A stretch of DNA of 64,000 bases from an uncultured bacterium (GCA_902760645.1 CACWHC010000001.1:124001-188000), one strand, 5' to 3'. Counted from the stretch's first letter, positions 1 to 64,000 are shown. Numbers and translations: made by a program. Notes: a model not told the origin generated them from the sequence alone.

Positions 1-509
1 CAATACTGCTTGGCGGCGGCTACGTTATTTTACCGCTTTTACAGTCTGAAATTGTTGATAAAAAAGGCTGGGCAAATTCCGAAGATATTGTCGAGTATTT
101 TGCATTATCTCAGAGCCTTCCGGGAATTATTGCCGCAAATATTTCCATTTTTGTCGGTTATAAATTACAGGGAGTAAGAGGAGCTTTAGCGGCAATAACA
201 GGGGTTATAACTCCTGCATTTTTGGCAATAGTACTGATTGCAAATATATTATCGGAGCTGGTTGCAAAACATTCAATACAAAGTATATTCTCAGGCGTTG
301 CAGTCGGGGTTGTAATCCTTGTACTTTTAACCGTTAAAGAAATGTGGGGGAAAAGTTTGGTCGATAATTTTACCCGAATTGTTTTTCTTATATCAATGGT
401 ACTTGCCTGTTTAAAGATTTCACCGGTATTAATAATACTGGGCAGTATTTTTGCAGGAATTATATACAGGAGCTTTAAGGATAATGATATATCTTCAGCT
501 GATATTTGA
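1..509 (+). CDS. Chromate transporter, N-terminal-type half (5' partial)
   Basis: The reading frame is open from the left edge (codons in phase with base 3) to a TGA at 507-509, so the start lies outside the window. The visible residues have the CHR-family look: a GGGY turn near the edge, a LSQSLPG segment, then hydrophobic helices. CHR proteins export or import chromate/sulfate-like anions across the inner membrane. The next gene encodes the second CHR half and overlaps this one by 26 bases, so the two probably form a heterodimer, as in the known short-chain CHR pairs. Transport of chromate itself is not shown; the family name is broader than the proven substrates. Confidence 0.85.
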   Translation, partial: ILLGGGYVILPLLQSEIVDKKGWANSEDIVEYFALSQSLPGIIAANISIFVGYKLQGVRGALAAITGVITPAFLAIVLIANILSELVAKHSIQSIFSGVAVGVVILVLLTVKEMWGKSLVDNFTRIVFLISMVLACLKISPVLIILGSIFAGIIYRSFKDNDISSADI

Positions 510-1014
510 ATATTTTAAAACAGGTCTTTTTTCTTTTGGCGGAGGGTATGCCACTATTCCGTTTTTGTACCATTTGGCAGAAAATTATGACTGGTTTACA
601 ACAAAACAGCTGTCGGATATGATTGCGGTTGCATCAATCACACCCGGTCCGGTTGGGGTGAATGTTGCAACATATTCGGGATTTACTACAAGCGGAATAT
701 TTGGGGCGTTAATTGCTACCGGAGCATTGATTTTTCCGTCATTTATTATCGCAGTCATTGTTGCCAAACTGCTTGCAAAATTCAGAGAGAATAAATACGT
801 TCAATCTGCAATATATGCCTTGAAACCTGCCGGATGCGGTTTACTTGCTGCCGTTGCAATAGGCTTATTCAGGGAAAACGTAGTACAGTTATGGGCATAT
901 ATTTTGTTTGGTTTACTCTTTTTAATGAGTTTAAAGGTTAAAAAAGATCCTCTTGTATATTTAGGTCTGTCCGGCATTATCGGATTAGTTCTCGGCGGAT
1001 TAAAAATATTATAA
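484..1014 (+). CDS. Chromate transporter, second half
   Basis: A 176-residue membrane protein of the CHR family. It has the paired signatures FSFGGGY near residue 17 and SITPGPVGVN near residue 52, followed by hydrophobic helices to the C-terminus. I prefer the ATG at 484 because AGGAG followed by AAGGA lies just upstream inside the end of the previous gene; starts further upstream would add residues with no family match. The 26-base overlap with the previous half-transporter indicates translational coupling. The pair is a typical two-gene short-chain CHR transporter. The substrate (chromate, sulfate or another anion) cannot be told from sequence. Confidence 0.87.
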   Translation: MIYLQLIFEYFKTGLFSFGGGYATIPFLYHLAENYDWFTTKQLSDMIAVASITPGPVGVNVATYSGFTTSGIFGALIATGALIFPSFIIAVIVAKLLAKFRENKYVQSAIYALKPAGCGLLAAVAIGLFRENVVQLWAYILFGLLFLMSLKVKKDPLVYLGLSGIIGLVLGGLKIL

Positions 1015-1031
1015 TAATATGTTATTTGCTG

Positions 1032-1060
1032 TTTACTTTAAATATTGAGCATGTTAGTAT
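1032..1060 (+). promoter_or_regulatory. Candidate promoter of ppdK
   Basis: TTTACT at 1032-1037 and TAGTAT at 1055-1060 are separated by exactly 17 bases, about 60 bases before the ppdK start. This fits a sigma-70 type promoter, but AT-rich DNA makes chance matches common. Confidence 0.4.
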
Positions 1061-1120
1061 TTTGTCATAGAAAAGGATTTCTATATTAAGGTGATTATTA
1101 TAAACATGGAAAGGAACACT

Positions 1121-3790
1121 ATGACAGAAAAAAGAGTATGGCTTTTCCGCGAAGGTAACGCAAATATGCGTAGTCTTTTGGGTGGAAAAGGTGCAAACCT
1201 TGCAGAAATGACAAATTTAGGTCTTCCGGTACCTCCGGGATTAACTATCACTACAGAAACTTGTATGGATTACATTAACCACGGTAATGTTATGCCTGCA
1301 GGTCTGATGGATGAAGTCAAAGAAGCTTTGAAAGATGTTGAAGCTAAAGCAGGTAAAAAATTCGGAGATACCACAAATCCGCTTTTGGTTTCTGTTCGTT
1401 CAGGTGCAAGAGTTTCTATGCCGGGTATGATGGAAACTATTTTGAACCTTGGTTTGAATGATGAAACAGTTGAAGCTATGGTTAAATTAACTAATAATCC
1501 TCGTTTCTGCTATGATTCATACAGAAGATTTTTAACAATGTTTGGTTCAGTTGCTTGGGAAATGGACAGACAAAAATACTTCGAATCTGAAGTTGAAAAA
1601 GTTAAAGCAAGAGAAGGCGTTACAGAAGATACTCAAATCTCTGCTGAAGGCTGGAAATCTTTGATTCCTATTTACAAAGCCACTATTAAAGAAGTTACGG
1701 GCAAAGACTTCCCGCAAGATCCGTACGTTCAATTACAGGAAGCTATCGAAGCCGTATTCCGTTCCTGGAATATTCCTCGTGCCGTAGCATACAGAAATAT
1801 GAACAAAATTGACCACAATTTCGGTACAGCAGTTAACGTTCAGACAATGGTATTCGGTAATATGGGTAACGATTGTGCAACAGGTGTTTCTTTCACCCGT
1901 AACCCTGCTACCGGTGAAAATAAATTTTACGGTGAATATTTGGTAAATGCTCAGGGTGAAGACGTTGTTGCAGGTATCAGAACTCCGAAGCAAATCGCTG
2001 AACTTGAAACAGATATGCCTGACATTTACGAACAGTATGTAAGCATCGCAAAACAGCTTGAAAAAGGCTATCACGATGTACAGGATATGGAATTTACCGT
2101 TGAAAGAGGTAAATTATGGATTCTTCAAACCCGTAACGGTAAGAGAACAGCTAAAGCTGCTATTAAGATTGCCGTTGATATGTGCAATGAAGGTATCATA
2201 ACTAAAGAAGAAGCTATTAAACAGGTTGATCCTTATTCAGTATATCAGGTATTGTTGCCTTGCTTTAATCCTGATAAAGTTAAACACTCACACAAAGTTT
2301 CTAAGGGTGTAAACGCATCTCCCGGTGCTGCTGTTGGTAAAATTGTATTTGATACGGAAGAAGCAGCTCGCCGTGGCGAAGCAGGTGAAAAAGTTATCCT
2401 GGTTCGTATTGAAACTTGTCCTGATGATATTCACGGTATGGCTGTTTCACAGGGTGTACTTACATTAAGAGGCGGTGCAACTTCTCACGCAGCAGTTGTT
2501 GCTAAAGGTATGGGTAAACCTTGCGTTTCAGGTTGTGAAGATTTGAAGATTGACCTTGCTAACGAAACAATCACTTGTGCAGACGGAACCGTATTCCACA
2601 AAGATGATATTATTTCTCTTGACGGTGGAACAGGTGAAGTTATGGAAGGGGCTATTGAACTTGTTCAGGCAGGTCTTGATGCCGATTTTGAAACCTTCTT
2701 CGGATGGGTTAACGAATATAAGACTTTGAAAGTTGAAGCTAATGCTGATACTCCAAAAGATATCGAAAACGCAATTAAATTTGGTGCTGAAGGTGTAGGT
2801 CTTTGCAGAACAGAACACATGTTTATGGATCCTGACAGACTTCCTTGGGTACAAAAAATGATTATTGCAGGTACTAAAGAAGCAAGAAAAGAAGCTTTGG
2901 ATAAATTATTACCTATGCAGTATTCAGACTTCTACGCAATGTTCAAAGCATTGGGCGATAAACCGCTTACAGTACGTTTATTAGACCCGCCGCTTCACGA
3001 ATTCTTACCTTCTAAGATAGAATTAGTTGAAAAAGTTGCTACTAAGAAGGCTTTAGGTCAGAATTACGCAGAAGATGAAAAAATGCTTGAAATCGTTGAA
3101 AACTTGTCTGAATCTAACCCGATGATGGGATTGAGAGGATGCCGTTTAGGCTTAACTTATCCTGAAATCAACGAAATGCAAGTAAGAGCAATCTTTGAAG
3201 CATGCTGTGATTTGACTAAAGAAGGTCATCATATCCAACCATGGATTATGGTTCCTCTTATCGGTCATATTAATGAACTTAAAACTGCAAAAGAAACATT
3301 GGTTGCAGTTGCAGAGCAAGTTATGAATGAAAAAGGCGTAAGAGTTGATTATAAATTCGGTACAATGATTGAAATTCCTCGTGCAGCATTGACTGCTAAG
3401 GAAGTCGCAACAGAAGCTGAATTCTTCTCTTATGGTACAAATGACTTAACTCAGATGACATTCGGTTATTCAAGAGATGATGCTGAAGGTAAATTCCTGA
3501 AGAACTACGTTGAACAGAAAATCTTACCTTCTAATCCGTTTGTAACATTGGATGTTAACGGTGTTGGCAGATTAATTGAAATGTCAATTGATGAAGGTCG
3601 TGAAGTTAATTCAAAACTTGTCGGCGGTATATGCGGTGAACACGGCGGCGATCCTGATTCTGTAAAATATGCTCACAAAATCGGGTTGAACTATGTATCA
3701 TGCTCACCATACAGAGTTCCTCAGGCAAGATTGGCTGCTGCTCAAGCTGCCATTGACTGCAAAAAAAGAGAACTTGCAGGCTGCTGCTAA
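1121..3790 (+). CDS. ppdK: Pyruvate, phosphate dikinase
   Basis: Interconverts pyruvate, ATP and phosphate with phosphoenolpyruvate, AMP and pyrophosphate in the cytoplasm. At 889 residues from the chosen start it has the usual full length. The N-terminal ATP-grasp half begins with GGKGANLAEM; the phosphohistidine swivel domain has GGATSHAAVVAKGMG with the catalytic His near residue 456; the C-terminal PEP-binding barrel has GLCRTEHMF and ends with a GGICGEHGGD segment. I chose ATG 1121 because GGAAAGGA sits about six bases upstream; an upstream ATG at 1106 is possible. In fermentative gut bacteria this enzyme usually runs in the glycolytic, pyruvate-forming direction; that direction is inferred here. 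Confidence 0.97.
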   Translation: MTEKRVWLFREGNANMRSLLGGKGANLAEMTNLGLPVPPGLTITTETCMDYINHGNVMPAGLMDEVKEALKDVEAKAGKKFGDTTNPLLVSVRSGARVSMPGMMETILNLGLNDETVEAMVKLTNNPRFCYDSYRRFLTMFGSVAWEMDRQKYFESEVEKVKAREGVTEDTQISAEGWKSLIPIYKATIKEVTGKDFPQDPYVQLQEAIEAVFRSWNIPRAVAYRNMNKIDHNFGTAVNVQTMVFGNMGNDCATGVSFTRNPATGENKFYGEYLVNAQGEDVVAGIRTPKQIAELETDMPDIYEQYVSIAKQLEKGYHDVQDMEFTVERGKLWILQTRNGKRTAKAAIKIAVDMCNEGIITKEEAIKQVDPYSVYQVLLPCFNPDKVKHSHKVSKGVNASPGAAVGKIVFDTEEAARRGEAGEKVILVRIETCPDDIHGMAVSQGVLTLRGGATSHAAVVAKGMGKPCVSGCEDLKIDLANETITCADGTVFHKDDIISLDGGTGEVMEGAIELVQAGLDADFETFFGWVNEYKTLKVEANADTPKDIENAIKFGAEGVGLCRTEHMFMDPDRLPWVQKMIIAGTKEARKEALDKLLPMQYSDFYAMFKALGDKPLTVRLLDPPLHEFLPSKIELVEKVATKKALGQNYAEDEKMLEIVENLSESNPMMGLRGCRLGLTYPEINEMQVRAIFEACCDLTKEGHHIQPWIMVPLIGHINELKTAKETLVAVAEQVMNEKGVRVDYKFGTMIEIPRAALTAKEVATEAEFFSYGTNDLTQMTFGYSRDDAEGKFLKNYVEQKILPSNPFVTLDVNGVGRLIEMSIDEGREVNSKLVGGICGEHGGDPDSVKYAHKIGLNYVSCSPYRVPQARLAAAQAAIDCKKRELAGCC

Positions 3791-3814
3791 TATAAGCGGT
3801 AAGCAACAAAATTC

Positions 3815-3848
3815 AGAGGGATGTCTAAATTGACATCCCTCTTTTATT
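3815..3848. terminator. Terminator between ppdK and the glycosyltransferase
   Basis: AGAGGGATGTC at 3815-3825 pairs perfectly with GACATCCCTCT at 3832-3842, followed by a T-rich run on the plus strand. It lies between convergent genes and could serve both. Confidence 0.85.
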
Positions 3849-3861
3849 ACATAGATTTGAA

Positions 3862-5166
3862 CTAACTATCAAGAACTTCTTTAAACTTATCAATCATGAT
3901 ACCGGTACATTTTTGCCAGCTAAATTGTTTAGATCGTTCAATAGCTTTTTCACGGCATTGATGTTGAAAATTCTTGTCATAGTACATTTTTTTATACGCA
4001 TCAACCATTTCTTCATCAGATTTCGGATTGACCTGAATACCTGCATCACCTATAACTTCAGGAATTGATGTAACATTAGAGGTTATACAGGCACAACCGC
4101 ATTGCATTGCTTCTAACACAGGTAATCCAAAGCCTTCATACAGTGATGTATATACAAAGATTTCGCTTGCACTATACAATACTGGTAAGTCTTCATCATC
4201 CACATATCCTGCTTTTATTATTTTATCTTTGTAATTTATTCCTGACAACTCTTTATCCAACAAGTCCAAGAATGCCTGCCAGTGACCACCGCCCATTACA
4301 AACACCAAATCATCAATATTATTATCATTTATAAATTTTACAAAATTTTTAACCGCAAATATCAGGTTTTTTCTTGGTTCTATTGTACATAGGCTGAATA
4401 TAAACTTTTTATCGGACGGGATTTTGTATTTTTTCCTAACCATATTTATTTTTTCTTCATCACTGACAGGATAAAAATTTTCATTTGCACCAAGCAACGT
4501 TGTCGTAAGGTGTTCAGGATTTAATTTATCACAATATTTTATAAAATCTTGTTTTGTATATTCTGAATTTGTAAAGTAATAATCTTTCTCATTTAATGTA
4601 TTAAATAGCTGCTTAAACCATGAATTTCTTATTTTCATATTAAAAAAATAGTCGTCCAAAACAATAGGAATAGCATCATGAAGCAGTACAAATCTATACA
4701 TGTTCTCTATATTTAATATTTGCCGGGGCGGAGCCTGATTTGGAGAAAAATATATCCTGCACTCTTTTAATAAATTTTCATCAAGTTTTAAGAAAAAATC
4801 ATATTGATTAAAGAATTTTGAAATTCTTGTAGTAAAAAATCTTACAACTTTTTTGAAAAAATTATCTTTTTGGTCTAACTTTCGGCAGCTGTATTTCCAG
4901 TATTCTACCAAACCAAGAAAATATGTAAATAAATTAGTCTTTTCAATAACAGATAAATTTGAAAATTCCGGACTCGCTTCAAGGAATTTATGTATCCCCA
5001 ATACATTGGAAGGCTGCACATAAAGGCAAATTTCAATATCCTCACGTTTCATAAATTCTTTAAGCACATTAAGAGCTACAAAAAATATTCCGCTTCTAGA
5101 AGCAGACTTTTTATAATCATAAGATAAAATATTGGCATCAAATAAAAGTTTAATTTTTTCGCTCAT
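3862..5166 (-). CDS. Glycosyltransferase, family 4 (GT-B fold)
   Basis: A 434-residue protein with the C-terminal Rossmann domain of GT4 enzymes. Segments visible are FSLCTIEPRKN (donor-domain start) and YEGFGLPVLEAM with the conserved glutamates near residue 343, followed by a SIPEVIGDAG stretch. It probably transfers a sugar from a nucleotide donor to a growing surface glycan at the cytoplasmic face of the membrane. The start has GGAAT eight bases upstream and overlaps the end of the neighbouring glycosyltransferase by 17 bases, so the two are co-translated. Donor and acceptor cannot be predicted. The last gene of a two-gene unit. Confidence 0.88.
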   Translation of the reverse strand: MSEKIKLLFDANILSYDYKKSASRSGIFFVALNVLKEFMKREDIEICLYVQPSNVLGIHKFLEASPEFSNLSVIEKTNLFTYFLGLVEYWKYSCRKLDQKDNFFKKVVRFFTTRISKFFNQYDFFLKLDENLLKECRIYFSPNQAPPRQILNIENMYRFVLLHDAIPIVLDDYFFNMKIRNSWFKQLFNTLNEKDYYFTNSEYTKQDFIKYCDKLNPEHLTTTLLGANENFYPVSDEEKINMVRKKYKIPSDKKFIFSLCTIEPRKNLIFAVKNFVKFINDNNIDDLVFVMGGGHWQAFLDLLDKELSGINYKDKIIKAGYVDDEDLPVLYSASEIFVYTSLYEGFGLPVLEAMQCGCACITSNVTSIPEVIGDAGIQVNPKSDEEMVDAYKKMYYDKNFQHQCREKAIERSKQFSWQKCTGIMIDKFKEVLDS

Positions 5167-6841
5167 ATAATTCCTTTAAATTTTCATAATAACCTAAAAT
5201 ATTATTAAACTGTATATCAGTCTGACAAACTCTATTACCCTTATATAGTGTAGGTTCATCATTTAAATTTAGTTCTCTTTCAATGTTTATAATGGTTAAA
5301 TTTGATATTGAATTTTCTGCAATTCTGATTTTTGTACCATTTAGCACTGCCATTGTATAAAACCACAAATCATCATTTGTCGGGCATAAATTTAAAAATA
5401 AATTCTTGTTACTAACCTCATTATACAATGAATTTGGAGGATACAAAACACCCCCCACACCCAGTAAAAAGTTTGAAAATGCCGCATCATTTTCTTTTTT
5501 ATCCGTCCAGTTTTTATATGGCACAGGTCTGTTTTCAGAGTCCAGCTTAATATTTTTATGTTTATGCACGATTACATCACCTGGATATTTCTGATGCGTT
5601 ACTAACAGATTTTTTAACCAATCAGATTCATAAAAAATATCGTCATCTGCAGTTACAATCGTTTTATCAGGAAATTCTTCCAGCGCAGGTACAAGTTTCG
5701 TAAACGATTTTACATCCTCAACAAACCTAAATTCCAACCCGTAAGGTTTGAATGCAAGCACCTGCTCGGGAATATCCTTTTCACCGTTTGGGAATTTATC
5801 TTTACCAAGGTACAAAATAAATTTTTCGGGTTTTACACTCTGGGTTATTACCGAAAAAATTGCGTAATGAATATCATACATCCGATTTGGGATTGAAGTC
5901 ATTGAAACAACCACATTTTCAGCAGTTTCAGTAATTCTTTTTTCATCAGACCTCAAAAAATTATCAATAACTTTTTGCAGCTTTGTTTTATTTATTCTTT
6001 TAATATTGGGATAAAGGTTGAATACATTTATAGCTGTTTTATAGTATATTCGCCTCAATATTTTTTTAACACCGATAATACCGTTTTTTAAATTGTATAC
6101 AGCATTCTTTGCAATCATAAAAGACAACGGCAGGACTATCTGCCAAAAATATTTTTTGTATAAATTTTTATGCAATTTAATAATATTTTTTCGTATTTGA
6201 ATATATTTATGAAATTTCAGAGCTTCTTCCGTTCTTGTATTCGGATGCTTTCTGTAATAGAACAAAATCGCGGGTATTTGGTAAATTTCATATCCGTTTT
6301 CAATAAACGACAGCCATAAATCCCAATCCTCACATCCTAATTCACCATCAGGCCTATAACCGCCAAATTTAGTAAAATCAGATTTTCTGAACATTGAAGC
6401 TGCAAAAATTCTGTTCTGTGTAAGCATATTTATTACGGTTGCCGGTTTTAAATTCAGCTTGCCCGACTTTCCTCCAAAATATTCAGCCTCACAATAAACT
6501 ACCCCAATATTCTCATTTTCATCAAGAATTTTAACCGCCTGCTCAATATATGTTGGAGCAATTTTATCATCAGCATCAAGCGGTAATATATATTCGCCTG
6601 AAGCCGCCTCTATTCCGTTATTTCTCGCACGGCAAACCCCCAAATTATTCTGGTGAATAATTTTTAAATTATCATAACCCTCTAAAAGTTTATTGAAATC
6701 TTCTTTTGAAATATTATTAGAACCATCATTTATCACGATAATTTCAACATCTTTAAATGAAGATTCTTTTACGGAATTCACGGCATCTAAAATGTATTCA
6801 GCCTGATTATAACAAGGTATAATAACCGATAATTTTGGCAA
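5150..6841 (-). CDS. Two-domain glycosyltransferase (family 2 plus second GT-A-like domain)
   Basis: The N-terminal ~230 residues are a family 2 glycosyltransferase: SVIIPCYNQAEYI at the start, INDGS, then the metal-binding DADD at about residue 90 and the ED.DLW acceptor region. After a linker of basic, hydrophobic residues, the last ~270 residues form a second GT-A-like unit beginning VSMTSIPNRM with TADDDIFY near residue 395, which looks like another metal-binding DxD site. I chose the TTG start at 6841 because GGGGAAAA lies seven bases upstream and a TATAAT lies inside the longer ATG-started frame (6889), making the longer form unlikely. It probably adds two sugars to a surface polysaccharide; substrates unknown. 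Confidence 0.82.
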   Translation of the reverse strand: MPKLSVIIPCYNQAEYILDAVNSVKESSFKDVEIIVINDGSNNISKEDFNKLLEGYDNLKIIHQNNLGVCRARNNGIEAASGEYILPLDADDKIAPTYIEQAVKILDENENIGVVYCEAEYFGGKSGKLNLKPATVINMLTQNRIFAASMFRKSDFTKFGGYRPDGELGCEDWDLWLSFIENGYEIYQIPAILFYYRKHPNTRTEEALKFHKYIQIRKNIIKLHKNLYKKYFWQIVLPLSFMIAKNAVYNLKNGIIGVKKILRRIYYKTAINVFNLYPNIKRINKTKLQKVIDNFLRSDEKRITETAENVVVSMTSIPNRMYDIHYAIFSVITQSVKPEKFILYLGKDKFPNGEKDIPEQVLAFKPYGLEFRFVEDVKSFTKLVPALEEFPDKTIVTADDDIFYESDWLKNLLVTHQKYPGDVIVHKHKNIKLDSENRPVPYKNWTDKKENDAAFSNFLLGVGGVLYPPNSLYNEVSNKNLFLNLCPTNDDLWFYTMAVLNGTKIRIAENSISNLTIINIERELNLNDEPTLYKGNRVCQTDIQFNNILGYYENLKELYERKN

Positions 6842-6863
6842 TTTATTTTCCCCTAACCTTGTT

Positions 6864-6869
6864 ATTATA
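6864..6869 (-). promoter_or_regulatory. -10 element of the glycosyltransferase pair
   Basis: TATAAT on the minus strand, giving a predicted transcript start near 6857, only about 16 bases before the TTG start and just upstream of the GGGG ribosome-binding sequence. I see no convincing -35 box. Confidence 0.4.
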
Positions 6870-6931
6870 ATATCACACAGGCAGAACATTGTGAATAATT
6901 TTTATTAAACAGGTACGGACAAAATTTACAC

Positions 6932-6958
6932 AAAAAAAAGACCTCTTATCTCGAGGTC
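6932..6958 (-). terminator. Terminator of the YkgJ-type gene
   Basis: On the minus strand GACCTC, a seven-base loop and GAGGTC are followed by a run of eight T. It lies downstream of the gene at 7110-7967. Confidence 0.8.
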
Positions 6959-7109
6959 AAGGTTGGTTATTTTGGTTATGTTATAGTATTGTTATGGTTA
7001 TATGTGATAATTATTAATTTCATTTTTGTACTTTTATTAATAATCCTCAAGATTCATATTTGCCTGACAATAATAAAAATTTTACAAAACTTTACATAAC
7101 TTGTTTAAA

Positions 7110-7967
7110 TTATTTTTGGGGTAATATCCACGGCAGGTATCTGTCAGGAACAAGTGCCTTATAATCCCATATAGTATTGATTTTAAGCTCGCACACATCT
7201 TTGTTGTTCACATAAGAATTCCATAAATTTTCAGCCTCTGGACTGTACCAATATGGAGGATTACTTGTAAGCATTGTATTATAAAGATTTGCAGACTGTT
7301 CACTATTGAATTTACAATGCAAATCAATAGTCCCGTACTGTGATTGTATAATTTGATGGTAACAGCATCTGCCGTCCCCGTTCGGGGCAAAAAACTTTAA
7401 ATCATTAAATACGGTACCTTTATTGTTTACTGAATTTTCCTCTGCAAACATCTTGCAGGTTTTAAAATTTTCAATGAAATCATCTGAAAACCCGTTAAAA
7501 GCATGTGCCTGCACCCCAAAAAAGAAGACTATCAATAAAAATACAAATTTTTTCTTTTTAGATAGCTTACTCATTACTTTATCAAACGGAACAATCGGCT
7601 TCATTTCGTAACCGCAGTCATCAGATAAAGCACCGCCCATAGAAAATAATTCTTCCTGCGGATAACGTCTGCATATACCCGGACGGGTTTTATGAATTTT
7701 ACATTTATGAGTTCCCTTATCGAGGTTTTGGCATTCAAAAACAAGCCCCGTTTCATCTTTATCAACAACCTTCAGATAGGTATAAAAACGATGAAGATAT
7801 TGTAATTTTTTAAATTCTTCCTCATCCTGAATAACGTGTTTAAAGTGTTTTACATATATCTTTTCACAACATTTGCCGCAAGCTTTGCACTTACCGGTAC
7901 GATAATAGTGTTTACGCAGTATTTTTGACAGAATAAATTTTCTTATTTCAAGCAAAAAGTTTTCCAT
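7110..7967 (-). CDS. YkgJ-type cysteine-cluster protein fused to a secreted-looking domain
   Basis: Residues 1-130 match the YkgJ/CxxCxxCC zinc- or iron-chelating family: CKACGKCC near residue 27, then CQNLD, CKIHKTRPGICRRYP near residue 89 and a final Cys. This is a cytoplasmic metal-binding domain of unknown role. From Met132 the same frame continues with a textbook signal peptide, lysines followed by FVFLLIVFFFGVQAHA, then about 130 residues with five scattered cysteines and no recognised family. Either one fused protein spans the membrane, or a second start at 7574 yields a separate exported protein; the upstream AAAG there is a weak ribosome-binding site. No stop or frameshift separates the halves. 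Confidence 0.72.
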   Translation of the reverse strand: MENFLLEIRKFILSKILRKHYYRTGKCKACGKCCEKIYVKHFKHVIQDEEEFKKLQYLHRFYTYLKVVDKDETGLVFECQNLDKGTHKCKIHKTRPGICRRYPQEELFSMGGALSDDCGYEMKPIVPFDKVMSKLSKKKKFVFLLIVFFFGVQAHAFNGFSDDFIENFKTCKMFAEENSVNNKGTVFNDLKFFAPNGDGRCCYHQIIQSQYGTIDLHCKFNSEQSANLYNTMLTSNPPYWYSPEAENLWNSYVNNKDVCELKINTIWDYKALVPDRYLPWILPQK

Positions 7968-8018
7968 ACCAATAGTATAATAGCATGGAAAACTTTAAAA
8001 ACTTAAAATTAAACAACA

Positions 8019-8183
8019 TTACAGAGAAGAAACGTTAAAATCTCTTTCTGCCATTGCACTTGTTGATTCGCAAACGAATTTTATACATTTATCAATAAAT
8101 GCTTCTACTTTGTTTAAGTCATTTTGCAAATTTTCATAATTAGCTTCTTTTTTGTGTTCGGTAATCAGTCCTTCATAACTCAT
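8019..8183 (-). CDS. Small helical protein, 54 residues
   Basis: A short frame from ATG 8183 to TAA 8019, preceded by a near-perfect AAGGAG seven bases upstream. The product begins MSYEGLITEHKKE and is almost entirely charged and helix-forming, with two cysteines in the middle (DKCIKFVCES). No family is recognised. The strong ribosome-binding site and the absence of any other gene in this 317-base gap support it being real. It may be an adaptor or regulatory peptide, but nothing here shows that. Confidence 0.65.
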   Translation of the reverse strand: MSYEGLITEHKKEANYENLQNDLNKVEAFIDKCIKFVCESTSAMAERDFNVSSL

Positions 8184-8284
8184 AAGTGTATCTCCTTAAA
8201 AACTTCACAAGTTATCTTACGGATTATATACCCAAAAACTTTATAATCTTAACAACAAAATTTACATAAGTTAATTAACAGACA

Positions 8285-9097
8285 TTATTCCATTTCACTG
8301 ACAGGATAAAGCTTTTTGAAATCTCTCACCACGTTGAGGTCAATTTCGCCATAAACACCCGTTTCGTATGTATCGGCACCTGCAACAACAGCACCCAAAG
8401 GATCACATATCATGGAATTCCCTACACAATAAAGCTCTTTATTGGCTAAACCAACTAAATCTGCCGTAATAAAATAAGTCAGAGTTTCAGTCGCACGGCA
8501 CATATTCATACCCTGCCACGTTTTTACAAAATCCGATTTTATTTTTTCCGAAAAAGCAGATAATGTACACCAGCCTGAAGGAGATGCTATGATTTCTGCA
8601 CCTTTTTGAATTAATTTTCTGTAATGCATAGGAAACTTTATATCAAAACATACACTCATACCGACTTTTGCAAAATCAAAATCGGCAACAACAATTTCAT
8701 TACCCGTGGTAATATATTTATCTTCGTTTCCGCCGGCAAAATTATAAAGGTGAATTTTATTATATTTTGCAATAGTTTCCCCTTTTCTGTTAATTGCAAA
8801 AGACGTATTATAGCGTTTTCCGTCAACAAGCGTAATAACGGTGCCCGCAACAATGTTTGTATTATATCTTTTTGCAATTCTCTGTACAGTTTTAATTGTA
8901 TCTCCGCCGTTTTCGTCCTCGGGCTCATTTATAAAGGACTTGTCGCAAATACCTGTTGAAAAAAATTCAGGTAAAACAACCAGGTCCAGATTATTTTCAC
9001 TATATTGGTTAATTATTTCTTCAACTTTTTCAAGATTCCCTGCCTTGTCACCAAGAATAGGATTATACTGAACACATAAGATATTGCATTTTGTCAT
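8285..9097 (-). CDS. Carbon-nitrogen hydrolase (nitrilase superfamily)
   Basis: At 270 residues it is a complete nitrilase-superfamily domain with the catalytic triad visible: Glu44 in LPEFF, Lys114 in KYNKIHLY and Cys150 in GMSVCFDIKFP. Such enzymes hydrolyse amides of small molecules, for example omega-amides of keto acids, carbamoyl-putrescine or damaged glutathione. The sequence is closest in feel to the Nit2/omega-amidase group, but that is a guess. GGAGAG immediately precedes the start. It stands alone between small hypothetical genes, so context does not help choose a substrate. Confidence 0.87.
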   Translation of the reverse strand: MTKCNILCVQYNPILGDKAGNLEKVEEIINQYSENNLDLVVLPEFFSTGICDKSFINEPEDENGGDTIKTVQRIAKRYNTNIVAGTVITLVDGKRYNTSFAINRKGETIAKYNKIHLYNFAGGNEDKYITTGNEIVVADFDFAKVGMSVCFDIKFPMHYRKLIQKGAEIIASPSGWCTLSAFSEKIKSDFVKTWQGMNMCRATETLTYFITADLVGLANKELYCVGNSMICDPLGAVVAGADTYETGVYGEIDLNVVRDFKKLYPVSEME

Positions 9098-9117
9098 TCT
9101 CTCTCCTTTATATATGA

Positions 9118-9522
9118 TTATACTCTCTTCTGAATTTCCAGCATTTCTCTTTCAATCTCTTCGGGCTTCAACGTTTCTTTAAAGCTGTTAATACCGTCAT
9201 CAGCATATCGGCTTTTTCTTTTGGAATTCAAAATATTATATGATACTTTTCTCCAACTACTACCGACTCTGTCCAACACACTCGCGAAAATACCTTTTTT
9301 ATCTTTATTGGAAATCACGACTCTTGTTCTGCCATGAAAATCAGTTGTCATTTCTGCAGTAACGTTACGTCCCAAATATTTTTTTGAGTATATTCCAACC
9401 GTATCAGTTTTACCTGAACCATCCATAATTGACTCGCTTGCAGCAGCATTTCTGACTCTTTTTAAACCTTCTCCGAGGGTCTTAGGTGCATACATGCTCT
9501 TTATTAATCTGTAGATTTTCAT
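9118..9522 (-). CDS. Hypothetical protein, 134 residues
   Basis: Basic protein with no recognised domain, signal peptide or membrane helix. The middle has a beta-rich stretch (RNVTAEMTTDFHGRTRVVIS) and the C-terminus is a charged helix (EEIEREMLEIQKRV). AGGAG precedes the ATG. The gene lies 21 bases downstream of nothing transcribed in the same direction except the nitrilase, whose start is just beyond its stop, so these two may share a transcript with it upstream. Probably lineage-specific. Confidence 0.7.
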   Translation of the reverse strand: MKIYRLIKSMYAPKTLGEGLKRVRNAAASESIMDGSGKTDTVGIYSKKYLGRNVTAEMTTDFHGRTRVVISNKDKKGIFASVLDRVGSSWRKVSYNILNSKRKSRYADDGINSFKETLKPEEIEREMLEIQKRV

Positions 9523-9606
9523 ACAATTCTCCTATGTATTGGTATTTGCGGATACAAAAAACGTAAATTTATATTTTTGCTAGTTTATTAAAAAATATTT
9601 AACATA

Positions 9607-10407
9607 TTACATACTCTCTATAATTTTTACAATTAATGATTTAAATTTGACCTTTGCTTTATCAGCAGCCTTTATTACATCCTCATGCGAAAGTCTTTCA
9701 CCCTCTGAAGTACTTGCAGGGTTAGATATACAACTTATTCCAAGAACATTTAATCCGCAATAATTTGCAACTATAGCTTCCGGAACGGTAGACATCCCAA
9801 CGGCATCAGCACCTAAAATGCTTGCCATTCTTATTTCTGCCGGAGTTTCATAAGACGGTCCGGAATTTGCGAAATAAATGCCCTCTTTTAAACTAATATT
9901 TAAGTCTGCGGCACACTTTTTAGCAAGTTCTATAAGATATTTCTTATAAATTTCCGTCATATCAGGGAAACGCTCGCCAAGGGTGTCATCATTTCTGCCG
10001 ACAAGAGGATTTGCACCCATAAAATTAATATGATCAGTGATTAACATTAAATCACCTGCTTTAAAATCTTTATTTATACCACCTGCGGCATTAGTGAGGA
10101 TGAGATTTTTCACACCCAGTTTTTTCATTACTTTAACGGGATAAGTAATTTCACTCATAGTATGACCTTCGTAAAAATGGTTTCTGCCCTGCATCATAAC
10201 AACTTTTCTACCGGCAATTTTTGCAAATACAAGTCTGCCTTTATGACCTTTTACTGTAGACTTTATGAAATTCGGGATGTCATTATAGGAAATTGCAATA
10301 TCACAATATTCATCCGCCAATTCACCAAGACCCGAACCTAGTATTATACCTGTCTCAGGTTTGAAATCTTTTATATAACTTTCTATATATCTGATTGTTT
10401 CTTCCAT
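9607..10407 (-). CDS. punA: Purine nucleoside phosphorylase
   Basis: Cleaves purine (deoxy)nucleosides with phosphate to the free base and (deoxy)ribose-1-phosphate. The 266 residues carry the trimeric PNP signatures: GIILGSGLGELA near residue 20, GRNHFYEGH near residue 75, LTNAAGGIN near residue 104 and a C-terminal AVGMSTVPEAIVA. AGGAG lies eight bases before the start. Together with upp downstream on the other strand it suggests active nucleobase salvage. The trimeric class tends to prefer guanosine and inosine; that preference is from the family, not seen here. Confidence 0.95.
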   Translation of the reverse strand: MEETIRYIESYIKDFKPETGIILGSGLGELADEYCDIAISYNDIPNFIKSTVKGHKGRLVFAKIAGRKVVMMQGRNHFYEGHTMSEITYPVKVMKKLGVKNLILTNAAGGINKDFKAGDLMLITDHINFMGANPLVGRNDDTLGERFPDMTEIYKKYLIELAKKCAADLNISLKEGIYFANSGPSYETPAEIRMASILGADAVGMSTVPEAIVANYCGLNVLGISCISNPASTSEGERLSHEDVIKAADKAKVKFKSLIVKIIESM

Positions 10408-10453
10408 AAAACTCCTATTTAAACGACCATTTTGTTAAAATTCACACAAAAAA

Positions 10454-10485
10454 ACACAAGCCGTTAAATATCAAAAAGCTTGTGT
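10454..10485 (-). terminator. Terminator of rpoZ
   Basis: On the minus strand ACACAAGC and GCTTGTGT form an eight-base stem with a 16-base loop, followed by a T-rich run. Confidence 0.7.
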
Positions 10486-10493
10486 CCTTTTAA

Positions 10494-10733
10494 TTAACCT
10501 ACTAATCTGTTATCATCAGCTTCGGAAGCTTTGACCATAATAGCGTGTTCCACAGGATTTTCTCTTGTATAACCTGTTTCGAAATTTTCTTCAAAAACGA
10601 AATCATCATGAGCTTTTTTAGCCTGATTTTCATCAACTAATTTTTTTGCAAGTTCAGCAATTTCATAAACTAACTGATATCTGTTTTCTGTATTTTCGTT
10701 CAATTCCCATGCTACTTTTATAATCTGATCCAT
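10494..10733 (-). CDS. rpoZ: Probable RNA polymerase omega subunit
   Basis: A 79-residue acidic protein. The segment NRYQLVYEIAELAKKL near residue 16 matches the conserved helix of omega (…RYRL/ITVQVANRAK in cyanobacterial forms) and NPVEHAIMVKASE near residue 60 matches the following AI.EM.. helix. Omega helps fold and hold the beta' subunit, which in this organism is two polypeptides. GAGAGG precedes the start and a terminator follows, so it is transcribed alone. The resemblance is by eye and the sequence is divergent; a lineage-specific small protein is the alternative. Confidence 0.7.
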   Translation of the reverse strand: MDQIIKVAWELNENTENRYQLVYEIAELAKKLVDENQAKKAHDDFVFEENFETGYTRENPVEHAIMVKASEADDNRLVG

Positions 10734-10810
10734 TGTAAACCTCTCATTTCTGTTTCAAGATAAATCAATCATATAATATAAATAAAATTTTCGCAAGTAG
10801 TAATATTTCA

Positions 10811-10819
10811 TGCTATAAT
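10811..10819 (+). promoter_or_regulatory. Extended -10 promoter of the MCE gene, leaderless
   Basis: TGC followed by TATAAT (10814-10819) and exactly six bases before the ATG at 10826; no ribosome-binding sequence fits between. The expected transcript start coincides with the first base of the gene. Confidence 0.6.
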
Positions 10820-10825
10820 TAGACT

Positions 10826-11527
10826 ATGAATTCAAAAAACAAACTCAGATTATTTATAGGACTTGAGCTTTTGCTATGGCTTTTTATAATTGTTTTTTGC
10901 GTTGGTGCCATAAAATTTTATTCTGCCAAAAAACAAGGTGAATTAAGAACCTACAGAATTTTTATGCAGGACGTAGACGGACTTATAGAAGGTTCTTCAG
11001 TCAGACTAATGGGTGTCCCTATAGGATACGTCAAACATATAAGTATAGTACAGGACCACGTATATGTAAAATTTGTACTTACAAATAAAGATATTCAACT
11101 GCCACAGGGTGTGATTGCAACAGTCGAATTTAACGGTATGGCAGGCTCAAAGTCATTAGAACTTTACCCGCCGGATGAAGTTTCAGAAGCCAGCGGCAAC
11201 CTTGTTGTAATAAAAAAGACTAACCGTCTTGGTGCGGCTTTAGGATTATTTGATGACATGTTTGCGAAATTTGATTCCATATTAGTTCGATGCAATCATT
11301 TTTCCAGTCGGGTTGAAAATATTATGCCGCATGTGCAAAATCCTTCTACGGATCCGGTTGGAGATGCGGATAAATCACTCGGCATTTTGAATAATGCAAT
11401 TGAAGACATTAATGATAAGAGATTAAACCTTAAAAAAAGGTTATCTCCGATATTTCCTAAAAATAAAACCCCGGAAGGAATTGAAGAAAATAATGCAGAC
11501 GGAGAAATAAATTATGAACAAGAATAA
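10826..11527 (+). CDS. MCE/MlaD-family lipid-transport protein
   Basis: One N-terminal membrane helix (residues about 9-30) anchors a periplasmic MCE domain that begins near FMQDVDGLIEGSSVRLMG and ends around FNGMAGSKSLELYPP. Such proteins form hexameric rings that shuttle phospholipids or sterols between inner and outer membranes. The C-terminal ~80 residues are charged and probably disordered. The MlaE permease and MlaF ATPase partners are not next to it; instead it overlaps upp by 14 bases, an odd pairing. The 233-residue length fits a single-domain MlaD rather than a multi-domain MCE. Confidence 0.87.
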   Translation: MNSKNKLRLFIGLELLLWLFIIVFCVGAIKFYSAKKQGELRTYRIFMQDVDGLIEGSSVRLMGVPIGYVKHISIVQDHVYVKFVLTNKDIQLPQGVIATVEFNGMAGSKSLELYPPDEVSEASGNLVVIKKTNRLGAALGLFDDMFAKFDSILVRCNHFSSRVENIMPHVQNPSTDPVGDADKSLGILNNAIEDINDKRLNLKKRLSPIFPKNKTPEGIEENNADGEINYEQE

Positions 11528-12164
11528 TGTAAGGTTAATATCGAATCCTGTTATACTGCAAAATTTATGTACAATGCGTGATAAATCCACTTCAAGTCAA
11601 GATGTCAGGATTGCGACAAGAAAAATTACAAGATGTTTGTTATATGAAGCAGCCAAAAATCTTCCGCTTGTGGATAAAGAAATTGCGACTCCCATTGCTA
11701 CTTTTACGACAAAAACAATTGATTCGGATATAAATTTGATTATATCTCCGATATTAAGAGCCGGTCTTATTTTTACCGACGAAGCAATAGATATCTTACC
11801 GCAGGCTTGCATACGCCATATCGGGATGTACAGAGATGAAAAGACTCTGAAACCAATCTGGTACTACAATAAAGTTCCTATGGAAGCAAAAAATCCCGAA
11901 AAATGCTACATTTATATTACGGACCCTATGCTTGCAACCGGAAATTCTCTTTTAGAAGCAATAAAATTATATGCGGACAAAGGTATTCCCGTTAAAAATA
12001 TCAAATGTATCTGTATAATAGCAGCTCCTGAAGGAATAGAACGAATACAAAAAGCTTATCCTGATATTGAAATCATAACAGCGGCTATTGATGACGGCTT
12101 AAATGATAAAGGGTATATTATTCCCGGAATGGGTGATGCAGGAGATAGGATATTCAACACATAA
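11514..12164 (+). CDS. upp: Uracil phosphoribosyltransferase
   Basis: Joins uracil and PRPP to give UMP in pyrimidine salvage. The 216-residue protein shows the UPRTase pattern: ISPILRAGLIF near residue 80, IGMYRDEKT near residue 103, the PRPP-binding loop YITDPMLATGNSL near residue 138, and the C-terminal uracil-binding IPGMGDAGDRIF. Its start overlaps the MCE gene by 14 bases, so it is probably translated by coupling. A strong terminator follows directly. Confidence 0.96.
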   Translation: MNKNNVRLISNPVILQNLCTMRDKSTSSQDVRIATRKITRCLLYEAAKNLPLVDKEIATPIATFTTKTIDSDINLIISPILRAGLIFTDEAIDILPQACIRHIGMYRDEKTLKPIWYYNKVPMEAKNPEKCYIYITDPMLATGNSLLEAIKLYADKGIPVKNIKCICIIAAPEGIERIQKAYPDIEIITAAIDDGLNDKGYIIPGMGDAGDRIFNT

Positions 12165-12168
12165 AAAA

Positions 12169-12190
12169 AGAGGTTAAAACCTCTTTTTTT
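12169..12190. terminator. Terminator between upp and the convergent hypothetical gene
   Basis: AGAGGTT at 12169-12175 and AACCTCT at 12178-12184 flanked by A-run and T-run on both sides, so it can work in either direction. Confidence 0.85.
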
Positions 12191-12191
12191 A

Positions 12192-12593
12192 TTAAACTGA
12201 ATATCTTTTTGCCATTTTTCTGAAGGATTTTTCGTTGATTTTGTCTACTAATCCAAAAGATGAATGATACCCTCTTGTAAGACTCTTTCGCGGTAATAAA
12301 TTAAACACATCTGCGATTTCTGCACCAACTGAGCCTTCTTTTACTCGACTAATCATGATTTTATAAAGAGGTTCACCATGATAATGTACAGGGTCTTTTG
12401 AACCTGCTCTTGTAGATACCTGTCTTACAATAACGTCATGACCATCCAATAGTCTTTCTAATGAAGGAGAATCAAACTGCATCAGAGTATCCAAAAGTCT
12501 CGGATTCCAATTTGAACCTTTAATTTTTACCTGACCGTTAAAACTTGGTTTATTTACATTTACGGGCATTACTCCAACCGGGGCTATATACAT
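12192..12593 (-). CDS. Hypothetical protein, 133 residues
   Basis: No recognised domain. The N-terminus is MYIAPVGVMPVNVNKPSFNG, neither a signal peptide nor a membrane helix; the SFNG motif resembles SFKG near the start of the large protein at 22940-25444. The C-terminal half is rich in basic residues and has a conserved-looking GEPLYKIMISRV segment. AAGGAG precedes the ATG at a good distance. Probably lineage-specific; function unknown. Confidence 0.68.
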   Translation of the reverse strand: MYIAPVGVMPVNVNKPSFNGQVKIKGSNWNPRLLDTLMQFDSPSLERLLDGHDVIVRQVSTRAGSKDPVHYHGEPLYKIMISRVKEGSVGAEIADVFNLLPRKSLTRGYHSSFGLVDKINEKSFRKMAKRYSV

Positions 12594-12689
12594 ATATATT
12601 TTTCTCCTTTATCTCTTAGTATGCAATATTAAAGCATGAACAAAAATATTTTTGCTATTTTTTCCCAAATTGCATAAAATTTCTTAACA

Positions 12690-12698
12690 TGTTATTAT
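12690..12698 (+). promoter_or_regulatory. Extended -10 promoter, leaderless
   Basis: TGT followed by TATTAT (12693-12698) and exactly six bases to the ATG at 12705, with no ribosome-binding site. Confidence 0.55.
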
Positions 12699-12704
12699 TG
12701 CCGT

Positions 12705-13199
12705 ATGTACGAAGTAAAAAAACAAATATATCCTGAACTTACAAAAAATCAAAAATCGGCAATATGTAATTTTTTAAGAGCATTAGTCAAAAAATCCGAA
12801 GATTTGAACGCAGATGAGATTTTAAATAAATTTATTGACGACGAAAAATACTACCTTGAAATAAGTGCATCGCGATTTGAATTTCTTTCGGAATTATTGT
12901 ATGACAATACTTTTCTTGCAGACACTGAATTGTATATAAAAGAATGCAAAAAATATTATGATTATAAAAAGAAACAAGAACCGCTAAAACAGGCGAAAAA
13001 AGAATTTGAAAAAAAGATGAGAAAACAAGCTCAGGATTTTAAGATGGGAAAAGAACCCCCAACTCAAAAACAGTTATATTACTACGATAAATTATGCCAA
13101 AAATATAATATTGAGAAAAAAGAGTTATCCTCAAAACTGGAAGCACGGGACGAAATAGATAAAATTATTACCGAACACGAAAATGATAACTCTCTTTAA
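12705..13199 (+). CDS. Hypothetical charged protein, 164 residues
   Basis: Lys/Glu-rich, predicted all helical, no signal peptide or membrane segment. The C-terminal PPTQKQLYYYDKLCQKYN segment resembles the short 'T-K-Q-..-Y-I-..-L' helix found at the ends of several DNA-processing and replication-associated proteins, but this is too weak for a functional call. It starts six bases after a -10 box with no ribosome-binding site and ends about 50 bases before nadE. Confidence 0.68.
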   Translation: MYEVKKQIYPELTKNQKSAICNFLRALVKKSEDLNADEILNKFIDDEKYYLEISASRFEFLSELLYDNTFLADTELYIKECKKYYDYKKKQEPLKQAKKEFEKKMRKQAQDFKMGKEPPTQKQLYYYDKLCQKYNIEKKELSSKLEARDEIDKIITEHENDNSL

Positions 13200-13250
13200 C
13201 AGTATTGTTTATAATATAATAGAACTGCAAAATACCTGAAAGGGAACAGT

Positions 13251-15212
13251 ATGAACAGTAAGATTTACGAATTAACCGATTTAATAGACAAAGATTTAGC
13301 AGAGGATATATATACACAAAATGAAAGAAAAGAACTCGCAAACAGGATAAAACCTATGTTATCTGCTGATGCAATAGTACTTGCACAGGCAAATCCGATT
13401 CCCGGAAATGTAAAATATAATGCTTTAAAAGCAAAAAAATGGATAAATTGGGCAGAACTTTTGGGTGTCAAAACGATTATTTTCCCCGAAACTTTTTTAA
13501 TGGGGATTCCTTTCGGCGATTATATGCTAAAATTTCCGGTTGTTGTTGAGGAGTGCAGAGAATGGCTTGAGGCAATAGCTCAGACTGTAAAAAATACAAA
13601 AGTAATTATCGGGTTTGTAGAGTTTAATAATTCCGATAAGGGTAAAAAGTATTATAATTCGGTCGCTGTTTTATCTGACGAAAAAATTGAAAGAATAGTA
13701 AGAAAAACATTATTGCCAAATTATTCAGAATTAAATGATTACAGATATTTTGAGAGTTCACCCGTGAACAGTCAAAACAGAATTACTGATATTAACGGCA
13801 GGAAAGCAGGCATCATAGTATGTGAAGACGGCTGGAATGATTTTGATTTCTTTGACAGAAATTTATACAATGTTGATCCTGTAGAAACAGTCGTAAATGA
13901 ACAGCATCCTGATTATTTAATTAACTGTTCAGCATCAATAACAAGAGCAAAAAAAGAACAGTTAAAACACAATATGCTTTCTTTTGCCGCAAAAAAACAT
14001 CACACTCCGATTGTATATGTAAATCAGGTAGGTTCTGCCGATTGTGTTTCTTACGAAGGAGCAGGCAGAATTTACGGCAAAAACGGGGAATTGATATACA
14101 GGGCAAAATCTTATGAAGAACAGTTTTTTATAGCGGATGTTTTTGACTGTAACGGGAAAATTTATCCTTTGCCTAACGGTCTGGAAAAAACCTTGAATTC
14201 TCAAAAAGAGTTTACACTTGATCATGAACCTGATTTAGAAAGGACATATAAAACAATAATTCAATCAATTCGTGATTATTTCAAAAAAACAGGATTCAAA
14301 CATGCCTGTTTGGGTTTATCGGGCGGATTAGATTCTACTGTTTGTGCAGTATTGCTTACTGATGCTTTGGGAAAAGAAAATGTATTCGGCATAAGTATGC
14401 CTTCAAAAATTACAAGTAGTGAAAGCAAAAATGATGCACGGGATTTAGCATCAAATTTGGAAATAAATTTTCTTGAAGTACCTATAGGAGACATGTTCAA
14501 TGTAACCAGAGAAAAGTTCGATAATATGTTCTCTCAGATTGAAGAAAAATGGGATTTCAGATACAAGCAGTCTTTTACAAACGATAATATTCAGGCACGT
14601 TCGAGGGCAACAATACTTTGGGGAATTGCAAACGAATTTGACAGATGTTTAACTATTGCGACTTCGGACAAGTCAGAAGCATATATGGGATATGCAACAA
14701 TTAACGGTGATATGTCAGGAGGGTATGCCCCTATTGCTGATGTTACCAAAACCAAACTATTTGCACTTGCGAAATGGATGAATGAAAACAGGGAGCAAAA
14801 AAATGCTATTCCTCAGTCAATTATCGAAAAACGTCCGGGTGCTGAATTGGCTATTAATCCAAAAACAGGGAAACCTCTTTTGGCAGAAGAAGCTCTGATG
14901 CCTTATGAATTTTTGGATGAAATTATTTGGCGTGTGGAAAACCTTAATCAGTCTGTAAATGATATGATTGATGCAGAATTTCTGTACGAGAAAGAAAACA
15001 CTTTATCAAAAGAACAAAAAATAGAATGGTTGGAAAAATTCTTCCGCAGAATGTCAACAGCAATTTATAAGTGGTCAATATTACCGCCTTCCCCAATAGT
15101 GGATGCACGTTCCATTAACAAAGCAGAATATCATCAGCCGATTGTTTCTTCGGGAATAAATTACAAAAAGACAAGTTTTGAAGAGAAATTATCAATGCTA
15201 AATGCTGATTAA
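13251..15212 (+). CDS. nadE: Glutamine-dependent NAD+ synthetase
   Basis: Makes NAD+ from deamido-NAD+, ATP and glutamine, the last step of NAD synthesis. The 653-residue protein has both domains of the glutamine-using form: an N-terminal nitrilase-fold glutaminase with Glu80 (FPETF), a Lys in VRKTLLPNY and Cys near residue 191 (IIVCEDGW), then the synthetase with the ATP P-loop SGGLDST near residue 357 and ATSDKSEAYMGY near residue 470. GAAAGGGA precedes the start. It converges on mutL with a four-base overlap of stop codons. Confidence 0.96.
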   Translation: MNSKIYELTDLIDKDLAEDIYTQNERKELANRIKPMLSADAIVLAQANPIPGNVKYNALKAKKWINWAELLGVKTIIFPETFLMGIPFGDYMLKFPVVVEECREWLEAIAQTVKNTKVIIGFVEFNNSDKGKKYYNSVAVLSDEKIERIVRKTLLPNYSELNDYRYFESSPVNSQNRITDINGRKAGIIVCEDGWNDFDFFDRNLYNVDPVETVVNEQHPDYLINCSASITRAKKEQLKHNMLSFAAKKHHTPIVYVNQVGSADCVSYEGAGRIYGKNGELIYRAKSYEEQFFIADVFDCNGKIYPLPNGLEKTLNSQKEFTLDHEPDLERTYKTIIQSIRDYFKKTGFKHACLGLSGGLDSTVCAVLLTDALGKENVFGISMPSKITSSESKNDARDLASNLEINFLEVPIGDMFNVTREKFDNMFSQIEEKWDFRYKQSFTNDNIQARSRATILWGIANEFDRCLTIATSDKSEAYMGYATINGDMSGGYAPIADVTKTKLFALAKWMNENREQKNAIPQSIIEKRPGAELAINPKTGKPLLAEEALMPYEFLDEIIWRVENLNQSVNDMIDAEFLYEKENTLSKEQKIEWLEKFFRRMSTAIYKWSILPPSPIVDARSINKAEYHQPIVSSGINYKKTSFEEKLSMLNAD

Positions 15213-17023
15213 GAATTTCTCTGAAACCAACCTGCAAGCTCTTTGTGCGGAATAATTTTATTTACGGGACGACCATGCGGACATGTGTATGGCATTTTTG
15301 TAGTACGCCATTTTTTAATTATTTCCTGCATTTGCCATAATGATAATTTCTGTCCCGCTTTAACAGAAGCTTTGCAGGCGGTTGTTTTTAATATGTGTTC
15401 TTCCAGTCCGTCAATATCACCCTCAATATTATCTAAAATGTCACTCAATATTTCTTTCGGATTAACTTTTGATAACAACATGGGAACTTTTCTGAATACA
15501 AGCTCGGTATCTGAAGTAAATTCTATACCATAACCAAAACGTTCAAATTTATCCGTATTTTCTTTTATAATTTCAGCCTCGCTTGCAGAAACAGTTAATA
15601 CATCTGAGATAAATACCAGTTGAGATGCGATTTCTTTTTCTGATTTTAATTTTTCGTAATTATATCTTTCCTCTGCAATATGCTGATCAACAATCTCTAA
15701 CCCGTCTTCTAACTCAATTAAAATATACGTATTTTTATATTGACCTACAATAACATCTTCCGGTTCTACAGATTTGTGTTCTGATTCAAAAAAGCGACTT
15801 TGACTTGCATGAGAAGTCGTATTAAAATTTGGAATTTCAGGTTTACGAATACTTCCGTCAAACTCCTCTTTTACATACATATCATCATTTTGTTTATCAA
15901 AAATCACATCAGAAACCTGCTCTTTTTGGGGAAACAAAGAAACCACATTATCATTAACCGTACCTTCTGAATTATCAATATTATCAGACTTTGGCAGCGG
16001 TTTATACTCCGGAGTTTCCGGTTTATCAATTTCTTTATAATTCGAAAGTCCGCCTATAATACTCGCCATTATAAAATTAAATATTTGATTTACGTTTCTG
16101 TATCGAACCTCTTTTTTAGACGGATGAACATTGACATCAACATCACAAGGCGGTATTTGCAAATTTAAAACAACAAAAGGATACTTACCATTCGCCATTA
16201 AATCTCTGTATGCCATATCAATAGCCTTTTGAAATACGGGACATTTTACGGTTCTTGAATTTATATAAATATGATAATCTTTTTTACTTGAACGGGTATA
16301 ATCAGGAGTACTTACATAACCGTATATCTTTAATCCGGCTAACTCATCAGTTTTTAAGACTTCTTTCAAATTATCGGTTACGGACTGTGAAAATATTTCT
16401 TTAAGATTACGTTTTAAATCACCTTGTGCGGTAGTTTTTAAAACAGTTTTTCCGTTTTTCTTCAATTCAAATGCTATGTCAGGATTAATTATAGCTATAG
16501 ATTGAACCATTTCCTGAATATATGAAAATTCGGTGTTCGGGTTTCTTAAAAATTTCAGACGTGCCGGAATATTATAAAACAAATCTTTTACTTCCATAAT
16601 CGTACCCACGGCACAACCTGACGGAACCTGTTTAACCTCCGAATTTTCACAAACAACCTTTGTACCGTTATCAAAATCTTTTGTTCTTGTAGTACAGGTA
16701 AGTTTAGATATGGATATTATACTTGATAAGGCTTCCCCTCTAAATCCAAGTGTTTCTATATCAAACAAATCTTCTTCACTTGCGATTTTACTGGTAGCAT
16801 GTTTGGAAAACGCAAGCATTATATCGTCAGGATGTATTCCGGAACCATTATCGGCAACACGAATATTTCTGCATTCATTAGTTATTTCTACACTGATTTT
16901 TGTAGCACCTGCATCAACAGAATTTTCCATAAGTTCTTTTACAACCGATGCCGGTCTTTCTATAACCTCTCCTGCCGCAATTTGATTTATTATATTTTTT
17001 GATAACTGTTTGATACGTCCCAT
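15209..17023 (-). CDS. mutL: DNA mismatch repair protein MutL (endonuclease type)
   Basis: Links mismatch recognition by MutS to strand incision. The N-terminal GHKL ATPase has VKELMENSVDAG with catalytic Glu30 and Mg-binding Asn34, then NGSGI and GFRGEAL. The C-terminal domain holds the endonuclease metal site as DQHIAEERYNYE (normally DQHA; here Ile replaces Ala), plus ACKASVKAG and CPHGRPV. It should therefore nick DNA itself, as expected for an organism without MutH. I chose ATG 17023 to match the family start (MGRI), with GAGGGG ten bases upstream; in-frame ATGs at 17032 and 17047 are possible. About 604 residues. Confidence 0.95.
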   Translation of the reverse strand: MGRIKQLSKNIINQIAAGEVIERPASVVKELMENSVDAGATKISVEITNECRNIRVADNGSGIHPDDIMLAFSKHATSKIASEEDLFDIETLGFRGEALSSIISISKLTCTTRTKDFDNGTKVVCENSEVKQVPSGCAVGTIMEVKDLFYNIPARLKFLRNPNTEFSYIQEMVQSIAIINPDIAFELKKNGKTVLKTTAQGDLKRNLKEIFSQSVTDNLKEVLKTDELAGLKIYGYVSTPDYTRSSKKDYHIYINSRTVKCPVFQKAIDMAYRDLMANGKYPFVVLNLQIPPCDVDVNVHPSKKEVRYRNVNQIFNFIMASIIGGLSNYKEIDKPETPEYKPLPKSDNIDNSEGTVNDNVVSLFPQKEQVSDVIFDKQNDDMYVKEEFDGSIRKPEIPNFNTTSHASQSRFFESEHKSVEPEDVIVGQYKNTYILIELEDGLEIVDQHIAEERYNYEKLKSEKEIASQLVFISDVLTVSASEAEIIKENTDKFERFGYGIEFTSDTELVFRKVPMLLSKVNPKEILSDILDNIEGDIDGLEEHILKTTACKASVKAGQKLSLWQMQEIIKKWRTTKMPYTCPHGRPVNKIIPHKELAGWFQRNS

Positions 17024-17132
17024 AACATTCATACCCCTCGCAATCACTAATTTACATCAAATAAAATTTCATCTAAACGTTTGATTACAAATTTGAAACA
17101 TTTCTATAAGATTGTATGGTGACAATAACATT

Positions 17133-18026
17133 ATGCAAGGGAAGAGGGATAAGTTGGCAAGAATAAAAACCAATACAAAATTAAAACCGTCAAAGAATGC
17201 TGATTTACAGGTAGTCAAACCTGTAAAAACAACAAAATACAGTGATATTAACCTTAATGCATGGAAGGATTACCCTCATGTTTTGACGGATACTTTATGG
17301 CAGTTCCCTGCCAGATTAAGAGAACACGGTCATTCAAACGAATACCACGGGAATTATATTCCTCAAATTGCACAACAAATGTATGAAAGATATACCAAGA
17401 AAAATGATATTGTACTTGATTTGTTTTTCGGTTCAGGCACAAGCGGTATAGAAGCTGTTAATATGGGCAGACGCTGCATTGGGGTAGAATTAAAAGACGA
17501 ATTAGCTGAAAGTGTTTCTGAAAAGTTTACTCCGAAACAGTTAGTTACGGATGTAAACATAATTTGTGCAGATTCTGCTTCTCAGCTTGCTGTAGATAAA
17601 GTAAAAGCAAGATTAGACATTATGGGAGAAGAAAAAGCTCAGTTTCTTATGCTTCACCCACCTTATGATGATATAATCAAATTTTCGGATAAAAAAGAAG
17701 ATTTATCCAACTGTGCATCAACAGAAGAATTTTATGATTTATTTGAAAAAGTCGCCAAAAACGGCTATGATTTACTGGAAAAAGGCAGATTTGCCTGCCT
17801 GATTATCGGGGACAGCTATAAAAATTCCGAAGTGCAGCCTCTTGGATTTGAATGTATGAACAGAATGAGAAAATTAGGCTTCAAGTTAAAGTCCACCATT
17901 GTTAAAGATATTCAGGGAAACGAAAGAGGAAAAGGTAAAGATGCTCATTTATGGAGATACAGAGCACTAGCAGGAGGTTTCAGTATATTTACCCACGAAT
18001 ATATATTTGTATTTCAAAAAGTTTAA
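17133..18026 (+). CDS. Putative orphan DNA methyltransferase
   Basis: A 297-residue protein with an AdoMet-binding motif DLFFGSGTSGIEA near residue 98 and a catalytic-type motif HPPYDD near residue 185, in the order expected for amino-methyltransferases of DNA (N6-adenine or N4-cytosine). The first residue of motif IV is His rather than the usual Asp, Asn or Ser, which is unusual. The C-terminal region ends in a hydrophobic strand FTHEYIFVFQK. No restriction enzyme or specificity gene lies nearby. ATG 17133 is the best start although its ribosome-binding site is weak; TTG 17112 is also in frame. An RNA or protein target cannot be excluded. Confidence 0.75.
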   Translation: MQGKRDKLARIKTNTKLKPSKNADLQVVKPVKTTKYSDINLNAWKDYPHVLTDTLWQFPARLREHGHSNEYHGNYIPQIAQQMYERYTKKNDIVLDLFFGSGTSGIEAVNMGRRCIGVELKDELAESVSEKFTPKQLVTDVNIICADSASQLAVDKVKARLDIMGEEKAQFLMLHPPYDDIIKFSDKKEDLSNCASTEEFYDLFEKVAKNGYDLLEKGRFACLIIGDSYKNSEVQPLGFECMNRMRKLGFKLKSTIVKDIQGNERGKGKDAHLWRYRALAGGFSIFTHEYIFVFQKV

Positions 18027-18048
18027 TAATTACAATCCCGAACACAAA

Positions 18049-18080
18049 AAATAACCCTTTTTTAAAAAGGGTTATTTTTA
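18049..18080 (+). terminator. Terminator of the methyltransferase gene
   Basis: AATAACCCTTTT pairs with AAAAGGGTTATT, followed by TTTATTTT. Confidence 0.85.
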
Positions 18081-18195
18081 TTTTAAACTAAAATAAACAT
18101 GTAAAGAATTGTAAACATATCAGGGGCGTGTGAAATTGGGCGTTTTGATATTTTTTTATATATACAAGAGAGTATAAGAAGAAAGAGAGATTATT

Positions 18196-19584
18196 ATGGC
18201 TATTCATTTTAATCAATTTAACCCTATGCAAAAGACACAGAATGCTCAAAATACGCAGTCTGTAAACAACAATAATACCAATGTTACTGCAAATCAGAAT
18301 AACATTAATTCTGCGCAGGACAGTACCGAAACCAAAGCAAACCAAAATGCGATGTGGGATAGCATGGAAAGCAACCCTCAAAACCAAGGCATAAATCCAC
18401 AAACTGAAGGGGCAACGGCTACAGATAAAACTGATAAAAACGACAAATCAGAAGCAGAAGCCAAAAAAGATATTAAAGATGCCAAAAAAAGCGAACAAAC
18501 CGCTAAAGAAGATATTGCCAAAGAAGAAGCTTCGCAAGGTGAAGCTGAAAAATTGACTTCAGATTCAAAAGATATTAATTCACAGGCAAAAGATATTGCA
18601 AGTGATTCTCAAAAACTACAAAAAGACATGCAGAAAGACACAAAACAACTCAACAATGAAACAAAAAAATCAGAAAAGAGCATAACAAAAAATGAGAAAA
18701 CAAATGCTAAAGAAGCAGCAAACATAGCGAAAACAGAAAAAGAAATTAATGCAGATACAGCCGAACTTGAAGCATTGACAAACGGCGATAAAACCGGTGT
18801 CGGCGAAAAAAGTGCTAACTCACTATCATTAGCAGGCGATGAATCTACTGAAGAAACTGACGGAGCAAGCAAAACATCCAAAGATAACAAAGCCCAAAGT
18901 TCAAGTGAGGATGATTCAAAAATAGAAGAATTAACCTCAAAAATAAGTTCTAACGAATCAAAAGTAAAATCCCAGTCAAATAAAATTAAAGTAAATGTTG
19001 CAAACAATCAGAAAGAAATAAAAACTGCAAGTAAAAAAGCCATTTTTATACAAAATAATCTAAAAAAAGAGCAAACAGCACTGAAAGCAGATAAAGCCGA
19101 GTCGGCTTCAATTACTAAAACCGGACAAAATATAGAAAAAACTGGGCAGACAGTGGAACAAGCAGGACAAGTAACTCACGCAACAGGTGATGGTATGCAA
19201 GCAACCGGTACGGCAATGATGGGTTGTATCTACACAGCTGCAGCAGGAGAAGCACTGAATACTGCAGGACAGGGAGTTACAAAAGTCGGTGAAACCGGCG
19301 AAAAAATCGGTAAAGTTACTCAAACTGCCGGGAAAGCTACACAAGCTTTTGGCCAATTAGCAGGTGAAAAAACTGATGCAGCATTATCTGTTAATACGTC
19401 ATCTTTAAAAAGTGCTACAGGTAATGTAACAACAACAAAAAGGCTTGCCACATCAATAAGAACGACAGGTAAAAAAGTTACAAAACAAAGTACACAGGCA
19501 CAAAAAAGCATCCAAAAAATGAAAACTCAAGCCGAAGCAATGAAAGAAAAATATCAGGCAAACAAGCAACAAGCTCTGAGTTAG
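18196..19584 (+). CDS. Low-complexity helical protein with glycine heptad repeats
   Basis: 462 residues with no recognised family. Residues 1-60 are Asn/Gln/Thr-rich and look disordered; about 70-300 are Lys/Glu/Ser-rich and strongly helix- or coiled-coil-forming. From roughly residue 312 to 395 a glycine recurs every seventh residue, each preceded mostly by Thr or Ala (TGQNIEK, TGQTVEQ, AGQVTHA and so on), about eleven units with a single one-residue slip around a hydrophobic MMGCIYTAAA stretch. This looks like a glycine-faced amphipathic helix that could insert into or pack on membranes. No signal peptide is seen. AAGAGAGA precedes the start. It has a terminator and forms its own transcript. 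Confidence 0.7.
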   Translation: MAIHFNQFNPMQKTQNAQNTQSVNNNNTNVTANQNNINSAQDSTETKANQNAMWDSMESNPQNQGINPQTEGATATDKTDKNDKSEAEAKKDIKDAKKSEQTAKEDIAKEEASQGEAEKLTSDSKDINSQAKDIASDSQKLQKDMQKDTKQLNNETKKSEKSITKNEKTNAKEAANIAKTEKEINADTAELEALTNGDKTGVGEKSANSLSLAGDESTEETDGASKTSKDNKAQSSSEDDSKIEELTSKISSNESKVKSQSNKIKVNVANNQKEIKTASKKAIFIQNNLKKEQTALKADKAESASITKTGQNIEKTGQTVEQAGQVTHATGDGMQATGTAMMGCIYTAAAGEALNTAGQGVTKVGETGEKIGKVTQTAGKATQAFGQLAGEKTDAALSVNTSSLKSATGNVTTTKRLATSIRTTGKKVTKQSTQAQKSIQKMKTQAEAMKEKYQANKQQALS

Positions 19585-19609
19585 AAATTAATATGGAATA
19601 AGAAATCAT

Positions 19610-19642
19610 AAAACCTCGCAAAACAAATTGCGAGGTTTTAGA
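19610..19642. terminator. Terminator between the glycine-heptad and LysM genes
   Basis: AAAACCTCGCAA and TTGCGAGGTTTT form a perfect 12-base stem (19610-19639) with A and T runs on the flanks; usable by both convergent genes. Confidence 0.88.
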
Positions 19643-19660
19643 TTTTATAATATTCAAAAA

Positions 19661-20353
19661 TTATTCGGCAGAATTAGAAGCTGCGGCACTATCAACAGGA
19701 ATAAGCAATTTTTGACCTATAGAAAGTTTATTTGCATCTTTCATATTATTGAGATTCATAATAGCTTCTACTTTTTCTCCTGAATAAGAGCCATAGAACT
19801 GTCTAACAATTTTTTCCATTGTATCACCGTTTTGGACTTCATATTCTTTATTAGTCTGAACGGCAGCTGCCTGAGTATTTTCGTTATTGTTTGATTTAGC
19901 ACCAAATAATCCAAACTTTTTAGCCGGAGCTTCAGTTTCGGTTTCATTAACTGTTTCCTGAACCGCAGATTCCTGCTGAACAGCCTCTGCTACAGGAGTT
20001 TCTACCGTAGTAGCTTCGGTATTGGCAGATTTAATATGAAAATTACCTGAACTCATACCGATAAAGGCAGATACAATCAGAGTAACAAGTACTCCGGTAA
20101 TAAATCCTATACCCAGATATATAATCGGAGAACGTTCTCCTCTCGGTAACTTAAAATCTTTCCATAACATATCCAGTTCTTTATCTTTATTTTGTCTGAC
20201 GTATACTTCAGGCGAATCATCAGAAACCGGTTCGTTATTTACGCCGGAATCAGCAACATCAGCGGTTTCAAAATTGTTATATTTCGATAGTGCTTCCAAC
20301 ACGGCCATCTTCTCCTTTGATAAATTTGATCTTCTAATAGTTGAACTTTTCAT
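19661..20353 (-). CDS. LysM-domain membrane protein
   Basis: About 75 cytoplasmic residues, one membrane helix (IIYLGIGFITGVLVTLIVSA), an acidic Glu/Thr/Ala-rich linker, then a C-terminal LysM domain (YEVQNGDTMEKIVRQFYG … LSIGQKLLIPV). LysM binds N-acetylglucosamine in peptidoglycan, so the protein probably tethers the inner membrane to the cell wall from the periplasmic side. I chose ATG 20353 because GGGG lies ten bases upstream; an ATG three codons earlier would put the ribosome-binding site too close. It is divergent from fusA. Confidence 0.85.
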   Translation of the reverse strand: MKSSTIRRSNLSKEKMAVLEALSKYNNFETADVADSGVNNEPVSDDSPEVYVRQNKDKELDMLWKDFKLPRGERSPIIYLGIGFITGVLVTLIVSAFIGMSSGNFHIKSANTEATTVETPVAEAVQQESAVQETVNETETEAPAKKFGLFGAKSNNNENTQAAAVQTNKEYEVQNGDTMEKIVRQFYGSYSGEKVEAIMNLNNMKDANKLSIGQKLLIPVDSAAASNSAE

Positions 20354-20445
20354 TGTGTACATACCCCAATTGCTATCACATTACTTGAATACTAGCATAA
20401 CACAATACTCCTTGCAAGTGTATGTTAAGTAAATTTACACCATTG

Positions 20446-20473
20446 TTGAAAAAATCCATGTTCGTGAGATAAT
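20446..20473 (+). promoter_or_regulatory. Candidate fusA promoter
   Basis: TTGAAA at 20446-20451 and GATAAT at 20468-20473, spaced by 16 bases, about 65 bases before the fusA start. Confidence 0.5.
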
Positions 20474-20537
20474 TTTATTATAGGCTAATTTTAATTATAA
20501 ATAGCGAGAGTACACAATATAAAAAAGGAAAAGAAAA

Positions 20538-22628
20538 ATGGCAAGAAAGACTCCATTAGAGAAAATCAGAAATATTGGTATTGCTGCTCACATTGATGCC
20601 GGCAAAACCACTACTACTGAACGTATCCTGTTTTACACAGGGAAAACTCATAAACTCGGTGAAGTTCACGATGGTGCAGCGGTAACTGACTTTATGGAAC
20701 AGGAAAGAGAAAGAGGTATCACTATTCAATCAGCAGCAGTAACCGCTGAATGGAAAGGGCACCAAATCAATATTATTGACACCCCGGGCCACGTTGACTT
20801 CACAATCGAAGTAGAACGTTCACTTCGTGTATTGGACGGTGTTGTAGCTGTGTTTTGTGCAGTAGGCGGGGTTCAATCACAATCCGAAACTGTTTGGCGT
20901 CAGGCTAACAGATACGAAGTACCACGTATGGTATTCGTTAACAAAATGGACAGAACAGGTGCAGATTTCTTCCGTGTTGTAGAACAAATCAAAACAAGAT
21001 TAGGCGGAAATGCTGTTCCTATTCAGTTACCTATCGGTGCAGAAGATAAATTTGTCGGTCTTGTTGATTTGATGACAATGAAGGCTGAAATTTATACTAA
21101 CGATTTAGGTACGGATATTAAAGAAGAAGAAATTCCGGCAGAACTTGCTGATAAAGCTAAACAAATGAGAGATGAAATGGTTGAAGCTATCGCAGGTGAA
21201 GACGATGAGTTGATGGAAAAATATTTTGAAGACCCTGATTCAATCACCGTTGAAGAATTAAAAGCAGGTTTAAGACGTGCCGTATGTAACAATAAAATCG
21301 TTCCTGTTACTTGCGGTACAGCATTCAAGAACAAAGGTGTTCAGTTATTATTGAACAATGTTGTTGACTATATGCCGTCACCTGTTGATGTAAAAGCTAT
21401 CGAAGGTGAATTGGAAGACGGTACTAAAGTTGAAAGACATTCATCTGATGAAGAACCGTTCTCAGCTTTGGCATTCAAAGTTATGACTGACCCGTTTGTA
21501 GGTCGTTTAACATTCTTGCGTATATATTCAGGTAAAATTACTTCAGGTTCTTACGTTCTTAACGCTACTAACGGTAAGAAAGAACGTATTGCACGTTTGG
21601 TTCGTATGTATGCTGACCAGCGTTTGGAAGAAAATGAAGTATATGCAGGTGATATTTGTGCAGCAGTTGGTTTGAAAGAAACTACTACAGGTGATACATT
21701 ATGTGATGAAAAAGCACCTATCATCCTTGAAAAGATGACTTTCCCTGAACCGGTTATTTCTGTTGCTATTGAACCTAAGACAAAAGCTGACCAGGATAAG
21801 ATGGGTATAGCTCTTCAAAAATTAGCAGAAGAAGATCCGTCTTTCCGTGTAAAATCTGATACTGAAACAGGTCAGACAATTATTTCAGGTATGGGTGAAC
21901 TTCACCTTGATATCATCGTTGACCGTATGTTAAGAGAATTCAAAGTTGAAGCTAACATCGGTAAACCGCAGGTTGCATACCGTGAAACTATCAGAGGTAA
22001 TGCTGATCAGGATTCTAAATTCATCCGTCAGTCAGGTGGTAAAGGTCAATACGGACATTGTAAAGTCAGAATTTCACCGGCTGAAGAAAATGCAGGATTT
22101 GTATTTGAAAACAAAATCGTTGGTGGTGCTATTCCGAAAGAATACATCGAACCTGCAAGAAAAGGTATGGAAGAAGCTCTTGAAGGCGGTATCTTAGCAG
22201 GATTCCCAATGATAGACGTTAAAGTTGAACTTTACGATGGTTCTTACCACGAAGTCGACTCTTCTGAAATGGCATTTAAGATTGCCGGTTCTATGGCTAT
22301 CAAGGAAGGTTGTAAGAAAGCTTCACCTTGTATCTTAGAACCTATGATGAAGGTTGAAATCGAAATTCCTGATGAATTTACAGGTACTATTATCGGTGAT
22401 ATTTCAAGACGTCGTGGACGTGTTGAAGGTCAGGAACCACAAGGTAACACAGGTAACGTAATCGTAAGAGCAATTGTTCCTTTGGCTAACATGTTTGGTT
22501 ACGCAACTGACTTGCGTTCAAATACACAAGGTCGCGGAACATTCTCTATGGAATTTCAAAAATACGAACAAGTTCCGGCTAACGTTGAAAAAGAAATCAT
22601 CGAGAAAGCGGGAGCGAGCAAAGCATAA
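20538..22628 (+). CDS. fusA: Translation elongation factor G
   Basis: GTPase that moves tRNA and mRNA through the ribosome. All five domains are present: G1 [13 protein letters not shown] near residue 18, G2/switch ERERGITI, G3 DTPGHVDF, G4 NKMDRTGAD, then domain IV and V to the C-terminus. AAAGGAAAAG precedes the start. The last eight residues, EKAGASKA, replace the usual short basic end; their codons (22608-22624) are a copy of a GC-rich repeat found again at 22711-22728, so the tail appears to come from repeat insertion. It stands alone rather than in a str operon with rpsL, rpsG and tuf. Confidence 0.97.
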
Positions 22629-22801
22629 AATTATTTTGCGAAAAGAAAGAGGCGAAAGCCTCTTTTTTTTTGAGCAAAATATGTATGCGTCTAACGCGAG
22701 CGACCAAGACAGCGGGAGCGAGCAAAGGCTAAAGCAAACGGGTTGACCTGCGGTCAGCAGGGCAAGCAGGTTTGCGTAGCCGTTTAACGCGAGCGACCAA
22801 G
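22608..22801. repeat. GC-rich repeat element after fusA
   Basis: A 17-base unit GCGGGAGCGAGCAAAGC at 22608-22624 (inside fusA) recurs with one change at 22712-22728. A second unit, TAACGCGAGCGACCAAG, occurs twice in direct orientation at 22692-22708 and 22785-22801. Between those two copies lies a long imperfect hairpin (22733-22776) with outer arms GCAAAC/GTTTGC and inner arms TTGACCTGC/GCAGGGCAA. The block is far richer in G and C than its surroundings. It resembles REP/BIME-type or MITE-like intergenic elements, but its family is unknown to me. It is not a CRISPR. Confidence 0.65.
22646..22672 (+). terminator. fusA terminator
   Basis: AAAGAGGC, GAAA tetraloop, GCCTCTTT, then a long T run. 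Confidence 0.9.
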
Positions 22802-22828
22802 TAATTTAATTACCAAACTTTAATAAAA

Positions 22829-22861
22829 AAATGGGGCATCAAATATTTGATGTCCCATTTT
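22829..22861. terminator. Terminator downstream of the large hypothetical gene
   Basis: AAATGGG, a CATCAAAT/ATTTGATG core and CCCATTTTT form a long near-perfect hairpin, with A run left and T run right; it suits the minus-strand gene at 22940. The rest of the 22862-22939 gap shows nothing I can name. Confidence 0.8.
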
Positions 22862-22939
22862 TGCTATATCACAATCATTTTAAAATTTAAATTTGCTTAA
22901 TATAAATTAACAAACAGAAAAAATTAAATACTTATAATA

Positions 22940-25444
22940 TTATGCTTTAATCATTTGTTCCATTTTGCTTCTGTTTTCAAATGAAACATTGTTCTCTTTA
23001 TCGGATGAGCCAACAGTCTTTGAATTTGCCGTATTATTTACATCATAAGACTTAATTGAACGTTTACCAGTTAATCTTTGCATAAAGTTATAATAACCTT
23101 TTAAGAAACCTTTTGCATTATCCTGTTTTCTTTCCATTTCAAGAAGTTCATCTCTTGAATGAGCACCGACTGCAACACCTACGGATTTTCTTGTTAACCA
23201 TTCACCTAATGTTGTATTAGCTAAAGTAATCCAGGTCATACCAAACAGTGATTTGTTGTACTGACTTCTGAATGTGCTGTTGAACAGGTCAATCAACAAG
23301 GTCTGATAGAACAATCTTGAACCTTCCTGAACAAATCTTTCTTTGAACTTAGTTTGAGCACCTTCAACATCGTTACCGTTTGATTTCAGCATAACCATAT
23401 TATAGTTATCTGTCATTAAGAACCATAATGTTGCTGCTGTTGCTGCTGTTTTTGCAAGATTTGATAACTCGGCATTAGATACATTTGAAACAGTATCAAG
23501 ATTAAATGACTTCAATAAATTATCACATACATAATCGTGGAATTTTTTAGGATCAAAGTTTTCCTGTAATGCACGTTTACCGATGTTGTCGATACTCTTT
23601 GCAAGAGCTTCAACGTCACCCACACGGCACAAGAATTGTTTTTCAATATCTGACAACTCAGAAGGTGATTTCTTCTTTAATTGAGATACAAAACTTTCAA
23701 TATTATTTGCAAAATCACGGTTTAATTTAAGTTCTTTTTGCATATTTTCAGCAATCGTCTGAATTGTATGTTTATCACTCAGCGGAACTTTCACAAAATC
23801 AGCTTTCTTGCTGAATGCTTTAACACCCTTATCTACAAGTCTGTATGGTAAAGTTACCGTACTCCAGGCAAATTTAAACGGTGCAATAACAAAGTTAACA
23901 AAAGGTTTAATCTTCTTATCACGAGAACCTAAGCTGATTGAACCATCTGCATTCTTAGCATAATTTGCGACTCTTAAATAATCCTCAGCCAAATCTGACG
24001 GTTTCATATTTTTATTTTTTGAAAACAGATTTTTTACGAAACTGGAAGATTTTGTTAACAAATATTTTGTATAATTTTGCTTTTTCAATGCAGCATCTGC
24101 GGCTTCCTCAGATTTTCTTGCCGAAAATCCCGTTTCTTCCAATACCTTAATTATTTCATTAAACGTTTTCTCATCTACTCTGTAATCAGGAGTAGTAGTC
24201 AATTTATTATATAATTTTTTGAACGGCTTGAACATATCATTTATTGCACCGTCAATAGCTTTCGATTTTCTTAAACCTTTTAATCCAAATCCTGCAGCAA
24301 TTACACCTAAAGAGGCTTTTGCCAAAGTATCTATAGACAACAACGGTTTTTGCTGAGATTTACCCATTGTAGTTTTGTTGCTTGATGAAGCTTTGAACGA
24401 AGTATCAGGTTTAATATCTTTTTCCGGTGCATTATTTCTTCTGTTTTCTTCTCTTGCTTCTTCAGGGGTCAGACGTTTAATATGCTTACCGTTAGATAAA
24501 CGGGAGAAGGATTCCGTAAATAATGCCGTCAAACCTGTAGTCAGCATGATTCCTGCATTAGAGTTATTCATAATCTTTTGCAAAGCACCGAATGTAATCA
24601 GGGTAATATAAGCATTTATAAATATACGGCTCATTTCCTGACGGAATCTTACATTCTTTTCATGTTCAGCTTTGTCTTTATCGTCATCCATCATTCTTGA
24701 AAGGTTGTAAGCATCATTTGCGAGGAATAATGCCGGCGGCATGCCTGAAACAATTCTGTTAAGAGAACGTTCATGCTTGGTATCGTAATTACCTGTTTTA
24801 GGGTCAAACATTTTCATTTTTCTCTGAAACATTGCCGAACGGATTTCTTCTTCAGATTTGCCGTCTTTAATAAGTTTTGCTCTTGTTTCTGCAATACCAC
24901 GCAACGCACTGACCTGAGCTTCAATTTTTGATTCTGCTCTGGTTGATTTCATAAATCTTGAATTATATACACCCTCTGCCCAATTTTTAAACGGCTTAAT
25001 TTTACCGATTAAAGCAACTGTACCGTTCATAATATCAGTCGGAAGATTTCTTAAAACAAGTCCATCTCTTATTAAATGAGGGATGGACTTCTTACGGAAA
25101 ATAATTTCGCCTGTTTTTTCGTCTGTCTGAAACATTTTCTTTGCGATGTCCAACTCAGAAGATGCGACATGATTGTACAAATCTTCGCTCATGTGACCGA
25201 GATGTCTTTTTGAAAAATCCAATAATTCAGATTTGAAATATCTGTTACCATTGTTTGCAGCAGTATATAAAAAAGAACCTTTAAATGATAAATCAGATGA
25301 ATTATTATTTAAAGGCTCTTTCTTTAACGAATTATTATTTTGAATTGGGGATACCGAATCCATGAGAGAAAGTTTTTTAGGGGATATTTCACCCTCTGAC
25401 TTCACCTTAGGGGTTATTCTAAATTCGGTTTTCCCTATCAACAT
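22940..25444 (-). CDS. Large lineage-specific membrane-associated protein
   Basis: 834 residues, no recognised family. The first ~60 residues are low-complexity and end in DLSFKGSFLY; then a mostly helical basic protein with hydrophobic segments around FINAYITLITFGAL (near 285), MLTTGLTALF (near 305), a possible helix after LLSIDTLAKASLGVIAAGFG (near 375), and a C-terminal segment with LAKTAATAATLWFLM (near 700). There is no signal peptide. GGAAGGAAA precedes the start. The SFKG motif resembles SFNG in the small gene at 12192-12593, suggesting a common lineage-specific N-terminal motif. Function unknown. Confidence 0.72.
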   Translation of the reverse strand: MLIGKTEFRITPKVKSEGEISPKKLSLMDSVSPIQNNNSLKKEPLNNNSSDLSFKGSFLYTAANNGNRYFKSELLDFSKRHLGHMSEDLYNHVASSELDIAKKMFQTDEKTGEIIFRKKSIPHLIRDGLVLRNLPTDIMNGTVALIGKIKPFKNWAEGVYNSRFMKSTRAESKIEAQVSALRGIAETRAKLIKDGKSEEEIRSAMFQRKMKMFDPKTGNYDTKHERSLNRIVSGMPPALFLANDAYNLSRMMDDDKDKAEHEKNVRFRQEMSRIFINAYITLITFGALQKIMNNSNAGIMLTTGLTALFTESFSRLSNGKHIKRLTPEEAREENRRNNAPEKDIKPDTSFKASSSNKTTMGKSQQKPLLSIDTLAKASLGVIAAGFGLKGLRKSKAIDGAINDMFKPFKKLYNKLTTTPDYRVDEKTFNEIIKVLEETGFSARKSEEAADAALKKQNYTKYLLTKSSSFVKNLFSKNKNMKPSDLAEDYLRVANYAKNADGSISLGSRDKKIKPFVNFVIAPFKFAWSTVTLPYRLVDKGVKAFSKKADFVKVPLSDKHTIQTIAENMQKELKLNRDFANNIESFVSQLKKKSPSELSDIEKQFLCRVGDVEALAKSIDNIGKRALQENFDPKKFHDYVCDNLLKSFNLDTVSNVSNAELSNLAKTAATAATLWFLMTDNYNMVMLKSNGNDVEGAQTKFKERFVQEGSRLFYQTLLIDLFNSTFRSQYNKSLFGMTWITLANTTLGEWLTRKSVGVAVGAHSRDELLEMERKQDNAKGFLKGYYNFMQRLTGKRSIKSYDVNNTANSKTVGSSDKENNVSFENRSKMEQMIKA

Positions 25445-25583
25445 TTTCTATTTCCTTCCCAGTTCCTTTTGCTATTTTTAACCGAATATAAAATTTTGGC
25501 AAGAGGAGTATATACAAAAATTTACACATGTTTACAAATCTGCTAAAAGAGTAGTATTAGTGCATAATTATATTTTAATTTTA

Positions 25584-26738
25584 TTATAACCCTGTTTTTT
25601 CATTTAACTTAAAGTAATCAACAAACAAGAAAATTGAAGTTAATTCATTGAAAAAGTTTTCCATTTGTCTTGGATCATCAAGTCTTTTATACAAATTACC
25701 GATTTCAAATAGATTTTTGTTCGTTGAAATTGCAAACATAAGGGTATTACCATAGAAAGAACATTTTGCTTTTTGTGTTCCGAATGTAGTCTGAAGATTT
25801 TGAAATCTCTCCATAAATGCTGTAGTTATAAGATATCTGCCCTGAATCTGGTCGTTTGAATAGGCTCTGTATTTTTTGTTAAACTCAGGGTCTTCAAGTT
25901 TCATTTCGGTAAGAACCATTTTATTTTTATTTTTCCCGAATTTACCGATTACAAAAGCAATAGTAAATACAACTGCCAACAAAACCAAATAAAATATAAA
26001 AAGTCCCGTATCAAATTTCCCGTGTTTAAACAAATCCGGCAATATTTGCAATGAACTTAAACCAAAACCTGCAAGACCGGCAAAAATACCTGCATTATTT
26101 ACACCAGTGTGAACATCTTTTTTGGATGCAATTACGGTAACACCATTTGCATCTTTGTTTGATTTAAATTTAATAACAACACCTTTAAATATTTGAATAA
26201 CCGTTCTATTTTTCCCGCTGCCCGATTCATAATACATATCCGTTTCACAAATTTCAAAATTTACATTATTGTATGAGCCGGAAAATGCATCATAAGAAGC
26301 TCTGCGGTTATAATGCTGAAATAAATAACTCTTATTCATCTCGGTATCGGAAATCAAAGCCGTTTTATTATGCCATGTCACATTCCCGAATAAACCAAGA
26401 ATTTTACCCATACATGTCGTTTTTAATTCATCAATAAATTTATTATTAAAATGAAACGGAAGCCAAATTAAGCAGATTAATGCTCCGGCACCGATAACCA
26501 CCTCCGCTATTGCCAAAAAAGCAAAAGATTGTTCAAAAATCTTGCCGGTAAACATACCTATACCCGTTGATACAACTATAGTCAGAAGAATTGCACAGAT
26601 TAAACATAATGTTACAAGCATATCCTTACGTTTTTTCTCAAACTGACTGAGAATTGGGTATATCGTTGAATGATATAACGTATAAAAATTACGTCTGTAT
26701 TTTGCCATTGTATCGTTTACTGACATCGGTTTGTTCAT
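25584..26738 (-). CDS. DUF3137 family membrane protein (copy 1)
   Basis: 384 residues. The N-terminal part starts with a helix ending in ILSQFEKKRKDML, then a pair of membrane helices near residues 45-65 and 75-105. The soluble domain has the family pattern: YDAFSGSYNNVNFEICE, FKGVVIKF, KLEDPEFNKKY and the strongly conserved YSNDQIQGRYLITTAFMERF near residue 300. Two further membrane helices interrupt the domain near residues 230-275. Function of the family is unknown. It lies 11 bases downstream of a paralogue with which it shares near-identical DNA stretches, and a third copy is at 53397. Confidence 0.85.
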   Translation of the reverse strand: MNKPMSVNDTMAKYRRNFYTLYHSTIYPILSQFEKKRKDMLVTLCLICAILLTIVVSTGIGMFTGKIFEQSFAFLAIAEVVIGAGALICLIWLPFHFNNKFIDELKTTCMGKILGLFGNVTWHNKTALISDTEMNKSYLFQHYNRRASYDAFSGSYNNVNFEICETDMYYESGSGKNRTVIQIFKGVVIKFKSNKDANGVTVIASKKDVHTGVNNAGIFAGLAGFGLSSLQILPDLFKHGKFDTGLFIFYLVLLAVVFTIAFVIGKFGKNKNKMVLTEMKLEDPEFNKKYRAYSNDQIQGRYLITTAFMERFQNLQTTFGTQKAKCSFYGNTLMFAISTNKNLFEIGNLYKRLDDPRQMENFFNELTSIFLFVDYFKLNEKTGL

Positions 26739-26749
26739 AATTTTATCCT

Positions 26750-27901
26750 TTATAATTTTGTATCTTCATCTAATTTAAAATAATCTATCATCAAATATAT
26801 TGATATTAATTCGTCAAAAAATTTATTGAGCTGCTTAGGATTTTTCAGACTCCTGAAAAGTCCGCCGATTTCAAACAAATTTTTCCAAGTTGATATCGCA
26901 AACATTAAACAATTATTATTAAAAGAACATTTTATTTTATTTGTTCCAAATGCTGTCTGAAGATTTTGAAATCTTTCCATAAATGCTGTAGTTATAAGAT
27001 ATCTGCTCTCAATCTGATCGGTTGAATAAGCGACATATTTTTTAGAAAAATTCACATCCTCAAGTTTTATTTCTTTTGCATCGGAGGTAAAAACATCTTT
27101 ACTGAAACGACAATACAGTTTGTCTATTATAAATATAATAACTGCCGGCACAAGCCAGGCAGAAGCCAAACCAAACATCTCTGGCTGAGTTTTTAAAGAT
27201 AATAAAAAACAAAGAACAAAATATACACAAGGTATGTAAGCTATACGAAATTTACGTTTTGTCATAAAATCTCTCTTTGATGAAATAATTGTTTTCCCTT
27301 TAAATTCTTTGTTTATATCAAATTTTATGACAACACCCTTAAATGTACTTATTATTATTGTTCTCCCACCGCCCCCATACTCTGTAAATAAGTGAATTTC
27401 ACTGACTTCAAAATCCGTATCCTTATACTTTCCTTTAAAAGAATCGTAAGTATTCCTCTGAGAAAATACCGGGAACAATTCACTATCTTTTAAGTAATAA
27501 TCCGAAACACATTTTCTGCCATCATACCATTTTATATCACCAAAAACTTTCAATATTTTTTTCATGCATTCTTTTTTTAGAGAGAGTGCAAATTCGTTTT
27601 TAATTATAATTGGGGCAAATACAAAAGCAAATGCCGCAGCAATACCAATAATAAATTCTATACCTGTTATAATATTCCAAAATTGTGAAATCATAGACCG
27701 CTCAGGAGCTCTGCCTGATGAAAAATCACTGTATATGAGATATAATACTATAACAGCAGCCAGACAAATTAGTATCATAGTACGCAAATCCTTTTTGCGT
27801 TCCTGCTCAAAATCCTTCAATATCGGCAATATCGATTCTCTGCATATATTATTGAATTCTTGTTTATACTCTTGTATTTGAGAATTAATTTTTGCAACCA
27901 T
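26750..27901 (-). CDS. DUF3137 family membrane protein (copy 2)
   Basis: 383 residues with the same plan as its downstream neighbour: an N-terminal helix with KDFEQERKKDLR, membrane helices near 45-60 and 80-105, then YDSFKGKYKDTDFEVSE, FKGVVIKF, two more membrane helices, and YSTDQIESRYLITTAFMERF near residue 300. It starts with no ribosome-binding site, seven bases after a TAAAAT box, so its mRNA may be leaderless. It is the first gene of a two-gene unit. The duplication with copy 1 appears recent in the C-terminal third. Function unknown. Confidence 0.85.
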   Translation of the reverse strand: MVAKINSQIQEYKQEFNNICRESILPILKDFEQERKKDLRTMILICLAAVIVLYLIYSDFSSGRAPERSMISQFWNIITGIEFIIGIAAAFAFVFAPIIIKNEFALSLKKECMKKILKVFGDIKWYDGRKCVSDYYLKDSELFPVFSQRNTYDSFKGKYKDTDFEVSEIHLFTEYGGGGRTIIISTFKGVVIKFDINKEFKGKTIISSKRDFMTKRKFRIAYIPCVYFVLCFLLSLKTQPEMFGLASAWLVPAVIIFIIDKLYCRFSKDVFTSDAKEIKLEDVNFSKKYVAYSTDQIESRYLITTAFMERFQNLQTAFGTNKIKCSFNNNCLMFAISTWKNLFEIGGLFRSLKNPKQLNKFFDELISIYLMIDYFKLDEDTKL

Positions 27902-27960
27902 AATGATTATTTTATCATATTTTTATGGTGTTTTAATAATACAAATAAATGAAATAAAAA

Positions 27961-27992
27961 AGCGGTTTGTATAAGTCCTACAAACCGCTTTT
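27961..27992 (-). terminator. Terminator of the rpoB-rpoC1-rpoC2 transcript
   Basis: AGCGGTTTGTA and TACAAACCGCT form a perfect 11-base stem (27961-27989) followed on the minus strand by a T run. Confidence 0.88.
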
Positions 27993-28014
27993 AGATTTAT
28001 GCGAATAATTAGAA

Positions 28015-31000
28015 TTATTCAATCAGTCCGTCATCGTCAATAGTCAAATCAGGAGCACCGAACATACCTTCGATTTCTTCCAAAATCGCAGACGGTTTTC
28101 TTGCCTGATTTCTTTGTGCAACGGCACGTTTTCTTGCTTCACGTTCTTTTTCTTCGTTTGCATTTGACAAGTGGTGGAAACCGGTACCTGCCGGTATCAA
28201 ACGACCGATAATAACGTTTTCTTTCAGACCTCTCAACATATCCTTCTTACCGTCAACTGCTGCTTCAGTAAGGATTCTTGTTGTTTCCTGGAATGATGCT
28301 GCTGAAATGAAGCTTTCCGTATTCAAAGAAGCCTTTGTAATACCTAACAACATGTATTCGCAAGTTGCAGGAGCGTGTCCGTTCTTTTCAGCTTCAGCAT
28401 TCTCTTTTTCAAATGTCTGAACTTCAACGAGTTCACCCGGAAGAAGTTTTGTATCACCTGCATCAACAACTTTAACTTTCTTAGTCATCTGACGAACGAT
28501 AATTTCAACGTGTTTATCAGCAATTTCTACACCCTGTGAACGGTATACACGCTGAACTTCGTCTACCAAATACTGTTGTGCAGCTTCCGGTCCGCAAAGT
28601 CTGATTACGTCATGCGGATTTAAAGGACCGGAAGTTAAAGGTTGACCTTTAGTGATTTTTTCCTTGTTATTAACAATGATGTTTGCATCAATTGCGTACT
28701 TGATTTCAGTTCTGCCATTATCATTTACTAAGAACAATCTTGGCAAATCTTCTTCTGTATCAATTTCAGCAACACCGTCTTCTTCGGCAAGGATTGCACA
28801 ATCTTTAGGTTTACGGCCTTCAAGAAGTTCTTCTACTCTCGGCAAACCTTGAACGATATCGCCTGTCTTCTGTCTTTCGTAAACAAGTGATGCAATCATA
28901 TCACCACGAAGTACCAATGCACCAAGCTCAACTAACAACATAGTACCCGGACTTACCAAATATGGTCTGCCTTTTCTGATAAGAATTTCGCCTTTGTTTA
29001 CACCGATAACCTGACCTGAAGCTGTTGAAGCTTCACCCTTATCCGTCAAAGGCTGATCAACTTTTACAAAGTCGCCTTTCTTAACTTTAGCTTTACCTGA
29101 TACTTTAACTTTTGTTTCGTAAGTTTCACTTGTCAAAAGTAATCTTCTTGTATCGGTTTCATTATCATGAACAGATGCAACACCGTCATTTACCGATAAT
29201 ACCTGTGTTTTTGCAATCGGAGTTTTAGCCTCAATTACTTCACCGTCTTTAACCAACAATTCGGTTTGAAGTGATGATGCCAATTTTGAATTGCTTTCCT
29301 GCTCACGGCGAACAATTAAGTTTTCCAATACAACAATTCTTAAATTGTTGTTGCTATCCAATTCAACCATACCTTTAAGGTGTGACAGGTATCCTTGCAT
29401 TTGTAAAACCAAACTTGTTCTTGTAATTGTAGAACCGTCCAAATTACGAACTCTTGCACCGTCCTTGTACTGTAATTGAGTAACAGGAACAATGTCAATT
29501 AATTCGTCAGTAGTATTGAATTTTATTGATACTTGTTTCTGATCAACATTCAATACCTGAACAGGTCTTACAAGGATTTGGATAGGCTGATTTGAAATAC
29601 TGTCTTCATCCAAATTCAGGCTTGCATCAAGTTCTTCATCCAAATCATCAATTGCAATATCATCCATTGAAGAATCCATAATTGTAACGATAGAAGTTTC
29701 TTTAACCTTTATACCGTCAGCAATTACAGTACCTTTCTTAACTACTTCACCCTCGTCAACCTTCAACGCACCAACATTTGGCAACGAATGGATTTCGCCG
29801 GGTCTTACGGTAATTTCATGGATTATATCATTATATTCTTTGAACTCAACAATACCGTCAATGTGACAGTAAACGTCTTTTACAACCTCTGTACCAGCTG
29901 TAACGTATGTTCCGTTTTCAACCATCTTCAAAGAAGCATCCTTTGAAATTTGATGAATTTCTTCCGGAATAAATACTACAGAACCCGGTTTTGTAATAAT
30001 TTGGTTTTCATCTACTTCAACATCAACGTATCTGATTTCACCTGAAGAAGTAACAGCACATTCATCATCGATTAATTCGGCAATAATCATACCGTTTTCT
30101 ACAGGAGTATCAACCGGTGCTTTTACAATATATTTTTCACCGGATTTTTTAACTGTCCAAAGCTGTTCCTTCTTTGTTTGTTCAAATGTTGCATTTTCAG
30201 GAGTAAGAGAAGCGATTACGATAGTAATTTCCTTACCTTGTACAATCTTCTTAATCTTTTTGCCTTCAAATTTTACATCTTCAACAACAAGATCTTCACC
30301 GAAACGAACTTCACCACCGTGTTCTGAAATTGTTAACGTTTCAGCTAATTTTTCACCTGATTTAACAGCCTGACCGTCTTTTACAAGAACTTTAGAACCG
30401 CCCGGAAGGTTATAAACGTCACCGCCTAAAACCCAAATAACACCCTGTTTGTTCGTAGTTCTTGAAATATTACCCTGCCTGTCTTTCTTTTCATCAGCAA
30501 CAAAGTCTTCAAAAATAACTTCACCTGACAAGTCAGTAGTAATATCTTTTGTAGCTTTTTCTGTTAAACGAGAGCCATCACCCTGTGAAACAGGTTCATA
30601 AGTAGCAAGTTTAAATCCTTTTTCTACTTTCATTCCATTTTCAAAGAATACTGTTGAACCTGCAGGAATATGATATTTCTCGGTTTTCTTAGCACCTTTA
30701 ATTTCAATATCAGCTTCGTAGTTAGAAATTCTAACAACATCACCGTGACGTGTTCTGAATTCTCTTGTTTTAACGCTTGAAACCACTTCACCGGCAATAG
30801 CAGCTTCAACGGTTTTCATAGCACCTGAACCTTTGAATACACCACCTGTGTGGAATGTTCTCATGGTCAACTGAGTACCCGGTTCACCGATTGACTGAGC
30901 TGCGATAATACCGATAGCTTCACCGATATCAACAAGTTTCTGAGTGGTCATTGCCCAACCATAACATTTTTGACAAATACCGTATTCAAGACCACAAGTC

Positions 31001-31893
31001 AAACCTGAACGAACTTTCAAACCTTCTTCATTCAGTTTGTCCTGATTTAATCTTGAAATCTTTCTGATATCTTTTCTGTCTAATGTTGTACCGTTAGTAA
31101 CGATTACATTACCGCTTTCATCAAGAATATCCTGAGCAACTGTTCTGCCCAATAATCTGTCGATTAACGGAACAATAATAGTATCACCGTCTTTAATCGG
31201 CTTCATATTAATGTACTTGTCAGTATGACAATCATCTGCACGGATAATTACATCCTGTGCAACGTCAACAAGACGTCTTGTTAAGTAACCTGAGTCAGCT
31301 GTTTTCAACGCTGTATCTACAAGACCTTTTCTTGCACCGTAAGATGAAATAATATACTCTGTAACGGATAGACCTTCTTTAAAATTCGCCTTAATCGGTA
31401 AGTCGATGATTTGACCCTGTGCATCAGCCATCAAACCACGCATACCTACCAGCTGTGATACCTGTGATAAGTTACCTCTCGCACCGGAGAACGCCATCAT
31501 ATATACAGGATTTAGTCTGTCAAAGTTATCAACAACGCTTGACGTCAACTTTGCGGTTGTTTCGGACCAAGTGTCGATAACCTTTGTATATCTTTCTACT
31601 TCGGTGATTTCACCTTTTAAATATCTGTGTGTAGATTTTTCAATTTCTTGCTCTGCTTCCTGCAAAAGTTCTTTTTTTACATCAGGTACCTGCAAATCTG
31701 CAATAGAAATTGTTGTACCGGATTTGGTTGCATATTTGTAACCAAGGTTTTTCAAACTGTTTGCCAATTCCGCAGTAGTAGCACCACCAAACTCTAAATA
31801 CATCTGAGATAAAAATTGGTTTAATGCCTTTTTATCCATTTGTTTATTAATGAAGTCCAGTGTCTTCTTTGAATTAGTATAAGTTGTTTCCAT
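28015..31893 (-). CDS. rpoC2: RNA polymerase beta' subunit, C-terminal polypeptide (RpoC2)
   Basis: Carries the C-terminal two thirds of beta'. It starts at the cyanobacterial split point (KKALNQFLSQMYLEFGG … LGYKYATKSGTTI), then has the CGLEYGICQKCYG zinc site, the trigger-loop start GTQLTMRTFHTGGVF near residue 350, and resumes with YERQKTGDIVQGLPRVEELLEGR near residue 1010. Between lies an insertion of roughly 600 residues made of repeated beta-rich units, in the position and style of cyanobacterial SI3. Total 1292 residues. GAGGAAATA precedes the start, 43 bases after rpoC1. This is a native gene split, not a frameshift. Confidence 0.96.
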   Translation of the reverse strand: METTYTNSKKTLDFINKQMDKKALNQFLSQMYLEFGGATTAELANSLKNLGYKYATKSGTTISIADLQVPDVKKELLQEAEQEIEKSTHRYLKGEITEVERYTKVIDTWSETTAKLTSSVVDNFDRLNPVYMMAFSGARGNLSQVSQLVGMRGLMADAQGQIIDLPIKANFKEGLSVTEYIISSYGARKGLVDTALKTADSGYLTRRLVDVAQDVIIRADDCHTDKYINMKPIKDGDTIIVPLIDRLLGRTVAQDILDESGNVIVTNGTTLDRKDIRKISRLNQDKLNEEGLKVRSGLTCGLEYGICQKCYGWAMTTQKLVDIGEAIGIIAAQSIGEPGTQLTMRTFHTGGVFKGSGAMKTVEAAIAGEVVSSVKTREFRTRHGDVVRISNYEADIEIKGAKKTEKYHIPAGSTVFFENGMKVEKGFKLATYEPVSQGDGSRLTEKATKDITTDLSGEVIFEDFVADEKKDRQGNISRTTNKQGVIWVLGGDVYNLPGGSKVLVKDGQAVKSGEKLAETLTISEHGGEVRFGEDLVVEDVKFEGKKIKKIVQGKEITIVIASLTPENATFEQTKKEQLWTVKKSGEKYIVKAPVDTPVENGMIIAELIDDECAVTSSGEIRYVDVEVDENQIITKPGSVVFIPEEIHQISKDASLKMVENGTYVTAGTEVVKDVYCHIDGIVEFKEYNDIIHEITVRPGEIHSLPNVGALKVDEGEVVKKGTVIADGIKVKETSIVTIMDSSMDDIAIDDLDEELDASLNLDEDSISNQPIQILVRPVQVLNVDQKQVSIKFNTTDELIDIVPVTQLQYKDGARVRNLDGSTITRTSLVLQMQGYLSHLKGMVELDSNNNLRIVVLENLIVRREQESNSKLASSLQTELLVKDGEVIEAKTPIAKTQVLSVNDGVASVHDNETDTRRLLLTSETYETKVKVSGKAKVKKGDFVKVDQPLTDKGEASTASGQVIGVNKGEILIRKGRPYLVSPGTMLLVELGALVLRGDMIASLVYERQKTGDIVQGLPRVEELLEGRKPKDCAILAEEDGVAEIDTEEDLPRLFLVNDNGRTEIKYAIDANIIVNNKEKITKGQPLTSGPLNPHDVIRLCGPEAAQQYLVDEVQRVYRSQGVEIADKHVEIIVRQMTKKVKVVDAGDTKLLPGELVEVQTFEKENAEAEKNGHAPATCEYMLLGITKASLNTESFISAASFQETTRILTEAAVDGKKDMLRGLKENVIIGRLIPAGTGFHHLSNANEEKEREARKRAVAQRNQARKPSAILEEIEGMFGAPDLTIDDDGLIE

Positions 31894-31936
31894 TCTATTA
31901 TTTCCTCAATTTAATTTTAATTTCCGTTTACTTGAG

Positions 31937-33655
31937 TTAAGCAGAAAGAGCTATTGCTTTTCTGACTGTTTCGTTAAATATGATTCTACCAACGGTAGTT
32001 TCAATTCTTTCACCTTTTTCATCTCTTACGACAATCTTGTCGTGAAGCTCGATTACACCTACTTCAAGAGCAGAAATCGCATCTTGGAAATTGTAGAAGT
32101 AACCTTTAACAGGCATTTCAGGATTTTTGATGATGGTTAAGTAGTACATACCCAAGACCATATCCTGAGAAGGTGTAATAATAGGTTTACCTGTTGCCGG
32201 AGCCAAAATGTTGTTAGTTGCTAACATTAACATTCTTGCTTCAGTCTGAGCTTCGATTGAAAGCGGAACGTGTACAGCCATCTGGTCACCGTCAAAGTCA
32301 GCGTTGAATGCCGTACATACTAACGGGTGAAGCTGGATAGCACGACCTTCTACCAATTTAGGTTCAAATGCCTGAATACCTAATCTGTGAAGGGTTGGAG
32401 CACGGTTCAGTAATACAGGGTGTCCGTTGATTACTTCTTCAAGGATATCCCATACTACAGCTTCAGAACGTTCAATCTTCTTCTTAGCAGATTTAATATT
32501 CTGAACGTATCCTCTTTCAATTAATTTATTAACAACGAAAGGTTTAAACAATTCGATAGCCATTTCTTTTGGCAAACCGCACTGATTCAAGCTTAATTGC
32601 GGACCTACTACGATAACGGAACGACCTGAATAGTCAACACGTTTACCAAGCAAGTTCTGTCTGAAACGACCTTGTTTACCTTCAATAATATTTGATAATG
32701 ATTTCAACGCTCTGTTGTTAGGACCTACAACCGTTCTGCCGCGTCTGCCGTTATCAATAAGAGCATCAACAGCTTCCTGCAACATACGTTTTTCGTTTCT
32801 TACGATAATTTCAGGAGCACCCATTTCCAAAAGTCTTTGCAAACGATTGTTTCTGTTAATTACACGTCTGTACAAATCATTTAAGTCTGATGTTGCGAAA
32901 CGTCCGCCGTCTAACTGAACCATAGGTCTTAAATCCGGAGGAGTAACAGGAAGTACATCCATAATCATCCAGGTCGGATCGGTTTCTGATGAAATCAATG
33001 AATCTAATAATCTTAATCTCTTGATTAATTTAGATTTTCTCTGAACAGAAGTAACACCCTCATTTAATTCGGTTCTCATTTCTTCTGCCATAACTTTAAT
33101 ATCAAGTTCGCCGAGTAATTCTTTTATAGCTTCCGCACCGATACCTACTTTTAAAGCACTATCTTCGTGTTCTGCCATATAATCTTCATATTCTTCTTCA
33201 CTTAATAACTGAAGTTTCTTAAATTCGGAATCTGCAGGATCGATTACAACATAATTGTTGAAATAAATAACCTGTTCCAAATCTTTCAAAGTCATATCCA
33301 GCAACAAACCAAGGTATGAAGGAATACCTTTCAGAAACCAAATATGAGAAACAGGAGCAGCCAATTTGATGTGTCCCATTCTCTGGCGTCTTACTTTTGA
33401 ATCGGTAACTTCAACACCGCAGCGTTCGCAGATAATACCTTTGTGACGAACTCTTTTATACTTACCGCAATAACATTCCCAATCTTTTGATGGTCCGAAT
33501 ATTCTTTCGCAGAACAAACCATCTCTTTCAGGTTTCAATGTACGGTAGTTGATTGTTTCCGGCTTAGTAACTTCACCGTAGGACCACTTTAAAATCCTTT
33601 CAGGTGACGCAATACTAATTCGTATATAGTCAAAATAATCAATACTTGTTGACAT
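31937..33655 (-). CDS. rpoC1: RNA polymerase beta' subunit, N-terminal polypeptide (RpoC1)
   Basis: 572 residues carrying the N-terminal third of beta' (called gamma in Cyanobacteria). It has the zinc site [20 protein letters not shown] near residue 60, the rudder/lid region [15 protein letters not shown], and the catalytic Mg-binding NADFDGDQM near residue 460. It ends with [17 protein letters not shown] just where cyanobacterial RpoC1 ends. AAAGGAG lies upstream of the ATG. It is the second gene of the rpoB-rpoC1-rpoC2 unit. Confidence 0.97.
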
Positions 33656-33772
33656 TTTTATTTTTTCTCCTTTTATTGTTTAAGGCTTTTAGGGAATGTA
33701 AATAATGTATTTTATGAAAAAACTTATTCACTTATTCACTTACTAACCTATTCACTTGAAAACATTTGCTTG

Positions 33773-33790
33773 GGGAACTAAAGTTCCCCA
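33773..33790. other. Hairpin between rpoB and rpoC1
   Basis: GGGGAAC, TAAA, GTTCCCC, a perfect seven-base stem in the 142-base spacer. On the minus strand no T run follows, so it is more likely an mRNA-processing or stability structure than a terminator. The rest of the spacer contains repeated TATTCACTT units (33726-33759). Confidence 0.55.
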
Positions 33791-33797
33791 TCACAAA

Positions 33798-36700
33798 TTA
33801 CATATCTCCGAAGGTAGTTGGTGTTTCGAAGAAGTTAATATTTAATAACTCTGAATCAATATCAGAAAGTGTTCTCTTTGGAGCAGCCTTTCTCAAATCG
33901 TCCATATCAGTCATCAAATCGACTTCTGCACCATCTTTCTTCGCTACCGTAATATCCAAACCAATACTTTGTAATTCTCTTACAAGTACCTTGAATGATT
34001 CCGGAATACCAGGTCTTGGAATATTATCACCTTTAACGATTGCTTCGTAAGCTCTGTTACGTCCGTTTACATCATCGGATTTGATAGTAAGCATTTCCTG
34101 TAATGTATAAGCAGCACCATAAGCTTCCAAAGCCCAAACTTCCATTTCACCGAATCTCTGTCCGCCAAACTGTGCTTTACCACCTAAAGGTTGTTGTGTA
34201 ACTAATGAGTAAGGACCTGTACTTCTTGCGTGAATCTTATCATCTACAAGGTGAACAAGTTTAAGGATATATGAAAGACCGACAGCAACCGGTCTGTCGA
34301 ACGGTTCACCTGTTCTTCCGTCAATCAATGTAACCTTACCGTCCTCGTTGACCCAATCGAAGCCTGATTCTTTAATACCCTTAATTAACTCAGCTTTTGT
34401 AGCTTTTTCAGAAGTATTATCACCGTATCTTTCATCGAAAGACGGAGCTTCGTAATGGTTACCTGTCAAGTATGCAGCCAAACCTAATAACAATTCATAA
34501 GTCTGACCTACGTTCATACGGGAAGGAACACCAAGCGGGTTCAATACGATATCTACCGGAGTTCCGTTAGGCAAGAAAGGCATATCTTCTCTTGGTAATA
34601 TACGAGAAACAATACCTTTGTTACCGTGACGTCCTGAAAGTTTATCACCTACAGAAACCTTACGTTTTTGTGCGATGTAAACTCTGATTACAGTATTTGC
34701 TCCAGGAGGTAGTTCATCACCTTTTTCTCTGTCAAATACCTTAACGTCGATAACTCTTCCGCCTTCACCATGAGGAACTCTTAATGAATTATCTTTAACA
34801 TCTCTTGCTTTTTCCGCAAAAATTGCTCTTAACAATTTTTCTTCAGGCGGATGTTCGGATTCACCCTTAGGTGTAACCTTACCAACAAGAATATCATCAG
34901 CATAAACTCTTGCACCGATACGAACAATACCGCGTTCATCCAAGTGCCTTAAAGCATCTTCGGAAACATTCGGAATTTCACGGGTAATTTCTTCTGGTCC
35001 GAGTTTTGTTTGACGAGCGTCTATTTCTAATTTTTCAATGTGAACTGATGTAAATACATCATCTTGAACACATCTTTCAGAAAGTAAAATCGCATCTTCG
35101 AAGTTATATCCTTCCCAAGGCATATACGCAACTAATACGTTCTTACCTAATGAAAGTTCACCGCAGTTAGTAGAAGCACCATCAGCAATAACATCACCGG
35201 CTTTTACCTTATCACCTGTTCTAACTATTGGTTTTTGAGTGATACAAGTATCCTGGTTACTTCTTAAATATTTAACCAACGGATAAATGTGCGGTTTCTT
35301 TTGAGCATCACGAATAACAATTTCTTCGCCGACAACTCTTTCAACAGTACCGTCAACATCAGCAACAACAACCATGCCTGAATCCTTTGCAACACGAGCT
35401 TCCATACCGGTACCGACTACAGGTCTGTCTGTAATCAAAAGCGGTACTGACTGACGTTGCATGTTAGAACCCATCAATGCACGGTTAGCATCATCATGTT
35501 CAATAAACGGAATCAATGATGTCGCAACAGAAATAATTTGGATAGGAGATACACCTACAAAGTCAACTTTGTCTGCATCACCCATTGTAAATTCAGATCT
35601 GTAACGAATAGGAACTTGATCCGCTTTAATTGTATTATCAGGATTTAATTGAATATCAGCAGGAGCACAACGATAATTTTCATCTTCGTCAGCTGTCATA
35701 TAAACTACTTCATCCGTAACTTTTCTGTCTTTTACAACAAAGAACGGAGCTTCAATAAATCCGTAATCATTAACTTTTGCGTGAGTAGCTAATGAACCTA
35801 TCAAACCTGCGTTCGGACCTTCAGGAGTTTCAATAGGACAAATACGTCCGTAGTGAGAAGGATGAATGTCACGAACAGCAAAACCTGCACGTTCTCTCAT
35901 CAAACCACCGGGTCCTAATGCTGAAATACGACGTTTGTGAGTCAATTCAGCCAACGGGTTAATCTGGTCCATAAACTGTGATAACTGTGAACTTCCGAAG
36001 AATTCTTTTAAAGAAGCTACCAACGGCTTAGTATTTAACAAGTTCAAAGGTGTTAAAGTCTCTGAATCCTGTAAAGTCATTCTTTCTTTAACAATTCTTT
36101 CAATTCTTGATAAACCTACTCTAAACTGGTTCTGCAGCAATTCGCCTACAGAACGGATTCTTCTGTTACCCAAGTGGTCGATATCATCAACCGTTCCTTC
36201 ATCGTATGTTAAATTGATTAAGTATTCAATTGAAGCTACGATATCCTGAACAGTCAATGTTCTCTGATTCTTAGGAATATTCAAGTTTAATTTTTTATTT
36301 AATTTATAACGACCTACACGACCGATATCATATTTCTTTTCATCAAAGAAACGGGATTCCAAAATCTGTCTCCCGCCCTGAGGAGAAGCCGGATCGCCCG
36401 GTCTTAATTTCTTGTACAATTCAATTAAAGCATCATCGGTAGTTTCTGTTGTATCTTTATCCAACGTTTTCTTCAAGAAATCAAAGTGTGTGAATAAAGA
36501 TTCCATTTCACTAACAGTAATACCCATAGCTTTCAATAAAGTTGTAGCAAGGATTTTTCTGTTTTTATCTATTTTTACATAGATTAAATCGTTAGAGTCT
36601 GTTTCAATTTTCAACCATGCTCCACGGTTAGGAATCATAGTTGCGTTGTATAAACGTTTACCTGCAGGTGAAACTTCACGTTTGAAATAAACACCAGGAG

Positions 36701-37115
36701 AACGAACAATCTGAGAAACGATTACACGTTCAGCACCGTTTACAATGAATGTACCTTTGTCAGTCATCGTCGGGATATCACCGATGTAAACTTCCTGTTC
36801 TTTAATTTCACCGCTGTCACGGTTAACTAATCTAATCATTACTCGCAGCTGTTTTGCATAAGTTGCGTCATGGATTCTTGCTTCTTCAACGGTATACTTT
36901 GCGTTGTCGAAAGTGTAATTTGGTAAGAAGTGTAACTCTAATCTGCCTGTATAATCCTTAATAGGAGAGAAAGAAAGTAATTCTTCCTTCAAACCTTCTT
37001 TTAAGAACCATTCAAACGATTTTTTCTGCACTTCAATAAGATCGGGTAAATCATCCAAACGAGTATGAGGAATACCCATCGGAGTTACTCTTTTTGCTAT
37101 TGTTGTCTTAGACAT
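33798..37115 (-). CDS. rpoB: RNA polymerase beta subunit
   Basis: 1105 residues, the size of cyanobacterial RpoB. The rifampicin-pocket segment [15 protein letters not shown] is near residue 375, with [14 protein letters not shown] after it; further on are GYNFEDAI, the catalytic-side [14 protein letters not shown], and near the C-terminus [26 protein letters not shown] precedes the start. It is transcribed with rpoC1 and rpoC2, and lies 22 kb from rplJL, so the classical ribosomal-protein/RNA-polymerase linkage is broken here. Confidence 0.98.
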
Positions 37116-37532
37116 TAAATCACCTCGTTAAATAAATGGTGTACATACTTTACAAAAATGGTTTTCTAAATTCTAACTTGAGGCTGTTAACCTTTTATCT
37201 CTTAAAACCAACGGAAACTTTTACAATCATTGAGTTTCAGGGTGATAAACTTTTTTATATATTTCGGAGTTTTCTAAAAACGGGCACACTACTCCTACAA
37301 TATTTTACATGTTCTTAAATAATATTCCCAACAAAATTCATAGTCAAGGAATTTTCTCATATATAAATACGAATTGTAAATTAATTGTTACAAAGACAAT
37401 TTATAAAAATTTACAATAGGCGAAAAGTTTTGGTATTAGGGAGTTTTAAGGAAACTTATTGAGCATATAAATCGACTAAATTTTTACAAATATTGTACTG
37501 AACAAATTTATATGTATTCTTATTTACTTTTA
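37116..37532. other. Intergenic region between rpoB and the exosortase gene
   Basis: 417 bases without a gene. It holds the rpoB leader and promoter on the minus strand; the part from 37348 to 37532 is AT-rich and I see no clear terminator, repeat or reading frame in it. Confidence 0.5.
37319..37347 (-). promoter_or_regulatory. Promoter of the rpoB operon
   Basis: On the minus strand TTGACT (37342-37347), a 17-base spacer and TATTAT (37319-37324). The predicted start near 37312 leaves an untranslated leader of about 196 bases before rpoB. Confidence 0.75.
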
Positions 37533-38864
37533 TTAATTGTTTAACTCCTTTACACTACTTATAAGGATGAATTTATCTAATGGATATTTTGAGGAATATT
37601 CAACCATAGTCCAACATTTTGATTTTGTAAATAATGAATAATACACCCTTTTATAGTAATCATCGGTCACCGTCAAGCCATCCGAGAAATAAAAATATAT
37701 ATACCCTTTATCAGTTTCAACAACTCGAAAAAAATATTCCCCTACCGCAATAATTTTACTGCTTATAATTTTTCTCCCGCTGCCTTTTATGCAATTTTCA
37801 GGATTATGATGAGAAGTCCAACTGCAAGATTTAACCATCAACTTTATTATACCGTTATCAGATACCGTTTTTTTCACTTGTGCATTATGCTTATTAAAAA
37901 AATCAATTTCCTGTTCCGTAAAACTTGTACCGTTATCAGCTTTTATGCTGCTGAATACATTGTAGACAGAATTATTAACATTTAAAAATTTAAGGCAAAG
38001 TAATACAAATCCAAGCACCAAAACATAAATATACGAATAGTTTCTGATACTTTTTATTTCATAATCCCGCTTATTATTTAACCTGCTAAAATAATAAAAT
38101 ATCAAAATAATAACAATACCAAAATTAATTAATCCAAGACTTGTATGAACAACAGACATAATATCTTGAGGGATTGCATCCGCACTATTATACATAAGCA
38201 CTAAGACCAAAATTCTCGTAATATTCAATAATATAAAGCAAAATATAGATAACAAAACGACTGATAATGACTTTACGGAAAGTTTTACACGATACATAAA
38301 TCCTATAATTGCGGTAAAAATCATAATAACGAGTATTGTATTATTGCCGCTGCAAGGATAGTCAATATTAACAAAAGTATTTTCAATATTTATAATTGTT
38401 GTTTGCAAAAATTGATTATATCCTAATATAGCCAATACATTACCCGCAATTGAAGCACTTAAAAATCTCAACGGTGTTCCGATAAAAATTTGGGTATATT
38501 CTGCAATTGGTAAACTCAATACCGTCAATAAACTTAACCAATATAATTTTATTTTTGATGAACTTTCTGCAAATAATCCTGTAACAGCAGCTAAACCTAT
38601 CACAAAAATGACTAACCCTAACAGATACGAATGAATACATACAACATTCATTATCTTGCATAAAGATATCGCTAAAATAACGCAGATATCAATACCGGAA
38701 CATTTAAAACTTTTGCCGGCAAATAATATTTTTAGTGCATAAATTACACATAACGAAAATAAAACAAAAAATGGAGTGTAACTATTACCGAAAGTTTCCG
38801 GCAACAGAGGGAACAGTGCAACAAAATATAATAACGGCAAAACAAATTTTAAAACTTTTTGCAT
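37533..38864 (-). CDS. Exosortase with C-terminal EpsI-like domain
   Basis: 443 residues. About nine membrane helices carry the exosortase triad: Cys171 in DYPCSGNN, Arg217 in NITRILV and His240 in SVVHTSLG. Exosortases are transpeptidases that cut PEP-CTERM sorting signals at the inner membrane. After the last helix (about residue 292) a soluble tail has SHHNPENCIKGSG near residue 352, the HxPExC pattern of EpsI, which is fused to exosortases in several lineages. I chose ATG 38864; it overlaps the upstream gene, which encodes a PEP-CTERM protein, by 16 bases. The pair resembles the exosortase/VIT-protein systems (XrtN, XrtO types); subtype not certain. Confidence 0.88.
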   Translation of the reverse strand: MQKVLKFVLPLLYFVALFPLLPETFGNSYTPFFVLFSLCVIYALKILFAGKSFKCSGIDICVILAISLCKIMNVVCIHSYLLGLVIFVIGLAAVTGLFAESSSKIKLYWLSLLTVLSLPIAEYTQIFIGTPLRFLSASIAGNVLAILGYNQFLQTTIINIENTFVNIDYPCSGNNTILVIMIFTAIIGFMYRVKLSVKSLSVVLLSIFCFILLNITRILVLVLMYNSADAIPQDIMSVVHTSLGLINFGIVIILIFYYFSRLNNKRDYEIKSIRNYSYIYVLVLGFVLLCLKFLNVNNSVYNVFSSIKADNGTSFTEQEIDFFNKHNAQVKKTVSDNGIIKLMVKSCSWTSHHNPENCIKGSGRKIISSKIIAVGEYFFRVVETDKGYIYFYFSDGLTVTDDYYKRVYYSLFTKSKCWTMVEYSSKYPLDKFILISSVKELNN

Positions 38865-41506
38865 ATTACATTTCTTTTCATACACATAAACAGTAACAAC
38901 ACAATTCCCATTATTATCATTGCCCATTGTTCAGGCTCAGGAACTGCTTTAATATCTTCAGCTTCTTCATCGCTCTCATTGACTGTTTTATCAATACCGC
39001 TTTGCAAGTTCGCCTCAAACCTGTCTGAAGATTTTTCATTTGCTTTTAATTCTTTTTTTTGCCACTTATCAACAAGGGCAATATATGATGAATAAGACGT
39101 TACTATACCTTGTGATTTTGCAATTTCATGAATTTTATCAAGAATTGAAATATCCGATACATCTTCTTTTGCAATTTTGTTATCTATAATTTTAGAATAA
39201 ATATATTTGGTAAAATCAGCATCATTAATTATTTTGCCATCATTTTTTGATTCTTTTGTCAAAACTATGTTGTTATCGGAATATATACCATCGGAATTTT
39301 GTTTAAAAGAATAGTCATTTACAACATCTTTAATACTATCCGCAATTTTACCATTCGATTCCAACACAGATAATGCCAATTCATTATAATATGGCGGAAT
39401 TTTATTGTCTGCATGAATAATGTATACAGGTGCATTTATCTCATCTGGCAATACTCGTTCAGACTTATCAAAATCATCACTATCAGTCAGCATAATAACG
39501 ATATCATAATTTTTCTCAACTGCTTTTATTGCATCTAATCTTTTGGTTTTTCCTATATTGTATTGTTCTGCATTATCCATATCAATTTTTTTGCTTATAA
39601 GGTCATTAAAGTAATATGCATCAACAGAATTATTAGTTGTTAAGTTTTGGTATTCTTGATTATTACTTAAATAATTTTTCCAAGATATACGATTACTGTA
39701 GGAAGTATCAAGTAATAATGCTATTCGTTTATTTTTAAATTCCTTCTGTTTATTTACATTTTTCAGACAGTACAAATCTTTTTGTATATATGAACATACA
39801 TTATAATTTCCAAAACCGGATTCAACATTTATAACGTTTGCCTTTACATCTTTAACAGAATTTCCGTTAACTTCATATTTATAAGTTGTAAAACTGTTTT
39901 TATACACATTACGTTTTTCATAAATTTCAGGTAATTTAACACTTCCGTCTTCATTAACGGTTGTCAAATAATCATAACTTATTTTTTGGTAATCTTTAGT
40001 TTGAACAGGATAAACTCTCAGTGTATACTGCCTTAAACCGTTTTTCTCCAACAATGCAGGATCATGCCTGTTTACTACTTGTCCTTCGTATGTTTTTCTT
40101 GCAGCACCTTTTGTAGAAATTTCACCCTGATATTCGAGGTCTTTACCTAATTTCAAATCGGTTACAACAGCCCCCTGCGGTAAAGTTAAGTAATAAAATA
40201 CTTCTTTATCCGTAGTATCTTTATTAAAATATTCTTCTGTGATATTAACCCTTACAATAGGGCTGTTTGAACTCGTAAATACTTTCGTAATACGAGATTT
40301 AAGCAATACGGATTTTGCGTCTTTATCCAAAACCGTAGCAGCCGTTTCGCTGCCGAATAAAGTCGAATACAAAGCCTTTCGTATCTTGTTTTTTTGAGCA
40401 GATTGAATATTTTTATCAAACAGTTCCTGATAATCAGCATTAGCTGAAGCAGGATCAAATTGCCCGTTATAAATAAACGGAAATGCTAAAAAATTAAACA
40501 TATTTTGACAAATCTGTCCGAAAGCTTCATTATCATGAATATTATAAACCGATGAATTGGTTTTATCCGCATAATACCTGTATTTTGCAATATACTTGTT
40601 TGTAAGAATATTTTTATAATTTAATTCTTTTCCGATAACAAATTTTTTAGCGATATCGACTTTATCTTCATACGTTAAAGCTTGACGATATTTTGAAATA
40701 TTATCTAAAAATTTTGTTTCGGAAGGCTGAAACGATAATAATGCCATAACCAAAAAATATATGACGGCATAATTTGCTAAAATTCGTTTGTTTGCAATTC
40801 TTTTTGTATATTTAATAAAACTTTTTAGATATATATACGCCGATACAAACGGAGATATAATTGCAACAATAAATCCGCCCAAAAATAGCAACATAAAAAA
40901 CATACTTATAAGTATCGTCGGCAGACCCAATAAAGATTCAAGAGAAAACGATGATACAACTATATCAAACCACCCGAATGAGAAAAAAGACTGCAATAAA
41001 CCAAATAAAAACGGTAATACAAAAAATGATGCTAATATAAGTCCGTATGTTCCGAGAATTACGGTAGTTTCATAACCAAGAACCATAAATATTCCTGATT
41101 TTAGTTTTTTAATATTATAATATTCGACAATTTGAACTCCAACGGCAACAACAACAGATGCCAAAATCATAAAAATAAACGGTGTTATTTCTCTTAATAA
41201 AAATATTCTCAACAAACAAATTAAAATCAACGGCATTTCTATGCCATAAAAAAGTTTAAATACTTTTCTGTAATCTTTATATGTCTTACGCAATACATAT
41301 AAAATAAAAGCAACTACAGGTATAAGCACATTCAAATTAACAATTAACAGAAGCGGAATATTTACTCCTCTTCCCAAATCTAAAAAACCTGCAATAGCCA
41401 GCACACAAGCTAAATTGACATATAATAAATTAAAAACACAAAATAAAAATCCCATTGTTATGTAGTTATTAATAAATTTTTTTACAAATTTAAATATCTT
41501 CTTCAT
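38849..41506 (-). CDS. Polytopic VIT/vWA-like protein with PEP-CTERM signal
   Basis: 885 residues. The first ~260 hold about seven membrane helices. A VIT-like domain follows (ITKVFTSSNSPIVRVNITEE near residue 420 to YTLRVYPVQTKDYQ near 505), then a vWA-like domain with the MIDAS-type LLDTSYS near residue 610 and IVMLTDSDD near 670. The C-terminus is a canonical sorting signal: VPEPEQWAM near residue 855, a hydrophobic helix and a basic KRNVICKK end. PEP-CTERM proteins are normally exported and trimmed; being polytopic is unusual, as in the known family TIGR02921. It precedes and overlaps an exosortase, its likely processing enzyme. AAGGAT precedes ATG 41506; GTG 41509 is also in frame. Confidence 0.85.
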   Translation of the reverse strand: MKKIFKFVKKFINNYITMGFLFCVFNLLYVNLACVLAIAGFLDLGRGVNIPLLLIVNLNVLIPVVAFILYVLRKTYKDYRKVFKLFYGIEMPLILICLLRIFLLREITPFIFMILASVVVAVGVQIVEYYNIKKLKSGIFMVLGYETTVILGTYGLILASFFVLPFLFGLLQSFFSFGWFDIVVSSFSLESLLGLPTILISMFFMLLFLGGFIVAIISPFVSAYIYLKSFIKYTKRIANKRILANYAVIYFLVMALLSFQPSETKFLDNISKYRQALTYEDKVDIAKKFVIGKELNYKNILTNKYIAKYRYYADKTNSSVYNIHDNEAFGQICQNMFNFLAFPFIYNGQFDPASANADYQELFDKNIQSAQKNKIRKALYSTLFGSETAATVLDKDAKSVLLKSRITKVFTSSNSPIVRVNITEEYFNKDTTDKEVFYYLTLPQGAVVTDLKLGKDLEYQGEISTKGAARKTYEGQVVNRHDPALLEKNGLRQYTLRVYPVQTKDYQKISYDYLTTVNEDGSVKLPEIYEKRNVYKNSFTTYKYEVNGNSVKDVKANVINVESGFGNYNVCSYIQKDLYCLKNVNKQKEFKNKRIALLLDTSYSNRISWKNYLSNNQEYQNLTTNNSVDAYYFNDLISKKIDMDNAEQYNIGKTKRLDAIKAVEKNYDIVIMLTDSDDFDKSERVLPDEINAPVYIIHADNKIPPYYNELALSVLESNGKIADSIKDVVNDYSFKQNSDGIYSDNNIVLTKESKNDGKIINDADFTKYIYSKIIDNKIAKEDVSDISILDKIHEIAKSQGIVTSYSSYIALVDKWQKKELKANEKSSDRFEANLQSGIDKTVNESDEEAEDIKAVPEPEQWAMIIMGIVLLLFMCMKRNVICKKF

Positions 41507-41526
41507 CACACAAATCCTTCATTAAT

Positions 41527-41555
41527 ATATTAAAATTACTATATGTTTTTTGCAA
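41527..41555 (-). promoter_or_regulatory. Candidate promoter of the PEP-CTERM/exosortase pair
   Basis: On the minus strand TTGCAA (41550-41555), 17 bases, TAATAT (41527-41532), close to the start codon. The region is AT-rich, so this is tentative. Confidence 0.4.
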
Positions 41556-41702
41556 TACATTTTTCTATATATCTTAATAATATTTCATAAAATTTATTGA
41601 ATTTACCACAGGTTTTACATTTTGTTACAGATAAAAACTTATATAAAAGACCTTAGCATAATTTCATGTTAGAATTATAGTTAGAATAAGAAGGGATATT
41701 AT

Positions 41703-42425
41703 ATGAAAAAAGTTTTATTTTTTGTATTGACAGTATTAATTATAAATAGCGGAAACTATTCTTGCACAATGGCAGAAGAAGCGGAACAAAGTTCAAAAGC
41801 TGCTGCTGTTGAAAAAATGGGGGCAGAAATAAATACCTCAGAAACCAATATATCGGATTCCAAAAACTCTGATGAGTCTAAAGTTTTGGAAGCAGCCGTA
41901 GAATACGACTGGGTAAACATGCTTCAACTACAGCGTGATGAAAAAATAGCAAAATACCATGATATATTGTTTGCGGAAATTAACGGAAAAAGAAGCAGAA
42001 AAGAATTCAGAACTCAGTACAAAGACTTTTTAAAAGACAAAGACTGGAGGACTCATTATCGTCTAATTTCAAGCGGCAGAAAAGAAACCAATGAGGAAAA
42101 TATGTCCGGATTTTTCACAAAGTTCAGAGGACAGGATATTTTATATTCATACGCAATTCAGCCAAAATCTAATTTAAGACGTGTATATTATTATTCGGCA
42201 AAAGGCAGTTTAGCTTACGTTGATGAGATTTCAGACAACTACCCTAACTTCCCGTATCATTCAAGACAGTATCGTTCAAGCGGAAAACTTGCCGGCACAA
42301 TATATTTTGAGACACACGATATTCAATATGTGTATGCCCCTGACGGAAAATTTAAAGGGATATGGCTAAAAGACAGAATGTATGATGCAAAAGGTAAAGA
42401 ACTGATGACCAGAACAAACTGGTAA
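41703..42425 (+). CDS. Exported protein of unknown function, 240 residues
   Basis: A signal peptide (MKKVLFFVLTVLIINSGNYS) is followed by CTMAEEAE; a Cys at 21 could be lipidated but the preceding residues do not make a clean lipobox. The mature part has an acidic Ser/Asn-rich stretch, then a domain of beta strands with repeated YYYSAKGSLAYVDE and YVYAPDGKFKGIWLKD units that recall YD/MORN-like hairpin repeats. AAGGGATA precedes the start. It is divergent from the exosortase pair and shares its intergenic region, so joint regulation is possible. No family recognised. Confidence 0.68.
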   Translation: MKKVLFFVLTVLIINSGNYSCTMAEEAEQSSKAAAVEKMGAEINTSETNISDSKNSDESKVLEAAVEYDWVNMLQLQRDEKIAKYHDILFAEINGKRSRKEFRTQYKDFLKDKDWRTHYRLISSGRKETNEENMSGFFTKFRGQDILYSYAIQPKSNLRRVYYYSAKGSLAYVDEISDNYPNFPYHSRQYRSSGKLAGTIYFETHDIQYVYAPDGKFKGIWLKDRMYDAKGKELMTRTNW

Positions 42426-42478
42426 TAAACATATTAATTGCAATAGTAGTTTTACAGACAGGAATAATACGCAAAATT

Positions 42479-42502
42479 AAGTGAACAGTTCACTGTTCAC
42501 TT
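42479..42502. repeat. Inverted repeat of the GAACAGT family after the pilin gene
   Basis: AAGTGAACAG (42479-42488), a four-base loop, CTGTTCACTT (42493-42502): a perfect 10-base stem. It lies just after the pilin stop and could act as its terminator, though the T run is short. The same GTGAACAGT words recur at 44327, 46317 and 46724. Confidence 0.65.
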
Positions 42503-42504
42503 AA

Positions 42505-42636
42505 TTAATCACCTACGCACAGCGGAACGAAGTCGTGGTTGCTACGGTAGTCCCTGTACCACGAACTGCTGTCAGAGCTGATGTAGCGTCTCAGTGCCTG
42601 TGAAGCACTAAGCTCCGAACTCGACCAAAAGAAGCC
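42505..42636 (-). other. Candidate diversity-generating-retroelement variable region
   Basis: Codons for the last 43 residues of the pilin-like protein. By hand count 28 of 43 codons end in C or T and 17 end in C, unusual in this AT-rich genome, where neighbouring genes use mainly A or T endings. Adenine-directed mutagenesis of AAC/AAT template codons leaves NNC/NNT codons, so the pattern fits. No reverse transcriptase or template repeat is visible in the window, so the template would have to be elsewhere. Confidence 0.45.
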
Positions 42637-43686
42637 GTTAACTGAAACTCCGGCGGACGAGTCGGATGGAATTGAGTTGCCCGCTACGCATATTACTTCT
42701 CCGTCTGTAAGACGATAGCTTCCAACCGCTCTGTAGTAATCTTCACAGTTCCCTGTCGATGTCGGGTAGGATGAATTTGTAAAACTGTTTATCGTTATAG
42801 ATGTGTATGGCCCTATATCTGTTCTGCCATATCTCGCTCCGGCAATTGTTGCAAGAGTCTGAAGACTTGGCAAATGTAAGCCTAAATCATAACACGCTTT
42901 TGCCGCTCCTGCAAAATAATCACTCCCACCGCTTCTGCAATACTTTATTCCAATCTTATCTTTATACTTTTTACAATCACTTTCGCTTAATGCTGTCGCA
43001 CTTAACTGTTTATACCCAAATAACGAATTTAATGTTCTTACATCTGTTCCTACTTTGTTTGGGGCATGACTGCCATTTATATCAAATATTGCACTTATAC
43101 AGTTTGTTGTTGCATTTGTTTCGGGTTTATAGTCTACCATTGACCACGCATAAGTCTTTGCTGAATCCATGGGGGTACATTTCGGACTGTAAGTCAGTAT
43201 CATTGGTACTCCATCACCCGTTACTATTCCGACTGTCTTGGTACTCGCTGTGCCTAAACCTAATGCTTTTATTGCACTTCCGGTAGTTAACGATGATACA
43301 CTTACTGTTCCGTCTGCCGTATTTATTGTACTCGTAGGCCAACACCCTGATATATTATCACTATTACATACTTTTGCTATCTTAAAATGATTCTTTAACT
43401 CGTTTACAAATTCTTCTGTTGCCGTCTGTTCTGTTCCGTACCTCCCGATTAAGTCTAACGATTTCATTTTATCTGTTGCCTGAGTAAGTTTATATTTTAT
43501 CGTTCTTACCTGCTCGTTTCTTACTCGTTCCTGTATATTTGCAAGAACCGTAGGTAACGTCATCGCCGCAACAACTCCAATAATACCAAGGGTTATTAGA
43601 ACTTCCGCCAGGGTAAAGGCAACTTTCCTACCGCTCCTGGCGGTAGAGGGCAAATCCCAGACACCTAAATCTACATTCCGATTCAT
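42505..43686 (-). CDS. Prepilin-like protein with a C-type-lectin-like, variable-region-type C-terminus
   Basis: 393 residues. The N-terminus is a type IV prepilin leader and helix: after a 23-residue basic leader ending in RSGRKVA, the stretch FTLAEVLITLGIIGVVAA gives the methylated Phe and the conserved Glu at +5. The middle is a beta-rich globular domain with several cysteines. The last ~140 residues look like a C-type-lectin/sulfatase-modifying fold and finish with GFFWSSSE … FVPLCVGD, as in retroelement-diversified proteins. It should be processed by PilD and displayed on the cell surface as a pilus or pseudopilus subunit. GGAGG lies upstream. The C-terminal codon usage differs sharply from the rest of the window. 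Confidence 0.85.
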   Translation of the reverse strand: MNRNVDLGVWDLPSTARSGRKVAFTLAEVLITLGIIGVVAAMTLPTVLANIQERVRNEQVRTIKYKLTQATDKMKSLDLIGRYGTEQTATEEFVNELKNHFKIAKVCNSDNISGCWPTSTINTADGTVSVSSLTTGSAIKALGLGTASTKTVGIVTGDGVPMILTYSPKCTPMDSAKTYAWSMVDYKPETNATTNCISAIFDINGSHAPNKVGTDVRTLNSLFGYKQLSATALSESDCKKYKDKIGIKYCRSGGSDYFAGAAKACYDLGLHLPSLQTLATIAGARYGRTDIGPYTSITINSFTNSSYPTSTGNCEDYYRAVGSYRLTDGEVICVAGNSIPSDSSAGVSVNGFFWSSSELSASQALRRYISSDSSSWYRDYRSNHDFVPLCVGD

Positions 43687-43710
43687 TTATCCTCCGAAAA
43701 ACTTAAATTT

Positions 43711-43731
43711 TTAGTATATATTATATACTAA
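43711..43731. promoter_or_regulatory. 21-base perfect palindrome upstream of the pilin gene
   Basis: TTAGTATATA, a central T, and its exact reverse complement. It lies 25 bases before the pilin start codon, between its promoter and ribosome-binding site, and may be an operator or a 5' untranslated hairpin. Confidence 0.6.
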
Positions 43732-43766
43732 TAAAATACCAAATTAATCCATGTAATACTACTTAT

Positions 43767-43795
43767 ATTTTAAGGTATTTTATGCCTTATGTCAA
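43767..43795 (-). promoter_or_regulatory. Pilin promoter with operator-like palindrome in the spacer
   Basis: On the minus strand a perfect TTGACA (43790-43795), 17 bases and TAAAAT (43767-43772). TAAGGCAT and ATACCTTA form an interrupted palindrome (one mismatch) at 43771-43789, exactly filling the spacer, where a repressor would block RNA polymerase. Confidence 0.6.
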
Positions 43796-43854
43796 GTCAT
43801 TATACTTAGTTTACATGTTATAACTATTTACTACTATTAACATTAGGAGTAATT

Positions 43855-44181
43855 ATGAAAGACAAAATCTGTCAAATATTGGGAAATAACATAAAGAAAA
43901 TCAGGAAGTCAAAAAAAATAACTCAAAACGAACTTGCCGAAAAAATCGGGATTGAAGTTAAATCACTGAGCCTTGTAGAAACAGGAAAAGGCTTTATGTC
44001 ATCCAAAACCCTCGAAAAACTTTCTTTTATTCTTAATACACCCGTAAAAAATTTTTTTGAAGAACCCAACAGCAATGACTCCGATACCATATATCGTGAA
44101 ATAGTTGATAATTTAAACATAATCAAAAGTGATTCTCTTAAATTGAATACCGTTAATCTTGTTATTAAAAGTCTTTTGTAA
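43855..44181 (+). CDS. XRE-family transcriptional regulator
   Basis: 108 residues with an N-terminal helix-turn-helix of the XRE/Cro type: IRKSKKITQNELAEKIGIEVKSLSLVETG at residues about 16-45, with the recognition helix IEVKSLSLVE. The C-terminal ~40 residues are a helical tail that may dimerise. GGAGTAATT precedes the start. It is divergent from the pilin-like gene, and both the palindrome in the pilin promoter and the 21-base palindrome lie between them, so it is a natural candidate repressor of that gene. No ligand-binding domain is present. Confidence 0.85.
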   Translation: MKDKICQILGNNIKKIRKSKKITQNELAEKIGIEVKSLSLVETGKGFMSSKTLEKLSFILNTPVKNFFEEPNSNDSDTIYREIVDNLNIIKSDSLKLNTVNLVIKSLL

Positions 44182-44280
44182 AAGCAGGCTAAGCTTTTTT
44201 CTCTTAGCCACCAGAATTTCCGCAAGAGTGTTCACATTTTCCGCCTTTTTCTCTCAGCCACCGGTATTTATTTCTGCAAA
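44182..44280 (-). pseudogene. Possible prepilin-leader relic with duplicated segment
   Basis: Read on the minus strand, this stretch encodes NVNTLAEILVAKRKK, close to the TLAEVLIT processing motif of the pilin gene, and a second decayed copy of the same ~31-35 bases lies upstream (GGTGGCT.AGAGAAAAA in both) with an in-frame stop. It is short and could be coincidence. Confidence 0.25.
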
Positions 44281-44386
44281 TAGTTTACCCTTTACTGTCG
44301 GGACGTGACTATCCAAATAACTGTAACGAACTGTTTACTGTTCACTATTCTTTATGTTAAAATATAGAAATGAAAGGAAAATAAAC

Positions 44387-45406
44387 ATGACAAGAAAACC
44401 AAACATTGCAATACTCGGAGCAACAGGCGTTGTAGGACGGGAAATTATACAGATTTTAGATGAATTAAAAGTTGAATATAACAGTATAAAATTCTTATCG
44501 AGTGCAAAAAGTGCAGGCACAAAACTGGAGTTTCAGGGCAAAACATACATAGTAGAAGAAGCGAAACCCGAAAGCTTTGACGGAGTAAATATTGTGCTTG
44601 CATCCGCAGGAGGTTCCACCTCTCAGAAATTCGCACCGGAAATCGTAAAAAGAGGCGGAGTATTAATTGACAATTCCAGTGCTTTCAGAATGGATAAAGA
44701 CGTTCCGCTCGTTATTGCAACGGTAAATGATGAAGATTTGAGAAAACATAAAGGTATAATAGCTAACCCTAACTGTTCTACTTCTCAATTAATGCTCGTA
44801 TTAAAGCCGTTACATGAAAAAGCAAAGATTAAGAGATTAATTGTTTCCACATATCAGGCTGTATCAGGTGCAGGACTCGCTGCTATCAATGAATTAACAG
44901 AAGATACAAAAGCTCACCAAAGAGGTGAAAAATTTGAAAATAAAGCGTTCAAAAAACCGATTTCATTTAACGTAATTCCGCAAATAGATGTATTCACGGA
45001 AAACGGATATACGAAAGAAGAAATGAAAGTTGTAAACGAAACAAAGAAAATTTTACATCTTCCGTCAGATTTACCTATATCCTGCACGGCCGTCAGAGTT
45101 CCTGTATACAGAGGACACTCGGAAGCCGTTGATATTGAATTTGAAGAAGAAATTTCACCTGATGAAGTCCGTAAAATTTTATCAGAAACTTTCGGGGTAA
45201 CAGTTATTGATGATATTGACAATTACGAATACCCGACTACCCGTGATGCTGACGGAGTAGACCCTGTTTTTGTCGGCAGAATAAGAAAAAATCTCGCTTT
45301 TAAAAACGGAATTTCTTTGTGGTGCGTAGCAGATAATCTGAGAATTGGTGCAGCTCTCAATACTGTCAGAATTTGTCAGAAAATTATAGAAATGGACTTA
45401 TTTTAA
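44387..45406 (+). CDS. asd: Aspartate-semialdehyde dehydrogenase
   Basis: Reduces aspartyl phosphate to the semialdehyde with NADPH, feeding lysine, threonine, methionine and diaminopimelate synthesis. The 339 residues show the nucleotide-binding start NIAILGATGVVGREI, active-site Cys in NPNCSTSQLML near residue 132, and the catalytic His in VPVYRGHSEAV near residue 244. ATG 44387 has GAAAGGAAA upstream; an earlier in-frame start at 44354 has none. It is probably the first gene of a transcript that ends at the terminator near 45800. Confidence 0.96.
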   Translation: MTRKPNIAILGATGVVGREIIQILDELKVEYNSIKFLSSAKSAGTKLEFQGKTYIVEEAKPESFDGVNIVLASAGGSTSQKFAPEIVKRGGVLIDNSSAFRMDKDVPLVIATVNDEDLRKHKGIIANPNCSTSQLMLVLKPLHEKAKIKRLIVSTYQAVSGAGLAAINELTEDTKAHQRGEKFENKAFKKPISFNVIPQIDVFTENGYTKEEMKVVNETKKILHLPSDLPISCTAVRVPVYRGHSEAVDIEFEEEISPDEVRKILSETFGVTVIDDIDNYEYPTTRDADGVDPVFVGRIRKNLAFKNGISLWCVADNLRIGAALNTVRICQKIIEMDLF

Positions 45407-45468
45407 AATACAGTAGCAAAAAATATTTTGTTTGCATTTTTAAACAGAAACAAGGAGTAATCACCATT

Positions 45469-45741
45469 ATGAGTATAAAAATTAAACCTATTTCAATCAG
45501 TGCAAGAAGAAATGCAAAAATACACCAACAGAATATAAACAAAAAAATCGCAGAAGAAGCAAAACTTCAGCAGATTACAAGAGATGTTGCAAAATCTGTT
45601 ACGGAACCTATATATACGTTAAATGTAAATAAAAGTTTACTTAATGAAAGTTCTATTCAGAAAACCGTACAAAATTATTCGGGGAAATCAGATTTGGTTG
45701 ATTCCGTTTGGGCACCTTGGAGTAAAAATTTCAGGAAATAA
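45469..45741 (+). CDS. Hypothetical protein, 90 residues
   Basis: Basic, Lys/Asn/Ile-rich, with no signal peptide or recognised domain. The first half is helical (ARRNAKIHQQNINKKIAEEA); the last residues are DSVWAPWSKNFRK. ATG 45469 has AAGGAG eleven bases upstream, which is why I prefer it to longer in-frame versions. It lies about 60 bases after asd and before a terminator, so may be co-transcribed with it. Confidence 0.62.
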   Translation: MSIKIKPISISARRNAKIHQQNINKKIAEEAKLQQITRDVAKSVTEPIYTLNVNKSLLNESSIQKTVQNYSGKSDLVDSVWAPWSKNFRK

Positions 45742-45762
45742 AAGTAATACAAGACAATATTG

Positions 45763-45815
45763 AAAAGTCTTAAATAAAATCTTTCTTAACAAAAGATTAC
45801 GTTTAAGACTTTTTT
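45763..45815 (+). terminator. Terminator after the asd unit
   Basis: AAAAGTCTTAAA (45763-45774) pairs with TTTAAGACTTTT (45802-45813), with inner pairing AATCTTT/AAAGATT, followed by a T run. Confidence 0.85.
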
Positions 45816-45858
45816 TACTTGTTTTTGATAAAATTACAATTAGGTTAAGGATGTGCTA

Positions 45859-46332
45859 ATGGGACAAGTATTAAGAAGAGAAGAAATCACACAGCTTATC
45901 AAAAGCCTGCACAACGAGGGTAAAACCGTTGTCACAACAAACGGATGTTTTGATATACTGCATGTCGGGCATGTCAGATACCTGCAAAAGACAAAAAGTT
46001 TTGCTGACACATTAATCGTACTTTTAAATTCAGACAAATCCGTCCGCTCAATAAAAGGTCCGACAAGACCAATTAACAACGAAAATGACAGGGCAGAAAT
46101 TCTTTGTGCATTGTCGTGTGTGGATTATGTAGTAATGTTTGACGAGGACAGCCCACGCAATCTTTTGGATGAAATGAAACCTGATGTGTACACAAAAGGT
46201 GCAGATTACACAATGGAAACCCTGCCTGAAGCTGATATTATGCGTAAAAACGGCACTCGGGTAGAATTTATCAGTTTTGTGGAAGGAAAATCAACAACAA
46301 GAATAATTAATAAAGTGAACAGGGAACAGTGA
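45859..46332 (+). CDS. rfaE2: D-glycero-beta-D-manno-heptose 1-phosphate adenylyltransferase (RfaE2/HldE C-domain type)
   Basis: 157 residues with the nucleotidyltransferase signature TTNGCFDILHVGHVRYL (HxGH) near residue 28 and TRPINNENDRAEIL near residue 70. It activates heptose-1-phosphate with ATP to make ADP-heptose for the LPS inner core. It has only the C-terminal half of HldE; the kinase half would have to be elsewhere. TTAAGG lies upstream of ATG 45859. The end of the gene, VNREQ, is written in the GAACAGT repeat at 46317. The gene precedes lpxD, consistent with envelope synthesis. Confidence 0.85.
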   Translation: MGQVLRREEITQLIKSLHNEGKTVVTTNGCFDILHVGHVRYLQKTKSFADTLIVLLNSDKSVRSIKGPTRPINNENDRAEILCALSCVDYVVMFDEDSPRNLLDEMKPDVYTKGADYTMETLPEADIMRKNGTRVEFISFVEGKSTTRIINKVNREQ

Positions 46333-46340
46333 ACAGTAAA
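46317..46340 (+). repeat. GAACAGT repeat cluster (left of the four-helix-bundle gene)
   Basis: Tandem GAACAG words (AGTGAACAGGGAACAGTGAA, then CAGTAAACAGTTC) overlap the stop codon of the upstream gene. The same words in reverse orientation lie at 46724-46754. Confidence 0.65.
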
Positions 46341-46362
46341 CAGTTCATTAAGGAATTTCAAA

Positions 46363-46719
46363 ATGAAGCATGAAGATTTAGATGTATGGAAAAAAGGAAT
46401 AGATATTGTCACAGAAATTTACAAAATTACTGCGGCATTTCCTCCTGAAGAAATCTACGGCATCACAAATCAAATACGACGTGCTGCTGTATCTATCCCC
46501 TCAAACATAGCAGAAGGTTGTGCGAGATTTTCTAATAAAGAAACATTAAAATTCATTAGTGTAGCAGTTGGTTCTGTTACTGAATTACAAACACAATTCA
46601 TTATAGCTCAAAATCTGGATTATATAAGTGATAATTCTGAAATTTTAAATAAATTGGAAGAAATAAAAAAAATGTTAATTGGTTTATCAAAATATTTGAA
46701 AGATAAAAATAAGACATAA
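46363..46719 (+). CDS. Four-helix-bundle protein (S23/intervening-sequence type)
   Basis: 118 residues with the family hallmarks: LDVWKKGIDIVTEIYKIT at the N-terminus, QIRRAAVSIPSNIAEGCAR near residue 42 and a helical C-terminus. Family members are found encoded in 23S rRNA intervening sequences and in diversity-generating retroelements (Avd), where they bind nucleic acid or the reverse transcriptase. The gene sits between a heptose gene and lpxD, where it interrupts an otherwise envelope-only cluster, and is bracketed by GAACAGT repeats in inverted orientation. AAGGAATT precedes the start. A mobile or inserted origin is likely; role here unknown. Confidence 0.85.
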   Translation: MKHEDLDVWKKGIDIVTEIYKITAAFPPEEIYGITNQIRRAAVSIPSNIAEGCARFSNKETLKFISVAVGSVTELQTQFIIAQNLDYISDNSEILNKLEEIKKMLIGLSKYLKDKNKT

Positions 46720-46723
46720 CGAA

Positions 46724-46754
46724 CTGTTCACAGTTCACTGTTTACTGTTTACTA
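46724..46754 (-). repeat. GAACAGT repeat cluster (right of the four-helix-bundle gene)
   Basis: GAACTGTTCACAG, TTCACTG and TTTACTGTTTAC words, the reverse complement of the cluster at 46317-46340. Similar words at 44327-44349. Confidence 0.65.
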
Positions 46755-46774
46755 TATAAATAAGGAGAATAAGA

Positions 46775-47869
46775 ATGAAATCATTCACTATTGAAGAAAT
46801 TACACAGATAGTTGGCGGTATGTTGACAAAGGTTCAGGATGCAAAGATTGAACGTATTGCACCTCCGGTTCTGGCTGATGAAAATACTTTGGCTTTGGCT
46901 TTGGGAGAAGAAGAAATCGCAAATCTCGCAAACTCAAAAGCAAAAGCTGCACTTGTACCTCTTGGAGTACAAATTGACGGACTGACTACAATTGAAGTTG
47001 AAAGACCACGTCTTGCAATGATGAAATTAATCACACTATTCTATAATCCGCCAAGAATTAATGACGGAATACATCCGACTGCTGTTGTCGACCCGAGTGC
47101 AAAACTTGGTGAAAACGTTAAAATCGGACCTAATGTTGTAATTTCTCACGATGCAGTGATTGGTGATAATACACAAATTATGGCAAACAGCTACATCGGC
47201 GGAGAAGCTAAAATTGGTAAAAATTGTTTCTTCCATCCGGGAGTAAATATAGGTGACAGAGTTAAAGTAGGAAATGATGTAATCCTTCACCACGGAGTAT
47301 CTCTTGGTGCTGACGGCTTCAGTTTTGTAACGGAAAACCCTGATAATATTGAACACGCAAGAAAAGAAGGATCAATCAGCGGCGAAGATGCTGCAAAACA
47401 CGTTATCTTTAAAATCCCTTCAATCGGAAGTGTTGTAATCGGTAACAACGTTGAAATCGGAGCAAACACTACAATAGACAGAGGTACAATTGAAAATACG
47501 GTTATTGGCGATAATACAAAAATTGATGACCTTGTAATGATTGGACATAATTGCCGTGTAGGTAAAGGTTGTCTGATTGTTTCTCAGGTAGGTATTGCGG
47601 GAAGCTGTGTAATCGGTGACAGAGTAGTTATTGCAGGTCAGGCAGGTTTGGCAGACCATATTGAAATAGGTTCTGATACAATTATTACCGCTAAAGCAGG
47701 GGTTACAAAATCATTCCCTGAAAAATCAATTATCGTAGGTATTCCTGCAGTTCCGAGAAAAGATTTTATTAAACAGTTAAAAACTATGAAAGATGCTCAG
47801 GAAATTTTTGCAAAATTCAAAAAGTATGAACCTTTGTTCAAAGAATTTGAAGAAAATGTTTCTAAATAA
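46775..47869 (+). CDS. lpxD: UDP-3-O-acylglucosamine N-acyltransferase
   Basis: Third step of lipid A synthesis. The 364 residues have the N-terminal uridine-binding domain ending near ITLFYNPPR, then a left-handed beta-helix of hexapeptide repeats ([16 protein letters not shown] … [21 protein letters not shown]) with the catalytic His in [11 protein letters not shown] near residue 250, and a C-terminal helix. AAGGAG lies upstream. It starts a cluster with lpxC and fabZ. Confidence 0.95.
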
Positions 47870-47884
47870 AGGCAGTAAAAAATA

Positions 47885-48697
47885 ATGATTACACTAAAAC
47901 AAGAAACTCAAATAACAGGTAACGGTTTAATGAAAAATAAACCGTGTACGGTTAAATTTTTCCCTTCCGAGGCCGGTAAAATCAGATATTTTGTCGGAGG
48001 GGAGGAATTTGAAGCGAATACTGATAATGTGCTATCCACCGATCATTGCGTGGTACTCGGCAAAAACAAAGCTCAGGCAATGTTAACCGAACATTTAACT
48101 GCGGCTTTGGCATTTTGCGGTATAGATTCTTTGGATATTTGTCTTGATGAAATGGAAGTTCCGGCATTAGACGGCAGTTCAAAACAATGGGTTGAATTGT
48201 TTAAAGATGCAGGAATTAATAAGCCGCTATTGTACAAACCACAAAAGTATACCGTGTCCGAACCTGTTTATTACTTAAACGGTAAAACGAGTCTGGTTAT
48301 ACTTCCCGCAGAAGATTTGTTCATATCTTATGCTGTAAATTATGACCATAAGGATTTAAGACAATGTTTTGTAAACTATAATCCTAAAAATTCACAGGAA
48401 ATTATTGAAGCGAGAACCTTTGGATTCTATAAGGATTTAAGAACGTTCCAGATGCTGGGATTTGCGAAAGGTGTAACCATTGATAATACCGTAGGTTTGA
48501 CAGATGAAGGATATACAACGGAATTGCGTTCGGACAAAGAACCTGTTAAACACAAAATGCTTGATTTAATAGGGGACTTGTATCTGACCGGAATAAATCC
48601 GCTTAACCTTAAATGCCAAATCTTGGCAAAGGAAGCGGGTCATGCAGTACACATTAAAGTCGCAAAAATATTAAAAGATAAAATTACAGAATGTTAA
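47885..48697 (+). CDS. lpxC: UDP-3-O-acyl-N-acetylglucosamine deacetylase
   Basis: Zinc enzyme that commits UDP-GlcNAc derivatives to lipid A. The 270 residues show VLGKNKAQAMLTEHLTAAL (first zinc His near residue 71) and KHKMLDLIGDLYL (second zinc His and Asp near residue 222). It is slightly shorter than usual but both halves are present. It lies 15 bases after lpxD and 17 bases before fabZ, and has no fused FabZ domain, unlike the LpxC-FabZ fusions of Bacteroidetes. Confidence 0.94.
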   Translation: MITLKQETQITGNGLMKNKPCTVKFFPSEAGKIRYFVGGEEFEANTDNVLSTDHCVVLGKNKAQAMLTEHLTAALAFCGIDSLDICLDEMEVPALDGSSKQWVELFKDAGINKPLLYKPQKYTVSEPVYYLNGKTSLVILPAEDLFISYAVNYDHKDLRQCFVNYNPKNSQEIIEARTFGFYKDLRTFQMLGFAKGVTIDNTVGLTDEGYTTELRSDKEPVKHKMLDLIGDLYLTGINPLNLKCQILAKEAGHAVHIKVAKILKDKITEC

Positions 48698-48714
48698 ATA
48701 ATAAGGAGAAACTG

Positions 48715-49170
48715 ATGTCAGAAGAAATTAAAGAACAAGAATCGTTTAGCATGGATATATTTGAAATTATGGAAATGCTTCCGCACAGATACCCATTTTT
48801 ACTTGTAGACAGAATTACGGAATGCGTTCCGGGGAAATATTGTAAAGGGTACAAAAATCTTTCAATGAATGAAGAATTTTTCCAGGGACATTTCCCGAAT
48901 AATCCTATCATGCCGGGAGTATTGCAATTAGAGGCTATGGCACAGTGTTCAGCACCTGTTTTGCTGAAATTACCTCAATTCCAGGGCAAATTAGCATTAT
49001 ATGCAGGGGTTGAAAATGCAAGATTTAAAAATATTGTAAGACCGGGCGACAGATTCGAAATGGAAATCGAACTTACAAAATTAAAAGGACCTATCTGTAA
49101 AGCTCACGGTATTGGCAGAGTAGACGGGAAAGTTTGTGTTGAAGCCGATATGACCTTTGCTTTAACATAA
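48715..49170 (+). CDS. fabZ: 3-hydroxyacyl-ACP dehydratase
   Basis: Dehydrates beta-hydroxyacyl-ACP in fatty acid elongation and competes with the lipid A pathway for its hydroxyacyl substrate. The 151 residues have the hotdog-fold motifs LPHRYPFLLVDRI (catalytic His near residue 23) and NNPIMPGVLQLEAMAQ (catalytic Glu near residue 70). I chose ATG 48715 because AAGGAG lies nine bases upstream; the longer frame from 48691 is less likely. A strong terminator follows. Confidence 0.95.
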   Translation: MSEEIKEQESFSMDIFEIMEMLPHRYPFLLVDRITECVPGKYCKGYKNLSMNEEFFQGHFPNNPIMPGVLQLEAMAQCSAPVLLKLPQFQGKLALYAGVENARFKNIVRPGDRFEMEIELTKLKGPICKAHGIGRVDGKVCVEADMTFALT

Positions 49171-49192
49171 TATTTAAGAAGTACTACCACAA

Positions 49193-49228
49193 AAAGAGGT
49201 TGAAAATTTTACTGTTCAACCTCTTTTT
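49193..49228 (+). terminator. Terminator of the lpxD-lpxC-fabZ unit
   Basis: AAAGAGGTTGAA and TTCAACCTCTTT form a perfect stem around a 10-base loop, followed by a long T run. Confidence 0.88.
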
Positions 49229-49255
49229 TTAATAAGTTTTCCGCTATAAATTTAA

Positions 49256-49264
49256 TGCTATAAT
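49256..49264 (+). promoter_or_regulatory. Extended -10 promoter of uvrC, leaderless
   Basis: TGC followed by TATAAT (49259-49264), then six bases, then ATG 49271, with no ribosome-binding sequence. Confidence 0.6.
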
Positions 49265-49270
49265 AAGATT

Positions 49271-50935
49271 ATGAATGAACAGCTGAAACAAACGCTAAAA
49301 CTTTTACCATCACTTCCGGGTTGCTATATATATTACAACAAGGATAATGAGATAATTTATGTCGGGAAAGCAAAAATTCTCAAACGCCGTGTTATGAGTT
49401 ATTTTAACCGTAAGCACCACGACAGCGTTAAAGTTAATGTGCTTGTATCTCAAATAGAGAGAATGGAATATATAATTACTAATACGGAAGTCGAAGCCCT
49501 TATTCTGGAAAATCACTTAATAAAAAAGCACAAACCAAAGTACAATATTCTTTTAAAAGATGATAAAAAGTATCCGTATTTTCTGATTACAGATGAGGAT
49601 TTTCCAAGGATAACGGTAGTCAGAAAGAAAAACTTAAACCCCGAAAAAGGTAGATATTACGGACCTTATACGGATGTTCGTGCAATGTATGCAACACTGG
49701 ATTTTTTAAAAAAAATCTTTCCTCTAAAACAATGCAAAACTCCAAAATTTAAAGACAGACCTTGCTTATACTATCAGATAGGACGCTGTATGGCACCATG
49801 TCAGGGTATGGTTTCAAGTGAAGAATACAGAAATCTTGTAAAACAAGCAGAATTGTTTTTGTCAGGCAAACAATCGGAATTAATCAGCCAAATTGAAGAA
49901 GAAATGAACAAATATGCAGCATCCGAACAATACGAAAAAGCTGCCAGAATGCGTGACAGTTTGTTTGATTTAAAGAAAACATTAGAAAAACAAAAAGTAG
50001 TTTATGAAAACACAAAACTCAACGAAGATGTTATTTCTATGCTCAATGAAGACGGGATATTTGCTATTGTTATTCTAATGATAAGAGAGGGCAGATTAAT
50101 AGATAAAAAAGATTTTACATATGATGTAGAAACGGAGGACAGAGCAGAATTTTTTGCAACCTTCTTTAAAGAATACTATAATACTCTTTCTCTTGAATTT
50201 CCTGACAGAATTGTATCAAATGAATTAGAAGCCGTTGGCGAAAAAGCATTATATGAAGAATGGCTGAACATAATTTCAGGCAAAAAAGTTAAAATCAGCT
50301 ACGGCAAATCCGCACAGGGCAAAGAGCTGCAAATGCTTGCGGATAAAAATGCACGCATAGTTCTTGATAACGCAAAAATTAAAAAAATGGTTAAAATTAA
50401 TGAAGATTTTAATGAAATTGGTTCATATTTAGCAGAAAAACTTAAACTGAAAAATTTCCCTCACCGTATGGAATGCTACGATATTTCACATATTCAGGGA
50501 ACAAATACTGTTGCGTCAATGGTTACGTTTATTAACGGATTACCTAAAAAAACGGAATACAGGAAATTTAAAGTTCGCTCAACCGAGGGAAAACCCGATG
50601 ATTTTCAATCAATGAAAGAAGTTCTCTCACGCAGATTTAGCCATCTTGGGGACGAAAAGAAATGGGCAAAACCTGATTTAATAATAATTGACGGCGGTAA
50701 AGGTCAACTGTCAAGCGTTATGCAGATTGTTGAAGAAATGAACGTAACCGGAATTGATATAGTGAGTTTAGCGAAAAGAGAAGAAGAAGTTTTTCTTCCA
50801 AAACAATCTAAATCAGTCCTTTTACCAAGAGATTCAGGTGCATTGTATGTAATCCAGAGAATAAGAGATGAAGCTCACAGATTTGCCATAACTTATCACA
50901 GAAAACTGCGCGGGAAAAGTGCTTTGCAAAAGTAA
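49271..50935 (+). CDS. uvrC: Excinuclease ABC subunit C, lacking the C-terminal HhH domain
   Basis: Makes both incisions in UvrAB-bound damaged DNA. The GIY-YIG nuclease is at the start (GCYIYY … EIIYVGKAKILKRRV), the UVR motif is present around residues 200-235, and the RNase H-like nuclease has ECYDISHIQGTNTV (near 405) and LIIIDGGKGQL (near 475). Standard UvrC continues about 60-70 residues beyond RKLRGKSALQ with a tandem helix-hairpin-helix DNA-binding domain; here a stop codon follows immediately and no HhH sequence is seen in any frame downstream. Length 554 versus about 610 usual. Probably a functional lineage variant. Confidence 0.95.
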   Translation: MNEQLKQTLKLLPSLPGCYIYYNKDNEIIYVGKAKILKRRVMSYFNRKHHDSVKVNVLVSQIERMEYIITNTEVEALILENHLIKKHKPKYNILLKDDKKYPYFLITDEDFPRITVVRKKNLNPEKGRYYGPYTDVRAMYATLDFLKKIFPLKQCKTPKFKDRPCLYYQIGRCMAPCQGMVSSEEYRNLVKQAELFLSGKQSELISQIEEEMNKYAASEQYEKAARMRDSLFDLKKTLEKQKVVYENTKLNEDVISMLNEDGIFAIVILMIREGRLIDKKDFTYDVETEDRAEFFATFFKEYYNTLSLEFPDRIVSNELEAVGEKALYEEWLNIISGKKVKISYGKSAQGKELQMLADKNARIVLDNAKIKKMVKINEDFNEIGSYLAEKLKLKNFPHRMECYDISHIQGTNTVASMVTFINGLPKKTEYRKFKVRSTEGKPDDFQSMKEVLSRRFSHLGDEKKWAKPDLIIIDGGKGQLSSVMQIVEEMNVTGIDIVSLAKREEEVFLPKQSKSVLLPRDSGALYVIQRIRDEAHRFAITYHRKLRGKSALQK

Positions 50936-51046
50936 AAATTTATTTACATTTCAAAAATGTGGTTTTTGTTTTTGATAAAATAACTAAGTCAGGTCACATC
51001 TGACCTTTTAGAGATGCTTATACACTGCTAATCGAAAGGATATTTA

Positions 51047-52585
51047 ATGAAACGAATTATAACCGCATTGTTTATGTTTTTAATGACAATACAAAGTGCC
51101 AATGCAATGAATATTGATGCATTTTTGGATAAAAACTTAACCCCAATATCAAACTTTGTATCAGACATAATATTTTTCCCCGTAACTATCGGGGGAACAT
51201 CAATACCACTCGTAATCCTGTGGATATTATTCGGCGGAGTATTCTTTGCGTTATACCTGAGAGGGATAGCTATTTGGGGATTACCTGAATCATTCAGAAT
51301 TTTAAAGACACCTGCCAAAAAAGAAGGTGACGGCGGCGGAGAAGTTTCACCTCTACAATCTTTGATGACGGCATTATCAGGAACTATCGGACTGGGCAGT
51401 ATCGCAGGTGTCGCAATTTCTATTTCTATCGGCGGACCGGGAGCGGTATTTTGGATGTTTGTCGGTGCAATTCTCGGTATGTCATTGAAATTTGTGGAAG
51501 CCGCATTGGCTATAAAATACAGAAGATTTAATCTTGACGGTTCAATTTCCGGAGGACCTATGCATTATATGGCACACGGTTTAACAAGGAAAAAAATGAG
51601 ATGGCTCGGTCAGCCGCTTTCTGTGCTTTTTGCAATACTTTGCATAGGTGCAGGACTTGCTGGCGGTAATATGATTCAGATTAATCAGACTGCACAGCAA
51701 ATTGTTAACGTAACAGGCGGTGCAGAAGGATTTATGGGCGATAAAATGTGGCTTGTAGGCTTAATTACTGCCATTATCCTCGGAATTATTATTATCGGCG
51801 GAATTAAACAAATAGCAAAAGTAGCGGAAAAAGTTATACCGTTTATGTGCCTGCTGTATGTATTTGGCGGATTATTCATTGTTATAGTTAATATTCATAA
51901 TTTAGGACATGCAATGTCAACAATCTGCCATGAAGCATTCCACCCGAGTGCGGCATACGGCGGATTTGTAGGAGTAATTATTGCAGGGTTAAGACGTTCC
52001 GTACAAACAAATGAAGCAGGTACAGGCTCTGCCCCTATTGCTTATGCTACAGCTCAAACAAAAGAACCTATATCATTGGGATTTGTATCATTAACAGAAC
52101 CGTTATTTACGGGACTTATTTGTCTTTTAACTGCTACAATAATTATAATTACAAATTCGTATGTTGGTGTTGAGGGAGTAAACGGAATACAGTTGACCTC
52201 AAATGCTTTTGAAACGGTATTTAGCTGGTTTCCTTATGTATTAGCCGTTGTTGTGGTACTGTTTGCGGTAACGACAATACTTTCATGGGCTTATTACTCG
52301 CTAAAAGCATGGAATTTCCTTGTAGGCGAGGGCAAAAGAAGAACTCTTGCATTCCAGTTTATATTTCTTGCATTCACTATAATCGGTTCTGTTATGAATG
52401 TAAGTTCTGTTATAAATTTAACCGATGCTATGATGATAGGTATGTCTATCCCGAATATTATTACTATGTATATTCTTGCACCTGAAATCAAAAAAGATTT
52501 GGCGGAATATTGCAGAAAACATAAAGTTGGAAAACTTATTAACAGAGATTGGCTAAAACCGATAACTACGGAGGATAATGCGTAA
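51047..52585 (+). CDS. Alanine/glycine:cation symporter (AGCS family)
   Basis: 512 residues with about ten or eleven membrane helices. The family segments TALSGTIGLGSIAGVAIS near residue 108, GGPGAVFWMFVGAILGM near 130 and the NEAGTGSAPIAYA loop near 325 are clear. The family imports alanine or glycine with sodium or protons. A short signal-like N-terminus precedes the first helix, as in other members. AAAGGATATTTA precedes the start. The next gene, an ACT protein, starts at the last base of this stop codon, so it is translationally coupled. Confidence 0.92.
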   Translation: MKRIITALFMFLMTIQSANAMNIDAFLDKNLTPISNFVSDIIFFPVTIGGTSIPLVILWILFGGVFFALYLRGIAIWGLPESFRILKTPAKKEGDGGGEVSPLQSLMTALSGTIGLGSIAGVAISISIGGPGAVFWMFVGAILGMSLKFVEAALAIKYRRFNLDGSISGGPMHYMAHGLTRKKMRWLGQPLSVLFAILCIGAGLAGGNMIQINQTAQQIVNVTGGAEGFMGDKMWLVGLITAIILGIIIIGGIKQIAKVAEKVIPFMCLLYVFGGLFIVIVNIHNLGHAMSTICHEAFHPSAAYGGFVGVIIAGLRRSVQTNEAGTGSAPIAYATAQTKEPISLGFVSLTEPLFTGLICLLTATIIIITNSYVGVEGVNGIQLTSNAFETVFSWFPYVLAVVVVLFAVTTILSWAYYSLKAWNFLVGEGKRRTLAFQFIFLAFTIIGSVMNVSSVINLTDAMMIGMSIPNIITMYILAPEIKKDLAEYCRKHKVGKLINRDWLKPITTEDNA

Positions 52586-52863
52586 TGTCAGATCAACAAA
52601 TTATTGTAACGGTACAGGGCGTTGACAAAGTAGGAATTGTTGCAACCGTAACTGCCGTACTTGCAAAATATGAAGTAAATATTGAAGACATCAAGCAAAC
52701 ATTAATGCAGGGACATTTTGTTATGTTTATGCTTGGTAATATCGAAAAATCAAAATATTCTTTTAAAGAAATAAAAGAAGCATTAATAAAATCAGGCGAA
52801 GAACTCGGTATGGAAATTTGGGTTCAACGCAAAGAAATTGTCGATAATATGCATATTATATAA
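52585..52863 (+). CDS. ACT-domain regulatory protein (UPF0237 type)
   Basis: 92 residues forming one ACT domain plus an extra C-terminal strand: IIVTVQGVDKVGIVATVTAVL at the start, then NIEDIKQTLMQGHFVMFML, the second strand-helix unit. Such small stand-alone ACT proteins probably bind an amino acid. It overlaps the alanine symporter stop by one base and has no ribosome-binding site of its own, so it may sense the transported amino acid. That role is inferred from context. Confidence 0.87.
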   Translation: MSDQQIIVTVQGVDKVGIVATVTAVLAKYEVNIEDIKQTLMQGHFVMFMLGNIEKSKYSFKEIKEALIKSGEELGMEIWVQRKEIVDNMHII

Positions 52864-52887
52864 TTGATAATACAATGTTTTTAATTA

Positions 52888-52914
52888 AAAAGACCGCCAA
52901 TGGCGGTCTTTTTA
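52888..52914. terminator. Terminator between the ACT and zinc-ribbon genes
   Basis: AAAAAGACCGCC, ATGG-type loop and GGCGGTCTTTTT, with T run on either strand; serves both convergent genes. Confidence 0.9.
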
Positions 52915-52933
52915 ATTTTATTAATTTTTAAAA

Positions 52934-53206
52934 TTAATGTTCTTCTTTTACAAAGCATTCTTTACAGAAAACTTCTTTTCCCGGAATAGGTTTAAATGGA
53001 ACTTGAGTTTGAGCTCCGCATTTAGAGCAAACTGCATCATACATTCTGCGGGATCTGCGATTTGCCTGTCTGCGTTTTTTTCTGCATTCAGGACATCTTT
53101 TTGGTTTATTTACAAGTCCTTTTTCGGCATAAAATTCCTGTTCTCCTACAGTAAAAACAAATTCACAACCGCAATCTTCACACACGAGCTTTTCATCTTG
53201 GTACAT
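52934..53206 (-). CDS. Double zinc-ribbon protein
   Basis: 90 residues with two zinc-ribbon units. The first is CEDCGC … CPECRKKRRQ near residues 9-43; the second is CSKCGAQTQVPFKPIPG … CKEC near residues 60-83, the CxxC-x17-CxxC pattern. The basic helix between them (KKRRQANRRSRR) may bind nucleic acid. AGGAGAC lies upstream. Widespread small proteins of unknown role, often near translation or DNA-processing genes. Confidence 0.85.
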   Translation of the reverse strand: MYQDEKLVCEDCGCEFVFTVGEQEFYAEKGLVNKPKRCPECRKKRRQANRRSRRMYDAVCSKCGAQTQVPFKPIPGKEVFCKECFVKEEH

Positions 53207-53396
53207 TTTTGTGTCTCCTAATTTAATAAACTAATTGTCAAAGTAAATAATATTTTACCTACTCCATTTAGATATTATAACGTATATACGGATTTTATGC
53301 AAGTATTGAATTTACAAAATTCATATAGGTAAATGATTTAACATATATTATTATTAACTATGATACAAATATAACAGAAATAACAAGGAACAAACC

Positions 53397-54362
53397 ATGG
53401 TGGGTAATCAAAGCATTAATGAGTTTAAGAGTAATTTTAATAAAATATTTCACAGTACTGTTTTGCCCGCACTAAGACCGCTTGATAAAGAGCGTATAAA
53501 GGCTAGGAAAATTTCAAGCATAATAGGATTATCTGTTTCCATTATAGCAAGTATTGTAGTAATTTTTTTATGCAAAGATGATATGGGTTTGACGAGTGGT
53601 AATTGGATATCTATTATATTCAATTGCTGTTTTGCAATAGCGATAGTAACTTCTATTGTAATGTTTTTAACAAAGCAATTTGCCAAAAAGAATTTTGAAA
53701 ACAGCTTAAAATCAAAAATTATGCCAATAGCTCTCAATGCATTCGGAGATTTTAAATGGACAACGAATGCGATTATTAGCATATATGAACTTAAAGACTC
53801 TAAAATAATATCACACTTTGAAAATATGGATGTTGACGATAATTTTATCGGTTCATATAAGAATGTACCAATAAATATTTCAGAAATGCATTTGTACTAC
53901 AAAACCAGAGATTCCAAAGGAAGACAACAGACTCATACTGCTTTTAGAGGTGTTGTAATAAAATTAGAAATTCCAAAACATTTTAAAAGTCATACAATAG
54001 TGGTACCAAAAGCATTAATAAATTCCGGACCTTATGATGAGGTAAAGCTTGAAGATCCTGAATTTTCAAAGAAATTCCATGTACGTTCAAACGATCAGGT
54101 AGAGGCGAGATACCTGCTAACAACTACTTTTATGGAAAGATTTAAAAATATTCAAAGCGTATTTGAGGCAAAAACAATATCCTGCAGTTTCTTAAATAAT
54201 ACTTTGTTAATGGCAATACCTGTCAGGAAAGATTTATTCTCCTTAGGAGATTTAAGTAAACCTGTAACTGATACAAAACAATATGAAGTGTTTTTAAATG
54301 AACTGATTTCAATATTTGAGCTTATAGAGGAGCTAAAATTATACAATAACACAGGATTATAG
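53397..54362 (+). CDS. DUF3137 family membrane protein (copy 3)
   Basis: 321 residues, the third paralogue of the pair at 25584-27901. N-terminal helix with LRPLDKERIKARK, membrane helices near residues 40-60 and 70-95, then FIGSYKNVPINISEMH, FRGVVIKLE, KLEDPEFSKKF and RSNDQVEARYLLTTTFMERF near residue 235. It lacks the extra pair of membrane helices that copies 1 and 2 insert in mid-domain. AAGGAACAA precedes the start. The prmC gene follows two bases after its stop. Function unknown. Confidence 0.85.
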   Translation: MVGNQSINEFKSNFNKIFHSTVLPALRPLDKERIKARKISSIIGLSVSIIASIVVIFLCKDDMGLTSGNWISIIFNCCFAIAIVTSIVMFLTKQFAKKNFENSLKSKIMPIALNAFGDFKWTTNAIISIYELKDSKIISHFENMDVDDNFIGSYKNVPINISEMHLYYKTRDSKGRQQTHTAFRGVVIKLEIPKHFKSHTIVVPKALINSGPYDEVKLEDPEFSKKFHVRSNDQVEARYLLTTTFMERFKNIQSVFEAKTISCSFLNNTLLMAIPVRKDLFSLGDLSKPVTDTKQYEVFLNELISIFELIEELKLYNNTGL

Positions 54363-54364
54363 CC

Positions 54365-55207
54365 ATGACAACAATACAAGAAATAGTAAAAATACTGACA
54401 GATGCAGGTATAGAAGAAAATGAAGCCAAAACTGAAGTTAAACTTCTTATTGAACATTTTTGCAACTATTCCGCAAAAGACATAATACTTGGCAAAAAAC
54501 TTGACTCAGACAAACTGGAAATTGTTAAAGAAAAAGCCCTTGAACGTGCATCAACAAGAAAACCCATTCAACATATTATAGGGTTTGCGGATTTTATGGG
54601 GGAAAAGTTTATCGTAAATCCGTCCGTACTCATTCCCCGAGATGAAACAGAATTTCTTGTCAGAAAATCGATTGATATAATAAACGAAAACAATTTAAAA
54701 ATGGCATTGGACGTTGGTACAGGAAGCGGATGTATTGCCTGCACAATAGCCAAACATACGGATTGCCAAATTATAGGTTTGGATATTTCAAATGATGCCT
54801 TGCAGGTTGCACTTGATAACGCTTCAAGACTAAATCTTTATAACAAAGCTATTTTCAGGAAATCGGATATTTTTTCAAACGTTAAACCATCTGAAAAATT
54901 CGATATAATAATTTCAAATCCGCCTTATATACCGATTAGCGAAAAAGATAATTTACAGAATGAAGTAAAATTTGACCCCGCAGAGGCGCTTTTTGCGGAA
55001 GATGAATCTGGGGTAAATTTCTATTTGCGGATAACTTCCGAAGCACCTCGAATATTAAATTCCTGCGGGTTTCTGATTTTTGAACTTGGTATCAATCAAT
55101 CCGGAAAAGTTTCTGAAATAATGAAACAACACGGTTTTACTGATATTGAAATTATAAAAGATTTAGCCGGTATTGACAGAGTAATATTAGGTCATCTCAT
55201 AAAATAA
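54365..55207 (+). CDS. prmC: Peptide-chain-release-factor glutamine methyltransferase
   Basis: Methylates the glutamine of the GGQ motif in release factors RF1 and RF2. The 280 residues have the AdoMet site DVGTGSGCIACTIA near residue 118 and the catalytic IISNPPYIPI near residue 183, with the family N-terminal helical domain ending in RKPIQHIIG. It starts two bases after the DUF3137 stop and has no separate ribosome-binding site, so it is coupled to that gene. The usual partner prfA is not visible here. Confidence 0.93.
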   Translation: MTTIQEIVKILTDAGIEENEAKTEVKLLIEHFCNYSAKDIILGKKLDSDKLEIVKEKALERASTRKPIQHIIGFADFMGEKFIVNPSVLIPRDETEFLVRKSIDIINENNLKMALDVGTGSGCIACTIAKHTDCQIIGLDISNDALQVALDNASRLNLYNKAIFRKSDIFSNVKPSEKFDIIISNPPYIPISEKDNLQNEVKFDPAEALFAEDESGVNFYLRITSEAPRILNSCGFLIFELGINQSGKVSEIMKQHGFTDIEIIKDLAGIDRVILGHLIK

Positions 55208-55309
55208 ATATTAATCTTAATTCCGTTTTTATTTTATTACACTAAACAAATTTTGTCCATAAAAATGGAAATAACCTTAATAAAAATTAAATAACATATA
55301 AATTTTAGC

Positions 55310-55341
55310 AAAAGGGCTGAATATTTCTATTCAACCCTTTT
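55310..55341. terminator. Terminator between prmC and rseP
   Basis: AAAAGGG.TGAATA and TATTCA.CCCTTTT form a long stem with one mismatch (55310-55341), A/T runs on the flanks; serves both convergent genes. The 55208-55309 stretch has nothing else I can name. Confidence 0.8.
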
Positions 55342-55366
55342 ACAATGAAATTTACACTGCAATATT

Positions 55367-56839
55367 TTATATCTTATTCATAACAAGTGCATAAATATCG
55401 TTTGCACAAACTACTATAATTAAAAGAATTAAAAATATAAAGAATACCGTCATAATTTTATCGGCAGTTTCTTCATCAACTTTTTTGCCTCTTATCTTTT
55501 CAATAATCAGGAACAAAACATGCCCGCCATCTAAAGCAGGAATTGGCAAGAAATTGAATATCGCCAAATATAATGAAATAACTGCAGTTAGCAACAATCC
55601 TGAGAACAGACCGCTTGAATGGATAATATCACCGCCTACTTTGGCAACAGCGATAATTCCGTGCAAACTGCTCATCGGAAGTTTACCCGTAAATAACTGA
55701 TACCAACTATAACAGAACAATTTTGTCTGCGTCCATAAATATTTTGTACTTGCACTAATAATTGACGGCACACCTTTTGTGATAACAGGAACTTCTTTAA
55801 TGTCCATCATTATCCCGATAAGTCCCTGTTCATTAGGATAAATAGCCTCTAACTCTATTGTTTCACCGTTTCTCTCAACGGTAATATTCAAAGGACAACT
55901 ATTATCGGTAATTGCATATGCAATATCTGCCAACGAATATGTGCCATCTGAAACTAGAATATTCTTTTCGTTAAGACTGTCCCTTATAGCCTTTTGTGAG
56001 TCAGATAAATCGGTTCGTTTATCTTTATACGCTTCTAATCCGATAATAATATCCTCGTTTAATACAAACGGTTGTTCAGGAACCCTTTTCGGAAGTTTTA
56101 TTATTACATCTGCCGGAATAATTTCATCTCTTGCAAATGCCGGATTTATCTTTTTTAAATTTCCATAATTTTCTTCAAATGAAGCATTATCAACCTTACC
56201 GTCAAATTTTTTACTCAACTGGGCATACATTACAAGTGCATTTGGATTTGTAACGTTTGTACCGTTTATTTGAATAATCTTATCACCTGCCTGCATTCCT
56301 GAATTCCATACAGATTCAGTCTTTTCGGCAGTAATACTCTTAACATAAACATCATACTTGCCGGACGGCATTTTACCCCAAATACCTGCCGTAACCGCAA
56401 CAAACAAAAATGCACAGATTAAATTTGCAATAACACCTGCCGATAATACCCAAAACCGCTGATATGCAGGTCTGTTTAAAAATCTGTCGGGAGAATCTTC
56501 AGGTAAATTTAATTCCTTATCATCATCCGGAAATGCAACATATCCGCCGAATAAAAATGCATGAATTAATATTTCAACATCACCAAATTTCTTACGCCAT
56601 AATGTAGGTCCTATAGGCAGACCAAATGCGAATTTTGTAACTTTCATTTTAAATAATTCCGCCACAAAAAAGTGTCCGGCCTCATGAACCAGAATAAGTA
56701 TACTTAAAAGTATAATCATCTCAACTGTGGCTATAGCCTGTGCCGCAAAAGGTAAAACAGAAGCAGCCCAGTGCAGAATTAATAATGCTGATATCAGCAA
56801 AGTTAGTATTATAGCTGAAATTACAATGGATATGTACAT
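55367..56839 (-). CDS. rseP: Site-2 membrane protease (RseP/M50 family)
   Basis: Intramembrane zinc metalloprotease that cuts anti-sigma factors or other transmembrane substrates. The 490 residues begin with an extra hydrophobic segment, then the zinc motif HEAGH at residues 52-56, membrane helices, one PDZ domain (AGDKIIQINGTNVTN … ITVERNGETI) in the middle, and the second zinc ligand in NFLPIPALDGGH near residue 435. An extra charged insertion around residues 205-300 splits the PDZ region. AAAGG lies before the start. Its target is not visible here. Confidence 0.92.
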   Translation of the reverse strand: MYISIVISAIILTLLISALLILHWAASVLPFAAQAIATVEMIILLSILILVHEAGHFFVAELFKMKVTKFAFGLPIGPTLWRKKFGDVEILIHAFLFGGYVAFPDDDKELNLPEDSPDRFLNRPAYQRFWVLSAGVIANLICAFLFVAVTAGIWGKMPSGKYDVYVKSITAEKTESVWNSGMQAGDKIIQINGTNVTNPNALVMYAQLSKKFDGKVDNASFEENYGNLKKINPAFARDEIIPADVIIKLPKRVPEQPFVLNEDIIIGLEAYKDKRTDLSDSQKAIRDSLNEKNILVSDGTYSLADIAYAITDNSCPLNITVERNGETIELEAIYPNEQGLIGIMMDIKEVPVITKGVPSIISASTKYLWTQTKLFCYSWYQLFTGKLPMSSLHGIIAVAKVGGDIIHSSGLFSGLLLTAVISLYLAIFNFLPIPALDGGHVLFLIIEKIRGKKVDEETADKIMTVFFIFLILLIIVVCANDIYALVMNKI

Positions 56840-56861
56840 AATTTATAAACCTTTATATTTT

Positions 56862-57713
56862 TTACAATAATTCTTTCAAATAATTTGGTAAAGCAAATCG
56901 TGCCAAGTGATAATCTCTGTTATATATTTTACAGGTTTTTGTAATCTCTGCACAACGAGCTTCATCTATGTATGATAAAGGCTCAACATCTTTTGAACAA
57001 AATGCCCAAGCCCAATATCCACCCGGATATGTCGGAATATTTGAAGTATATGTTGAACAAATCGGAAATACTTTTTTCAGTTGAACATACATCTTTTTAA
57101 CAGATTCAGCCTGTGCGAATGGGGATTCTGACTGAGCGACCATTATGCCGCCATCTTTCAGTGAATTTTTTACATTTGTATAAAACTCATCCGTAAATAA
57201 TCCTTCACCAGGTCCCATTGGGTCTGTAGAATCAATAAGAACAATGTCAAATTCATTTTTCTTATCTTTAATATATTCAATTGCATCCTGAACAAGAATT
57301 TCAACCTTTGGATTATCAAGCTCGCAGGATATAGTCGGTAAAAATTCCTTACACGCATCAATTACCATACCGTCAATTTCACAAAGGACGACTCTTTTTA
57401 CGGTTTTGTGTTTAAGTACTTCTCTTATTGTACCGCCGTCACCGCCACCGATTACAAGCACAGTTTCAGGATTTTTATGATTCATCATAGGTATATGTGC
57501 AATCATTTCATGATAATGAAATTCATCACCTTCAGTAGTCATCATTAAATCATCCAGCGTTAGCACTCTGCCTAAACTGCTTTCCGTTTCAAAAACTTCT
57601 ACTTTTTGAAATTCTGACTGTTTTGAAAATAGCACTTTACCGGCTTTTATTGCAATTCCAAAACCGTTTGGCGTAATTTCATGGTAATATCCGTTTTCTA
57701 TACCGTTTTTCAT
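56862..57713 (-). CDS. speE: Polyamine aminopropyltransferase (spermidine synthase)
   Basis: Transfers an aminopropyl group from decarboxylated AdoMet to putrescine. The 283 residues have LGRVLTLDDLMMTTEGDEFHYHEM, the AdoMet loop VLVIGGGDGGTIREVL near residue 83, and LIDSTDPMGPGEGLF with the catalytic Asp near residue 160. I chose ATG 57713 because AGGGAGAA lies eight bases upstream; the longer frame adds an unrelated hydrophobic leader. TATAAT at 57749-57754 (minus strand) suggests a promoter. Decarboxylase partner speD is not in the window. Confidence 0.93.
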   Translation of the reverse strand: MKNGIENGYYHEITPNGFGIAIKAGKVLFSKQSEFQKVEVFETESSLGRVLTLDDLMMTTEGDEFHYHEMIAHIPMMNHKNPETVLVIGGGDGGTIREVLKHKTVKRVVLCEIDGMVIDACKEFLPTISCELDNPKVEILVQDAIEYIKDKKNEFDIVLIDSTDPMGPGEGLFTDEFYTNVKNSLKDGGIMVAQSESPFAQAESVKKMYVQLKKVFPICSTYTSNIPTYPGGYWAWAFCSKDVEPLSYIDEARCAEITKTCKIYNRDYHLARFALPNYLKELL

Positions 57714-57773
57714 TAAAAAGTTCTCCCTAATTCTGTGAACAAATAAAATTATAACATAAACACGCAATAATTA

Positions 57774-58085
57774 TTATTTTCCAAGAATATGAATATGTAA
57801 GTGGAATACTTCCTGTCCTGCTTCTTTTCCGGTATTAATCTGAGTCCTGTACGATTTTAATCCGATTTTTTTTGTAACTTCTTTAACTCCCATCATTAAA
57901 TCAGCTAACAATTCTCTGTCATCAAGTTCATTTAAAGAAGCAACATGCAGCTTTGGAACAACCAATAAATGAATAGGAGCTTTTGGATTTATATCCTTAA
58001 ATACTACTAATTTATCTGTTTCATATACAAATTCCGTATTAAAATCACCATTTACAATCTTACAAAAAATACAATCTTCTGCCAT
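57774..58085 (-). CDS. hinT: HIT-family nucleotide phosphoramidase (HinT type)
   Basis: 103 residues with the histidine triad HLHIHIL near the C-terminus and the family start CIFCKIVNGD. HinT hydrolyses AMP-lysine and related phosphoramidates. GGAGG precedes the start. The four genes from rseP to the glycosyltransferase at 58100 run in one direction with short gaps. Confidence 0.94.
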   Translation of the reverse strand: MAEDCIFCKIVNGDFNTEFVYETDKLVVFKDINPKAPIHLLVVPKLHVASLNELDDRELLADLMMGVKEVTKKIGLKSYRTQINTGKEAGQEVFHLHIHILGK

Positions 58086-58099
58086 TATAACCTCCTTAC

Positions 58100-59179
58100 T
58101 TATATATATTTTTTTATATTACTTAAATAATTTTCGCAACAGGCTTGTTCCGTGTACTGCCTTATAGTTTGTAATGAATTTTCACGAATTTTATTTAATT
58201 CAGAAATATCCATATCCTGAATTTTTTGAACAATATTTTTAATTGATTCTTCATTTGGCTTTACTGTAAATCCGTTTTCACCATTTTTTATAATACCGTC
58301 TATACCATCATTTTCAGTACAAATTGCTACACAACCGCTTGCCATTGCCTCCAAATACACCATGCCAAATGTTTCTCCGGTACTCGGCAAAATAAAAATA
58401 TCGGAATTTCTCATCACATTAAAAACTTCCTTGTGAGGTAACCGTCCTAAAAAAACAACATTGTGGCTATTTATTGATTTCAATCTTGCTAAATCCTCTC
58501 CATCACCCACAACAAATAATTCTACACCCTCAATATCTTTTATTCCATATATTATCTTGTCAATATTTTTCCGCTTAATTAAATTAGCACAGGTAACTAT
58601 TTTTAACTTATCTTTGTTCAGACTGTGCGTAAAATTACTTATTATATATTTTTCATCAATTCCCGAGGGTGCAACAAAAGTTTTACTCTCAAACTGAGGA
58701 AACATCCTCAGTAATTTGTTTTTAATAACGTACGAACGGCAGGCAATAGCTTTTGCATGTTCCAAAGCCTTAATCTCTCGCTTACGAAAATGAAAGGCGT
58801 ATAAAGAATTTGACAATATCTCTATATCAGAATTATGTATGCCTGCAATAAAAGGTAATCCTAATTTATCGGCAAATAAAATTCCGGACGGCATATGAGC
58901 CACAACAATATCATAATCTTCATCTTTAAAATCACCTAACTTCTCTCTGACATTACCCCAAAACGGCATCATATAATTTACATTAAAAACATTCCCGTAT
59001 TGTCCCGTCTTATAATAAGGCTTTTTCCGGATATAGGAATTAAACAAAAAATTAGGCTTTAAAACACAGACATCAACACTCTCGTCACGCCAGCCTTCAA
59101 CAAAATTAAAAAGCGTTTTGGGTGTATTTTTCTCATCGTCTTTTACCGGATATAAATCTGTTACAAATAATATTTTCAT
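58100..59179 (-). CDS. Glycosyltransferase, family 4
   Basis: 359 residues, GT-B fold: KILFVTDLYPVKDDEKNTPK at the start (N-terminal Rossmann), KIVTCANLIKRKN in the second domain and LPSTGETFGMVYLEAMASG with conserved glutamates near residue 275. It probably adds a sugar to a surface glycan or LPS. ATG 59179 matches the family start and lies exactly six bases after TATAGT with no ribosome-binding site, so it may be translated from a leaderless transcript. Confidence 0.88.
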   Translation of the reverse strand: MKILFVTDLYPVKDDEKNTPKTLFNFVEGWRDESVDVCVLKPNFLFNSYIRKKPYYKTGQYGNVFNVNYMMPFWGNVREKLGDFKDEDYDIVVAHMPSGILFADKLGLPFIAGIHNSDIEILSNSLYAFHFRKREIKALEHAKAIACRSYVIKNKLLRMFPQFESKTFVAPSGIDEKYIISNFTHSLNKDKLKIVTCANLIKRKNIDKIIYGIKDIEGVELFVVGDGEDLARLKSINSHNVVFLGRLPHKEVFNVMRNSDIFILPSTGETFGMVYLEAMASGCVAICTENDGIDGIIKNGENGFTVKPNEESIKNIVQKIQDMDISELNKIRENSLQTIRQYTEQACCENYLSNIKKYI

Positions 59180-59219
59180 AAAATCACTATAAAAATAACA
59201 TATTTCTACACTAAAAATC

Positions 59220-59248
59220 AACCCTCTTATACGGAATATAAGAGGGTT
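59220..59248 (-). terminator. Terminator of rplJ-rplL
   Basis: AACCCTCTTATA and TATAAGAGGGTT form a perfect 12-base stem around a short loop; the T run on the minus strand is only partial. Confidence 0.75.
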
Positions 59249-59275
59249 AATTGTAATAAATTGTTTAAAATCAAA

Positions 59276-59653
59276 CTACTTGATTTCAACAGTAGCACCA
59301 GCTGCTTCAAGCTGTTTTTTAATAGCTTCAGCGTCTTCTTTCTTAACGCCTTCTTTAATTGCCTTAGGAGCACCATCAACTAAATCTTTAGCTTCTTTCA
59401 AGCCAAGACCAGTGATAGCACGAACTTCTTTCAATACAGCAATCTTATTAGCACCTGCAGATGCCAAGATTACGTTAACTTCAGAAGCTTCATCTGCTGC
59501 AGGAGCTGCACCTGCTGCTGCAGGAGCTGCTGCAACTGCTACAGGAGCTGCTGCTGATACGCCGAATTTTTCTTCCATAGCTTTTACTAATTCAGCTGCT
59601 TCTAACAAAGTCAATTTTTCAATTGATTCTAAAATAGTTTCTACATTACTCAT
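59276..59653 (-). CDS. rplL: 50S ribosomal protein L7/L12
   Basis: 125 residues, the stalk protein that recruits translation factors. N-terminal dimer helix ([19 protein letters not shown]), Ala-rich hinge ([19 protein letters not shown]) and C-terminal factor-binding domain ([20 protein letters not shown]) are all clear. AAAGGAG precedes the start. Downstream of rplJ in the same transcript. Confidence 0.97.
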
Positions 59654-59744
59654 TATTTTTTCTCCTTTTAATTTTTTTTGTAACTTTTCTATCGGTAATC
59701 TAAATTACCCTATTTATACGGAAACTTGTTCCGCTATGCCGCAA

Positions 59745-60266
59745 TTAAGCAGCTTTTTGATCTCTGACAGCTGCAACAGCTCTTGTAAGTGCTGCCATAA
59801 CGCCATTGATACCAAGTGTAAGACCTGTTGCCGGTGAATTGATAGAACCAAGCATTTTTGCATAAAGTTCTTCTTTTGAAGGAAGATTTGCCAATGCTTT
59901 TGCATCTGCTGCAGATAACAAATTACCTTCCATAACAGCACCAAGAATTTCACCCTTTTTAGTGTCTTTAATAAACTTAGATACAATCTTAGCAGGACTA
60001 ACCTGATCTTCAAACCCAAATGCAATAGCAATAGGTCCTTTCATCAAATCAGTCAAAGGTTCAAAGTCAGTACCTTTTACAGCAACCTTGGCCAATGTAT
60101 TTTTAGTAACCATATAGTCGCCGCCCTGTTTCTGAAGTTCACGTCTTAAATTTGTGATTTCTTCTACGGTATAACCTTTATATTCCGTAACAAGTGCTAC
60201 CTGAGCTTTTTCAACTTTTGCTTTAATTGCATCGATTTTTTCTGATTTAAATGCTTTTGTTGCCAT
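59745..60266 (-). CDS. rplJ: 50S ribosomal protein L10
   Basis: 173 residues, base of the L7/L12 stalk. It has the rRNA-binding N-terminal domain with KAKVEKAQVALVTEYKG, GGDYMVTKNTLAKVA near residue 50 and GPIAIAFGFED near 80, and the C-terminal helix that binds L12 dimers. AAAGGAG precedes the start. L10 normally represses its own operon by binding the leader, a structured example of which lies just upstream. rplK and rplA are not next to it. Confidence 0.97.
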   Translation of the reverse strand: MATKAFKSEKIDAIKAKVEKAQVALVTEYKGYTVEEITNLRRELQKQGGDYMVTKNTLAKVAVKGTDFEPLTDLMKGPIAIAFGFEDQVSPAKIVSKFIKDTKKGEILGAVMEGNLLSAADAKALANLPSKEELYAKMLGSINSPATGLTLGINGVMAALTRAVAAVRDQKAA

Positions 60267-60299
60267 TTTTGCTCCTTTAATGTAATTTCTTTTTATCGA

Positions 60300-60540
60300 C
60301 CTTTGTGTGTCTAAACAATAAAAAATTTTGCAATTCCTACTGTTTAGAACCGCAAAATATTACACACGCATAAATTCAACATAATTTCGACTTGTGTAAC
60401 CTCGATTAGCCATCTTTTCAGATATTTAATGAAACCGGAATCCGATAAAACTCACTTACAGAACATATCTTACAAACTATTTCCGTAATATTCGAGCCTC
60501 TTACCGCCCCGACCCCAGCTAATTGTCTGCGGTCTACAAG
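60300..60540 (-). ncRNA. L10 leader (autoregulatory leader of rplJ-rplL)
   Basis: Minus-strand leader of about 270 bases running from the promoter to rplJ. It opens with GTAGACCGCAGAC, followed by a GGGGTCGGGGCGGTAAGAGG stretch in which ACCGC pairs with GCGGT, and later CGAGGTTACACAAG; these recall the L10-leader family (RF00557). Near the end is an attenuator-type hairpin (see terminator at 60325-60358). L10-L12 protein would bind here to control the operon; the match is by eye. Confidence 0.55.
60325..60358 (-). terminator. Attenuator in the rplJ leader
   Basis: On the minus strand ATTTTGCGGTTC and GAATTGCAAAAT pair (two G-U), followed by a T run. An alternative pairing TCTAAACA (60341-60348) with TGTTTAGA (60310-60317) would overlap it, giving an on/off choice. 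Confidence 0.55.
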
Positions 60541-60544
60541 GTTG

Positions 60545-60573
60545 ATGGTACCAAAAAAATATTCATAAATCAA
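60545..60573 (-). promoter_or_regulatory. Candidate promoter of rplJ-rplL
   Basis: TTGATT (60568-60573), 17 bases and TACCAT (60545-60550) on the minus strand; the predicted transcript start near 60538 is the beginning of the leader. Confidence 0.45.
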
Positions 60574-60582
60574 GAGCCATGC

Positions 60583-61521
60583 TTAATATTTCTTAACTAC
60601 GCTCCATACGGTTTCTTCAGTACTATTATTCAAATCGTATTTACCTTTTACTGCTATATTGTATTTTCTGTTTGCAATTAACTCATATCTGTTTCTAAAA
60701 TTACCAAAACACAATAACTCATTTAATGCATTCAGGTCTAATAATGGTTTAATAGATTTATATGCAGTAACCATAGGAGTAGTCATTTTATAAACTGTTA
60801 CAGCCATCCTTGTTCTGACATTTATTTTCTTAGCTTTATATTCAACTCTCAAATTTTCTATGATTGTAGAAACACTGGTATTTACTAAATCAAAATTATT
60901 TATACTTGTAGAAGACAACAACAATATATCATTATCTTTTGAAAATCTTAATCCTTTAACAAGCTTAATTTGTTCAAAGAATTTGTTGATAATTTCAACC
61001 TTAGCCGCTTCCATATCATCAATACTTGGACCATCATTTCCAATTTGATCTTTGATAACCGATCTGATTCTTATCTGAATAGCCATTAAGAAATTACTTT
61101 GATCCATAATATCCTGCTCAATATCGCTTTTTAATTTTTTATTAAAATCTTCTTCTACTTTCATTTTTGTCGTTACAATTTTAGAATGAATAACAACGCA
61201 AAAACTGTGTAAAGCCATTTTTATCTGAGAAATAAAGAAAGCAAGTACAATACCAAATACAACGAATAATACGAGTCTGCCATCAATATCAGGGTGAGTG
61301 GATTTTATATTTGCACCAAACATTGATGTTACCCATCCTCTGATAAAATCAAAAAACGGATTTATAACATCAAGAGCATTATTGTGAAATACTGCAAGTA
61401 TTACATCTAAACAGCATAAAAATACTGCCAGCAAAACTACTATTTGCAATGCTATACAAGTATGTTCAAAAAATTTTACTATCTGTTTTAATTTTTCAAA
61501 AGATTTAACACTTAATGACAT
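60583..61521 (-). CDS. Membrane protein of unknown function, 312 residues
   Basis: Two membrane helices near residues 25-45 and 85-105 (LVLFVVFGIVLAFFISQI) bracket a short loop with ANIKSTHPDIDGR; the rest is a soluble helical domain after about residue 125 that looks cytoplasmic, ending in a VYKMTTPMVTAYKSIKPLLD stretch. No recognised family. ATG 61521 is preceded by GGTTGGG. It sits 14 bases from panC, so it may be the last gene of the panB-panC transcript. Confidence 0.7.
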   Translation of the reverse strand: MSLSVKSFEKLKQIVKFFEHTCIALQIVVLLAVFLCCLDVILAVFHNNALDVINPFFDFIRGWVTSMFGANIKSTHPDIDGRLVLFVVFGIVLAFFISQIKMALHSFCVVIHSKIVTTKMKVEEDFNKKLKSDIEQDIMDQSNFLMAIQIRIRSVIKDQIGNDGPSIDDMEAAKVEIINKFFEQIKLVKGLRFSKDNDILLLSSTSINNFDLVNTSVSTIIENLRVEYKAKKINVRTRMAVTVYKMTTPMVTAYKSIKPLLDLNALNELLCFGNFRNRYELIANRKYNIAVKGKYDLNNSTEETVWSVVKKY

Positions 61522-61535
61522 TATACCCAACCTTC

Positions 61536-62390
61536 TTAATTAAGTTCTACATTATCGATTAGTCTTACGTTTTCAACTCTTGCTGCAATAAATACAACAG
61601 TATTGTTGTCAGCAACTTTCTTTTCCTCTAAAGTATCTTTATCTCTAAATTCCAGATATTCAAGGGAATGATTTTCATTCAAAAAAGAATATGCTGTTTC
61701 TGATAAAACTTCCGTATCAGTTATACCTTTATTATAACATACCTTTATATTAAATAAAAGTTTACTCAATGCAAGAGCATTTTCTTTCCCCCGTTCAGTC
61801 AGATATTTATTTCTTGAACTTAGTGCTAATCCGCTTTCTTCACGGATAATAGGGCATGGAATTATCTCAACAGGTATGTTCAAATCTTGTACCATTTTTT
61901 TAAGAATTATTAACTGCTGCATATCTTTTTTACCAAAAAATGCAAAATCAGGTTGTACAATATTAAACAATTTATTTACAACCGTACAAACCCCATCGAA
62001 ATGCCCTACACGGGATTTCCCGCACAATTTGTCAGTATAAAAAAATGGCGGAATAACGTATGTCAGAAAATCATTGGATAAGATATGTCCTTCACCGTAC
62101 ATTTCCTTTGGGCTTGGAGCAAAAACAATGTCAACACCCGCAGCTTCACAAAGTTTGTTATCCTCTTCAAGAGTTCTCGGATATTTATCCAAATCCTCTC
62201 CCGGACAAAATTGTATCGGATTTACGAATACCGAAACAACAGTTTTATCGCATTTTTCTACACTTTTATCAATAAGGCTTTTATGACCATTATGTAAAGC
62301 CCCCATTGTAGGAACCAAACCAACTGTTAAACCTTGCTTTTTCCACTCTTTTATTTGTTTTCTTACTTCATCTACTGTATGTAATAACAT
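61536..62390 (-). CDS. panC: Pantothenate synthetase
   Basis: Condenses pantoate and beta-alanine with ATP, last step of pantothenate synthesis. The 284 residues show LVPTMGALHNGHKSL (HxGH near residue 32-38), FFGKKDMQQL near residue 145 and SSRNKYL near residue 185. It lies downstream of panB with a 63-base gap and in the same direction. GAGAGG lies before the start. Confidence 0.96.
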   Translation of the reverse strand: MLLHTVDEVRKQIKEWKKQGLTVGLVPTMGALHNGHKSLIDKSVEKCDKTVVSVFVNPIQFCPGEDLDKYPRTLEEDNKLCEAAGVDIVFAPSPKEMYGEGHILSNDFLTYVIPPFFYTDKLCGKSRVGHFDGVCTVVNKLFNIVQPDFAFFGKKDMQQLIILKKMVQDLNIPVEIIPCPIIREESGLALSSRNKYLTERGKENALALSKLLFNIKVCYNKGITDTEVLSETAYSFLNENHSLEYLEFRDKDTLEEKKVADNNTVVFIAARVENVRLIDNVELN

Positions 62391-62453
62391 TTGTTATACC
62401 TCTCTTCTGAAATTTTTTAAGACTTAAATGTACAAATCCGAAAAAACACTCAT

Positions 62454-63254
62454 TTAAAAAACCTCCGATTCATCGGGGAATTTGCCGTTTTTAACATCAT
62501 CATTAAATTTTTTGGCACTATCAAATATTAATTTTCCCATATCAGCATATTTTCTTGCAAATTTAGGCTTAAATTCCGGATATTTGCCAAATACATCATC
62601 AGAAACAAGAACCTGTGCATCACAATATCTCCCTGCACCGCAAGAAATTGTCGGAATTGTCAAACTATCTGTTATATATTTTGCACTATCTTCCGGCATC
62701 ATCTCAAGAACAATAGAAAATACTCCTGCCTTTTCCAATTTCTTTGCTTGTAACAGAATCTTATTGGCTGCCTCTTTGGTTTTTCCCTGAATTTTATATC
62801 CGCCCAACTGATTCAGGAATTGCGGAGTAAAACCCAAATGCCCCATTACAGGTATTCCTACGGAAGTTAATCTCTCAACAACAGATATAATATAATCACT
62901 TCCGCCCTCTATTTTTACCCCGTTAGCACCAAATTTTATCATTTGACCGCAATTTTTGACCGCATCTTCTATACTTGTATGATAGCTTAAAAACGGCATG
63001 TCGGTCACGACAAAAGCCCTGTTTACACCCTTTGCGACAGCCTTTGTAAATATACTCATTTCTTCAATTCCGACAGAATTGGTATTTTCATACCCTAATG
63101 CCACCATAGCAAGACTATCACCAATTAAAACTATATCTATTCCTGCTTCATCCAAATATTTTGCGGTATAACAATCATAAGCAGTTAAGACTGAAAATTT
63201 TTCTTTATTTGCTTTGTATTGTTTAATTATATTAACGGTTACCTTTTTTGACAT
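62454..63254 (-). CDS. panB: 3-methyl-2-oxobutanoate hydroxymethyltransferase
   Basis: First dedicated step of pantothenate synthesis, making ketopantoate from alpha-ketoisovalerate and methylene-tetrahydrofolate. The 266 residues have LTAYDCYTAKYLDEAGIDIVL, GDSLAMVALGYENT near residue 45, and PVMGHLGFTPQ near residue 135, all in the usual order. With panC it gives the pantoate and pantothenate steps; panD and panE are not seen here. Confidence 0.96.
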   Translation of the reverse strand: MSKKVTVNIIKQYKANKEKFSVLTAYDCYTAKYLDEAGIDIVLIGDSLAMVALGYENTNSVGIEEMSIFTKAVAKGVNRAFVVTDMPFLSYHTSIEDAVKNCGQMIKFGANGVKIEGGSDYIISVVERLTSVGIPVMGHLGFTPQFLNQLGGYKIQGKTKEAANKILLQAKKLEKAGVFSIVLEMMPEDSAKYITDSLTIPTISCGAGRYCDAQVLVSDDVFGKYPEFKPKFARKYADMGKLIFDSAKKFNDDVKNGKFPDESEVF

Positions 63255-63280
63255 AATAACAGTACTCCGGTTATCTTAGA

Positions 63281-64000
63281 TTAATCCTCATCTTTTTTAT
63301 TTTTACCGTTTTTAAGTTCTTTTCTGAACCAGTAGTATATAGCTCTTGCAACACGGTGAGAACTGTGTCTTACAAGACCTTCTCTGCTGTCTTCAATTAA
63401 TTTTTTAGAGAATATTTTAACACCCAGTTTTTTAATATTATCCGAATCAATTTTTACCGGATATGAGTGTGCCATTCTGTATTTATCTGCCAAATTTGGA
63501 GGTAAATAATCGTTAACCAAAACAGCATCAATGAGTTTTCTGCTGTTTGCATGACGCATCAATGCCTGAATATGGTCAGAAGCCGAATATCCATCAGTTT
63601 CACCGGGTTGAGTCATGATATTGCAAACATATATTTTCTTTGCATTAGATGCGACAACCTCTTTTGAGATTTCTTCTATCAAAAGATTTGGAATAACACT
63701 TGTATATAAGCTTCCCGGGCCAAGTATAATTAAGTCGGCACTCTTTATTGCAAAAATAACCTCTTCTAAGGCTTTACACTTCTTAGGGTCAGTATACAAT
63801 CTCTTAATTTTACCGTTAGCTTCAGGAATATTTGACTCACCGTGAACAATTCTGCCGTCTTCCATTTCTGCAACAAGCTTCATATCATCCAATGTAGAAG
63901 GCAAAACCCTGCCCCTGATAGATAATACATTTGAGGATTCTTTAACCGCACGAACCATATCACCCGTAATTGAACATAAAGCCGTAAGGAATAAATTACC
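63281..64000 (-). CDS. yvcK: YvcK/CofD-like gluconeogenesis factor (5' partial)
   Basis: The frame is open to the right edge, so the N-terminus is outside the window. The visible ~240 residues have the family middle and end: GNLFLTALCSITGD at the edge, LIILGPGSLYTSVIPNLL near the middle, and NIMTQPGETDGYSASDHI. YvcK binds UDP-GlcNAc and helps link carbon metabolism with cell-wall building; it is related to CofD transferases but lacks that reaction. The basic C-terminus ends KNGKNKKDED. It is upstream of panB in the same direction, 26 bases away. Confidence 0.9.
   Translation of the reverse strand, partial: GNLFLTALCSITGDMVRAVKESSNVLSIRGRVLPSTLDDMKLVAEMEDGRIVHGESNIPEANGKIKRLYTDPKKCKALEEVIFAIKSADLIILGPGSLYTSVIPNLLIEEISKEVVASNAKKIYVCNIMTQPGETDGYSASDHIQALMRHANSRKLIDAVLVNDYLPPNLADKYRMAHSYPVKIDSDNIKKLGVKIFSKKLIEDSREGLVRHSSHRVARAIYYWFRKELKNGKNKKDED

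Follow-up and report, generated by a model that had tools for sequence, protein, structure and literature searches.

Within the window analysed here, a stretch of 64,000 nucleotides from an uncultured bacterium (GCA_902760645.1, CACWHC010000001.1:124001-188000), two overlapping genes probably make up a self-contained protein-sorting unit of the exosortase O type, in which the exosortase would cut the PEP-CTERM tail of its partner. From comparison of related genomes, we conclude that this pair moves between species as a single block, whether by replacement or by acquisition, independently of the surrounding genes. The pair belongs to a known family and is not a new system: curated models exist for proteins of both kinds, TIGR02921 for the partner and TIGR04489 for exosortase O, and NCBI names such proteins accordingly. 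Haft et al. noted already in 2006 (PMC1569441) that some exosortases are fused to EpsI and that one family of PEP-CTERM proteins is polytopic. In the open-access literature, we found no relevant paper naming XrtO or TIGR02921, no experimental study of this kind of pair, and no paper combining exosortases with the Gastranaerophilales. The exchange of the pair as a block, of which no report was found in the searchable literature, is a new and testable result.

The two genes and their products

Both reading frames are intact and lie on the minus strand, the partner gene being first and the exosortase gene second in the direction of transcription, with rpoB directly downstream of the pair on the same strand. 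The partner gene (38849..41506, minus strand; 885 aa) begins with an ATG at 41506, preceded by GAAGGA, and its stop codon ends at 38849. The gene of the XrtO-like exosortase (37533..38864, minus strand) encodes 443 aa from an ATG at 38864, a start that overlaps the partner stop by 16 bases (38849..38864, minus strand), or 464 aa from an alternative in-frame ATG at 38927. The two are to be considered real genes because their dN/dS ratios are well below 1, namely 0.18 and 0.32 between the window and a third species, G467, indicating purifying selection, and about 0.17 within genus g20. The G+C content of the pair is low (29%); a foreign base composition was considered and dropped since other window genes come close to this value. 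Likewise, the upstream gene at 41703-42425 was rejected as a third component, being absent beside the pair in other contexts and located outside the exchanged tract. As the sequence-only reading had stated, the window proteins that were scanned include no polysaccharide-export family, and glycosyltransferases come no closer than about 31 kb on one side of the pair and about 17 kb on the other. The source organism is likely to possess an outer membrane because the window carries lipid A genes, lpxC (47885-48697) and an lpxD-like gene (46775-47869).

The exosortase passes the cut-offs of PF09721 (67.5 bits against 25.7) and TIGR04178 (36.6 bits against 23). The best model by far is that of exosortase O, TIGR04489 (E 2e-42), yet the score of 145 bits is below the curated cut-off of 250 and, by this measure, the enzyme is XrtO-like rather than XrtO proper; the enzymes of G003 and G022, which belong to the same order, reach 248.8 bits. 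With XrtO it shares the length plan, including the EpsI-like tail, the catalytic triad and the adjacency to TIGR02921, and differs, apart from the score, in that, together with relatives from its order, it forms a clade of its own. The predicted catalytic residues, Cys171 in the motif PCSG (codon at 38352..38354), Arg217 (38214..38216) and His240 (38145..38147, all on the minus strand), are invariant in 14 relatives. The triad and the 16-base overlap with the partner, both proposed from the window sequence at the outset, are borne out. The EpsI/DUF3485-like tail (residues ~316-425; 37590..37919, minus strand) contains the motif H353-x-P-x-x-C358, with H353, P355 and C358 invariant in the same 14 relatives, six of which match PF11984/DUF3485 (best E 1e-4); the window enzyme itself gave no match to this profile. 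The EpsI fusion is not peculiar to this pair: it characterises the XrtO group, and enzymes that combine exosortase with EpsI have been on record since 2006 (PMC1569441). Between the window and G467, the EpsI-like tail is more conserved (68%) than the core (54%). The N-terminal helices are missing from some enzymes of the family (333-343 aa), and the enzymes are shortened in genera g20 and g17. No solved structure matched the exosortase in a profile search of the structure database; the predicted structures of the two proteins are of low confidence (pLDDT 37 and 32), the input consisting of two near-identical sequences only.

The partner passes TIGR02921 with 293.6 bits (curated cut-off 200), the match extending over residues 17-877 of 885 and model positions 8-920 of 922. 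Its N-terminal membrane domain (residues 15-261; 40724..41464, minus strand) comprises some 7-8 hydrophobic segments, as judged from hydropathy, and in the alignment of relatives E90 and P92 are invariant and R100 nearly so. A polytopic substrate is unusual and has no obvious need of C-terminal sorting, which speaks against the proposed cleavage. The VIT domain (residues 409-509; 39980..40282, minus strand) is matched by PF08487 (E 2e-14, 54 bits against a cut-off of 26.5) and is found in all 22 relatives of the partner. The following vWA-like domain (residues ~591-735; 39302..39736, minus strand) shows a weak profile match to the VWA2 domain of PDB 5a8j (E 0.001), the only match in the search of solved structures. 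Its MIDAS sequence DTSYS (residues 600-604; 39695..39709, minus strand) contributes D600, S602 and S604 of the DxSxS motif, invariant in 22 relatives; T654 and D675 complete the usual MIDAS set and are conserved as T/S and D, respectively. Hence, of the two domains initially proposed, VIT is well supported, and the vWA-like one has conserved MIDAS residues, with weak sequence support for the fold. The PEP-CTERM tail (residues 854-885; 38852..38947, minus strand) consists of VPEPEQW, a hydrophobic helix and a terminal KR, and reads VPEPEQWAMIIMGIVLLLFMCMKRN. Because it scores below the cut-off of Pfam PF07589 (14.5 against 20.7 bits), the evidence for this tail, described earlier as a textbook signal, is its anatomy together with a TIGR02921 match that reaches the end of the model. 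When the window is compared with G467, conservation of the partner is highest in the VIT domain (86%), followed by the tail (81%), the C-terminal hybrid strand (73%) and the vWA domain (70%), and lowest in the membrane domain (57%) and in the stretch that separates VIT from vWA (45%).

The full-length plan of the partner, with a membrane N-terminus, VIT, a vWA-like region and a PEP-CTERM tail, is that of TIGR02921 (PMC1569441), although the identity to cyanobacterial members of this family is only about 24-27% and the window partner gene is located upstream, not downstream, of the enzyme gene. Other sorting systems with VIT-containing targets are more distant. XrtN and its VIT target (TIGR04476/TIGR04477) belong to the Bacteroidota lineage; both the enzyme and the VIT region show a second-tier similarity to them, but the partner matches over the VIT region only and the scores are far below the cut-offs. 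The marine proteobacterial sortase target TIGR03788 and the MSEP-CTERM target of XrtK, TIGR04286, are weakly matched by 20 and 3 of the 22 relatives, respectively, far below cut-off, and involve other enzymes or tails. Thus, the subfamily models place the partner in TIGR02921 and the enzyme nearest to TIGR04489, below its cut-off.

Co-occurrence of the pair and co-variation of the tail

Few members of the lineage have the pair, their distribution is patchy, and it does not amount to a lineage trait. In the order, TIGR02921 was detected in 5 of 192 genomes, all five being among the only ten with any exosortase; in the family, it was found in 9 of 383 genomes from four genera (10 at E 0.001, the additional one, G553, being a VIT match only). 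An XrtO-like gene lies directly downstream of the partner gene in all nine family members (in G536, the enzyme gene runs off the contig), so that the arrangement is conserved among relatives, even though the nine loci occupy at least four genomic contexts across which no other neighbour is common. Throughout the phylum, TIGR02921 is over the cut-off in 25 of 386 genomes, 15 of which have an adjacent XrtO-type enzyme; conversely, the XrtO-type enzyme adjoins TIGR02921 in each of the 15 genomes where it occurs (with a contig break in between in one genome), and no XrtO without TIGR02921 was encountered among the 386. The enzyme gene comes first in Cyanobacteriia and the substrate gene first in the order of the window, so that the adjacency outlasted a change of gene order. 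The partner and enzyme trees have well-supported groupings in common. No relatives of the pair were found in viral contigs; among plasmids, one Nostoc plasmid carries TIGR02921.

The remaining ten genomes, all cyanobacterial, encode TIGR02921 without XrtO. The enzyme is therefore not strictly required for a TIGR02921 protein, and a strict correspondence between one enzyme and one substrate is not fixed for the family. Each of these genomes possesses at least one other exosortase; this is weak evidence, since exosortases are common in Cyanobacteriia. As to the tails, PEPxxW is present in 18 of 21 XrtO-paired proteins and in 1 of 11 unpaired ones (Fisher p 4e-5 for W, a value that exaggerates the significance because the proteins compared are related), and E, A, Q or K follows PEP in 20 of the 21 paired proteins as compared to 1 of the 11 unpaired. 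The exceptions are G438 and G505, which have XrtO-like enzymes and tails without W (PEPKEQ and PEPQEY); the tail of G346 reads PEPPLV. In genomes with other exosortases only, the TIGR02921 tails resemble ordinary cyanobacterial PEP-CTERM tails. Such co-variation would be expected if the tail is recognised by XrtO and if the unpaired proteins have become suited to a general cyanoexosortase.

These observations bear on the possibility that the partner serves the exosortase as a membrane subunit or as its regulator, or acts as a receptor coupled to it, with a PEP-CTERM-like tail that docks uncut. Such a role would account for the polytopic architecture, unlike that of nearly all PEP-CTERM proteins (PMC1569441), for the overlap of the genes and for the conservation, within the membrane domain, of E90 and P92 (invariant) and of R100 (nearly so). 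It would leave unexplained why the enzyme keeps all its catalytic residues although no other substrate was found, and the fact that TIGR02921 survives next to other exosortases only, then with a tail of the cyanobacterial type, is what would be expected of a substrate. We consider this possibility unlikely, albeit worth keeping in mind, and regard cleavage of the partner by the exosortase as the probable relationship.

Exchange of the pair between species

In the 62 kb around the locus, the median identity between the window and G103, another species of the same genus, is 86%. The pair is 99.8% identical, with flanks of 84-94%, and the tract that contains it (37421..41644; about 9 differences in 4.2 kb of pairwise alignment) is the sole stretch of more than 500 bases above 98% identity in these 62 kb. 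The breakpoints, near 37420 and 41645, fall just outside the two genes. Accordingly, the dS values of the pair are 0.000 and 0.006, against 0.3-1.2 in most flanking genes. A similar discordance is seen in genus g20 (G178/G525), where the dS values are 0.41 and 0.40 for the pair and 1.0-3.3 for the flanking genes, and, with the sign reversed, within one genus of Cyanobacteriia (G217/G251), where the pair predates its neighbours, its dS being 0.53 and 0.69 and theirs 0.23-0.39. In all three comparisons, the dS values of the two genes roughly agree with each other and differ from those of their neighbours. Relative to the third species, G467, protein divergence is far greater in the pair than in RpoB or Asd. 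No inverted or direct repeats or ends of mobile elements were found at the tract borders beyond AT-rich chance matches. The near-identical copies in G536 and G467, which belong to different genera, were not accepted as a transfer, since G536 contributes a contig of just 4.6 kb and a binning error is possible.

The genomes compared appear to be metagenome assemblies, and the junctions of the exchanged tract rest on them. A near-identical tract of 4.2 kb is hard for short reads to span, so misassembly or cross-contamination, rather than transfer, could in principle account for two species having almost identical pairs. This is quite unlikely: the contigs, of 261 and 62 kb, are long and carry diverged flanks on both sides of the pair, the tract itself contains about 9 real differences, and the same discordance between pair and flanks recurs in two other genus pairs, one of them in Cyanobacteriia and with the opposite sign.

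A candidate sorting mechanism and its setting

The source genome (1.96 Mb, 99.8% complete), from a gut relative of cyanobacteria, encodes a single exosortase, as found by a whole-genome search. As the PF07589 model is short and missed the known partner tail, it was too insensitive for a genome search, and DNA patterns for PEPxxW and VPEP were used instead, other tail motifs falling outside these patterns. There are 3 PEPxxW and 15 VPEP sites, among which the partner tail alone is in frame, lies near a C-terminus and continues into a hydrophobic helix and then basic residues; these searches thus revealed no second PEP-CTERM protein, let alone the many that would have spoken against a dedicated enzyme. 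Judging from these motifs, the enzyme is without another detectable target in the source organism, and the pairing of one enzyme with one substrate proposed in the sequence-only reading is supported for this genome. Many genomes with exosortases encode dozens of targets. Cyanoexosortase B of Nostoc punctiforme, which belongs to the same superfamily but is not of the XrtO type, is one enzyme in a genome encoding about 35 PEP-CTERM proteins and, via such proteins, is required for motility and biofilm formation (PMC12188702). One could still imagine an ordinary general exosortase with several substrates, the tails of which were missed, given that profile searches are insensitive and the Pfam PEP-CTERM model failed even with the known partner. 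This, too, is quite unlikely, considering that two motif searches of the whole genome returned the partner as the only protein with a PEP motif, a C-terminal helix and a basic end, and that the enzyme travels with the partner gene only. The notion of a functionless remnant of a cyanobacterial system, now in decay, which might be invoked because of the patchy occurrence in 9 of 383 family genomes and the shortened enzymes of genera g20 and g17, can hardly be reconciled with open frames, a full set of catalytic residues, dN/dS of 0.17-0.32 and the recent spread of the pair.

The operation of the two-gene sorting unit can be envisaged as follows. The partner would be inserted into the membrane by its N-terminal helices, exposing the stalk, VIT and vWA domains on the periplasmic side, with the C-terminal PEP-CTERM helix anchoring its other end. 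The exosortase would recognise the PEPxxW tail and, using Cys171, Arg217 and His240, cut beside it, so that the C-terminal helix is removed and the new C-terminus of the partner is passed to an acceptor, presumably a lipid or a glycan; the fused EpsI-like tail might help in this transfer. The resulting protein would present a metal-dependent head of the adhesion type, fixed in the envelope at both of its ends; the role of a surface or periplasmic assembly factor, suggested in the sequence-only reading, is conjectural. Recombination in the flanking sequence may carry the unit from one related species to another, as one would expect if it confers an optional surface trait.

A suggestive parallel is found in animals, where the C-termini of the VIT/vWA heavy chains are ester-bonded to chondroitin sulfate (PMC7170535), that is, a VIT/vWA protein is joined through its C-terminus. 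It would be a highly speculative step to view the bacterial partner as a counterpart of these inter-alpha-inhibitor heavy chains, with its cut C-terminus covalently joined to a surface glycan (or lipid) by a dedicated exosortase and the whole serving as a swappable surface module under host or phage selection.

With one enzyme, one detectable target and a 2-Mb genome without any other exosortase, this two-gene system offers about the simplest setting for work on cleavage and on the acceptor, and the co-variation of the PEPxxW motif with the enzyme points to the residues worth mutating. The transfer of the block between species shows that the two genes suffice to make up a movable unit, and it points to an optional role, under selection, of this unit at the surface of gut bacteria.

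Split rpoC and other genes of the window

The rpoC gene is present as two genes (28015-31893 and 31937-33655), with the split point within PF04983. In Cyanobacteria, rpoC is likewise divided into two genes, and the arrangement fits the guess, made in the sequence-only reading, that the window comes from a non-photosynthetic cyanobacterial lineage. The window also encodes three DUF3137 proteins (25584-26738, 26750-27901 and 53397-54362).

Next to the exosortase pair, a divergently transcribed gene (41703-42425) encodes a secreted-type protein of 240 aa with no Pfam family; it is conserved as the neighbour of the pair in the rpoB context only and is fast-evolving (dS 0.9 between the window and G103, another species of the same genus). 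Between this gene and asd lie a prepilin-like ORF, whose G+C content is 42% where the window as a whole has 34%, and an HTH gene (together 42505-44181); they look like a strain-specific insertion, since both are missing from the same place in G103 and in a third species, G467. Surrounded by lipid A genes, the gene for a four-helix protein of the 23S rRNA-intervening-sequence type (46363-46719; PF05635, with a weak bAvd match too) seems to be mobile, because its G103 homologue is located on the opposite side of the lpxD-like gene.

Exosortase variants in relatives

The XrtO-like enzymes at loci L050, L097 and L098 (genomes G178, G525 and G505) are just 333-343 aa long and lack the first membrane helices while retaining the catalytic triad and the EpsI-like tail; these could be minimal exosortases. 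A second kind of exosortase, of ~276-312 aa and much nearer to PF09721, is found in other families of the order (L009-L014, in genomes G024, G002, G022, G030, G028 and G010); in G022, it is located away from the XrtO-type pair of the same genome.

Membrane domain of the partner

In a hydrophobic segment of the membrane domain of the TIGR02921 partner (domain at 40724-41464, minus strand), Glu90-x-Pro92 is invariant and Arg100 nearly so, which suggests that this domain has an activity.
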